64,000 nt of DNA, from positions 9,484,587 to 9,548,586 of the forward strand of contig NC_071333.1 of assembly GCF_010183535.1 (NCBI RefSeq), read 5' to 3'. The notes below the pieces were generated by a model. That model did not search any database. It worked only from the letters and a program-made list of their open reading frames with translations, and was not told the origin of the DNA. This DNA comes from Caenorhabditis remanei. Taxonomy: Eukaryota > Nematoda > Chromadorea > Rhabditida > Rhabditidae. The position numbers and the translations under genes were made by a program. This document shows positions 1-64,000 of this stretch, one piece after another (the stretch's first letter is position 1; every line of letters starts with the position of its first letter).

Positions 1-1111
1 AGAAAAGCCAGAATGCAAACAGGATGAACATTACCAAGAAGGTTAGTGCTGCACGTACAAAGTATAACCTTGGCATGTCAGCCATTGCTTTTCTCCAATA
101 AAGAACGCCAATTGCAATTACCAAAAATATTGTTTTGATTGCCATCAGGAACAGGAGACCTTCACAATCGACCTGCAATCCATCATTTTTTAATTCGCTT
201 CAATTGGTTTCCCAACTACTCACGTCACATTGAATTGCCGGCATGCTGAAGCCAAACTGTGGTGCGATAATTGGCAGCGAGGACATTATCGGAGCGCTGA
301 CCACCGATATAATGCATAGAAGTGACGAAGCCAGCAGCCAAACAAATCGAGTGCACCTGAAATTCAAATTTCAAGATATATAAAAGTCACAGAAATTAGA
401 AATTACCTTCGACCCATCACTCGTCCCATTGGTGCCTGGTAAATCATTTTTTCTTCCATCGTGTAAGAATCAGTTGTCATACCAGTGAGTACTGTAGTGT
501 TGTCTGCCCAATCTTCATTTGGTGGTGCAATTTTCTGACCCTGAAATTGACAATAAGAGGTTTATTTAGGATTTGAGTATTATTCGATAAGATAGTATGG
601 TCCTTAATAAAGAGTTCAAACATAACGTTTGAAAAACCGATAAGACAGCAGTTCACCCTACTTGCTCATACCAAGATAATAAGAGTTAGAGTAGTTCTTT
701 GTGTAAATGCAATAGATACAAAAAATCATTCAAAACTTTTGTACCACATTCCCACACTGGAGAATGACCACTAGCCGTAACTAATATTAAGCAAAAATGA
801 AGCAGTGCTGGTTTTCGTTTCAATTTTTTACAAAATTTTTCACTTTGACTCATCAATTTCAAAGTTATGGGAAACATTCCCAGATGTGAACAACGACAAT
901 AGTGCTTTGTTATAGTTGTCTTCATTTTGAAGCCTACAAAACTAAATATTCTCACCTCACTGGCGATTGCAGAAAATTTTGGAATGAAGGGTTCACCAAT
1001 TTCTGATTGTGCATATCTCGGTCTTAGCTGCTTTTTATGCCCTTCATATCGAAATCCTCCAACACAACTCCTCGTGTCCTTCGGTAGTTTCCTTTGATCG
1101 AGGTAGGACAT
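1..1111 (-). CDS. vang-1: Vang-like planar cell polarity membrane protein, 5' part of gene
   Basis: Van Gogh/Strabismus family four-pass membrane protein, a core planar-cell-polarity component at the plasma membrane. Exons read on the minus strand: 1111-956, 540-407, 356-224 and 172 to the window edge; the 3' end lies outside. The start ATG at 1111 sits just downstream of a TATTCAG trans-splice-type acceptor. A soluble N-terminal region is followed by a first membrane segment (WLLASSLLCIISVV), a short loop, a second segment ending in the family hallmark CEGLLFLMAIK, then ADMPRLYFVRAALTFL, which matches vertebrate VANGL (ADMPRVFVFRALLL). All four exons join in phase. The symbol rests on recognising the family; C. 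elegans has a single Vang gene. In C. elegans this family acts in neurite and cell polarity. Nothing looks broken in the visible part. Confidence 0.88.
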
Positions 1112-4100
1112 GTTGCACCTGAATATTTATAAAATATTAAAATAAGTCTCTTGGAATAAAATACGAATTACGAAATATAAGGACATAGTTAACATGAAAC
1201 GGAAAGGAAGTGGACTAAGATATTCAAGGGACCAAATGTATGAACGAATTGAGATATAAAACGAGCTTCTATGAGTCGGGTTGCGCACACGCCGTCATAA
1301 CATTTTCGTTCCACTACCCGAAGCACACACCCTAACCACAAGTAAACGATCCATCCACGATCAATGACAAACGAGCGGACAGAGGGAGACTGAGAAGACG
1401 GGGGGACCCGAAAAGAAAATAACCTCTAACACATTATGCATCGTCCTCTTCGTCTTCTTTGACTGCTTGCCCCAGACGTTGCCCATTCGGCCTGTGTGCG
1501 TATGAGTGGCGTGGTCAGAGGAGGGGTGAATGGGAGGATGGTGAGCGAGCGTGTGTAGCCTTCCGTTGTCTTCCATCGGTTAGACCACACCAGATGCGGG
1601 ACATTTTTCGAAAAACGGACCGGACTCCTAGAGCTGGGTCGGCTTTTCCCAATGGTCGTCAATTACACCACGACACTCATTGCTGATTTCAAAGAGCGTA
1701 TCTGGGTATGTACCAAGAGAAAAGAAATGAATGACGTCCATTCTGGTGTATATAGAAACACCGATTGGATATATTGCCCAACTTAAAAAGTGGTCAAATG
1801 GCAAAATGTAAAAACATAAAAAGTCGGAAAAACAGATAATAAATTCAAATGTGTTAACGTAAAGAAAGAAAGTCGGCGGAGAAAGAGAACCCAGAAAAAC
1901 AATAAAATTAGCATTAATCCGTTAAGAAACCAAGAGGGATAAGTGGAAATAAGACGGCACAATGACGAAGATGAGTGGGTGCAAATGGTGAGAGGTGGAG
2001 GTAAGCGCAAACCACACACAAAAATACTTCGCCAAATATCGGTTGTGGTGGGAAAATGGTGGAACGGTAGTCTCCATAGAGCGAGGTTGCAACAGTCTCG
2101 CCATAGGCAGGTAGGATCAGATGGTCCATAATCAATATTTGTTGTCTAATTATTTGGGGGTCACACGTAACATACTTTCTACAGTAACACCAGTGTGGGA
2201 TTGAATTGTTTTTAGAATGAACCATAAAGTTAATTGCAATTAGAAAAATGGGATATTTTCTAATTTTTAAGCTTAAAATAGTTCGGAGTTATTGAAATAC
2301 AGATATCGGTATTACAATTGGCTGGTAAGCGGAGCTAGAATTTATAAACCGAAGTTTATGACTTTCACAACAAACATTTCAAACATCAAAAAAAATTGCA
2401 TTTCAGTATTCGATTTCATCGAAATGCCAAACTAAATGACACCGACACCGTGAGAATTGATTACGTGAAGCGGGAGGCAAATAATTTAAATAAAACATTC
2501 GGTGGGCCAAACTAATCGGAGCATGGAGGTGAATATTGAGCAAGTTGGAGGCCATGAACAGGTCATTCATTTACTAAAAAAGTACGGTAGCCCATGTGAA
2601 TGAAAAAACGGAAACTTATTGTTCTCACGACCTTTGTTGCACACAAATACCGTCTACAGTTGCATAAGGTAGTGCATGCGGCATTCAAATTAATGTCATG
2701 CGTGTTTTATTTTTAGTGAACACAGTTATTTAGGTTGGTCCCAGGGACCGTCCTATTTTATCGGAGGTCTAATGATAATTACTGCCGGAGAAAATTGTGA
2801 TAAAGATAAAGTTTAAAGTTACGACCAATTCAGAAGAAAACAGAAGAATTGTATAATTTGAGATAAAATCTCCAAAGCGCCGATTGAAAAGGTGGTTGAA
2901 AACAGTGTTTGAAAAAAATACAGTCATTTTTCTACGGAAGAAAAACATGACCTCGTTCTATTCATCGATCAAGATTTAGATTTAGAGCTAGTACGTATAA
3001 AGATATGAAATATAAAAAATGAAGAATTGGAAAGGCTTAATAGTGCTTCTATGAATCACGATCTCAGAAAGCTGTGGTGACCCCCGGCGGCCCCAGCTAA
3101 CACCTGCCATTCATTTTACGGCTTGTCTGACCTCACAATGTCCTTTTAATTCTTTTCCTCAAAAAAATCGTTACACTTTTATGGATCTATTCTTTCGGTT
3201 GTGTGTTCCCTTTAAGTTTTTATTTCATACCAAACCAGTTCTCAAAAAGAAGGTCGGGAAAAATGTGTTGTTCAGTAAGCTAGTACCACCATGATGTCAA
3301 TTGTTTTCTTCCTTTATTAGGGCAATGGCATCTTTTTAAATGGTATCCCAAGAAATTTCTCGAAGTTGTGTTCTGTTTGATGTTCTAAGTTAACGTCTTC
3401 AGGCAATGACAACAATTTTGTATTTCGAAATGGTCCATTTCACTTAAAACAAGTACTTCTATTGCCATTGTTAACATTCCTGACTGATTTCCTGACGCAA
3501 TTTGCATTTTCCTGTTCCCGATTCTTACGTCCCGCATTTTTCTATTTTTCCGTGAACCACACCCTTGATCCCTTCCATATCAGTTAGTGTCTTCTCAGTA
3601 AAACCAATATATTGCAACAATTTGCGGTTTCATCCTTTATCCGAGCAATCCATCACTTTGTAGAAGGTCATATCATCAGTAGATCACGGAGGCGGGGACC
3701 ATCGGAGATATAGTCGAGATAAATTGCAGTAACCTAGGTCATCAAGCCTACTCCGCCTGAAGAGGTGGATGAAGAATAGAGGGGGACGGATAGAAGAAAG
3801 CGAGGGGTCATATCTGATGACCTTGTATGTTTTAGGCATCCGTGCGTACTGTCCAGCCATCGGTGAGACGAAGAAGATGAAGAAGAATGCGATCTTGCTA
3901 CCGGCCGCGTACGGTCCGATATTGCGAGTGTGCGAGAGAGGTAGAGAGGTATGGTATGAGCGGTAGAATAGATAGAGAGCGCCGCTGACCCCGCCCCAGT
4001 CCTTCCGCGCGTTGCGGACTGTGCGTATGGGTGTTGTTCGTTTGAGTAGACCTCCTATACCTGATGCCCTGTTTTTCATTTGTGCCAAGAACTTATCAGT

Positions 4101-4128
4101 CATTCCTCACTTTTTTTCAGGACCCACG
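1112..4128. other. Intergenic region between divergent vang-1 and claudin-like genes
   Basis: About 3 kb separating two divergently transcribed genes. It should carry the promoters of both, but I could not pick out a defined regulatory motif. Short open frames on both strands are low complexity and have no matching splice structure. A TTTTTTTCAG acceptor ends at 4120, immediately before the claudin-like start. Confidence 0.5.
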
Positions 4129-7100
4129 ATGCTAATTTCATCACCGTTATACCTCTCGACAGCCGCCGTCTTTTCGATAGTGGGGCTATCATTTGTGGTC
4201 TTTGCCGTAGTCACTGACAACTGGATTGAAGTTCAGGTAGATATTTATCAAATTGGATAATGTGGAACTATTTGAAATTACATTTTTATGTGGCCAAATA
4301 ACAAAATGTTCATGATAAGCAGAGTTAATACTGTTTGCTAATCTGTTTTAATCATTGTTTTGATTTTTGGCATTTATGAAATAAATGCCTGCTCAGTTTC
4401 AATCTAGTAGATTTTTCGATTAAACTGGTTTATCTATGAATTCAGTCTTGTAGCCATCTCTCGGATAATATTCCGTCAATTTCGAAATCGATGAATTCAG
4501 GAGGCAGTTTCTTCAATAGACGTTTTTAATTAGGTCTTTCAAAAATCATATTTTTTCGATTCATTCATAGGCATTAACAACAGTAGAATAAAATACTCAG
4601 AATGAAGTAGTTTTACAAATTTGATTAAAATTCATTTTTTGATCTATTTTTTTTGAATATCTTCCATTGTTCGCTAATTTGGTTCTTTGAAACAGTTGGG
4701 ATAAATTTCATTTTCCATTCTCATACAGTTACTGTGATTGACAGTTGTCTATATTTTTTTCAGTTTCCATTTTCTTCTTCCTCAAATTCCTGTTCTGTAA
4801 CTTTCAATCATTTCGTCATTTTTTTGTCCGTTAAATTGGAATTCAACAATTCAACGTCTTTTTTCTTTCCTTTTCGGATTGTCTGTTTTCAATTCGCTTT
4901 TTGACAAACAGACAACACTTTCCCTTTTTCGCGCATCTCGAAACCGCGGTTACATCACAAAAACTTCAATTCACACTTCAGAAACAAAAACAAAAAAAAG
5001 AAGCTAAGCTCTTCTCATTTTTGCTCCTCTTCACTTCTCTTCCCGATTTTGTCCTGTTCGCATCTGCCGCCCCACTATCTATCCCATCCTCAATACTTTT
5101 ATTTGTTGACAACACAACACCGGTGCGATGCTCGAGAGCTTCAAAAGGGAAACCGGCTTGGCGGGGTCCTTGCACACGAAATAGTGATGGTTCTGAGAGG
5201 AGACGGATTGTATTGCCATCCAAGGCAGTAACCCTTTTTGGTCTCTTTGCTCTCTTCTTATTTCCTTGATTGGTCATCTTCCTCCTTACCTCCCATTAAG
5301 GAAGGTTGAGGGAAGGCGAGGGCAAAGGCATTTTGAAGAAGGACAAGGTCAGAAACGCACATCGCAAAAGAATAGGGCAAGTAACAATAAAATGGCTGCT
5401 ACCGCCAGGATATACAACAGGAAGACGTTTTTTGTCTCCTGCCGACTGTGTGACTTTGAGGACTTTGAGGACTTTAGAATGGTTGAACCGAACTACATCA
5501 AATCGTTTGTGTCCGTATTAGAAATTAAGTATTAGGGAACGGAACATGATTCATGCGACGGATGTAACATGATTGGAAGAACATCATTTAGAACATTTCT
5601 GTTTTACGATCTAATCGTTATTACAGGTGAATCGGAGAGAAATCCTCAATTCGTTCAAACGAGAGCCTGAATTGGGATTGCGTCTACAGAATGCATTGGG
5701 ACACAACATTATCTACTTCTCCCGCAACTTTGGTCTTTTCAATCTCTGCTTCCCTGATACCGTTCCACAAGGTTTGCTTTTGCCATTGCTGTTAGTCGTT
5801 AGCCTTGGATAATCCTATGTATACGACAAAAGAAGTTTCTCAAAAAAGTGCTAATCGTCTTTGGCGACCTTACCAGTCATGTCGTACCAAAACAAGTGAA
5901 TGAAGTGCCTTTGTGTGTGTGTGTGGGTTGACTCAATTTTGTTACCAGTTACTTGTTGCTAGAAAACAACCAAGGTCAAAACCAATAAAATTGATTGTCG
6001 AAGGCGAAGGTGTCACGAATTGGCAAGAATTAGAATAGAAGTAGTGAATTGAGAGATCAAAAATCTTTTTTTTACAGATATCGGAAGCTTCATCAAGGCT
6101 GGATCAATCTGCATATGGAATAATGATTTCATGGTTCCTGAATCCAAAAAGGAACATTTCTCGAATAACGAAATCTACCGTCATTATGCCGCTAAGGCCA
6201 CCATCGTCGGTTACCTCATTGGTAATTTCTTTTCAATACATATATTAGAATAGTTGGGCATCTAGTGCAAATCTTCTAGTATTATCCTATCAAGAAACAC
6301 ATTTGGGCAACGCATTAGTCATCGATTATATCCTCTTATTAGCTTTTTGTTGTAAATATCAGAATAACCTGTACAATAGAGTACAACGAGGTGTCACGAT
6401 CCGAGTTGACCAAATATTGACATTAATACACATTTTGATTTGTTCAGGTATTGTTTTCGTCGTGTTGAGCTTCATTATGGGACTCATTGGATGCTGGAAC
6501 AGATCGAAAAAGTTCATCATGGGCACAGGAATTCTTATGATCTTGGCAGGTATTGAAACCCTCAATTGATCTTTTGATCTGAATAATGGAACTTTGTTTC
6601 AGCACTTTCCATGTCGATCGCTATGCTTCTCTGGCATTACGTTGCTTACAGTGAGAGATACACTCTTAATGTTGAACCATACTACCAATCTTGGGAGCCA
6701 GTAAGTAGTTTTTCATACTCTGAAAAATAGCACGACCAAATGTTGTTCTTATTGAAAACATAAGTGTGGTTCAAATCCAAAACACTTGAAACTTTCTGGT
6801 CGCATCACGCAATAATTTTCGAATTGTCTTGTTTGATTCACTTTTCTTGCGAAATATGAAAAAAACGGGGGAAAATTACGTAGGCATGCCATCCAGGACA
6901 CGATGAGCGTAGAATCACTTGAGTATGTGGATGTTTACAATGCAGGATGGACTCTCTTTTTCGCATCATGTCGACACTTCTATCAAGTGTTGGAAAGATG
7001 AGTGAAAGTCCGGACACAATCATCTGGCTACTTTTTCGAATTTCAATTTTTGAAAGGGAACAGCGAGAAAGTTGAGAGATATGAAATGGTCTAGGAATTT

Positions 7101-8373
7101 TGAGACATGATATGAGGAAGGCGCTGCATTGAAATCATAATTTCGAGTAATAGAGAAAATTCTAGACCTTCTGAATCACAAGTGTTTCACTACTTGATGC
7201 CATTCAGCTGAACCAATGACTAGTTAACTGCGAGCAAGAAGCTTGGCAGGCTTTAATTTTTCACATCAAATTCTGAAAAGAAATTAGCAAATAATAAGTA
7301 TAAAACTTATTTTTATGTTGAATTCCACACAGTGTTGGAACACGTTTTTCTGTTGAAATACTGAACTGACGATAGCTCTCATCATATGAAAGTGCACATT
7401 CTGATATTTAAACTTAAGGATTTTATTTTCTTCGACTATAATCATCATCTAAATTTTCAGGTTCTCAAATTGACATCTCGCCACAACTACGGATGGTCAT
7501 ACATTGTCTCATGGATCGGAATTGGCAGCATCGTTCTTGCCAGTATCTTCTTTTTCTTCGCATATTTGGCAGTAAAGGTAATAATATACCGGTGGCAAAT
7601 ATTCGGCAACAAAGAATGCCTTATCTATCTCGGATGCATCTTTCGGTTTCTATGGAATGTTCGGAATACCCTTCTGTATAAAACTGTTGTCCTTGAATTT
7701 CTCGCGGAGGTAGTGACGACTACAATCCGTTTTTGCTTATTTATAACTGTTTGTGGCGAATTATTACGAATTTCCGAAAACAGACGCTTTGTCGTAAGCA
7801 TCAGGGGGCATCATGCATGACTATGAAATCTTTTGACAATCTATAGTGCGGAAACATAGTTCAGAATTGTTGTGAAGATTTTTGTGACGATATAGATTTA
7901 TTTGTCGCAAGTAGCAAAACTGTCAAGAAGATTATCCTATTTGGGAAAGGGAGAAAAAAGAAACAATTCTTAATTATCAAACAACATCTTTGTTTGTTGG
8001 TATTTCAATCTGCGGTTGTATCATCAATTAGAATCGACAAAATAGTAAATGTACCTCCGCCAGGCACTAGATATTTGTTAATTCGTTGCAAAATTGGGTC
8101 ATCCTCATCGGAATAGGCCTTTGAAGATTGAGAAAATTGTTATGGGGTGGTTTCAAAGAAAATGAATAATAACCTACACGATAATTTCAGAAAGAGGAAG
8201 AGAATGCTTTGACAGCTAAACACGGCGCCTACATGATGCCAAACTACTACGACAAGGGAGCTGGAGCCATTGTACCATACAACTACAACACATATGCTGG
8301 TTACGGAAACTACCCATATTACAATCAGTACAATACCGCTGGCTACTACGGATATATGACATATGGACGCTAA
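4129..8373 (+). CDS. Claudin-like (PMP22/EMP/claudin superfamily) four-TM protein
   Basis: Predicted 298-residue membrane protein from seven in-phase exons: 4129-4236, 5627-5771, 6078-6221, 6448-6549, 6603-6700, 7461-7577, 8191-8373. It has four hydrophobic segments: residues about 8-30, then the run beginning GIVFVVLSFIMGLIGCW, then ALSMSIAMLLWHYVAY, then the run beginning IVSWIGIGSIVLASIF. The first extracellular loop has the claudin-type pattern of a Trp (DNW), a GLFNLC element resembling GLW-x2-C, and a second Cys (SICIW). The cytoplasmic tail is Tyr/Asn/Gly-rich (YNTYAGYGNYPYYNQY) and ends MTYGR. The ATG lies 8 nt after a TTTTTTTCAG site, suggesting trans-splicing. Such proteins act in junctions, channel regulation or signalling; which nematode paralogue this is cannot be settled here. 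Intron 1 is unusually long at 1.39 kb. Confidence 0.82.
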
Positions 8374-9664
8374 AGAGTGTTCTTCACTATGCAAAGAAGC
8401 TCTTTAAGTTCCAAAACTTTTAAATTGTACTCAAGAAACGACGAGGTCCACAGAAATATAATCAACACAAGAATTTGCATTTCACTTCTCATTACTTATT
8501 TCTTTGAAAATTTCAAGTTAATTTCCTATTCTCTATTTTCCCTTGCCAACCTAAAATTGTTGCCGTGTTTTCTCACAGTTGTCACACAGTTCCCCCCATC
8601 ATTACTTAAATCGCTCCTCTCAAACATCATAGTGTCTTATTCCCTTCCAGATTCTTTTTGTTCCGCTGGCATTTCATATTGCTCTCATTCTTCTTTTGTC
8701 TTCTGCCCACCATCACCTTCTCTACTGCCGTCAGTAAAACTTTCTAGTTTGAAAATCACGAGTATGAGTGGAAGATACCCCCAATGGTGCTCTCATTCCC
8801 ACTTGTTCTTTTTTCACAACGCCATCTTCCTTTTTGTTCAGTTTGCCAGCAACAAATGAATTGAAACAAAGTTTAAGATATCATCGATACTCGTTTATGC
8901 ACACACCTCAGTTCACCTAATTCATTTTGTTTTGTCATATTTTGAATGTTGTGAATAACAGTTCATATCAACAAAAAGCTTAATAATAATTCATTTACTT
9001 CAATAAATGTTTATATACTGAATTGTTGTGATTTGACAATGAGGAATAAAACATACACAAAACAAAGTAGGTTTACTGAACTTTCACTCTGATCACCTTA
9101 CCAACAGAGCACTAAAAGTGTTTTTGATAAAGTTTTTAAGTTTTTAAAATCCAAGTTTGCAGGATGCATATCTTTTTTACGGCCCTTATATCGAAGGTAG
9201 TAGGTTTCAATTTCAATGCGCATCTCTAGCATTTTTATCACAAAAAAATGAAGAATTTTTCAACATCTCATTACCGGTTGTTAGTACCGATCTGTGTGTC
9301 AGTAAGTTGCTTAACCTCCGCTCGCCATTGTGTTTACCCTCTCGTTTGCGTTCACGATGTGTCGCAGTGTTTCTTGGCAAACTCTCGACTTCTTTCCGCT
9401 CACCGGTAGGGGAAGACGCTTGCAGAAGAAGGAAATCTCGCAGAAACAGCAGCGGCAGCCCAGCGAGTCTTCAAGCCTTCATCGGACGTACTGTTTGCTT
9501 TCAACTGGCACACCACCACACACACACATCGCGCCCCGCAGCAGCATTCACTACAAACCTCGCCTGATTGCTAACCACCACTTAGCCTTCCCCCTTCCTC
9601 ACTCAAACTTGACTCGACACATTTGGCTCCCCCTCATGTTCATCGGTAAAAAGATTGAGTAATA
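8374..9664. other. 3' region of claudin-like gene and upstream region of GBD/FH3 gene
   Basis: AT-rich spacer. AATAAA-type poly(A) signals for the upstream gene occur at about 9002 and 9045. The stretch 9300-9660 is less AT-rich and probably holds the promoter or 5' leader of the next gene; its open frames overlap each other and lack splice support. Confidence 0.4.
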
Positions 9665-12600
9665 ATGGATCGTAATGTCAACTCGCCACGTTTACTGGCC
9701 GACCAACTACGGAGGTTTATTCAGAATCCTGATTCGACTCCATCAGGTAAATATTGAAAACACGATTGGCATGCAATTAATAATCCTCAATTCTTTATAG
9801 AGTACGTTTCAGGGAGCGGAATTTCTTTATCTGATGCAGGTTTTGTATTATTATCTCTAAAAGACCAAATACTTGCAGACTCAATAAAGTAAGTCGATTA
9901 ACTATTTTATTTTAAAAACAAAAGCGTTCTGAAGAATTTTCAAAACCATTGGAAAAATTGAGGAACATATTCCGATTTCTAGAATTTTCAGTTTTGTTTA
10001 TCTGTTTGAAAGTCTCTTTGAAAATCAGAGAAATTCTTTAATTTTTTATAGTTTTCTGAATAATTAGTCATTTTTCTACGTGCCTGTTTTTTGAATTTGT
10101 ACAATAATTATAATGGATGTTCAACAAACGGACATTTTTAAACATATCGTCTGAAAAATCAAGCTCTTTCCGAAATATTTTAATGAACCTGAAACGCACT
10201 GATAACTATAGTTTTCTTTCAAAAACTCAGAGCCAGTTTTAATGACACACATTACCCATCTTTTTTTTGTTTCAAAAGAAGAATTCATTCAATTCCTCTG
10301 TAACTTCCCGCATAACTTTGTGCACCCTCTTGGCCATTATTTAACTCCGACTGAGAAGTAAATACAACAATGACCGGTTCTAGAAACGTTGCCCTCCCGT
10401 TTTGCCTACCACACTGATAGCTGACTGAGCCACAATATTTGCTCCTGTCTGACGTGTGCTTCCGACATGACATTGGAATCTTTTTGTTTCCAGGGCTCAA
10501 CACTTCTCTCATGAGTTTGTATCAAAACCAATAAATGGAATCGAACTTCTTGGCAAAGTGGTTATTGTACTTCAAGGAATTGTTAACAGTGTTGAAGGTT
10601 CCGGATCAAAAATATCATATCTGTTGAATAGAAATTCCACAAATGCTAATCGCAAGAGAAAAGCAGCAGTTGCCGAAGCGGACTGTATTGAAAGTATCAA
10701 ACTTTTATTGGAGAAATCTGTAAGTAGAGAAGGGTGGTGACCATGGCGTTCAACTAACGTTTTCACTTTGCATAGGAATCATCATGGAAGTCATTTCTCG
10801 AAACTTCAACTGGATTGGATGCCATAATGTATTCTATTCATTCGCCACAGCTGGACTCCAAATGTTACTCATTGGAGGTTGCCTATTTGTTGTTTGACAA
10901 ATGAAAATATAGTTTTCTTTAGATTCTCCTTCTCCTACTTGAACAACCACAGGGATTCGTGATTCTTCTAAGGGCATTGACTGTTTTAGCAGCAAGAAAT
11001 CGGGATTATCTAAGGTTTTCCATTTTTGTAGCACAATTGAAACATGGACTGCATACAAAAAAGTTACACATACAGGTAAACATTGCGACAGACGAATACA
11101 TTTGAGTGATGACCTACGATTTCAGATTCTTGTTGCCCGACTTTTCAACAAGTTGATCGCAAGTGCTCCAACGCCTGTTCACAGAGCGTTGGTCAAATCG
11201 GAAGTTTCATTAGCTCAGTATAATCCCGACTTTGTGGAGAAAGTAGGCTAACTACTGTTATGTGTTCTCCTCTTTTAAACACATTTTGTTCCAGCTCATT
11301 GGCTACCCGAATTCCTCTTATGGCGGAATGGACACATTGATAGATGAATTGAACGCATGGAAGTCATTGAACCAATACGTTGGGGGATCTGGGAGTGTTG
11401 AACACAACCATATTTATGGAACGTCGGAAGTTGATGGAAGTAGTATATCTGAAAGGAGTCGAAGGCATACCCCAAGTTCTAAGATGGTGGTAAGAGTTCT
11501 ATTTGATTTAAAGAAAATTGCCATAATAAATATTAGTTTTGGTTGACAAAAATATTAATTTTTTAAATAAGCGATATAATTTTTACAGCCTATCACATCT
11601 GTGGCCAAGAATGTTGAACGACAAAGATTCCGGAAGCAAGGTGCCGGTTCTGGTGGACGAGCGGCGGGAAGTAACTATTACTTTGAAGGAGGTGCTGGTC
11701 CACGCTTGACTTATGACAGAAGATCGCAAACACTATCACATGGTTCATATGCTGGTGAGAAAAAGAAGTAATGTAATGCGACTTACCGAAACTTTTCTTA
11801 AGAACCATCCTCTCCACTTCCACCATCGAGAATCGGATATGCGACTGAACGGAGAGAACCGTTTGGTGCTATGCGAAGAGCAAAGAGTGAGAGTGCAATG
11901 GTTTTCAGAGAAAAGTATGTGAAAGTACATTTTGAAAATTAGAATGACGTTCATTTTCAGCAGAGAAGAGTTTGAAAATGATTCTCCAGAGATGGCGCCA
12001 AGAGGACTGAAGAGATTTGGAAATAACAGTCAGAAAGAACAAGTTCACTACCACCCGATCCAGCAAGTCAAGACTTTATCCAGAAGTGTGCATGACTTGG
12101 CAATTCGAGATGATGACCCAGGAACTTTACTCCGTCCGGTTTCCGCAAGACCACCGTCATCTGCATCTAGGACACCATATCGAGCGGTTTCTCCGACACC
12201 AGTGTCTCCAATAATCAAACAAGATTCTGAAATTCCATCGAGGAGGTTATCGAGTGCATTGTCACCAAGGGCGAGGTTTGCAGATCCACCAATAGTAGAA
12301 GCACAACATCCACATGCTGGATTCTCGTACTTGTTCCCACAACAACCTGTTGTCAGCTCGGTTTACAACAAGAAAATCACTTCGCCAGAACCAAGGGATC
12401 CATCTGTAAGCTCATTTTCAAAATATCCTCAAAGCAACCACCAACTTTTACAGTCTTCTACTCTCAACCGCCCGGTATCTGCTCCGCTCTATGCGACAGC
12501 TGGAAATCATGAAGGAACAAGCAGACCTTTGTCTCCGCTGGAAATCCAGAACTCCATGTCGGGAACTCAACAAGATTTCGATATGCCGGTTGCCTACAGT

Positions 12601-12972
12601 AATGAAAATGGTCAAGTCGTGTATGTCCCTATCAACATTGAAGGTGGTATGGGTGCTGGTCCGAGAAGGATGAGCAAGAATTCTAAGTAAGAGATACTGA
12701 ACTTACGGAGTGTATTATTAATAGAAATTATTTTAGATACGACTATACACCCAATGACTCCAGAAGCAATAGCAGGGCGAAACTCCGGAGTCCAAGCATT
12801 AACGGTACAATTGATATTTACCATTTAGTTCATTTCTATAAACTAGATCTCAAATATAGTTTTTGCAGGAGAAGATGTCCGCAACGCCCTAAGCCAGTTT
12901 GACTACCTTTATGATTACGAAGCCGACCAAAATCCCCAACAAAAAACTCGCGAAGCTACTTATCATCTATGA
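9665..12972 (+). CDS. Formin-type GBD/FH3 armadillo-domain protein without FH2 domain
   Basis: Predicted 683-residue protein. Exons: 9665-9746, 9801-9839, 9879-9888, 10494-10719, 10776-10877, 10923-11075, 11126-11242, 11295-11489, 11589-11754, 11803-11914, 11961-12405, 12454-12686, 12737-12804, 12869-12972; all phases agree. Residues about 45-300 form a helical repeat region resembling the GTPase-binding/FH3 module of diaphanous-type formins, for example ADCIESIKLLLEKS, the stretch starting LEILLLLLEQPQGFVILL, and LHIQILVARLFNKLIA. The rest is disordered, Ser/Pro/Arg-rich, with many RPxS and SPxP motifs and no FH1 poly-proline or FH2 actin-assembly domain. It may be a regulatory or scaffold protein that binds Rho-type GTPases; that is inference. 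The second and third exons are very short, and skipping exon 2 also keeps frame. The intron at 12406-12453 is 48 nt with no stop, so retention would also be in frame. Confidence 0.72.
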
Positions 12973-13568
12973 AATTAATTTTTTATTGTCATAATTTGCA
13001 TGAAATTCTTTCCATAACTATTTGAAAACTTAACTGTGAAAACAAAATGCTCAATTATAGGATATTGACAAGGTAGACGTTTTACATTTTGCTCTAATGT
13101 ATATTTTTGAATGAAGATAAATGATCATGTATTTTCTTCAAATGTTTCTTCTTTCTCCTTTTCATTTCTTCTTCCTTCTAATTTTGTTTGTACGGGTAAA
13201 CTTCTAACAACTTGATTTGAGAGACATCAATGGGATAACCCTGAATCGATTTCGTGCAAGCGGACAAACAAGGCCATTGGAATTAGAAGACGCAGATTTG
13301 TCGCGTCGTCAACAATTCCCTCTTATCAAACAGTATCATGACCCCAGTCTGATTAATTAGGGCAACATTGTGGTAACATTTTTTATCTTGGATAGTTTAG
13401 ACATTTGAAAACAATTGGCAGCATTGGTGAACATGAGAATTAGAAGGAAATGAGGAAAATTATAGTCAGTCAGTATAAATCATCAAAATCACAGAAAGAA
13501 AAAGAACACAATTGAAACCTAGACGACTAATAAAGGCATCAATAATTGTCAAGGTTCGAAAAAATTGT
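12973..13568. other. Convergent 3' intergenic region
   Basis: Separates the 3' ends of two convergent genes. It contains AT-rich 3' UTR-like sequence; I see no other gene or RNA. Confidence 0.4.
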
Positions 13569-14637
13569 TTAGATATTTCTATAGATTTGTTGTGGTGGTG
13601 GTGATTGCTCATAGCTCCATGGCGGCCAGACAAAGTTGAAACAGCAACATTGTACTCGATGATGTTGAATTGGTCTAGCTGGTCTCATATCCGGATGGAA
13701 TACTTGTGGTTGGTGAGTGATTGCACGTGTAGCTCCACCTCCGAATGAAGACTCGTGACCACCTCCTCCATGGGATTCATGATGCGATCGGTGATAACTG
13801 CTTGATCGATATCCTCCACCACCTGTAGCAGCTCCACTAACTGCTCCTCCAGGTGGTCCTCGGTATGGTTGAACGGCTCCATAATCTTCTCTATCGAAAT
13901 CATCTACAAACCCATTTCGACCGTAATCCAAAACTCGACGATCTCTGGTAGAGTGATCTTTGAAACGAGAGGAGAATGATTTCGGACTATCACCCATTCT
14001 TCCATCGAATGATCTTCTTGGTGGGAAGTCTCTTGGTAAAGGCTCTCTTATTGGTTCTCGAATTGGTTCTCTTATTGGCTCCCTGACATCTCGATTGTAT
14101 GGAATGTGAACTTCTTGGCTCACTGGTAGACGACGATCATCGAAACCGTATGGCTCAACTTCTCTTTGACGCATTGGTGGAGAAGAATGATAATCGTACG
14201 GTTGATCACGGCCATTGTCACGACGGATAGGAATCACAATTCCACCGTCATTTGGGTACTCATTTCTATATAATCCATCGTCATAACCACGGAATTCACG
14301 ATTGTCCAATGATTTGCTTCTGCAAAATCAACATTTATAGATTCAGAAAAACGAGCACTAATTCTGAGAGGTGAGCAAGAAAAACATACCTGGATTTAGT
14401 ATCAAGCCCTCTGTTATCATAAAATGGAGCCGGTTGAGAAAAGCGATCACCGTAATCTTGATCTACGTTAGTTTGAGATCTCGACCGAAGTGGTGGATAT
14501 TCACGTCCATACGCATTGGCTCTGGCATCGATACCACCACGTGGAGTGAGTTGCTGTGATCGAGAATCACGGTAATTCATGGTTCGATTCGAGTAATCAG
14601 GATTCTCGCCGGGCGAGAAGCGACGATCGTAATTCAT
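13569..14637 (-). CDS. Arg/Tyr/Gly-rich low-complexity protein of unknown function
   Basis: Two exons on the minus strand, 14637-14390 and 14319-13569, joined in phase, give about 332 residues. I do not recognise a named family. The N-terminal half is rich in Arg, Asp, Asn, Ser and Tyr (MNYDRRFSPGENPDYSNR). The middle has four tandem REPI/REPL units (VREPIREPIREPIREPLPRD). A Gly/Ser/His-rich stretch follows (GGGGYRSSSYHRSHHESHGG). The C-terminus holds a Cys cluster next to aromatics (VQCCCFNFVWPPWSYEQ) that could be palmitoylated or bind metal. No signal peptide or membrane segment is seen. The composition suggests a disordered, possibly RNA-associated or condensate-forming protein, which is inference only. 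An upstream in-frame ATG at 14715 would add 26 residues of different composition. Confidence 0.7.
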
Positions 14638-15858
14638 CGTCGGAGAGTAGCGTTGATGAACCAATTTGTTTTTGGAAGCGGAAAACAGTGATGGATATAT
14701 CGCCTTTTTTCCCACAGAATAAGTCGGTCGTTCGGGGGGATATAGTGAGAAATGCGCAGTGTCTGCGTGCCGCCCAAAAACGCAAAACGTCTATACCGAA
14801 AAAATGGGGTGGGAGTTTGGGCTGATTCACGACAAAAACTGAGAAGAAGAAGACGGCGTCGGGGAGGGGACGGGCGTGGCGCTTCCCCGGTTTTTCTCAG
14901 CGAGAACCACCGCCAAAAATTGTTTCTTGATGGGCTACCACACCGTGTGTTTTCTCTAATTTTCTGTCCTTCACTGGATATTAGTAGACGAAGCAAATTG
15001 AGAATCAGCGGAAGAAATGTGAAACGAAATGGATTGTTGGTTAACACCTATCAGTGACAAGTAATTGTCATTAACTAGTTGATAGAGCGGCGGAAACCAT
15101 CAAAGATTAACTACTTGAAACTTAATACGTCTGAAAATAACTTGTCTTTCATTCCGATTTCAAATTCAAATGAACAAGTGTCAATGATACCTGCGGACCT
15201 CAAAAAATGATATTTTCAGAAACTCATCGAGTCAAAAATATAATGCTTCTTATTTCACAGTTTTTGAAATCCACCAGTGGTCTTTTCTTCAAATTTGTAA
15301 ATAAATGTTTTCATCATATCTCACACACACACACAAAATCATGACAAGTGTAAGAATTCATCAAAAAAGCTGTGATAATTGTCATGTTGAACGGAAGTAA
15401 ATCTTATCAACTTCTTCTTCTGAACAGGTTTCACACTGATTAATTATTTTTCTATTGTCGGGAACCAAAAGACCGGTTACGGATGTGTAGATTTTTGTGT
15501 ATGACAAGATGAAGATCTACATGCAAAAACACTTATGTACACAGGAAAAGTGCAAGAAGCTGTAACCTGATCCCTAAATCTTCATCTCACTTCATACAAC
15601 CTCACTTTTTGGTTTTGCGATCCAATCCGAGAACCGTTTGCTTTTCATTGCGCGTGTGGACACGGGTCACTCGTACCGAACACATTTCCGTTTTTCTTCG
15701 CATGTCACGGAGAACGACGAGCTGTCAAAGCGGGTGGAAGACACGATGAGACGCGATAGGTGGATAGAGAAGCATTTTTTGACAAGCTCTTTTCTATCTT
15801 GGTAGACACTGCACACAGTTGGCTAGAACAGGCTCATACTCATCAGTCGGCCCCTACA
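14638..15858. other. Divergent promoter region
   Basis: Lies between the Arg/Tyr-rich gene (minus) and the secreted COMT-like gene (plus). The part next to the minus-strand gene (14700-15000) is relatively GC-rich. No specific operator or RNA gene was recognised. Confidence 0.35.
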
Positions 15859-18352
15859 ATGCGGCTTTTTATTCCAATTATTTTAACTATTATATCTACA
15901 AAACATGTACATGGGTTTATATGGCTACCATTTGTAAGTTGTCTAATACTTAACAACGTTCAGCTCAAACAAGTTCCAGGCAAACCTTGGATCAATGTTT
16001 GAGACCCTAAAACAGACCGCGTTTCATGAGAAAATGGATTTCAACGAACCAGACAGCCAGTACTCGTTTCTAGAATTTGGTACTTCTACCATAACATTGT
16101 AACTTTTTGTTTAATCTATCAGGTTCAGGAAAAGATTTGTTCAATAACATTGGACAATATCTAACATCTGCAATCGGAAATGACGATAAAATGAAAATTG
16201 CGTCTAATTTGAGAGAGCTGTTCAACTTAACTACAACTACTGGTTACAAAACTTTACTGCTACTGATTTTAACATCAGTTTTTTTTTCAGAGGCCCCAAA
16301 GACTCCAAAAAGATTTCGACCAAAAATTATCCCAGTCGACAAGCCGGAATCAACAACACTTCCCACACCACGACCGCTTCCAACTGTCTTCACGTTTCCT
16401 TACACAACACCACATTTCACAACAAGTACTCCACCTCCAGAAATAACAACGACTTATGATCCCCGACCTCGATTTCGTTACACAACTACTACTGAACCAA
16501 CAATAATCAAGTTTGTAAAAACAACAAAAGCTCCAATCACGACTACAGAAGAGGATTCGACTACTGAAGACGGTAAAATACCGGAGATTTAGTGATTAAT
16601 CAATGTTATTCATTTTAGATATCATCAGATTCACAACAACTGAAAGAGTGCGATTTGCCACATTTTCTCCGAACATCCCAAAGACTACAACTACTATCGT
16701 CTATACCACCACAACTGCTCCGACCACCACTAGAACACCAACTACCACAACTACTACGACGACCAGTACCACTACACCATCTACGACTACTACAACTATG
16801 CCCACAACTACAACAACACAATTCACAACAACTCACCCGGTAACCGAGCCGCCAAAGTTATTCACAAAACCTCAGTATCAAATTTGGCCTACCACAACTC
16901 GTCCATTCGTGCAAACACCAGAGACATTGATAAGGTTTTGACACTTCCATTAGTTATACCTATTGATGACATTTTTTTTTAGCTCAACCGAACATTTTAT
17001 CCGGCCATCATCTATTATTCGAAACAACATTTGGAAAAAAGTGACACCATCTGTGACTCCCGAATACACAACATCAGTATTTTGGACCACACCAATGCCA
17101 GTACCCACTGACCTTCCGATTCCGGAAGAACCATTCACAACTACCATGACAAATCCAACACCGCCTAGTGAATCCCAACTAGTATTCAGCTCAACGGCCG
17201 GAATCCCATTTATAATCAAAGTGCGTTTTTCAAATGAAAACAACATCCATGATCCAATTTCAGGCAAAAAAGTTCACACGACCACCAATTATGGAGAAAA
17301 TCGCAGTGACTTCCACTCCGCAAGTTCACAAGTATGATACGTGTGGTAATCAAACTACTCAAAACAAATTATTCTTACACAATGAATTTTCAGTACCCGA
17401 TCAGAGGTGCTCCATCAAACTGAAAAGCTTTGAAACTTCTGACCCACTGTTCCAGTATTGTTACAGTCACTCTACAATGATAGACAACTCAATTCAAGAT
17501 CTTCTCAGAGTAACCCATTCTACGGCGCTTATTCATTAATGATTGAGAATTTCAGGACACTCAAACAGCGACATCCCTACCTCAACACATTTCTTGGCAC
17601 AGTTCAGTGACTCCAGAAGTTGTTCAGTTAGTGCAAACTCTAATGTCACTTTATAGGCCTAGTCGATGTCTTGTGATTGGTTTGTTAATTATCAGTCTAA
17701 AACATTTACTATGGCAACTTTAGGAGTGTTCACTGGCCTGGGATTACTTGGAGTTGCAGAAAGAGTCGATTCTCGTGGAATAGTTGTTGCTCTTGAGCAT
17801 CCTGCATATGCGGTGTTTTGGGATAAAATTGGACAGAAACATGCAAGGAAACTGACAGCTACTCAGATGTCCAGAATCCAAATGAGAACATCTGAGAGTA
17901 TAGAAAAATCACTTCCAAGACTTGCGACCAATGAACCTAACACATTTGACTTTGTATTCCTTGATGACTTCAAAAGAGAAAACTATCTCGATGACTACGA
18001 ACACGCAATCCGATTAATCCGCAGCGGAGGGTTATTAGTTATCAATCAGGTAATTAACACACTATTTTTCCTTTTTTTTATTAACAAAATATTTTGCAGG
18101 CTCTAAACGGCGGCGGTGTGATGTCTTCAATTGATTATATGACTAATGATGACAGAGTTATTCGAAATATGAACATTCGCATCAAACAGGACCCTAGGGT
18201 AAAAAGCAAAAAAGAAATAAAAACACTGAATTACAACAATTTTCATGATTTTTAATGAGAATACAACTTTTTACCACTGTTTTCCATTTTTACAGGTATC
18301 AGCTTCACTTCTACCGTATGGCGGCGGAACTTGGATTGTCACTAAAAATTAG
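15859..18352 (+). CDS. Secreted Thr-rich (mucin-like) protein with C-terminal COMT-like methyltransferase domain
   Basis: Twelve in-phase exons (15859-15933, 15980-16079, 16123-16242, 16291-16572, 16619-16934, 16983-17220, 17264-17345, 17394-17509, 17556-17679, 17724-18049, 18100-18198, 18296-18352) give 644 residues. It starts with a signal peptide (MRLFIPIILTIISTKHVHG). Residues about 95-375 are Thr/Pro-rich with long TTT runs, typical of an O-glycosylated linker. From about residue 475 there is a Rossmann methyltransferase fold: SAM motif I is CLVIGVFTGLGLLGVA, and the COMT-type motif FVFLDDFKRENY holds Asp565 and Lys568, matching the rat COMT FLDHWK element. The usual metal-binding ADN is INQ here (Asn592, Gln593). 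It is probably secreted or lumenal, and its enzymatic activity is uncertain. The last exons are duplicated as a pseudogene at 28200-34215. Confidence 0.8.
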
Positions 18353-19130
18353 TCGACTGCTTCTATTATTCATAATCAAATTTTTCAACCGCCACGTGTA
18401 AAGTGGTGTTCTTGTCTCACAAACTTCCGGTTACTTTCAATAAATCTTTTTTTTAATTCATTGATTGAAAAGTCATCAATGTTCCTTGTACGCATTTGAC
18501 CATTAAAAACAGCACTTTGAAATGAATAATGGAAATATTTTATAATTATGACCAACCTATACCAGATTAACAAACTATAATGTAATACAAAGAATTTCTC
18601 AAATTGCGTGGTGGTTCTAACTTGTTCATAATCCAAACTCTGACACAATGATACATTTAGCGGCACTCAATGAAAACAATTTCAACTTTACAATTTTTAA
18701 AACTTGGCTCCAAAAACTCTAAATTCATTTCTGGCCAACTAATATTAACAACACAACGACTACCCACCATTCGAATTAAGATTCATTCTCACCTAATGGC
18801 ATTATTTGAAACAGCGTATTAAAAAATGCATTCTTCATTCAGATACAAAATAACAATTGGGATAAAAGCGCAGGGCCACAAATATATCCAAATTATTATG
18901 GGACAATAGAAGCAACTCTACATCAGACATGTGACACATTTTCTTAGCATAAAAAATGCAAAGTTGCAATTTGAAGCTTAATGAGAACTATTGAAAAAAT
19001 AACTTTAATGGTGAAAAGAAGTTTAATGATCAAAATAGACAGAGACAGAATTTTTAAAAGCGTGATGCGAAACAGGAAGAAAAAGGTAACTTTGCAGAAA
19101 ATAAAATTAGCATCTGGTTCTGCAACGTTG
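18353..19130. other. Intergenic, part of the duplicated unit
   Basis: Convergent spacer between the COMT-like gene and the FBXA-type gene. An AATAAA at about 18440 probably ends the COMT-like transcript. The part near 18900-19000 resembles 34800-34910, supporting the tandem duplication. No gene seen. Confidence 0.45.
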
Positions 19131-19520
19131 TTAGAAACGTGAACAGGAAAATGATAGATACATTTTTGTTAGTTCAAATTCGAGTTTTTTTCCATCCTCA
19201 CGCAGAAACATTCCTTTTGTTCTGTTGATTTCTCCCAGTTTCTCATAAGGCTTCAGTGCTTTGGCTTTTTCTTCCACGTCGAACCGTCCGTGAAACTGGT
19301 GCCATAGATAACCTGTTCCCATTAACAGCGCCTGAAAAACAAGTGTCAAACTGTTTTATAATATTTGATGATTGAACAAACATTTTTGTATTCCTGTATA
19401 TCATCCAGTGTGACATCTTTGATTTGAACAACAATTCTCGGGACATTTTTGTAAGCCAGCATTCGTGTATTGGAAGCACAACCGAGTACATCAAATGTTT
19501 TGAAGTGCACCCAATGTGGA

Positions 19521-20018
19521 TGTCGCGGAATTAATAGGTCTTAATTCACGACCTAGCTAAATCACCAAAGCCACACAGGCTCTTACAAATAACAATCGTC
19601 TCCACTAGACTACAACTTTACACGAACAATTCATTAACCAATTCTACGTAACCTTCCAACTTCTCCTCCGGTCAACTCCAACTACAATCAGTCTACCGAA
19701 TGAACGTGACCTTGGCCTACGACAATCTGACCTTTCGATAACCATCTGCCCCACATCTTTCTGCATATAAGGAAATGGAATCAACGGGAAACTTCACTCT
19801 TGCTTAAAAGAAGCCTCCTCAGCTCCCTTGCAAAGCCGTCGTCACAACTACTGCACCGTCGAAGACTTCTGTGGATTCGAAGAAGGAACACCGATGGATC
19901 TCAAGATTCCCTCCTTTGGTTAGTGTAATTGAATAAAGTTGTTTATTATTTCTCTCTCTCTCTTACTGTTGACGCCAAACTCATCTGACTTGGGGTCCGC
20001 GCCCTATAAGTCAGAACA
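19521..20018 (+). repeat. Inverted extra LTR (left arm of the 498-bp palindrome)
   Basis: Starts TGTCGCGGAATTAATAGG and ends ATAAGTCAGAACA, so it has TG..CA LTR termini. It reads as the exact reverse complement of 20094-20591, with the same length of 498 bp. It contains a TATA-like CATATAAGG at about 19764 and an AATAAA near 19933. It lies on the wrong side and in the wrong orientation for a normal element. Confidence 0.9.
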
Positions 20019-20021
20019 TGG

Positions 20022-20092
20022 TGCATCGACCGGGAATCGAACCCGGGCCGCCCGCGTGGCAGGCGAGCATTCTACCACTGAACCACCGATGC
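20022..20092 (-). tRNA. tRNA-Gly(GCC) sequence, cDNA-derived copy between inverted LTRs
   Basis: The minus strand reads as a full 71-nt tRNA: acceptor stem GCATCGG, A box TGGTTCAGTGG, anticodon loop CTGCCAC (anticodon GCC), B box GGTTCGATTCC, then TCGATGC plus discriminator A. It is followed directly by CCA, which eukaryotic tRNA genes do not encode. One base at the 3' acceptor side (T for the C expected from stem pairing) matches the retroelement's own primer-binding site, TGGTGCATCGA. I read this as a reverse-transcribed primer tRNA, not a resident gene, although its internal Pol III promoter looks intact and it might be transcribed. Confidence 0.85.
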
Positions 20093-20093
20093 A

Positions 20094-20591
20094 TGTTCTG
20101 ACTTATAGGGCGCGGACCCCAAGTCAGATGAGTTTGGCGTCAACAGTAAGAGAGAGAGAGAAATAATAAACAACTTTATTCAATTACACTAACCAAAGGA
20201 GGGAATCTTGAGATCCATCGGTGTTCCTTCTTCGAATCCACAGAAGTCTTCGACGGTGCAGTAGTTGTGACGACGGCTTTGCAAGGGAGCTGAGGAGGCT
20301 TCTTTTAAGCAAGAGTGAAGTTTCCCGTTGATTCCATTTCCTTATATGCAGAAAGATGTGGGGCAGATGGTTATCGAAAGGTCAGATTGTCGTAGGCCAA
20401 GGTCACGTTCATTCGGTAGACTGATTGTAGTTGGAGTTGACCGGAGGAGAAGTTGGAAGGTTACGTAGAATTGGTTAATGAATTGTTCGTGTAAAGTTGT
20501 AGTCTAGTGGAGACGATTGTTATTTGTAAGAGCCTGTGTGGCTTTGGTGATTTAGCTAGGTCGTGAATTAAGACCTATTAATTCCGCGACA
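20094..20591 (-). repeat. 3' LTR of BEL/Pao-type element (right arm of palindrome)
   Basis: 498-bp LTR in sense orientation with the gag gene. It is the reverse complement of 19521-20018, with the tRNA copy forming the only spacer. Sense boundaries are TGTCGCGG at 20591 and CAGAACA at 20094. The sequence just upstream in sense is a C-run (CCGCCCCCCAG). Confidence 0.9.
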
Positions 20592-20976
20592 CTGGGGGGC
20601 GGCAAGAGGTGCTCTGAGCACTGGTGGGTAAGTCCAAAGCCACATGTGGTGTCTCTGGGGTGGTGTCGGTGTTTGCAACCGATGATAAATTGATTGTGAT
20701 TGTGTCGATTCTAGTTTGTGAATCATGCTGTACGGGATTGTGTGCCGTTTCCTCGGTTGTCGGAGGGATATCTGGTGTAGACAGAATAGTAGTAACTGGT
20801 GTGATGTTGTTTGGTATTGCACGGTTATGGTGTCCGTTTATATACGATTGTTGTGTGGATTGGTGGTGCGGATCGTGAAGTGGTTCGGAGTGTTCGTGCT
20901 CAAATGTCGATTCCATTTGACCGAAAAAATTGCTTGGTATTGTCATTGGTGGTGAGGCAGTTAACTGATGTGTCAA
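20578..20976 (-). CDS. Shifted continuation of the gag frame into the LTR
   Basis: A 132-codon frame, rich in Thr, Pro, His and Gln, offset by one base from gag and overlapping its last 26 codons. It ends at a stop inside the LTR. It probably represents the residual gag/pol junction after pol was lost and a frameshift occurred. No protease or polymerase motif is present. Confidence 0.45.
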   Translation of the reverse strand: MTHQLTASPPMTIPSNFFGQMESTFEHEHSEPLHDPHHQSTQQSYINGHHNRAIPNNITPVTTILSTPDIPPTTEETAHNPVQHDSQTRIDTITINLSSVANTDTTPETPHVALDLPTSAQSTSCRPPVSRN

Positions 20977-22663
20977 CTTTTTCCCTTTCTGGACAAATTG
21001 AAGAGTGGTGTTTGTTTCTGCACGTAGTGCACGTGTAGCTCGATGGACATTTAGTGACGGTGTGGTCTCGTCGGAAACAATTCAGGCAGCGATTTTGTTT
21101 GATAATCGCCTCTCTTTTATCTTTTATCTTCATTGTGCAAGTGTTTGTCGGATGGTCTTGGTGACAGAACGTACACGGCGCGGACTTCCATTTTGATAGT
21201 TTCGGAGTTCCTTCCGTTTGTGCATTGTTTCGGTTACTGTCGAACTGATTATTCTGGTTACCGTAATGCCGATGTGGTTGGCCTTTTGTGAGTTTGTTAA
21301 TATCTGCCATGCAGATTTCGTTAACCTGTGTCCGGTTTTTCTTTCTTTGCTCCGCCTCATCGACTGCTCGATTCTCGGATATTAGAGTTTGTACTAGGTT
21401 GGCTGCCTCCAAGAAGGATGGAGTGGAGTGACGAGTCATTTTGATAAAGGATCTCATGATCCTGGCTGGTAACTTATCAACAAAGGTATCTATAAGGAAC
21501 GGGTCGTTTACTGCGACTTGACACTTTTGAAGTGAGTTGGTAAGACATACGTGTTTCATCACGTCTTTGTCCATTTGAATGTAGTCCGTTTGGTGGAACG
21601 GAAGATTGCGGTAGTTCTCGATGAGTTGTTTGCGTCGATCGGTTTTTCTGTTGTAAACCCGCTCTAAGTTTGCGCGGAGATCCTCATAGGCGCTTTCCGA
21701 CAACTCATCCGACGTTATAAGATCCTTTGAATCGCCTTCAAGTAGGGATATTAGGATATTTTGTTTCAAGATGGTATTGATTGACGGATTTGAGTGGACC
21801 AATGAATTGAATCTGGTGATGAACAGAGAATAGTGATCTGTGTCGCCGGAGAATGGCTTGAGGGTGTTAAAAATTGTGGTTAAGTCCGTGTGGTAGCTTG
21901 CTTGGGTGCTGATTGGTGAACAGTGAGTTGGACTTGGACTTTGAATTAACGGACTGGGAGATTCTGGTGACGGTGCTTTGTTGGATAATGTGGCATCATC
22001 TTTAGATTTGTTTCCGTTATGTGAGCTAGTCGGACATAATTGGTGGGTTTCGCGTGTGGACTGGGGGTCCATGGTTTTTAGGGAGTGTTCCTCACGTAGT
22101 TGCTGTTGTTGTTGTTCCAGTTGGTCCTGGACAATTTCGAGATTTTTTCTCATTGCCTGAACCGTTTGGATGAGGAAACTTTGTGCTTCTGCGTATTTGT
22201 CAACTTTTTTGTCCATTCTTTTAACAGCGGTGTTAAGTGTCTGTGTGAGCTCGGCTTGTATGGTTTCACCGAATCGGTGTAACATTGCTTCCATATCGTC
22301 AAGTGTTATCGCAGGATTAGCGTTGTAGTTGTTGTTTGGGAGAGTGGGTGGAGTTGAATCACTCATATAAATTCTGTGGTGTGGTTCTGACGACTTTGGT
22401 TTAGTCAAAATTGGACCATTCGGTTCGTAAGATGACGGGAATGAGTGGTGTCCCGTATTGTTCGTAGTGGAGCGTTGATAGTGTTTCTCAGTCGGGCTCG
22501 GTTGGTTGCCAACTAGTTGTTTCAACATCACTTCGATGTACTGCTGAATTGCTTTACATCTTGTGATCAAGGTGGGATAGTTGAGTTCGTTGATGTGATC
22601 ACAAAGTTCGAGAACATTGCTGGTACGTATTTCCGCACTGGAGCACAACGCTGGGTGTTTCAT
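20900..22663 (-). CDS. BEL/Pao-type Gag polyprotein
   Basis: A 587-residue frame. Residues about 95-190 form a predicted coiled coil with a Gln-run (QLEQQQQQLREEHSL). Residues about 260-450 resemble DUF1759-type capsid of BEL/Pao elements (KPFSGDTDHYSLFITRFNSL, then LPARIMRSFIKMTRHSTPSF). The C-terminal part has Cys/His knuckles CTFCHQDHPTNTC, CLNCFRRDHTVTKC and CTTCRNKHHSSIC, the usual nucleocapsid signature of this class. The frame is open upstream of the first Met back to about 23009, with coding-like residues (DIQLILTDPQQPEIISVLRT), so translation may begin further upstream or after splicing; a TTTCAG lies at about 23000 in sense. The stop at 20900 is followed by a one-base-shifted continuation. 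Confidence 0.8.
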   Translation of the reverse strand: MKHPALCSSAEIRTSNVLELCDHINELNYPTLITRCKAIQQYIEVMLKQLVGNQPSPTEKHYQRSTTNNTGHHSFPSSYEPNGPILTKPKSSEPHHRIYMSDSTPPTLPNNNYNANPAITLDDMEAMLHRFGETIQAELTQTLNTAVKRMDKKVDKYAEAQSFLIQTVQAMRKNLEIVQDQLEQQQQQLREEHSLKTMDPQSTRETHQLCPTSSHNGNKSKDDATLSNKAPSPESPSPLIQSPSPTHCSPISTQASYHTDLTTIFNTLKPFSGDTDHYSLFITRFNSLVHSNPSINTILKQNILISLLEGDSKDLITSDELSESAYEDLRANLERVYNRKTDRRKQLIENYRNLPFHQTDYIQMDKDVMKHVCLTNSLQKCQVAVNDPFLIDTFVDKLPARIMRSFIKMTRHSTPSFLEAANLVQTLISENRAVDEAEQRKKNRTQVNEICMADINKLTKGQPHRHYGNQNNQFDSNRNNAQTEGTPKLSKWKSAPCTFCHQDHPTNTCTMKIKDKREAIIKQNRCLNCFRRDHTVTKCPSSYTCTTCRNKHHSSICPEREKVDTSVNCLTTNDNTKQFFRSNGIDI

Positions 22664-22749
22664 AACAAGCGATATTGCTTCGCTGTCTGATTTTTTGAGC
22701 TTTATGAGTTGCTCGTTAAGCTTGTTGTAGCTTGTTCGGAGTACAGATA

Positions 22750-23208
22750 TTATCTCCGGTTGTTGAGGATCTGTGAGGATGAGTTGTATATCCTTGATAA
22801 TTTGAGCCGTTTTGCTAGCTCTTTTAGTGAATATTGTTTTGGCAGGGCCAAGATTGGTCCAAGGAACTTGGTGTTTGGTAACAGATTCAGTGGATGAGGT
22901 GGAGCGAGTTGATCTATTGCGAGTTCCACCGGCATTCTTCGAAGAGTTGCTACGGCGTGCACGACGGCTGGAGCACGAAGAATTCCTAGACGAGTCTGAA
23001 ATGATAGACCGTTAGTTTTGAGGGTATCGTGGATGCTTGTGTTGATCAAATTGGTCTCGCGGTTCTTATGTGAACTTTTGGTATAGTGGTATTGGTGGTG
23101 ATCGAGAGAAGTTGTGATTACTCGATACGATATGTTTACGGAACTTGTGTAGGGACTTGTTGTTAGTAACAAAACAAAAACAACGCTTATCGTGTGCTTC
23201 ATCAGCAC
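22750..23208 (-). other. Overlapping open frame in retroelement leader
   Basis: A 152-codon frame beginning with a hydrophobic stretch (MLMKHTISVVFVLLLTTS). It overlaps the upstream extension of gag in another frame. The gag frame has the more protein-like sequence across the overlap, so this may be a leader peptide or chance. Confidence 0.25.
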
Positions 23209-23411
23209 TAGTCGTGTGCATTTTCAGCACTAGTCGTGTGCATTTTCAGCACTAGTCGTGTGCATTTTCAGCACTAGTCGTGTGCATTTTCAGCACTAGT
23301 CGTGTGCATTTTCAGCACTAGTCGTGTGCATTTTCAGCACTAGTCGTGTACCTTATTGGCACTAGTCGTGTGCATTATGAGCACTAGTCGTGTGCATTAT
23401 GAGCACTAGTT
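23205..23411 (-). repeat. 22-bp tandem repeat, nine copies, in retroelement leader
   Basis: Nine head-to-tail 22-bp units (plus strand GCACTAGTCGTGTGCATTTTCA) plus a partial tenth. The first six look identical and the last three vary at the end (ACCTTATTG, GCATTATGA). They lie between the primer-binding site and gag. There are no spacers, so this is not CRISPR-like. Confidence 0.9.
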
Positions 23412-23802
23412 ACAAGCTCGTACTTGTTCCGTAGTGTGGTACGAGCATGTGAAGTTGAAGCTATTCGGTGTATGAAGGAATAGCGAAGTATAAGTGGTAC
23501 CTGTAAGTACGTGTTGTATGTGGTTCGGTTCAGTGGTAGTATTTGATGCCGATGTGAGAGTTGTGATACTTGTTATTGCTCAGTGCCACGTCTTCTACTC
23601 GAAAAGACCAGAGCAATAGTATCTTTTTTGTGTGGATTGTGTACTATTCCATTTTGTGCCCCCAGTGGTGGAGAATGTAATAGCCTGTGGTGACTCTTGC
23701 TTTATCGGAAGTGCCGATAGTTGTTACTGATGCCGTGTATTTGCATATTAAGACTCAAACTCTTAGCACTGTTTTCGCCACCGCTGGGTTGTGTACCACG
23801 GT

Positions 23803-23813
23803 TCGATGCACCA
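23803..23813 (-). other. Primer-binding site (tRNA-Gly)
   Basis: Directly after the LTR end CAGAACA, the sense strand reads TGGTGCATCGA, complementary to the CCA end and acceptor stem of tRNA-Gly. The following bases (ACCGTGG) no longer match, giving an 11-nt site. Confidence 0.85.
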
Positions 23814-24470
23814 TGTTCTGACTTATAGGGCGCGGACCCCAAGTCAGATGAGTTTGGCGTCAACAGTAAGAGAGAGAGAGAAATAATAAACAACTTTATT
23901 CAATTACACTCGATGCACCATGAAATGACACCTTTGAGGGACGGTGGGCCCGTGTCAAACTTAGTATATGAGAGTAACAGAAAGAGGAGAAAACTAACAA
24001 CTTTATCAACATGAATACCAGAAAGAGTTCTCTTGCCCTTGAAGTTAGGCATCTCCAGAGCTGCCGTAGTTGGCGGTGAAGGTGTTGGACTCCTCCCTGA
24101 TCCAAGCTTGTGAGCTTCATCCGCCGGCACTCCATGTAGAGATCCACACAGCCAGTTTCCAAGGGTCTTTCGGCAGACATGGTAGAACGTCGGAGAGTGA
24201 ATGATCGAGAGACGACGACTTCTGACGGCTTCCTCTTCCTTATATGCACAAAATGTAGAGCAGATCGTTATCGTAAGGTCACCAGGTTGAGTTTAGGAGA
24301 GCACGTCCAGAATAGTATTGGTTTCAGTATAGTTGATCACGGTTCACGTTTCACGCAGTTGTTAGTGTTCATTTTATTATTTATTATATTTTGAGTAAAT
24401 TGTGTAAATCTGGCAATGGACCAGGCTTAATACTCAAGGTCGTGAATTAAGACCTATTAATTCCACGACA
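23814..24470 (-). repeat. Chimeric 5' LTR: LTR type B + primer-binding site + R/U5 of type A
   Basis: In sense, a 549-bp LTR of a second type (24470-23922; starts TGTCGTGGAATTAATAGG, ends GTCATTTCA) is followed by TGGTGCATCGA (23921-23911). Then come 97 bp (23910-23814) that look identical to the last 97 bp of the 498-bp LTR, and then the primer-binding site again. The two LTR types share about 34 bp at their 5' ends but differ in the middle. Confidence 0.8.
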
Positions 24471-25498
24471 AAGTGCACCCAATGTGGATTTTCAATAATA
24501 TTCGTCAAGGCAGAGTCGTCAGATCCGTTTGTTGAGAAATATAACAAATCCAATTCGGTCAGACTTCCCACTTTCACTTTTTTCAAGATAGATTCCAGAG
24601 CATTCGTGCTTGGTAGTTCGATCTTGAGAGATTCAACGTAGATCGGTTTTTTAATTTTTTCGAAAATAAGATGCAGAAGTTTTTCTTGTTTTTCTGCCAG
24701 GTCACGTTGACTATTGCGTGTGATAAACAGCTTTCTCAATTGTGTCTTCGGGTCTTGGATAATCTGCTCGAACTTGTCGGCTGTTTCCTGGAGAAAACAT
24801 TTGTGCGATGAATTCGATTCCTGGTCGTCTTCTTGGAGTTTTCTTTTTCTTTCGTAAAATTCAAGATCCTTATTTTCAGGGGTTGGAAATATAACTTTAT
24901 GATGATCCAAGTGGATGTGCACTTTGTTCGGTTTCCAATTTTCATCAATAAAATTCAACAATTTTTTACACTTAAACTGCAGCGCTCTCCTGAAATAAAC
25001 ATGCTAGGTTTTGAAACTTAGTATTCACTCACTTAGTCTTAATGTCGACTAGTTCGGCAATTTTTTTTAGCATATCGCTACCAATTGTTGTCAACGTGTG
25101 AGAGTTTTGATTGGAGTCACTGCCAGTGTCACTGAAAAATTGTTAACTATTTTTGTACGAAATGTACAGAAAGTTTCTTGTCTCTGAAAGTATTTTTGCT
25201 GAACTGCGCTTGCTCACACTGTTTTTTTGAATGATCCGATAATCAAAATTAATAAGCAGCCGGTACGAAACAAAACAACTTACCTGACAGTGGCTAGAAC
25301 GTCTTGTGGTTCATTGTTTATTGTTTCCTTGATATTATACTTCTGAGACGATTGACTCCAAGCATCTAGCTGTTCATTGGTGATTTCCGGAAGCGCCTGA
25401 CAAAAAAGACGCCATGTTTCTTCTGGATCGGAATCCACAAGAAGTTTTACGAAAGCCAGTCTTTGCTTCAGAAATGGATCTTTTCCGTTTTCTGACAT

Positions 25499-26140
25499 TT
25501 CAAAATACCCTGAAACAAAGGGAAATGTATTATTTTGGAAGCCTAAAAAGAGTCTTCAAAAACAAGTCAGAATTCAAATTAAAACAAAAGTGGAATGCAC
25601 CAAGGAATAATCATTACGGACAAAGCACCGGACTTGATGACAGCTCTTCGTGGTGAGCACTCGAGAATTAAGAACAACACATTTATGGAACTATAAACTC
25701 ATTGCTTGTAAAGAGGTCAAAAATAAAAATGACACGGATTAGTACTGTAAATTATCACGTTTTCCATTATAAACAGAAAATATCATAAAACCTATTTCTC
25801 AGAAACCCAATACTACGTTTATTATCTATTCAAAAATGAGCCAGTATTAGACACTAATAATTTCAATATTCTAAAAAATTATAGAAAACTGGAAACCATC
25901 CACAAAACTGGAAAAAAAAGAAGCTAAATTAATAATTTTAGGAGAAGGAAGGAATCAAGAGACAATAGGCCCTCTGTCATATGCAAGCCCCCTTCCCCCT
26001 CTCATACTCAATCCAGTCGAGACCTTCGTTCGGAGGAAAAGGCACGTCCCTTTAAACGGTTTTGGCGCGAAAGTTAATAATTCAAATCTGATTATCAATT
26101 ATTTGGACTTTTTGAGAGATTCGAAACTTGAAAATTTATT
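25499..26140. other. Upstream flank of FBXA copy A (duplicated)
   Basis: No gene seen. The stretch 25838-26140 is nearly identical to 36845-37157 upstream of copy B, including ATAGGCCCTCTGTCATATGC, so it marks the duplicated unit. It probably holds the FBXA promoter. Confidence 0.6.
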
Positions 26141-27986
26141 TCCCGACAGAATCGAACATGGCGAAGAATAAAAAAACGAAAAAAAAATTTTTCAGACATA
26201 TATTGATATTTATTTAACTATTTAATTCTACAGTAAAAGTCACTGGAGGTCAGGTAAAGTTCCTCACGAGACGAAACCTGAGAAAAAGAAACCGGGTGAA
26301 GAAGGAGAATCATAAAATAGGAGTTGGGCAAGGTGGAAGGAGAATAAAAGAAAAATTATCAGAATCGTGCAATGTTATTCACAAGAAGGGACTTGAATTC
26401 TGAAGGGCAAAGGAAATGAGGGACATGTAAAGTTATGGAATTCCATATAGGTATAATAATTGAGAAGAAATTAGTACAATTAAGATTTACACAGATGAGA
26501 CACATTGGGCGACGAGAGGAGGAGCTTAACCTGACATGGGTTTCAAGATTAGGGAAATATGAGGCGCCGATTATGAAGTTATATAGGAGAAGAAGTTGCG
26601 CTTTGAGTCTACGGTGGCGTATAGAAAATAGATCGAGCTGGGAGAGGCGATCAGAGTAGGAGCGATAAGGTGTGTTACAGCGTTGAAGAATTTTCCGCGA
26701 AAAGAATCTGAGAGGAGTTTAAAGTTTGAGGGCTAGTTTCGAAGATGGGGGAGGAGAATATACAACAGAGCAGTATTCCACTAGAGGGAGAACGTAAGTT
26801 TTAAACAGGAAGATATAAAATTGGGGAGAGTTGGATTTGAAAGATTTCAGTAGTTGCTTAGAACGAAGTAAGAGCAACAACCCGATTAATGTGTCTAGTG
26901 AACTTGAGATTAGGTTCTATTAATAAACCTAAATCCCTGACAGAATCGACGGAAACAATGAGGGAACCTCCAATAGTGTACGGGTGAGATGAGTTGCAAG
27001 ATCCAAAACGAAGAAGGGCTGTCTTAGAGTGGGCCAAAGGTAGAGAGTTGTTAGAAGCCCAAGAATCTACCAAGTTGATTCCCATTTGGAGTGCAAGAGG
27101 ATCATGGGAGAACAATTTAATATCGTCAGCGAATCCTGCGATATGTAGCAAAGGGATGTCCTCAAGTTTCAACAGGAGATCATTGATAAATACTAAGAAA
27201 AGGAGGGGGCCAGACACGGAACCCTGACGGACACCAGAGGGGATAGATGCAGAGGAAGCGTCAACGAAGTCATCAATCTTGACAGAGAAAGTTCGATCTG
27301 AGAGAAAATCAGCAAACCAGGAAGTGATATTGATAGGGATTCCAAAGTTGTCTAGTTTTGAAATAAGAAATTGGTGATCCACACAATCAAATGCCTTTCG
27401 GAAGTCAAAATAGACAACGTCCAGAGACTTTTGATTGGAGAGGACCAATCTATATTCCGAGATAGAGTGGACAAGTGAACTAGAGTACGAACGTTTAGAG
27501 AGAAATCCATGTTGAAACTTGCTAACGTTACGGAAAAAATACATTCTTATATAATTACACAAAATACGCTCACATATGCGAGAAAACGGGTCTATGAGCG
27601 ATATCGGGCGGTAGTTTTCAGGAAAGGTCAAGGATCTTTTTTTGGGAATTGGGATGATGATAGTGTGTTTCCAAGAAGCAGATACGTGTGACTTGAGAAA
27701 AGAGTCAGAGTAGATTATTGAAAACGGAATCGCGAGGGCATTAGCACAGTTTCTTATGATATAGAAGTTGGCATGATGAATAGCAAAACCACAACGGGGA
27801 GGGATGTGACGTAACGTGTTCTCGATGATCCATGGAGGAAACAGCTCAGAAGCTGTTGGGGAGGAGACTTTATTGCTAGAATTGTTTGACACGGAGATGA
27901 GCGAGCTAGAAGGGAAGCAGTTGTAGTTACTAAAGAATACCGATGAGAAAATGGAGGACTTAGCTGCGTTGGAGGAAATCAATTGA
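26141..27986 (-). mobile_element. 5'-truncated LINE (non-LTR retrotransposon)
   Basis: Homology to the unit-B flank stops after GAAAATTTATT (26140) and resumes near ATATGTGACC (27987), so about 1.85 kb is inserted. It holds a reverse transcriptase frame in minus orientation and, past that frame's stop, shifted remnants of the C-terminal region (SDRLSQLDLFSIRHRRLKA). The endonuclease half is missing, as in typical 5'-truncated copies. A clear target-site duplication could not be assigned because copy B has a MITE in the same place. Confidence 0.75.
26858..27982 (-). pseudogene. LINE reverse transcriptase fragment
   Basis: A 374-codon frame with reverse transcriptase motifs in order: YRPISLIDPFSRICERIL, YFDFRKAFDCVDH (motif A), GVRQGSVSGPLLFLVFINDL (motif B), GFADDIKLF (motif C with the catalytic ADD) and RDLGLLIEPNLKFTRHI (thumb side). 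It is jockey/CR1-like in style. The N-terminus is missing and the frame stops early at ALTSF, with the remaining C-terminal part in other frames, so the copy is dead. Confidence 0.8.
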
Positions 27987-28722
27987 CATATGTGACCTGA
28001 ATCTGTTTAATTAGTTATTGATGGTACAAACATTTTGTTGAATTTTTTATTCAGAAAAGTACAAAAGATAAATTCATGTTATTTTGAGTTGCAATAACAC
28101 TGTAAATCTTCCATTAGGCAATGTCTGGAGACAGCATAAATTAAACCAATGCAATCTTTCAATAATCGCAACTTGACCATTCGTATCAACACCTGACGTA
28201 TTGACAAGGTTTTGAAATTTTATTCAGTTCTACTTAACAACAAAACTATTTTTTTAGCTTAACCGAACATTTTATCCGACCATCTGCTAATATTCGAAAC
28301 GTCATTTGGAAAAATTGACACCATATGTGACTCCAGAACGCGCAACATAGATCGTTATTTTGGACCACACCAATGCCAGTACCTACTGACCTTCCGATTC
28401 CGGAAGAGCCATTCACAACTACCATGACAAATCCTACTCCACCTAGTGAATCTCAACTAGTATTCAGCTCAACGGCCGGAAAGTGCGTGTTTCACAAAAA
28501 ATTGATGTTCCAATTTCAGGCAAAAAATTCACACGACCACCTGCAGAAAATCGCAGTGACTTCCACTCCTTAAGATCCACGTCCACAAGTATGACACATG
28601 TGGTAATCAAACTACTCAAAACACGTTATTCTTTAACAATAAATTTACAGTTCCTGACCAGAGGTGTTCCAATGTGTTCATTAGTGATTTTAAAAGACAA
28701 AACTATCTCCATGACTACGAAC

Positions 28723-29153
28723 TGTTACATGTCCCTTGGTTGGGTCATGTCTTCCAGTCTGTCTTTTACTGCGGCCTAGACCTCTGGTGGGGTCTAGGAG
28801 GCAGTTTCTTTTTCATACATTCACAACAGTACACATTTAGAATAATGGAGTTTATTTATGAACGGTTAGTAAAAGGGTACATATATAATTGGTCTAGCTA
28901 AGGGATAAAATCACATAATCATGTTATCGTTCGTTCGGAGGTTAAGTGTAAAAGAAAACTACAAGAAAACTAAAAGAAAGAATGTCGAAAAGGCCGAGCA
29001 GAGGAGGTGTTCTCTCTGCGACCAGCCAGGTGGCTTGCCGGAGGCAAGACTGATTGGTGACTCTTCTTTTTCTATCTCTTATCTCTCTTCCTCAGATGTT
29101 GCACTTAACAGCTGGAGCTGTTTTTGTTTACGCCTCGCATGATTCGTATGACA
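28723..29153 (-). repeat. 3' LTR of Ty3/gypsy-type element
   Basis: 431 bp, plus-strand boundaries TGTTACATGTCCC and TTCGTATGACA. It matches 33727-34157 throughout by eye. Confidence 0.9.
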
Positions 29154-29513
29154 TCCCACCCCTTCAAAAGTTAGCACCGTCCCTGGTGCTATATTTAGGG
29201 GTTTTCCACTTCCTTTTCTTTTTGCTCTTCAAAATCACTTTTCCACATTTCCATATTCCTTTCTTTTTCCAATTTGTATTCTTCGGTTTTCGTTCCTGAT
29301 ATTCTTCTTGATCTTTTCCGAACAGCTATGCATTGTCTTCTTCTGCTTCTTCTGATGTTTCCTTTTTCTTTTTTTTTGACAAGATTTATTCGATCCGGTT
29401 TCCTTCTTCATCCGAGTGCTTCATTTTTTTTTCAGTTGCTTTGCTACATTTTCTTCTTTTTTCTACTGAGATCTTTGCTACCCGAAACTTCGTATACTCG
29501 ATGTGTTTTTCCA

Positions 29514-31451
29514 TTATCTCTTGTAGTGGAATGCTTGTTTTCCATAACATCGAACTTGAATTTTCTTTGGGTAGTTCAGTGGTTTCCATCTTGAAAATTT
29601 TCTTTTGGGCGATGTTGGTGCAGCAGTTATTTGATGAAGGCCTTGATGGAAATCGAAAGTAGTTGAAAGATTCGACCTTCCTTGGAAGTTGAAGATTATG
29701 CTCTGTTTTGGTGATGGTGAAGCATTCAGAGCTTTGAAATCGAGTGTCATCCTGTATTTCAGCTTGTCGTCCTTTCTCACAAGAACGATTGGTTCTGGAA
29801 ACATTGAATCCGTATTTCTGACTATCCGTGGCTCAATCATCTCTTCAATAACCATTTGGGCTGAACAGTTTCTGGTTTCGGATCCATTGGTAGTTCCAAT
29901 GAAAATCAAAATCATCAGAATTCCCAGACAATATTTGTTGAGACTGTTGACTATAAATGGTCTGCCAGTAAACGGGTCCCATTCGATTCTCCGATTCTCT
30001 TCCGTTTCTTGTGGAATCTGGTTTGAGGGTCCTGATCCAGATTGATTTGAGATGTCGCTTTCTTCGTTCCAGTGTTGTGGCTGATTGTCCCATTCTTCTT
30101 GGTCCCAGCTTCTTTGATTCCAATTATTCTGATTCCAGTTTCCTTGATTTTGATCTTGATAAGCTGCATAAGGGTGATTTCCACTGAACTGGTATCCTTC
30201 ATTCTGATTAAATTCCTCTTCATAGTCTTCTCTTGCATCGAAATCTGGGAAGTGATCTTCTTGTTGTTGCTGGAAGTCTTGTTGTGGATAAGCTTCTCTT
30301 TGTTGAAATCCTCTTCCTCTGAAGAATCCGCGTCCACGGGATGGTCCTCTTTCTCGGTTCCAGTTTCCCGGATTTTGCTGGCTGATGTTCATCTCCTGAA
30401 CTGCAGCAATGGTGGCTTCCAACGTATCCTCTTCATCTTCCAGATCGAGAAGTCTTTGAATTTTCTCCGCTTCTGCTGCCATGGCGCTCAGTGTTTTCGG
30501 GATATTCTGAAGCTGGCGCAGTCGTGTCTTCACCTTCTTTCCACATCCTGCCAGGAAGTGTGATGACATGAGCAGCTCCTTGCTTTTCTCCGGAATTCCT
30601 TGATAGCAATATTCGCCGAGTGTTTTGATGTGGCTGGCGAATTCACTGATCGTTTTCTTTCCTTGTTGGGCGGAAGTCAATTCTTGGAGCGACAGCTCTC
30701 TGTCCGTCGGGCAGTCGTGTGCCAGCATCAGTTGTTTCGTGACTCTCTCCCAGTCTTTGACGATTTTCGGGTCCAAGTTGTTGTATTTGAGTAGAGCAGT
30801 TCCTGACAAGAAGAACGGGAGGAGCTCGGTGCCCACTTCTCTGGGGATCTCCATCCTATACACAAGCTTAGCGTATTCTTTTAACCAGCGATGTAGGTCC
30901 GAAGACTTCCCTTCCGAGAATTTTTTGATTCTCGGGTCCATCATTTTTGCAAGCTCGCCTTTTTCCTTCCAAGCCGGCATCTGGTTTCTTGGAGCTTCTT
31001 GCGGAAGTCTTCCTGTTCCATCTTTGCCTTCTCCACTTCTTGACATGGTTGCGTTTGGAGTGAAGAAGTCGCGGGACAGTGACTCTTCTTCTGATGATGA
31101 TTTTGGAGCCTCTTCTCTTTGAATCAGCGTTTCCTCTTCTTCTTCTTCTTCTTCTGATGATGATTCTTGACCTTCTGTTTCTCCTGTGTAACTAGAGAAG
31201 TTTGGGAATGCTTCTTCCAATCTTGGAGATCGATGGCCTGGTATGGGTGTGCTGGATCTGGGAGTCCGGACGGTGGTGGGAGTTCGGGTTGTGATGGGTG
31301 TCCGGTCGGTGGGGCGAGCTCTTTCTGGGGTAGTTCTCCGGACGATGGTAGAGGCTTCTTCAGTGGTGGATGTCACGTTCTCTTCTTCTTCTTCTTCTTC
31401 TTCTTGGTGAACTCTTCTTCTGACTTGGCTTCTCAGAATCCTGTCCGACAC
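29514..31451 (-). CDS. Gag with fused reverse-transcriptase fragment
   Basis: A 645-residue frame. Residues 1-150 are acidic and Thr/Pro/Glu-rich with Glu runs. Residues about 180-340 resemble a retrotransposon capsid (retrotrans_gag) region (SSDLHRWLKEYAKLVYRM, then TDRELSLQELTSAQQGKKTI). A Gln/Asn/Arg/Gly-rich segment follows (GRGFFRGRGFQQREAY, NQNNWNQRSWDQEEWD) with no CCHC knuckle. Near residue 510 comes a hydrophobic signal-like stretch (NKYCLGILMILIFIGTTNG), then a piece of reverse transcriptase (PEPIVLVRKDDKLKYRMTLD, then STTFDFHQGLHQI). The catalytic YxDD region, protease, RNase H and integrase are absent. The order suggests internal deletion and rearrangement. Confidence 0.75.
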   Translation of the reverse strand: MSDRILRSQVRRRVHQEEEEEEEENVTSTTEEASTIVRRTTPERARPTDRTPITTRTPTTVRTPRSSTPIPGHRSPRLEEAFPNFSSYTGETEGQESSSEEEEEEEETLIQREEAPKSSSEEESLSRDFFTPNATMSRSGEGKDGTGRLPQEAPRNQMPAWKEKGELAKMMDPRIKKFSEGKSSDLHRWLKEYAKLVYRMEIPREVGTELLPFFLSGTALLKYNNLDPKIVKDWERVTKQLMLAHDCPTDRELSLQELTSAQQGKKTISEFASHIKTLGEYCYQGIPEKSKELLMSSHFLAGCGKKVKTRLRQLQNIPKTLSAMAAEAEKIQRLLDLEDEEDTLEATIAAVQEMNISQQNPGNWNRERGPSRGRGFFRGRGFQQREAYPQQDFQQQQEDHFPDFDAREDYEEEFNQNEGYQFSGNHPYAAYQDQNQGNWNQNNWNQRSWDQEEWDNQPQHWNEESDISNQSGSGPSNQIPQETEENRRIEWDPFTGRPFIVNSLNKYCLGILMILIFIGTTNGSETRNCSAQMVIEEMIEPRIVRNTDSMFPEPIVLVRKDDKLKYRMTLDFKALNASPSPKQSIIFNFQGRSNLSTTFDFHQGLHQITAAPTSPKRKFSRWKPLNYPKKIQVRCYGKQAFHYKR

Positions 31452-33708
31452 CGACGTGGGGTCTCGTGGGTTCTTCTTTTTCGGCAGCAGTTTGGACGAT
31501 TTCCTGTTATTCCAGTGATGTTCGTCTTTGAGCCTTCTTCTCCTGATTCTTCTATTTCTCTGTGACCTTCTGTGGTATTCTTGTTGAGCTTTGTCGAATC
31601 CCTTCTGTCTTCTTTTCCCTGCTTCCTTTACTCTTCTCTGTTCTTGTTCCTCTTCTTTCTTCTATCTTCTTTCTTCTTGGGTCCACCGTGGGGGGTAACC
31701 CTTCTTTTTGATTTATTTATTTTTCGGACGCCTAACCCTGCCTCCGGTTTCCCGTGGGGTCCAGCTGTCCGGCTCAACTAAGATCCTGCTCCCGGTTTTT
31801 CGATCACCGGTGGGGTCTGTGGATCCACGCTTTCAGCTTGCCTAAAGCTGAGGGGGGTCCGGTCAGTTAGGGAATATTTGTTGAGAAGTTTTTGGAGTTT
31901 TTGTTTTGAAAAATAGCTCTTTTTTTCCGAAAGTTTAGAGCGTTCCCTTGTTTGATTTTTCCGAAAAATCCACGGTTTGATTTTTATTCAAAATTGGGAA
32001 CAGTATATTTATTTTTTTCTGAACCAAAGATAAATAAACTAACTTTCGACTGGTTGCTGGAAGGTGTGGAGTGGGGCGTTGGGCGGTGTTGAGCAGTGGA
32101 GGAGATGTGTCGATGGTGTCAGTAGTCCTTGCTTCTTCCTTCAATGGCTGCTTGCACTGCAGTGGTGTGGCTGTGACGGCTGTGTGGGGTGCGTTCGAGT
32201 TCGGTAACTAAAATCATTCGATAATTGTTCAGAGTTTGTTAGGGATATTTAAAAGCAGTCGTGGTTACTGAAGATTTAGAAAAAAAACTTTAAAACTAAA
32301 ATGCAAAAAAAAAATGATTCCAAGAAATTTTCCGGAGCCGTCTCTGATCCGGAATATGTGTTCGACTGGCTTTTCTCGATTGCATCGCTGTGGGGCGGAG
32401 TTTGTTTTTATCCTCTTGATATCATAAATCTTCACCGCGGCGTCACTTGTGCTATCACACTCCTCTGATTCCATTAGATTTTTCCTTTATCCTTTTGTTT
32501 TCCCTAAGCATATCATGCGGGTGGGACTTTCTGTTGACTACTTTGTACTATTGTTATTCTGGTAATGACTGAACAAATGTTATTTTTGTCTTACCGTAGT
32601 ACTTCCACTCTTTGGCTCCTCCTATCTGCTTACGGTGGCTTTTCTGATTGGTTTGTTATTGTTGGAATTATTAGAGAGAATTAGAGAAAAGAACTATGCT
32701 AATAAGTTTCTACCAGTCCGTTCTAGTAATTTCTCTGCTGCCCTTACGGAACAGTTAAGTCCGGTGGCGAGGTGTTCGATGGTATCCGATTGAAGTCCAA
32801 ACTAATATGAAAATAATTTTTCACGACCGAGCATTCATTCAATTTTTCTCATTCATTTTCCTGAAGGCTAGCCCTCTTCTAGCCAGCAGGTACGTCCTTT
32901 CCAGTAGGTTCCAAGGAGGCCAATCCTCTTTCCAGTGGGGGTGTCGTAAATTTTTTCTATACTACATCTCCCTACACAATTCTTCATTCATTTTTTCTGC
33001 CGGCGTCCACGATTTCTTCTTTTAATTTTTCTCTGCAGTATCCAGCCTGCTTTTTATCTATTGGAGATTTCTTCATTTTCTTTTTCGTGGATCTTCAATG
33101 TATTCTTTGGCTCGTACATGTCCTGGATCGGATGCGAACTATTGATTCGTTTCCGCTGGATACGGGTATCTTATTTGGCCCAGAATAAGATCCCTCCAGG
33201 TGTCGTGTTAGTAAAAAACAATTACGGACGGTTCTTGTATAAGTGAGGGTTTCAAGAACATTACTGTCATACAAAAAAAACGATACAACTAGTTATAACA
33301 CCAAGAGGTTATTAGAAAAACGTGGTTCCAAGATGTAGCGGTTATGCAAAAAAAATTTTGCGGTTAGCATGTTTTTCACTCTCTTTTTATGTTACAACGG
33401 ACTTTCAAAATTCGGTACGGCGAAACTTACCCTATACAGTATACTCTGGCATACTCCGCTTCGGTTTTGTTGAAGAGAGGAGATCCAATATGAAAATCAC
33501 GGTTAGCTACTCCGTCCTTTTCTGGTGGAAGTATCTCTGAACTACTTCCTTAACTGGGTCTACTGCGCAGAGGCGATTTCCTAGAATGGGCCGGATGAGA
33601 GAATGTGGTTAATGTCGCTTCTCTCCTATGGTGTGACTGAGATGAATGTATGGACTGGGGTGGAATAATAGCACAGTGGGCTCTCGGTTCTGCAACCCGT
33701 TGGGTGAG
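31452..33708. other. Long 5' leader of Ty3/gypsy-type element
   Basis: About 2.3 kb between the primer-binding site and gag with no convincing frame on either strand. The part 31680-31870 repeats GTGGGGTC-type motifs next to CCCGGTTT. Such leaders usually hold packaging signals, but I see nothing definite. Confidence 0.4.
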
Positions 33709-33714
33709 TTCCGT

Positions 33715-33726
33715 GTGGGACCTCCA
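33715..33726 (-). other. Primer-binding site (tRNA-Gln-like)
   Basis: The sense strand reads TGGAGGTCCCAC immediately after the LTR end ACATGTAACA. This fits the 3' end of a tRNA-Gln (GTGGGACCT + CCA). Confidence 0.65.
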
Positions 33727-34157
33727 TGTTACATGTCCCTTGGTTGGGTCATGTCTTCCAGTCTGTCTTTTACTGCGGCCTAGACCTCTGGTGGGGTCTA
33801 GGAGGCAGTTTCTTTTTCATACATTCACAACAGTACACATTTAGAATAATGGAGTTTATTTATGAACGGTTAGTAAAAGGGTACATATATAATTGGTCTA
33901 GCTAAGGGATAAAATCACATAATCATGTTATCGTTCGTTCGGAGGTTAAGTGTAAAAGAAAACTACAAGAAAACTAAAAGAAAGAATGTCGAAAAGGCCG
34001 AGCAGAGGAGGTGTTCTCTCTGCGACCAGCCAGGTGGCTTGCCGGAGGCAAGACTGATTGGTGACTCTTCTTTTTCTATCTCTTATCTCTCTTCCTCAGA
34101 TGTTGCACTTAACAGCTGGAGCTGTTTTTGTTTACGCCTCGCATGATTCGTATGACA
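33727..34157 (-). repeat. 5' LTR of Ty3/gypsy-type element
   Basis: 431 bp, same boundaries and by eye the same sequence as 28723-29153. It contains a TATATAAT-like element near 33884 (plus-strand reading). Confidence 0.9.
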
Positions 34158-34369
34158 GAACACGCAATCCGATTAATCCGCAGCGGAGGATTACTAGTTG
34201 CCAATCAGGTAATGAACGCTATTTTTCCTCTTCCAAAAAATTTATTTCACAAATTATTCACAGATTGAAAAGATTAACAATTATTTTCATACTTCATATA
34301 CAAAATTATCAAACATCTTTGAAAGGAAACTATCACTTCCCGCACAATAATTGTTATGTTAAAAAACGT

Positions 34370-34625
34370 CGAACCCGTTTGTTGAGAAACATTAGAATAC
34401 TAGTTTGATCAGACTTCCCAACTTTATTTTATTAAATGGGTTTTATTAAACAATACGAAGAAGTTACATGAAGTTTGATAAATTCGATATGAATAGGCTT
34501 TTTCTTTTTCTCCATTCCACAATGTAATGCCCAAATTTTTCCATCGAGTCTGAAATAGACTGTTCGAACTTGTCTGCTGCTTGCTTGAGAAAGCATTTCT
34601 GTTCTATTGTTCGAATGAGCCTTCA
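34370..34625 (-). pseudogene. Decayed FBXA-type fragment
   Basis: Short blocks on this strand match FBXA exon 3 of copies A and B: plus-strand CCCGTTTGTTGAGAAACATT beside GATCAGACTTCCCA, and TTCGAACTTGTCTGCTGC beside GAGAAAGCATTTCTG. The spacing and frames are broken. It is a third, older relic of the same gene family between the COMT-like pseudogene and FBXA copy B. Confidence 0.55.
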
Positions 34626-35041
34626 TTACAAATATTTATTATGAGAGAAATCAAAAATATCTGGTTGGAAGGTGAATTATACAATATATAATGACATTTT
34701 TAAAAACTGCTTGTTGAAAAATTCAATTAATAACCAGACACAAACCGGAGCAATTACGATACAAAACACTAAAAGATATAATTTTAACAAAATTTTTGTG
34801 AAACAGTAGAAGCAACTTAGTATACATACATCAGACATGTGAAAAATGTTCCTATCACAAAACATGCAAAAATGTAATTTCAAATTTAAAGAGAACTGTT
34901 GAAAAATTTACCTTCCAACCAAATACATAAGGGAACGCTTATAATCAAAATACACAGATATATCAATTTTAAAAACGCGTTGTGAAACAGAAATAAAAAA
35001 ATAACTTTAAAGCGGATAAAATAGCATTTGGTTTTAAAACA

Positions 35042-36537
35042 TTATTGGAAACGTTTGCCCGAAAAAGTTATTTTGTTTTCTTTTAGTGTGAAAATGAGTT
35101 GTGTTCCGTCTTCACGCCGAAACATTCCTTTTGTTTCGTTCATTTCTCCCAGCAGTTCCTTATAAGGCTTCAGTTCCTTGACTATTTCTTCCACGTCGAA
35201 CAGTCCGAGAAACTGGTGCAATAGATAACCTGTTCCCATTACCAGCGCCTGAAAAACAAGTGTCAAACTGTTTTATAATATTTGATGATTGAACAAACAT
35301 TTTTGTATTCCACAATCTCATCCACTGTGACATCTTTGATTCTGACGAAAATTGTCGTTTTATCTTTATAAGGAAGCATCCGAGTCTTCGGAGCACCGAT
35401 TACCTCAAATGTTTTGAAGTGCACCCAATGTGGATTTTCAACAATATTCGTCAAGGCAGAGTCGTCAGATCCGTTTGTTGAGAAATATAACAAATCCAGT
35501 TTGGTCAGACTTCCCACTTTCACTTTTTTCAAAATAGATTCCAGAGCATTCGTGCATGGCAGTTCGATTTGGAGAGATTCAACGTAGATCGGTTTTTTGA
35601 TTTTGTCGAAAACAAGATGCAGAAGCTTTTCTTGTTTTTTTGCCAGGTCACGTTCTCCATTGCGTGTGATAAACAGCTTTCCCAATTGTGTCTTTGGGTT
35701 TCGGATAATCTCTTCGAACTTGTCGGCTGTTTCCTGGAGGAAACATTTTTGCGATGAATTCGATTCCTGGTCGTCATTTTGCAGTTTTCTTTTTCTATCG
35801 TAAAACTCAAGATTCTTAATTTTAGTAGTTCGAAAAATAACTTTATGATAATCCAAATGAATGTGCACATCTTCCAGTTTTCAGCTTTTGTCAATGACTT
35901 CCACTACTTTTTTACAAGTCAATCGCAGCGCTCTTCTACAATAAAATTTCTAGTTTTTGGAACTTATTATTCACTCACTTAGTTTCGATGTCGACATGGT
36001 CAGCAATTTCTTTAATCATATCGCCACAAATTATTGTCAACGTGTGAGAGTTTTGATTGGAGTCATTGCCAGTGTCGCTGAAAAATCATTCGTCAACTTT
36101 TATAGGAAATACCGTACAAACTGTAATAGGAACACCCCTGTAATAGAGGGGAACTTTCGAAAGAGGTTTGAAAAATTGGGGCACATGTGCTTATGTTACG
36201 TTTTTACGGTATACAGTAAGTGTTTTGTGTCTGAGAGTATTTTTTGTTTAACTGCGTTTGCTGATACTGTTTTTTTGAATGATCCGATAATCAAAATTAA
36301 TAAGCAGCCAGTGCAAAACAAATCAACATACCTGACAGTGACCGGAACGTGTTGTGGTTCATTGTTTATTATTTCCTTGATGTTATTCTTCTGAGTCGAT
36401 TGACTCCAAGCATCTAACTGTTCATCAGTGATTACCTGACAAAAAAGACGCCATGTTTCTTCTGGATCGGAATCTCCAAGAAGTTTTACGAAAGCAAGTC
36501 TTTGCTTCATAAATTCATCGTTTCCTTCTTCCTCCAT
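35042..36537 (-). pseudogene. FBXA-type F-box/FTH-domain gene, copy B, with premature stop
   Basis: Same exon structure as copy A: 36537-36332, 36077-35979, 35935-35299, 35248-35042. The HTH-like start (MEEEGNDEFMKQRLAFVKLL), the F-box-like region (GDMIKEIADHVDIETKRALR) and the FTH domain (KKPIYVESLQIELPCTN, then RIKDVTVDEIVEYKN) are all preserved. An in-frame TGA at 35883-35881 lies just after the F-box region, where copy A encodes Asn-Trp. All other exon joins stay in phase, so the loss looks recent; alternatives are readthrough or a sequence error. If translated, it would be a substrate adaptor for SCF ubiquitin ligases. Its last residues (SGKRFQ) differ from copy A (SCSRF). Confidence 0.75.
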
Positions 36538-37160
36538 TTTTCAAGCACTCTGAAACAAAGAAAAATTTATTATGTTTGAATCCTAAGAAGAGTCTTCAAA
36601 AACAAGCTAGAAATCGAATGTAAACAAAAGTGCAATGCACCAAGGAATAATCATCACGGACAAATCACCGAACTTGACGATAAGTTTTTTTTGACGAGAT
36701 AATTTTTTTCAGCTGCTTTTCAGCTGCTGAATGTTTCTGAAGAACAACTTTTCTTCAAAATTGAAATCTCGAATTATCGTTCATGCGAGGTAAACTACAT
36801 CATATAACCTATTTCTCTGCAACTCAATACTACGTTGATTATCTATTCAAAAATGAGCCAGTATTAGACACTAATAATTTCAATATTCTAAAAAATTATA
36901 GAAAACTGGAAACCATCCACAAAACTGGAAAAAAGGAAAGTTAAATGAATAATTTTAGGAGAAGGAAGGAATCAAGAGACAATAGGCCCTCTGTCATATG
37001 CAAGCCCCCTTCCCCCTCTCATACTCAATCCAGTCGAGACCTTTGTTCGGAGGAAAAGGCACGTCCCTTTAAACGGTTTTGGCGCAAAAGTTAATAATTC
37101 AAATCTGATTATCAATTATTTGGACTTTTTGAGAGATTCGAAACTTGAAAATTTATTCTA
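36538..37160. other. Upstream flank of FBXA copy B (duplicated)
   Basis: No gene seen. 36845-37157 is nearly identical to 25838-26140. It probably contains the promoter of copy B. Confidence 0.55.
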
Positions 37161-37497
37161 TCAGGCTGATGCATAAGTTTGTTTCATTTTTCGGATCATT
37201 TTTGTCATGAAATTTCTTGAAGGCTAATAACTCACATAATGAGAAATATAGTTAGTTAGTACCTATAACTTATTGTGATTATACCTGTGACTTGACGTCT
37301 GCTATCTGCTTGATTTCAGCCGTTTCACGTCAAAACACTTGATTAACCCTTTTCTAGGCACTAACTTAAAATTGTATTTTTTGCCACTGAGTCATTAGAA
37401 TGCAAAAAAGTTTGGGTCGATAAACAATCACAGTACCTAGAAATTGTGAATCAAAGTTCAACCTCAAAAAAAGAAAGAAATTTATGCATCAGCCTAA
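37161..37497. mobile_element. Mariner-type MITE
   Basis: A 337-bp element without coding capacity. Terminal inverted repeats are TCAGGCTGATGCATAA (left) and, reversed, TTAGGCTGATGCATAA (right), flanked by TA on both sides. TA duplication and this terminus style fit Tc1/mariner-derived miniature elements of Caenorhabditis. Confidence 0.8.
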
Positions 37498-37739
37498 TAT
37501 ATATATATATGTGACCTGAATGTGTTTAATTAGCGATTAGTTGCATGGTACAAAACGTTAATCAAATTGCTTTATTCTGAATAGTACAGAGGATATGTTT
37601 ATGCACAGTTATTTTGAGCTACATTATTAGCTGACCATTCGTCTTACAAGCATTTTCTGTGGCTTTTTTATAGTAATCTGAAGCTAATATATTAAAGGTA
37701 ATAAATTGAATCTTTTATTATCAAAAGTTTCATTTCAGA

Positions 37740-39688
37740 TACCAATTGAGCTAGACGCTGTGGGAGGAAACTTAAAAAAGGTGGAATCGAACGAGCAAAA
37801 TTGTCTGGATTTGTCTTCACCAAAGTAATAAAGCGAATACGTTGAGAGATTAACTCAGCTCACAAAAGAACGAGTTGTTCTTAATGAACTTGTGTTCCGA
37901 TATAGAGATGCGTCTGAATATCCACCATGTCGAATTGCTGAAATTCAACAGACACTGGCATTAACTGTCCAGGAAGGTATTGACATTCGAGCTTCAGCTG
38001 GACCGACAGACTTTGTGTTGCAAGAAAACTTATTTGTCAGAAGATGATAAGATGTAAAATATGCAAAAATCGTTTTCTGAGAAAGTCCTGTACGCTCATG
38101 ACGCTCATATCAAATATATTGAAGAATTAGAAGAGGAAGCTGAACTTCAAAGAATAGAAGAAATAGAGGCTAATCAACTTGAAGAATTGAGAACTGGCGG
38201 TTTCGTACCACCCGAGAACGAAATTTCTGAATATTCTGACAATCCAAATCTGTAAGTTTATGATTACCATCTTCAAGATAAATAATATACCGTTTAGCAT
38301 TCCAATTAATAGAGAAAATCACGAAGAAGGGGACTCAAATTTAAACTTTTTTGACAAACTTCGAAGAACACGACGTGCGTACAAGAAGAAAGTTTCTCCA
38401 CAATGTCCGTTTTGTGACAAACGTTTCAGAAATGAACTCGATGAAGCATTTTTTCAAAAAGCATGAAGAACTTTTGGATTTCCAACATTGTTTGAAGTGC
38501 TATAACTGTGTTGAGAACCAGGCAGCGCTAGCTACTCACAACTGTGAGCTGGTAAAGTTTTGAGTGTACAGCCCTTATATTGTTCTTTAGTGATTTCAAA
38601 TCTAGTTATTTCTGCTTTTGAGAATATCTCAAGATCTTTGACATGTGAGGTCATCGATTTGAGGATTTTGTGCATGGCAGAGAGTACAAATACAAAATGT
38701 CATACAAGTCCCAGGACCTAACGTCTAATTGTTTACATCAGATTTTTGATAGAATTACAGCTATGTATGATGAATGACCAAACTAGATACTTCCAGAAGT
38801 TAAGCAAAACCATTTCGAAATTACAGACATATGTTTGCTTTGAATGCACTCCAATCAGAAATCTTTGCACTGATCAACGACTTGTCAGCCATCGAAGAAA
38901 GTTTCATCGAGGCGCAAGTTCTGGATTTTGTTGTTCCTTCTGCAATGCAAAGTTTTTGACACCAAGAAAGCTTCGCAAGCACAAAAAATGTCTCACGTGT
39001 TCACCAAAACTTTTGCTTGTCATTTTTGTGAAGAGATCTTCATTAGTGAAGTTGCGGTAAACTGTACACAAAAACACCTGAAATTGTTTCAGGTAATCAT
39101 AAACATGAACGAGTTCACACTGGAATAATCAAATTTGAGTGTAAAGTATGCAACTTCCGAGCCAACCGATTTACCACTATGGAGGTTTGTTATTTCCCTT
39201 TTTCCGGGATTGCGCTCATGAACACGCCTGACCACCTGAATATGATTATGTAATAATAAGATAATCACATGTGATAGACGACAGCATGGTTGGGTGTGAT
39301 CGTCACGGATTAGTATAAAACAGAATAACAAGATAAATCAATGTTATTACGACATTGAAATCAAAGAAGACTTCACAAAAAGAATAGAGTAAAGCTTTTC
39401 GTTTCATGATCTTTCTTCAACGAATTCATCCTAATGAACTTTTGATTCATTTTTGATTTTCAGGATCACAAAAATAATGAGCAGGGATATATCTGCCCGA
39501 TTTGTCAAGAACGAGCTTGTGAGTACTCTGACATCAAACATCACGTTTTCGAAAGTCATGGAGAATATCTTGCTGTTGATGAACCTATTGGTTAGCTGAA
39601 TCAAAAAACAACAAGATTTTTTAAACTGAAAATAATTGCAGGATTCGTGGACTCTGCTAGCTCATGGATGTTTTTCAAAGGCGAGTGA
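37740..39688 (+). pseudogene. C2H2 zinc-finger gene with several frameshifts
   Basis: Recognisable coding pieces in order: an acceptor at 37738 followed by IPIELDAVGGNLKKVESNEQ, a Glu-rich helix (EELEEEAELQRIEEIE) at 38100-38250, and C2H2-like fingers CPFCDKRF, CSFCNAKFLTPRKLRKHKK, FACHFCEEIF, KFECKVCNFRA and YICPICQERACEYSDIKHHV. It ends WMFFKGE with a stop at 39686-39688. Finger frames are broken by single-base shifts near 38073, 38435 and 38985, and there are stops at about 37828 and 38045. Later exons (39091-39183, 39464-39591, 39643-39688) join cleanly. It was a DNA- or RNA-binding zinc-finger protein; it is either a decaying gene or affected by sequence errors. No start codon was identified. 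Confidence 0.6.
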
Positions 39689-40786
39689 TACGTCATCATA
39701 TCCAGATGCTGCTTTTTGTCGCTTCCTTTTTGGAATGCATGCTGCTTCACCACCACGTTTCCAATTTTCTGTGTTTACCTCTTTGCTTCCATGCTCTTCA
39801 ATCTCGTTTTATTAGATAAGCCATTTTCTCATCGCCAAGGGAAAAGAGGGGGTGAGGGCACCAAGATTCGTATTTCTGTTCGGTGTACCCATTTTTATAT
39901 CTATCTGGTTTTTCCATATTATTCTGTTGCATTTTGATCATTGGAATTGTTCTCACCCATTTTATTCATGTTATTTTCATAATGTTTCGTAGTATTTTTC
40001 ACTACTCAAAATCTCAACGTTTTTCTTTGGTTTATATTTCTAGTGGATTTATGTTGTGTTGCAGAAACTTCTGCTCTTTTACATTCCATGAGGTCTCAAT
40101 CATAGTATTTTATATATGAAACTAATCAAATTCTGTTGTTACAAGTAGATGACTTAAATCGAATTTTTGAAAGCCCTCACATGGTTAATCACATCTATAC
40201 GGAAACATATTCTTGGAGCTAATTCAATGTGATTCAATGAACCGTAGAGGTAAGTGAGAAAACTTTTTTGAACTTACGCACGCAACCCAACCGCACCGGC
40301 GGGCTCCTCAAGGCATTGTGTGAGTCGGGATGAGAGATCGTGAAGAATCGGAGAGTTCATAACGGACCCGTGCATGTGGAGAGACAGAAAAACGAGACAT
40401 GAAGGAAAAAGAGACAGTGGTCGGTCGACGGGTGCGTTTTTGCCTGTGTGTTTGTGTGCGGGCCCTGGTCGGGGTGCCGTAGGCCTAAGTGTGAGAGAGT
40501 GGAAAGAAAATGGTGGGAGGAGAAAAAAAGGGGCGAATCGAGAAACATAGTGCGATAAAGAAAATAGAAGGCGAGTGTGTGCGAGCGCCTTGGCGGTGAG
40601 CGTGAGTGAGAGTATTCGCCGTGAGACAAGAAGAAGAAGAGACGCCGAGCGGCAATGAGCGTTAGTGTGTGAGTGGGTGAGAGCGTGTATGTATGTATAT
40701 GTGCGTCTGGTGGTAAAACTCTATGCACTCTCTGTTTTAACTTACGACACTATCTTGTCGCATTCAGGCGCCACACCAACTCTGCA
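39689..40786. other. Upstream region of kin-29
   Basis: About 1.1 kb. The half nearest the gene (40280-40740) is GT/GA-rich on the plus strand with several short GTGTG runs. A CATTCAG acceptor ends at 40767, 19 nt before the start codon, consistent with trans-splicing. No other gene seen. Confidence 0.45.
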
Positions 40787-46276
<5,490 letters not shown>

Positions 46277-48754
46277 AAAAACTAATACTTTCTTCGTTTC
46301 AAACCAGTTTACTGAACATCTCAAAACCCCTCTAGAATCATTCCTAGAATCCTATCCTTACCAGTCCTGTGCGCTGTCTGACTTAGCGAAATACTACTTC
46401 ATTGATTTTGTAAAACGTGTTCAAATTTTCTGAGTTTTTGGGTGTTTGCCATTATGGTCCAGTATTATTTTATTTTCATTTCCTGTTAGTTTGTGTTTTC
46501 GAAAAATACCACTAAAAATGGTAAACTCGAAGAAATGAAACCTCATAATTGTTATTATTTTTGAATTAGATTAATTAACCTTGCTAGTTATTATCAGAAA
46601 CAACAGTAGTTTTTTTATTGCGTATGCCTTATTATTGTATGTACATGCTCATCAACCTCCGCCGCCTTTTTCTCAAATGTTTCAATTATTTTTTGTTCTA
46701 AGATATCGAGAATCATGTCAGTTTTCCCTTCAGGTCAACTCACTTTAAAAGCTCGCAAGAACTTCAATCACCACCCCTGTTTTGCGTGTACAAATTCTGA
46801 TACGAAACCGATGATCCATCCGCTAGTGTCTTTCTTTTCACTTATTTTCCTACTTTGTAACATTTTTCTTTTTAAACCTTGTCTATTCTTTGTAATTTTT
46901 TCCGAAATATTTTACCCTTGTTCCATCCACAAATTCTAAGTCAACCCCACATTTGAATTGTCATTACTTGTACGTCTAGTGTTTTTCTGTCTCGTGATAT
47001 TACTTTTTGATGTTGTGAACCTTTCAAATCGACCTTCTTGTTTATATAAAAAAGTGTATTTTTCCAGACCAGATTTTTTTTTCTTGTGACAATCAGTTCT
47101 AACATGACTTATGTTGAACTGATCTTTTCTTCTTTTCAGAATCTTCAAAAATAACTCCAATTTTATGTACAGAAGAGCATTGGGTTTGTGGATTGGTCAG
47201 CTTAACAAACGGTTTATTTTTCAAATAGTCTGCTACTGCAGCACTGAGTAAACTGCGCACCATCCGATCGCATTTCAAATCTTCCGACAAGTTCTCGTTC
47301 TCTCAACTTTACTTCCGTCATTGTTTTTCCACTTTTCATAGAAAATCTTTTCTAATAAAAATCTCTCTTCGCTCAAATGCAATATCTCCTTACCATTCAA
47401 CGCATACATTTTCCTTATTACACTTTTTTGTTAAATTTTTTATCTTTATCTTTATCGCAGCTGGTCGGTTAGTCCGCAACCGGAGTGTGTAACAATTTCG
47501 CAGTTTTTTTGCCCCTCATGTCGTTTTCGATGAGAGTTCATTTTTCTTTTCATCCTTCGCGAATTTTCGGCTCTTGCAAGAGATTGATGAGTCCAAGACG
47601 TGAACTTGTGGACAATAGACAACAATAGTGCAAAAGTTCGACTGCACGCTTTATCGTATAATACTTTGTTCTTAGTGTCATTGAAATGGTCGATAGGACA
47701 ACAGAGCCCAGACTAATACGCACTTTTTCCTATCTACTAAATCCTTTTCTTTCTTCCTTCTTTTCCAGCCAAAAATGTTGTGTTCTTATCTTTTCTGAAA
47801 GGTTCTTATCTTTTTGTTCTTCTGCCCTCCATTTACAATCATTCCACTGCACTTGTCAACGACGCGCCACCATTGTATTCAGGAATTGATAGTGATAGTA
47901 GTTTTATATGCAAAATGTTTTGAGAATGTTTCATAAGAGAATATTCCAAAGAAATGTATTCCCATAAAAGTACAAATACACTTTGTGACTAGATCATTGA
48001 TGTGAAATTGTGATGGCTAGCAATTTAGAAATAGCTAACGTTTGTTCAGCAAGGCTAGGCCGGGTGATATTTCGAACGAAAGTGAGGAGAGGGGGGAGCA
48101 AAGGACGGGGGAGGGACGTTGTTGGTTTGCATTCATTCCCTCTTACTAGCAGTATTGATTTTCTATGCGCTAAGAACCCCTCATTTCGAAGTTGTTTCCC
48201 ACTCATTAGGACATAAAATGTTCCAGATGTTCTTTAATGATATACCGGATTTTGTTTGATTTTGCACGTCACAACGGCTCATCCGTTTTCTAGAATATTC
48301 TCATAAAATATCTTCTGACGTTTCAGAAAGAGAGAAAAAGAGGAAAGCCTTCCGATGACCAACTTGATTAAGGCCAGATGACGTGACACTTTTTATATAT
48401 TCTAGATGCGAATGTTGTTGTTTATAAACATTCCGCAACTTTCGATAATCAAAATGATCCTCTCGTCCTCTTTGACGATCTCAATAGCATGTGATACGCA
48501 ATTCTTATGACTTCATCGTTTTTTCTTTGTCTTCCCGAGTGCCAATAAAACCAGGCAATGGGAAGAAACTCACTTTGTTTCTCCGTTATTCTTCTGTTGT
48601 GCATTTTCTTTTTTTTCCAGAACGGGGTTTGACAGAAAAATTGTTTTTCTCTTTCAATAAATGTTCCTCACTGTGTCTTCTTTTTCTTTGTTTTCTTATT
48701 TCATATATTATTTTTTCTATTGAAATTTTCATTTCTTACAGGCTGAATAGAATC
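46277..48754. other. Intergenic between kin-29 and purine 5'-nucleotidase gene
   Basis: About 2.5 kb of AT-rich sequence. I found no gene, tRNA or repeat that I can support; open frames on both strands are short and low complexity. A TTTCTTACAG acceptor ends at 48740, just upstream of the next start. Confidence 0.4.
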
Positions 48755-52749
<3,995 letters not shown>

Positions 52750-55700
52750 ACTCGTTGAACTAGGCGCCACTTTTCTCTCTTCACTCACAGCTTTTCTCCT
52801 TTTTTCTAATTTCAAATTGACTTGCTTTAACTCACATAATGTACCCTTCTTCCTTCATGAATTCTATTCAACTCGCCTTTTTTCTGCTATTCACCTCTTC
52901 CTCCCCCTTTTCCACCAAGAGCCTTATTTTGAACTTGTTCTCTTTTGAAGACCGAACACAAACGTGTGTAACATCATTATACTTCATTCACTGAATTTTT
53001 TCAATTCATTCCTTCTTCCCCTCTCTAACTTCCCTTTGTTAGTGAAAAATAGTTCCGATTCGAATATAGTTTATCAGAGTTCCCTTGCAGCTGTGCTAGC
53101 TTTTATCATGAAATATGTTGTCTTATTTTTTGGAAAAATGAATCGGTGGTAAAAATATTAACTTTCAGCAAAATCGATGGTAAAAATATTAACTTTCAGC
53201 AAAATCGGTGGTAAAAAATGTTAACTTTCAACAAAATCGGTTGTAAAAATGTTAACTTTCAGCAGCTAGACATACTCAATGACGACTCAAGTTTTCACCT
53301 GCTACATCCTTCCAACAAAAAGACATTGTTTGCCTTGACTAAACGGACATGAAAAATAAAAATAATTACATTCCAATGATTAATTTGTAGGCCGGAAAAT
53401 TGGTTTAGGGTAATCCATTTTTTGTCGCTATTTACTCCAACCGGCTTCTACTACCTAACTTTTGATTCTGGCGACAAGTGAAGAGGAGTGAGAAAGAAAG
53501 AATAATAATATTCCGGCGTCTTGTTGAAGCAATGACAACCGAAAAAAAAGAAAAGAAAAAACACAAGAAGCCACGTTGAAGTCATGGATTTCCTGGGCTC
53601 TGTAACCTTTTGTTACCTCTTCTTGTCTACTTTACGTCTTTTCTAGACAGGTTTGACGCGTGTGCAGTGCTCGTGGACCATTGTACCTGAATAATTTATA
53701 AGTTTGCCGGGAGGCAGTTGGGTTCATTATTGAAAGAGAATGGACATCCAGTTGCTTTTTTCAATTCATTCATCCTAATATTTTGTGGTTGTCGTCATAA
53801 GCTCTGAGGGCTCAAGCTCGCATGATGTTATGTCAAATCATCTTTCATAGTCTCTGACTAAAAGAAAAGAAATTACGGTAGTGACATTTTGACATCACTA
53901 GATTGCTTTCATTTTGTATATTTTCTTTTAATCCAGAAATTTATAGAAATGTATTCAATGTGAGCTCGGCCGTTGTCTTGTGACTAGAGCTCTCTTATCA
54001 TATTGATATTGGATAAACAAAGTGCAAAGCTCGTAATCCAGGATTTGGCGGACAAAATCACCTTTTAGAAAAATTGAGAAGCTTTTATTTCATGTTGATG
54101 TCCAACTGAAATTTCATTTTCATTTATCCCCCCAGGTTTCCTTTTTCTTTTTCCTTTCATGACAGCATCAGCATCCGTGGCAGAAGCCTAACAAGAAGCA
54201 AAAAAACAAAGATTTTAAAAGCCTGCGGATTCAAGAATAGTAAAAAAAAAAAGAAATTTCTGCATCTTCCCACTACGGAGGTTTATAATTCCATAGCATA
54301 TACATTCCCCCAAAGATTATTTAATGGGTGTAATATCCAATTCTCATTCAATTTTGTGTCCTCCTATCATCCTTCCAAACTGAAGCATCTTCCTCCCCAT
54401 CCATTTTTTCTCTCTTCCCGGCTATTTTGTGTTCCTTAAAATGCTCTTTCTGATGTGCTCAAGATGAATAGAAAGACAAAAGTTCATAACAACTATATGA
54501 CCAAACTGTGTAGAGTTCTTTCTTACTTTGAAATGCATTGCATTGCAGAATGACCAACATCCCACTCTCCTCTTTTCTCTTCATTTCTGTTAGAATTGGA
54601 ACAGATTTCCAAACTTTTTCATTCCAAAAATAAACAAAAACTAGCTGTATCAAAAAACAAACCTATCAAATCGTCTATTTCTGTGATTCCAATCCAACCA
54701 TTACCAAGTTAATGGTGTCAAACATGGTCGAAATGCTTGCTCTGTCGTGGCGAAGAGTGCTCTTGCTTCAATGCTCATCAAGTCCTAATCTATCCATCGG
54801 CAGTTTTTTTGGCTTTGGACCACTTTTCAAAAAAAGCGGAAGGAGTTCGGTCTTTTTTGTTGTCTTCTTTCTATAGAAAAGTTCAAAGGCTCAGAATGCT
54901 TGACTTATTTTTTGCGTTCAATTATGTTCTGCACTCCATTAATTACTAGTTCCTGATATTGTGTGGTCTGGATAATACAAAAAGATTATAAATTCTGGTC
55001 TATTCCTGTTTTCAATCTGCGGATAAGTGCACATACGGTAGTTGGTACACCAGATATTTGTTTTGGTTTAACTTTAAGAATATATCCATCTCTTTTCCTG
55101 CACACCGGTGACTATTCCCTAATGTCTACTCTGAGGTCCCGTTTTTCTTGCAACAAAAATTGTCGTTCGAAATATTTTGTCTAATAGCAAAACGAATATT
55201 CCACATTGTCTATTATTCAGAAATTTCTGAGTAGTAGTTATCCCATTATTCTTCTCTTCCTTTTTGCAAGCATCAATTTCCAAAGTGCTTTTGGGTTGGT
55301 TATTTATACATTGTACCTACGCATCTTCTAGCTGCGCATCCATTGTCCTCGTTTTATGCTCACAATAATACTCCGTCTTTTTTTCTCTTTTTTTTTTGAA
55401 GAATAGGCTTTTCTCAGTTTTTGATACTGTTTTGCGGGGTATTTGGCTATTACTGAGAAGGATGGGAGGATATATGTGCATGTTAGAGCCATGTAATATG
55501 TAGATTACAAGCCCCCGTGGTTCTAATCCGCCAACCACTAACTACTCTCGTTTTTCTTTTTTTTTCTGGATCCAGATCCCACTGAAAGGGGAAAAAGTGA
55601 GAAATAAAAGAGGCGAGGATAAAAAGATATAATTCCGGTGAGAGAAAAAAGGAGTGTTTTCTCTCTTATTTTCCCTCTCAAGACTCATATCCATCCTCAT

Positions 55701-56588
55701 ATTCTCTCTCTATCAGTTAGTATCTTCCGAGAAAAAAGAAAGAGAAGTGAGAAGTCACGTTTCTTTCATTCACGGCTTCTCCAAAAAAGGCAAGTGACGC
55801 AACACGTATTCTTTCAAAGACTTGTTCGGAACTAGTCTGGCCAATTGGCCATCTCAACCTATAATTCATATTCTGTCCATCAGTAATTTCTTGCCGGGAC
55901 CAACATGGCTTCACACTCCTCTTCGGCTAGCCCATCATCAACAATAGTAGGTTTACCGGATGAGAAACAAAAGGCGTGAGAAAAAAAACCCTCCGAAAAC
56001 AAATCAGACAGGTCTAGACACACCCCTTTGATCTACCCTCGACTAAGCTCTTTTTGGAAGGATGTAGGTTCAGAAAACCGGATATCCCATCCAACTACCT
56101 CAGTGCTTTTTTCTTCTGTTTTACGTTAACAATGTGACCGTTTACTCTGCTAAACGGAAATTGAAAGTAGAAAAGAAAAAAGGTAAACGGAAGAACTCCT
56201 AGATTGAATTAACAAGTGAAACTCTCTAGGGGAACGTTCACCATTGAATGTTCATCGGTGAAACTTCCAACCTTGATTTAATCCCTTTCCCTTGAATTTG
56301 GATACTCAGATCCTCCAAAGTCTTTCTGTCAACTTCAATTGTCTCCCATTATTTCAAATTTTGAAATCTAAAAGAATGACAGAAAAGACGAAAATGCATT
56401 TTATTGCCTAATATCCTGGACACGATTCATAAAAATCTCAAATCGCTATGGAGAGGGTACGCGAACCATAAAAAACGCCAGAAAGAAAACGTTTTCATTC
56501 ATTGTCAAACTTCCTTCTCTCCATTTCCAAATATTCCAACAAACCCCTTTGCCTGCTTTATTTGTCTATTCGTGGTCCGCTTGGCATC
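52750..56588. other. Large intergenic region
   Basis: About 3.8 kb with no supported gene. It holds the 3' region of the nucleotidase gene, a small tandem repeat at 53141-53265 and AT-rich sequence with poly-A/T runs. The stretch before 56589 probably contains the promoter of the small GTPase gene. Confidence 0.4.
53141..53265. repeat. 31-32 bp tandem repeat, four copies
   Basis: Four units of the type AATCGGTGGTAAAAATATTA followed by ACTTTCAGCAA, with small differences (GGTTGT, ATGTTAAC). Three of the four units carry a TTTCAG splice-acceptor-like sequence. Confidence 0.85.
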
Positions 56589-58449
56589 ATGTTTAACTGC
56601 TTCCAGCCGAAGACCGAAGACGAAATGTGCGAGGAACGGTACCGTCTGGTGGTACTCGGATCTGCAAAAGTTGGCAAGACTAATATCATCCGTCGGTATC
56701 TCTACAATGAGTTTTCGAGCAAGTACAAGGAGACCATCGAGGATTTGCATTCGAGAGAATTTCGCATCCAGGTGAGTATAATCTATTTGTAGAAGAATTT
56801 GTTCATCATTTGCTCTCTTCTTCTCTCTCAGTCTTTTTGGTTTATGAAATTCTAATATTTGGAAAACATAAGTACACTGTCAGACTAGATCAAACTATAG
56901 TTCAAAGTGCATTCAACGAAATCTATCCTTTCAACTTCTCTTTAACAAACAAGAGACGTGTACTGAATTCACTTTGAAAACTTCTAATTTTCAGGGTGTC
57001 CCATTACCACTGGACATTTTGGATACCAACTTCAATTTTCCTGATATGCGACGGCTCTCCATTACATCAGCATCAGCGTTTCTTCTCGTTTTTTCAGTGG
57101 ATGACGTCACGAGTTTTAAAGAGGCAAGACATCTGAATACCGTAACCCGCATTTCCGAACTAGAGACATGTTGAGAACATAAATAGACTAAGTCTTCGTT
57201 CAGTTATCAGGCGTGGGCACATCACTCACACTAATGTGACAAGATTTGATCCACATTTTCAGATGTCGGATATATGGCAAGAAATATGCTCAAGACGTAG
57301 TGATCTTAACGAGTTGCCAATAGTGGTCGTGGGAAACAAATGCGACGTTGAAAACAAGAAGGTGAATAGAAACCCCTGATTCGGGAGATGACGTATTTCG
57401 GAAACAAAACTTCAGCTCTTCATTTTCAGATCTATGAGGAGACTGCAAAAGCATTCACTAGCCGTTTGTCATCCGACGTGCGTTATATCGAGGTCTCTGC
57501 AAAAGACAATATCAGGATTACTGATGTATTCCGCACTCTTCTCGAATTATCCGGATTCCCACGATGCAAAGTGAGCGATACACAATTTCTGCGGGATTAA
57601 CCGCTATAGTAATTCAGGCAGGAGGTGGCAGATTGGACGATGTTGTTGAAGACGAGGAAACGAGAAGCAGTCCATCGATCAGAAGATCGGCTACGGTGCG
57701 CGCGAAGTCTACAACTAAACGGGATCCGCGGAGGGCTCTTATGGATGTGAGTGACTGACATGTGTTTTGGTAACACGGACAGTGAAAGTCAGAATATTGA
57801 AAAATAATGATTAGTCTTTAAAATATGGTTTCCCTCAAAAGTTTGTTGTTGGACTTTTGATTCTATGGAAGCCCAACTCAAGAAACTAAATTCTGACATC
57901 ATTCATCTAATCCTTAAGCTTTTTAACTACGCTGCATTCTCCCAGCACACAATAAACCGAACACATTTCTCATTCAACACTAAATTAGTGTTCGTTTCAG
58001 GACGAGAACAAGAGCACTCCTAAGAACGGGTCTCAATCTCCACGCGAGCAGCCGCAACTCGACAAGCAGGCTTCTCATCCTGTTCTCGCCGTCCCTCTCC
58101 ACATTGGCGACTTGAAGCGAAACCTTTCTTTGAGAGTATGTATAGAATGTAACAAACGAAAAAAATCCCCACACATATGCATATTCCCACACGTGATGGC
58201 ACTTTTATTTAGATGAGATCACCGCGTCGCGACAAAGAACAAGTGGAGAGAAAGTTGTCGGATGAGCCGAAAATTTCACGCAGCTCCAGCCTCATTCGGT
58301 TAGTAATTGGAAAAATGGATTTGCAAGTCAACTTATACTATGCACTTTTTTACAGGAGAACAAAGCATCTCTCCCTGAAAATGCGTCGCCATGGAGAGAA
58401 AAGTAATCACGAGGAAGTGGTTGACGAAAGTGATTGTAAAATTCAATAA
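56589..58449 (+). CDS. Rhes/Dexras (RASD)-like small GTPase with degenerate G3 box
   Basis: Eight exons (56589-56771, 56995-57123, 57263-57361, 57430-57570, 57618-57746, 58001-58135, 58213-58298, 58356-58449) give 331 residues. The P-loop is GSAKVGKT (24-31), the effector region is KYKETIEDLH, G4 is NKCD (129-132) and G5 is SAK (160-162). LDILDT and MRRLSI match RASD proteins, where DTSGNHPFPAMRRLS is typical. Here the G3 box is DTNFNFPDMRRLS, so the invariant Gly and the catalytic Gln position are lost. The C-terminus has a long basic extension like RASD and ends CKIQ, a farnesylation-type CaaX box (Rhes ends CTIQ). It is probably a membrane-anchored Ras-like signalling protein with low intrinsic hydrolysis. 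The second intron appears to use a GC donor (GAG|GCAAGA). Confidence 0.88.
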
Positions 58450-59119
58450 ATAATAGTTGTCATAAAAAGTATTCATCGTCACTTGTCGCCCATATTTCTA
58501 TCCAGTTTAAATTCGTTTGAACCTATTCATATAATTTTGGAATATAATTCGGTCTTTTCTTTAACATTTATTTGACAAAAAATCGTGAAGAATGTTATGT
58601 GATGAATCTGGAAGGTTTTTCAATGTAAATTCAAATAAAGTCATTGGTTGCTTCGGGAAATTCGGGACAGAACGATTTTGGACACTTGATTTTTAAAAAT
58701 ATGAATCAGAGAACATTGATGAAAAGACGGGTATGGCGTACTTGAGATAATGGAATGTTAAAAGTAGTGGAATACATAAGAAGTTCAAATAAATGAAAGG
58801 GTTCAGACGTTTTGTAAGAATATGATGACTTTTTGATAGGGAAAAGGAATCTTTACAATTGGAATCAGACATCATGTTTTTGGGATTAACATCAAAAGTG
58901 CAAATAAAAGTGTAGTAGAATTTCGTTGGTTATTTAAAAAACGTTTCGAATTGTAGATGGAAATGAAAATTGATGAGCGACTTAGACTAGGACAGATGTG
59001 ATACACAAGAAAACGGTAATCACTCAGAGAATCAAGTTTCAACGTTTCTGATATTAAAAAAAACATGAGAAACTTGTGTGTTATGATATCAGAAGTGCAG
59101 ATCGTCAGACTGCAATAAT
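58450..59119. other. Convergent 3' intergenic region
   Basis: Between the 3' ends of the small GTPase gene (plus) and the tetraspanin gene (minus). AATAAA-like signals occur near 58446 and 58635. No gene seen. Confidence 0.4.
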
Positions 59120-60168
59120 TTAAGCTTGGGCGCGTTTTTCTCTGACAGCTCCAATGATAATGCACGAGAAGATCATAGCGAGAATTTCAACAAAAAGAAT
59201 GATGATACCGACAAAAGCAACATAAATGAGGTTGTTCTCGAAAGCGGTCCAAAGCATCGTTGCACATCCCGGCTGAAAATTAGATTTGTTTACATCCTGA
59301 GTGTCACGCTGTTTTTCTCGTGTTTTCGTTTTATTAACAACCTCCAGTCTCATGAATTCTCTCTATTTGAATATTCACCTGTTGGATAGTGGCACACTGG
59401 CAAGAAGTTGGGAAGGCTCCGTACTGAACATAGTCACTGCATCCGGCAGCTCCACAGCATTGCAGCTGAAAACTTTCATACTCATTATTTCTTGAAGACG
59501 TAAACAAAGAGCCTTATGATAATATATGGTTGAGAAGGTGTGGCAAAACTCACGCTAGACTGAATTTGATCGAGGACTTGATGAATTTGTTGTTGAGTAG
59601 TGTACTTGGAAACGAGCTCGTCACGCCATATAGTGACAAAACCTTGTTGAAGCTGAAAATATTAGCCTACTGTAACAGATAAGGGGAATAAGTATACTTT
59701 GGTTTTGTTGACAAAGTAGAGAACGATAGCAACAATTTCAACAACGAAGAGAATGAGGACTAAGATGAAGTAGACAGAAATAGCGCAGATACTTTCACAG
59801 CAACTTCCACAGCATCCAAAGAATCCGAGAATCAAAAGGGCTCCACCAATAGCGATGGCAACGTACAAGAATGTGTTCAACTAAAAATAAGAAAAATGGT
59901 GTATGAATGAGGCTGAAAATTGATTACCTGCTGGATGTTAACTTGGTTTAGAACCTGGGACAAATCCACTTTTACCGTACTTGCTACGGTAGCAAGCGAG
60001 TTTTTGTCAACAAGCATCCATATGGAGAGGCCAACAACAACTGCTCCGAGAATCTTCAATCATATTAAATTTACCCTAACAGTGATTAGTTCTGCAACTT
60101 ACGAAGAACAAAAGATTAATAATCCAGAAGAAGTACTTGACGCACTTGTTTCCACACCCTTGAACCAT
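59120..60168 (-). CDS. Tetraspanin
   Basis: Minus-strand exons 60168-60103, 60053-59928, 59880-59698, 59652-59554, 59465-59379 and 59272-59120 give 237 residues. Four membrane segments are visible: near residues 12-36, 67-90, 96-120 and about 200-228. The N-terminus MVQGCGNKCVKYFFWIINLL is typical. The large extracellular loop has the CCG signature (161-163) with further cysteines at 167, 180, 182 and 190. Juxtamembrane cysteines (CCGSCC) near residue 88 are likely palmitoylation sites. Tetraspanins organise membrane microdomains; which nematode TSP this is cannot be told here. The acceptor before exon 2 (GATTGAAG) is unusually weak for a nematode, but the join FF|ILGAVVVG is right for the family. 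Confidence 0.9.
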
Positions 60169-63100
60169 GGTGAAGAACAGATGGCTGAATAAAAATAGGT
60201 TGCAAAAAATGAAAAGAGAGAGAACCGGATGTATGTGATATAAAATAAGATGAACAACGGCAAATGTGGGTGTGAATGGGAAGAAGACGAGCAACAAGAG
60301 AAAGCAACAAAAAAAGAAAGAAGAAGTGAAAAAGAGCGGCACTGAGAAAACAAGGATAACCGAAAAGCGATATTGAGCAAGAAGGACTAGATTGCCTGAG
60401 AAATGCTAATTGGCCATCTTACTGCTCAAGTATGTGCCCCCACTCCTTTCTCTCACTTTTTCGTCACAAATTCGTGGGAACTTCTTAACGTTTGAGAGAA
60501 GGAGCATTCAACATTACTCAAAGAATATAACATTCATTTTGACACCTTTAAGTATTTATCGAGTTATCGGACCGCCCAACAGATTTGTGTTGGCTCATGA
60601 CCATTTGACAAAAAACATCTGCTGTTGTCAAGAAACAGAATGAAAACTGAACAAGCAGAAAAGAGAAGCCGAAAAAAAGTTATGAAAACTCACGAGCTGA
60701 TAATTTGATTTCACATGTGAATGACTACCGTGGGAGTGGCCAAAAGTCGTATTTTGGCCAACTAGAGAATTATGAAATATTTGTCAAAATACGAAAAAGT
60801 GATGTGGTACGTGATAATTCACTCTCGGCTGATGCTTGTGATCAAAATTATATAGTCTAGAGAGAAAGGATTTCGTTATCTGCTTTTCGATTTTTACTTT
60901 ACAATCCACTTTACAAGACAGAAAAACACAAAAAAATGTCTTTTGAATACAGAAAAATGTACACGGATTAAAGAATTGTTGTATAGCTGAGTGAGTCAAA
61001 GTGCCTGCACTATACAAAGAATCTTAGATCAGAATCATTGGAATCAACGAATTAAGCTACTAGGTGGAAAAGGAAGGGTTGTACTAAAGAGTAATCAAAG
61101 TGCGCATAGAATTTATACGGGTGGCAATGCATTATCAGTAGTCTCCGGTTTCCCATAACAACAACCACCCGCCCGCTTGCTCGCGGAAACGGAAAAGGCC
61201 AGACACTGGTGATATGTACACCTCACCGCATTTCGAAATGAGAGATTCTCGCATCAGAAGTAGAAGCAACGGTGGGTGTGTTGTCTGTCGGTTACCTTGA
61301 CACCAGATACGAACAATCACAAGAAAATCACAAGGACTCATCGAACGGTGGAACTGAACGGGAACTCAATGAGAAAATATAATGAAGTGAAAATTGAAAT
61401 GACGACAATGGGGTTTGTGACTCATTTGAACGTGCGTAGATACGGGTTCTATAGTTATTTTTGTTTTTCTACTCAGTTTCTTCAAACGTCTAAAAAGTTG
61501 AAACTAACTTGTGATAAGAAACTGAGTCGTTACCTTAAGCAGACGAAACAGCTCTTTTGAACACTTCACATGTTTTTACTGGTATTTTATTAGTTTTAAG
61601 TTGCGGATGTTTTGTCAAAACAACAAACAATGCCAAAAGCAGTCAAAACATATGAAAACTATTTATTGAAAAAACAGTTTGAATTTTTTTATTGATGAAT
61701 CATGTACCGACGGAAAAAATATTCAAGTAACAGAGAACAATCATTCCACGAAAACAGAATCTTTTCTGTTGATAAATGTAACATGTGCGAAGAAACTTGA
61801 AAAGATAATCAGAACAGCCTATGAATAGAAAAATTATTCATTTTTTTCAAACTTAAAGTGTACCAATCTGAAACAAAATTGATGTATCAAGAAAAATGCG
61901 AATACTCTGAATTAAAATCCATCATGCTGAAATCCGACAGGAAATTGGATTTTTCAGAAAAGTAACTTTTGAAACCGGCATAAAAGCAATTTTATCACGT
62001 TGAAAACTTTTTTGAAATGATTATAAGTTTCGAACTATAAACCAATTTCCTCTGTTTCCTCTCAACTTTTCATAGAACACATAACCCAAAAACAAATGAC
62101 ACATGCACGAATTCAAACTAAATACAATTAAATGAATAGAAAAATTCTCTCAAGTAAGGAAGAAACATCATCAACAAAAACAATATTTCAAAGAATCCAT
62201 TGGTGTCTTTGTACGCACATCAAATTGATATTCATTGTATACCTAATCAGAATAATTAACTAAAAGGTAATTAGTCTGTTAGTCAACATTTCCATTGCAA
62301 TGTGTGGATGTGTTGAATCTCTCAAATATAACATTTCTCTACCATAACGTTGAGCGAAATAGTGCTCACTTTGAAACATATTGCAAACTCCACACAAAAT
62401 ACAGCCCTGTATCTTTTGAATATGTTGTACATCTTCACAGACAGCGGTTTTTTCTAGGTCGTTCCATTTTTGTATTGTGTCTTCATCTAACAATATTTCT
62501 TTATTATCTCTCTATTCATCAGGAAAACTTTCTAAAATGCATGTGACGAACGTCCTTTCAAGTTGACACAAAGAGAAACGAGGTATTTCTTGTGTGATTG
62601 TTATCATGTAATATCCGCGACGCAAAATGACCTTTTCTCGACAAAGCAGTGTTCACCTCATTCAAGGTTCCTTCTCTCTCGCTTTTACTACTTATAGTTT
62701 CTTTCTACTGACCCTTATCGAATTTGTCACTTTATCATTTTTTAGTAGGTTTTATTGGCTTATCATCAAAACTTTGTAGTCACACTACTGATTTTATTCA
62801 GTTAATGTTTAAAACACTATTAGTATATTCAAAAGTTCACTCATCTCAAATGTCAAACATTCATACTGGATGTGCGCGTTTAAATGAGCACGGTGCGGAA
62901 ATGAGCCGCACTCGCAGCTGGCGAATCCAATCTTCTTCGTCTTCTTCTTTCCCTTTTTCGCATGTCTATCTTGCTTGGCGTGGCCACTCAAATGCAGTCT
63001 ATTGATTTCTCTCGCCGTCTCAACGTGGGAGAACGGGAATATGAATGGGCCCTCTTAGTGCAGACCCAAAATGTCATAATTTCGTTTTCTTGACTCTCAA

Positions 63101-63379
63101 TATGTTTGATGTAGATATTTTATCACCTTTAGTAAAGATTATTCTTTACAAACGTAAGAACATCAGAAAGGATTATTGCCACCCATCTCTTCTAAATGGA
63201 CCTTATACACGTCGCTCATAAATTCTTTTGCGTCGTGTAATTTTCTTTTCGCATTTTTCTTTTTAGAAGTCATGTCTCTTCGTTCAAATAAAGACGTCTC
63301 TCATTAGTTTCTAATCTCTCCTTTGTCCGATAACCACGCCCAATGAATTAAAGCAGATTAATTATTTTTTCAGATCATC
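60169..63379. other. Intergenic region upstream of tetraspanin and terminal gene
   Basis: About 3.2 kb, AT-rich, expected to contain the tetraspanin promoter and that of the next gene. Only one segment (62260-62521, minus strand) looks coding-like and is listed separately. Confidence 0.35.
62260..62521 (-). other. Coding-like orphan segment, possible exon or gene remnant
   Basis: Minus-strand open frame that follows an AATAG acceptor-like site and reads RDNKEILLDEDTIQKWNDLE, then CILCGVCNMFQSEHYF and GREMLYLRDSTHPHIAMEM to a stop. The composition is much more protein-like than surrounding frames, and it has a CILCGVC cysteine pair. I find no matching upstream exon or start and recognise no family. 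Confidence 0.25.
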
Positions 63380-64000
63380 ATGTCTAAACCGGTAATTTTC
63401 ACTATGAAAGGTTGGAATACATCTAAAAATCACTCAGTTTATCACGAAGTTTCAGAATTTGTCAATTCGGAAATTGCTAAAATAACTGCGGAGCATGAAA
63501 AAGTAGTCCTTTTTATAGTTTGAAATTGCACAACAATGTTTTCAGATCATTTTGGGATGGAAAAACGTTGAATTAACAGAAGAAAACACAACACATCTCT
63601 ATAACCTTTTCAAAAAGTGCAAAAAACCAGAGATACGGATTTTTGAAGATAATAATTTTTTGGGTGATGCTGAAACAGTGGAGACCTACGAGTTGATTAC
63701 CAAAAAATTAGTACGAGTAGATAAGAAGAGCAACGAGTGAGTGTTACTGATTGTATGCTTGATAAGTTATACTAATTGTAGGTCAGAGATCGGCAAAGGA
63801 CAAGTGGAGACCAACAAACCAACAAAGAGCCAGTGTAAGAAGAAACAGAAGAAGAAAAAAGGCGCTGAGAGCTCTACATCTACTTTGAATTCAGCCAAGT
63901 ATGAAAATTTTCCTATTTTACTGCTACAACAAATAGTTTGAATTTTTTAAGTGAACCTGAAGCCAAAGCTGAATGCACTGCCCTCATCTCAAATAATCGT
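63380..64000 (+). CDS. Unrecognised gene, 5' part, Lys-rich
   Basis: Starts ATG at 63380, seven nt after a TTTTTTCAG site. Exons 63380-63410, 63456-63502, 63546-63736, 63782-63898 and 63952 onward are joined in phase; the gene continues past the window. The N-terminal 85 residues look like a folded acidic/basic helical domain (NSEIAKITAEHEKIILGWKN, then YNLFKKCKKPEIRIFEDN). A Lys-rich linker follows (KSQCKKKQKKKKGAESS), suggesting a nuclear or nucleic-acid-associated protein, but no family is recognised. The first intron is 45 nt, open in frame, so it could be retained. Confidence 0.6.

What the first reader, a model, noticed from the sequence alone, without database searches (positions are those of the whole stretch)
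19521..20591. Perfect LTR-tRNA-LTR palindrome: a complete primer tRNA copied into the genome
Two 498-bp LTRs in inverted orientation (19521-20018 and 20094-20591), reading as exact reverse complements, are separated only by a 71-nt tRNA-Gly(GCC) sequence plus the complement of CCA on one side. CCA is added after transcription, so the tRNA part came from mature tRNA by reverse transcription. The base where the tRNA deviates from a paired acceptor stem equals the element's own primer-binding site (TGGTGCATCGA), so the first 11 nt came from the element and the rest from the tRNA. Normally plus-strand synthesis stops at modified A58 of the primer. Here it seems to have run to the tRNA 5' end, after which the acceptor-stem complement could have folded back and primed synthesis across the LTR. 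A 3-nt loss (expected GATGCACCATG, seen GATGCATG) marks the turn point. This would be a snap-back cDNA fossil and a way to scatter tRNA sequences with intact Pol III promoters.
Basis: partly seen in the sequence, partly recalled or inferred. Interest (0 to 1): 0.92.

Follow-up and report, generated by a model that had tools for sequence, protein, structure and literature searches.

The report
Primer tRNA fossilised inside inverted LTRs
A retrotransposon in a nematode chromosome carries a DNA copy of the whole tRNA that primed its own replication, trapped between two mirror-image LTRs, and fourteen other places in the same genome hold a similar copy of that tRNA, so it looks like the fossil of a recurring replication accident.

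Summary
Two 498-nt LTRs, exact reverse complements, flank 75 nt: the complement of tRNA-Gly(GCC)+CCA, and one A. The genome is Caenorhabditis remanei PX506, chromosome X. The genome search gave 17 CCA-bearing tRNA-Gly copies at 15 loci, 11 of them behind a recognised LTR end, and 16 intact tRNA-Gly(GCC) genes without CCA. A second LTR-tRNA-LTR palindrome, from another LTR family on chromosome II, lies in an element with identical 571-bp LTRs and a 5-bp target duplication, so that one formed in the cDNA before integration. Two copies share one wrong base opposite A58, the expected m1A58 stop. Best reading: reverse transcriptase ran through the primer tRNA to its 5' end and then continued on the U5 end of an LTR strand. 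The real unit is 19521-24470, with an unusual 18-bp target duplication.

The parts
19503..19520 (.). left copy of the 18-bp target duplication AAGTGCACCCAATGTGGA
   Evidence: identical to 24471-24488; single copy in the related uninterrupted stretch near 35.4 kb
19521..20018 (+). LTR 'A' (U3-R-U5, TG...CA), the arm followed by the anti-tRNA; read as plus-strand strong-stop DNA (inference)
   Evidence: other genomic copies of the same LTR at 97-99%, a solo copy with 5-bp TSD AAGCA
20019..20021 (-). complement of the post-transcriptionally added CCA
   Evidence: absent from the 16 intact chromosomal tRNA-Gly(GCC) genes
20022..20092 (-). complete 71-nt tRNA-Gly(GCC), identical to the 16 intact chromosomal genes
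20093..20093 (.). single A between the tRNA 5' end and the inverted U5 end; may be the retained last primer nucleotide A76
   Evidence: retention of the last primer ribonucleotide is stated for HIV-1 in a passage of PMC5618025; application here is inference
20094..20591 (-). inverted LTR 'A', 498/498 identical; probably the natural 3' LTR of the minus-strand element
20592..20603 (-). PPT-like tract directly upstream of the 3' LTR (...GCCGCCCCCCAG)
   Evidence: similar boundaries in L072 and in the C3 and C5 loci
20900..22663 (-). gag-like ORF, 587 aa, DUF1759 (taken as a Bel/Pao gag marker from memory)
   Evidence: E 9.1e-16, above the curated cut-off
23137..23444 (-). leader with an array of 22-bp repeats
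   Evidence: related repeats in the C3 and C5 loci
23803..23813 (-). 11-nt PBS (TGGTGCATCGA) of the element
23814..23909 (-). extra R-U5 piece of LTR A between two PBS copies
   Evidence: identical to the LTR A end; comparable layout in L030
23910..23920 (-). second PBS copy (TGGTGCATCGA) directly after LTR B
23921..24470 (-). LTR 'B', the other U3 terminus of the insertion
   Evidence: similar LTR at L033 and, cut at its U3, in the C3 locus
24471..24488 (.). right copy of the 18-bp target duplication

Best explanation
The 19521-24470 insertion is an aberrant cDNA of a Bel/Pao-like LTR retrotransposon, made before integration. Step 1: plus-strand synthesis copied U3-R-U5 and then, instead of stopping at m1A58 of the primer tRNA-Gly(GCC), ran through the whole tRNA to its 5' end. 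Step 2: the 3' end of that strand, now outside any PBS pairing, was continued on or joined to the U5 end of an LTR strand from which the primer had been removed, probably except for its last A. This produced U3-R-U5 / anti-tRNA / A / U5'-R'-U3' and on through PPT', gag', leader', PBS'. Step 3: the molecule was inserted by its two U3 ends, with an unusual 18-bp duplication. Shown by sequence: the anatomy, the CCA, recurrence, and (for the chromosome II relative, not for the window copy itself) formation before integration. Inferred: m1A58 read-through as the trigger, retention of A76, the exact joining step, and the order of events at the window. My split for step 2: end-to-end template jump to a separate or opposite strand 0.55, true intramolecular snap-back 0.30, ligation or end-joining of strand ends 0.15.
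For: Mature tRNA origin: of 36 tRNA-Gly-like matches (all 36 scored) 17 carry the CCA complement, 16 are intact genes without CCA, 3 are fragments without CCA. In 11 of the 17 a recognised LTR end precedes the CCA directly (9) or with one T between (2: L009, L027); in 6 (L008, L031, L032, L035, L044, L048) I did not prove an LTR. A pattern for any tRNA with CCA behind CA gave 14 hits, 13 of them tRNA-Gly(GCC), one (L063) not a tRNA; reversed-pattern control 1. Reverse transcription past A58: L009 and L044 both have plus-strand T>A at nt 19, opposite A58; chance of two such hits among 6-7 substitutions is 0.0003-0.0004 for that exact change, 0.0026-0.0037 for the position (devised after seeing the data). 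An 18-nt tRNA end, the length expected from an m1A58 stop, stands on the C side of L029. Before integration: C2:15740441-15750238 holds LTR D, tRNA (68 nt), inverted LTR D (468/468 identical), R-U5, full tRNA, R-U5, PBS and a 3' LTR 571/571 identical to the 5' LTR, with TSD AAGAT. Other tRNA-bearing insertions with 5-bp TSD: L027 AACAG, L009 TAGAT, L033 CAGAA, C5 locus AATGG with a caveat. Both palindromes start the inverted LTR exactly at its U5 end, preceded by an A.
Against: No reads were seen and only one assembly was available; the palindrome was not checked independently. The window insertion has an 18-bp duplication where L005, L009, L027, L030 and L033 have 5 bp, so its own integration was not ordinary and capture at a break is possible. 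The C3 locus has one truncated outer LTR and no TSD that I could see; L007 shows no clear TSD. The two palindromes have different joints (A; TGGA with six tRNA nucleotides missing), so no single joint rule is shown. The anti-tRNA strand folds no better than many shuffles (z -1.13; 27 of 200 at least as stable). m1A58 on C. remanei tRNA-Gly was not tested.
Confidence: 0.86

Rival explanations
1. Intramolecular snap-back: the acceptor half of the copied tRNA pairs with its complement next to U5 and primes copying of its own LTR. (It shares steps 1 and 3 with the best explanation and is one of the three versions of step 2.)
For: Arms 498/498 identical in the window and 469 nt exact in L030. In the minimum-energy DNA fold the last six bases pair with GCATCG next to the LTR. 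In L029 the full anti-tRNA is followed by ACCA, the four bases that self-priming would add first, before the strand continues elsewhere.
Against: Expected ACCA is A in the window; L030a lacks the pairing half; C3 joins LTR B to a C-type LTR and C5 joins the last bases of a U5 end of LTR A to LTR C with no tRNA, so other routes to inverted LTRs exist. The fold is not better than shuffles.
Confidence: 0.3
2. Head-to-head end-joining of two finished cDNA ends (one with a tRNA tail) by host repair, followed at the window by capture at a chromosome break.
For: 18-bp duplication at the window insertion; filler TGGA at the chromosome II joint; head-to-head joints of different LTRs.
Against: The chromosome II molecule continues through a GTGTTG microhomology switch into R-U5, a second full tRNA and a further R-U5-PBS, and ends in a 3' LTR with a 5-bp TSD, which is simplest as one chain of polymerase template switches.
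Confidence: 0.15
3. Ordinary insertion of LTRs on both sides of a resident tRNA gene, as in tRNA-gene-targeting elements.
For: The tRNA is intact and identical to real genes over 71 bases.
Against: CCA is present in these copies and absent from the 16 intact genes; no terminator close by in the 15 copies measured, against 16 of 16 genes; where TSDs were found they lie outside the LTR-tRNA unit.
Confidence: 0.01
4. Assembly artefact (false palindrome).
For: Perfect palindromes are a known artefact type (recalled); no reads seen here.
Against: The spacer is a CCA-bearing tRNA, the arms end exactly at LTR ends with different flanks, and LTR-tRNA joints without a palindrome occur at other loci.
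Confidence: 0.03

Closest known systems
Full read-through plus-strand strong-stop DNA of HIV-1 on unmodified tRNA-Lys3 (product 'P1' in the review PMC13191261; section 10 and passages read)
   Same: Plus strand copied to the tRNA 5' end because m1A58 did not stop it
   Different: Described there for in vitro transcribed tRNA, with extension beyond A58 also in methyltransferase-mutant cells, and not listed among products that can serve for transfer; here integrated copies exist in a germline genome, apparently rescued by template switches
tRNA or PPT inserts at HIV-1 2-LTR circle junctions (PMC5618025, passages seen)
   Same: Primer tRNA sequence left at the U5 end of cDNA
   Different: 2-LTR circles, unintegrated; no inverted LTR pair in the passages seen
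Helenus / TRIMp3 elements (PMC10886601, abstract and passages seen)
   Same: LTR elements that carry tRNA sequence
   Different: There the tRNA-like sequence lies inside the LTR and a SINE insertion is proposed as its source; here it lies at the PBS, antisense, with CCA
Strong-stop DNA hypothesis for tRNA-derived SINEs (Ohshima, Okada and others; recalled, not seen)
   Same: Postulates DNA copies of primer tRNA fused to LTR sequence
   Different: There a hypothesis for SINE origin; here the fusions are seen, but at scattered loci with different LTRs, with no sign of amplification of one fusion

Membership tests
Bel/Pao LTR retrotransposon (the carrier) | gag of the DUF1759 type | tested here: met
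   E 9.1e-16; that DUF1759 marks Bel/Pao is recalled
Bel/Pao LTR retrotransposon (the carrier) | LTRs TG...CA with PBS directly behind and PPT before the 3' LTR | tested here: met
Bel/Pao LTR retrotransposon (the carrier) | pol with RT and integrase of the Pao type | not tested
   the only ORFs of 150 aa or more between the LTRs of the window copy are the gag ORF and a 152-aa ORF; pol of relatives not examined
Bel/Pao LTR retrotransposon (the carrier) | short fixed target duplication | tested here: not met
   window insertion 18 bp; L005, L009, L027, L030 and L033 5 bp
Reverse-transcribed primer tRNA | CCA, not encoded in the tRNA genes | tested here: met
   17 copies with; 16 intact genes and 3 fragments without
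Reverse-transcribed primer tRNA | tRNA 3' end abuts the LTR U5 end; same tRNA as the PBS | tested here: met
   window and 10 further copies behind recognised LTR ends; 6 copies unproved
Reverse-transcribed primer tRNA | signature of a modified template | tested here: inconclusive
   2 of 17 copies changed opposite A58, not the window copy; modification itself not measured
Snap-back (self-primed) palindrome | identical inverted arms | tested here: met
Snap-back (self-primed) palindrome | stable self-complementary turn | tested here: inconclusive
   six pairs in the predicted fold, but z -1.13
Snap-back (self-primed) palindrome | joint equals the self-primed extension (GATGCACCATGTT) | tested here: not met
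   GATGCATGTT in the window, CCACTGGATGTT in L030
Functional tRNA-Gly gene | Pol III terminator close behind the tRNA | tested here: not met
   nearest TTTT 209 nt after the CCA; true genes 4 nt after A73

The most novel reading that the evidence does not exclude
In these elements, run-off through the primer tRNA followed by end-to-end jumping is a standing alternative to the normal second strand transfer: 11 of 141 LTR-end/PBS words (ACATGGTGCATCGA) continue into tRNA (one of the 11 for 49 nt only), and two insertions (chromosome II, C3) show LTR-tRNA followed by R-U5-PBS, as the window does with an 11-nt PBS in place of the tRNA. It would steadily feed LTR-tRNA fusions and inverted-LTR elements into the germline, the raw material postulated for tRNA-derived retroposons.
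Probability: 0.35. Interest if true: 0.78.

Novelty: new variant of a known kind. Interest (0 to 1): 0.64.

Why it matters
The m1A58 stop is treated as the step that makes the second strand transfer possible, and full read-through as a product that cannot be used (PMC13191261). A set of integrated read-through products lets one read strand-transfer errors directly from a genome, ask how often the tRNA stop fails in vivo, and test whether LTR elements seed new tRNA-like sequences and palindromes in animal germlines.

Tried and rejected
(2) Resident tRNA gene between two insertions, rejected (CCA, TSDs outside, no terminator). (3) The same event for other tRNAs: one pattern scan gave no other tRNA (1 of 14 hits is not a tRNA; control 1). 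The pattern needs CA directly before TGG and so misses 4 of the 17 Gly copies (L009, L027, L032, L044); it is a weak test of absence. (4) A special fold of the anti-tRNA strand: not better than shuffles. (5) A TSD directly around the palindrome: none; the 18-bp duplication spans the longer insertion. (6) L035: the 77-bp repeat around its tRNA does not look like an LTR pair; left unresolved. L007 has no clear TSD; the outer ends of L008, L024, L031, L032, L044 and L048 were not resolved. (7) The G50:C64 form of the tRNA: both changes in 5 of 17 copies, one of the two in L027; the only chromosomal copy found with it is a truncated gene, L070.

Literature: searches showed no paper whose title or abstract start describes integrated LTR-tRNA-LTR palindromes. 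These lists were mostly partial (25 of 52, 15 of 20, 8 of 9, 15 of 49, 14 of 14, 15 of 57 and 12 of 30 papers shown). Read beyond listings: PMC10886601 (abstract, passages), PMC13191261 (passages, section 10), PMC5618025, PMC5014426 and PMC6317226 (passages), PMC10461856 (passages, section 6). Most subscription journals are not held, so this is no proof of absence from print.

Full report
What is there. The window is C6:9484587-9548586 of a 130,466,896-base, 186-contig assembly. The six large contigs C1-C6 have exactly the lengths of C. remanei PX506 chromosomes I, II, III, IV, V and X in Table 1 of PMC10461856 (section 6 read), so the window lies on X. The two 498-nt arms are exact reverse complements and the 75-nt spacer is the reverse complement of T + tRNA-Gly(GCC) + CCA.

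The true unit. The arms are not a free-standing pair. Read on the minus strand the order is LTR B (24470-23921), PBS (23920-23910), an R-U5 piece of LTR A (23909-23814), PBS (23813-23803), leader with 22-bp repeats, gag-like ORF with DUF1759 (22663-20900), a PPT-like tract, LTR A (20591-20094), T, tRNA-Gly, CCA, inverted LTR A (20018-19521). The whole 4,950-bp piece is flanked by AAGTGCACCCAATGTGGA on both sides; in a related stretch of the window (34827-36086) the 18-mer occurs once and the flanks are contiguous. Both outer ends are U3 termini, so the insertion has inverted LTRs at its ends.

It is a class, not a single case. A search with the 75-nt spacer gave 36 matches, all scored: 16 intact genes matching bases 4-74 at 100% and lacking CCA, 3 fragments without CCA, and 17 copies with the CCA complement. 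The 17 lie at 15 loci (C2:15.741 Mb and C3:8.139 Mb hold two each). Before 11 of the 17 I recognise an LTR end: the window, L007, L024, L028, L029, both in L030, L033 and L034 directly before CCA, L009 and L027 with one T between. For L008, L031, L032, L035, L044 and L048 an LTR was not proved. Seven copies reach the tRNA 5' end, eight stop 1-6 nt short of it, two (L044, L048) are rearranged or cut. A pattern for any tRNA with CCA behind CA found 13 tRNA-Gly copies and one non-tRNA, control 1. The LTR-end/PBS word ACATGGTGCATCGA occurs 141 times (control 0), and 11 of these continue into the tRNA: 7 are among the 100 places printed, the other 4 are known from their own sequence. Most of the remaining 130 sites were not read.

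Formation before integration. On chromosome II (L030 and L072) the order is: TSD AAGAT; LTR D 571 bp; tRNA 68 nt; TGGA; inverted LTR D, 468 nt identical; a switch at GTGTTG into R-U5; full tRNA; ACATGGTGC; R-U5; ordinary PBS; body; 3' LTR 571/571 identical to the 5' LTR; TSD AAGAT. The simplest reading is one recent integration of a molecule that already contained the palindrome and two tRNA copies; I did not read the body between L030 and L072. L033 is LTR B, full tRNA, part of LTR C, with TSD CAGAA; L027 and L009 are short two-LTR elements (LTRs 100% over 509 and 97.6% over 205 bp) with the tRNA at the PBS and TSDs AACAG and TAGAT. At C5 a 6.9-kb insertion with an LTR-tRNA-leader joint has inverted LTRs at its ends and AATGG on both sides, assuming that a five-base TGTCG repeat at the left edge belongs to the insertion. 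At C3 the order is LTR B (cut at U3), full anti-tRNA, ACCA, 18-nt tRNA end, inverted C-type LTR, gag' and leader' pieces, PBS', U5'-R', tRNA (71 of 74 nt), inverted LTR E; I saw no TSD there.

Read-through of A58. L009 and L044, which share no flank, both carry A in the plus strand opposite A58 (nt 19). Among 6-7 substitutions in the 17 copies (the linked G50:C64 changes set aside) two at this exact change have probability 0.0003-0.0004, at the position 0.0026-0.0037; the test was made after seeing the data. The window copy itself has no such change. L029 holds an 18-nt tRNA end on its C side, the length expected from a stop at m1A58. The review PMC13191261 (section 10 read) describes these two products for HIV-1 and does not count the full-length one among those active in transfer.

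The joint. Self-priming predicts GATGCACCATGTT; the window has GATGCATGTT. HIV-1 primer removal leaves the last ribonucleotide (PMC5618025, passage). If that holds here, the minus strand would begin with A followed by TGTTCTG, and the window joint is the complete anti-tRNA joined to that end with nothing lost; the chromosome II joint also has A before TGTT. This is inference. L029 has ACCA after the full tRNA, which looks like a short self-primed extension followed by a jump to a different LTR. So fold-back pairing may help, but joining of different LTRs does occur. The DNA fold of the anti-tRNA pairs its last six bases with the PBS region, but is no more stable than shuffles.

Consequences. 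ARAGORN calls a tRNA at 15 of the 17 copies (not L044 or L048). But the 16 real genes have TTTT 4 nt behind A73, and in the 15 copies measured it lies 19-1226 nt behind the CCA (L044 and L048 not measured), so ordinary tRNA expression is unlikely without later change. The copies remain possible starting material for tRNA-like retroposons.

Limits. One assembly, no reads, no other Caenorhabditis genome, no expression data. Frequencies are descriptive: 17 copies at 15 loci are what one search found.

Noticed in passing
window 23527-23538; L009 LTRs (1483, 2001); L027 LTRs (1439, 2625): The 12-mer TACCACTGAACC, complementary to the tRNA-Gly D-arm region, occurs outside the tRNA copies in the leader or LTRs of three elements (chance about 0.008 per 64 kb, both strands). 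It may be a second primer contact; a passage of PMC5014426 suggests a bipartite primer site for a yeast element on similar grounds.
   Followed up: partly
28723-34157: A second, different LTR element (minus strand) with end repeats identical over 431 bp, gag-like ORF 29514-31451 (Retrotrans_gag), sequence TGGAGGTCCCACACGG behind the LTR and an apparent 4-bp duplication GTTC.
   Followed up: partly
18919-19521, 24471-26140, 34827-37157: The insertion sits in one copy of a duplicated stretch with an FTH-domain-like ORF (24434-24961, match just under the cut-off; its counterpart 35263-35868 was not scanned), so it may have broken a member of that family.
   Followed up: partly
C5 locus (L073), about position 5575-5590 of the stretch joined: The last bases of a U5 end of LTR A are joined head to head to an inverted LTR C with no PBS or tRNA between them: an inverted LTR joint by another route.
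   Followed up: partly
L029, L030 (two), L033, L034, L027; L070: tRNA-Gly isodecoder with the T-stem pair C50:G64 changed to G50:C64 occurs in 5 retro-copies (L027 has one of the two changes), but the only chromosomal gene found with it is truncated (L070).
   Followed up: partly
26858-27982 (-): Reverse transcriptase ORF (RVT_1), type not determined.
   Followed up: no
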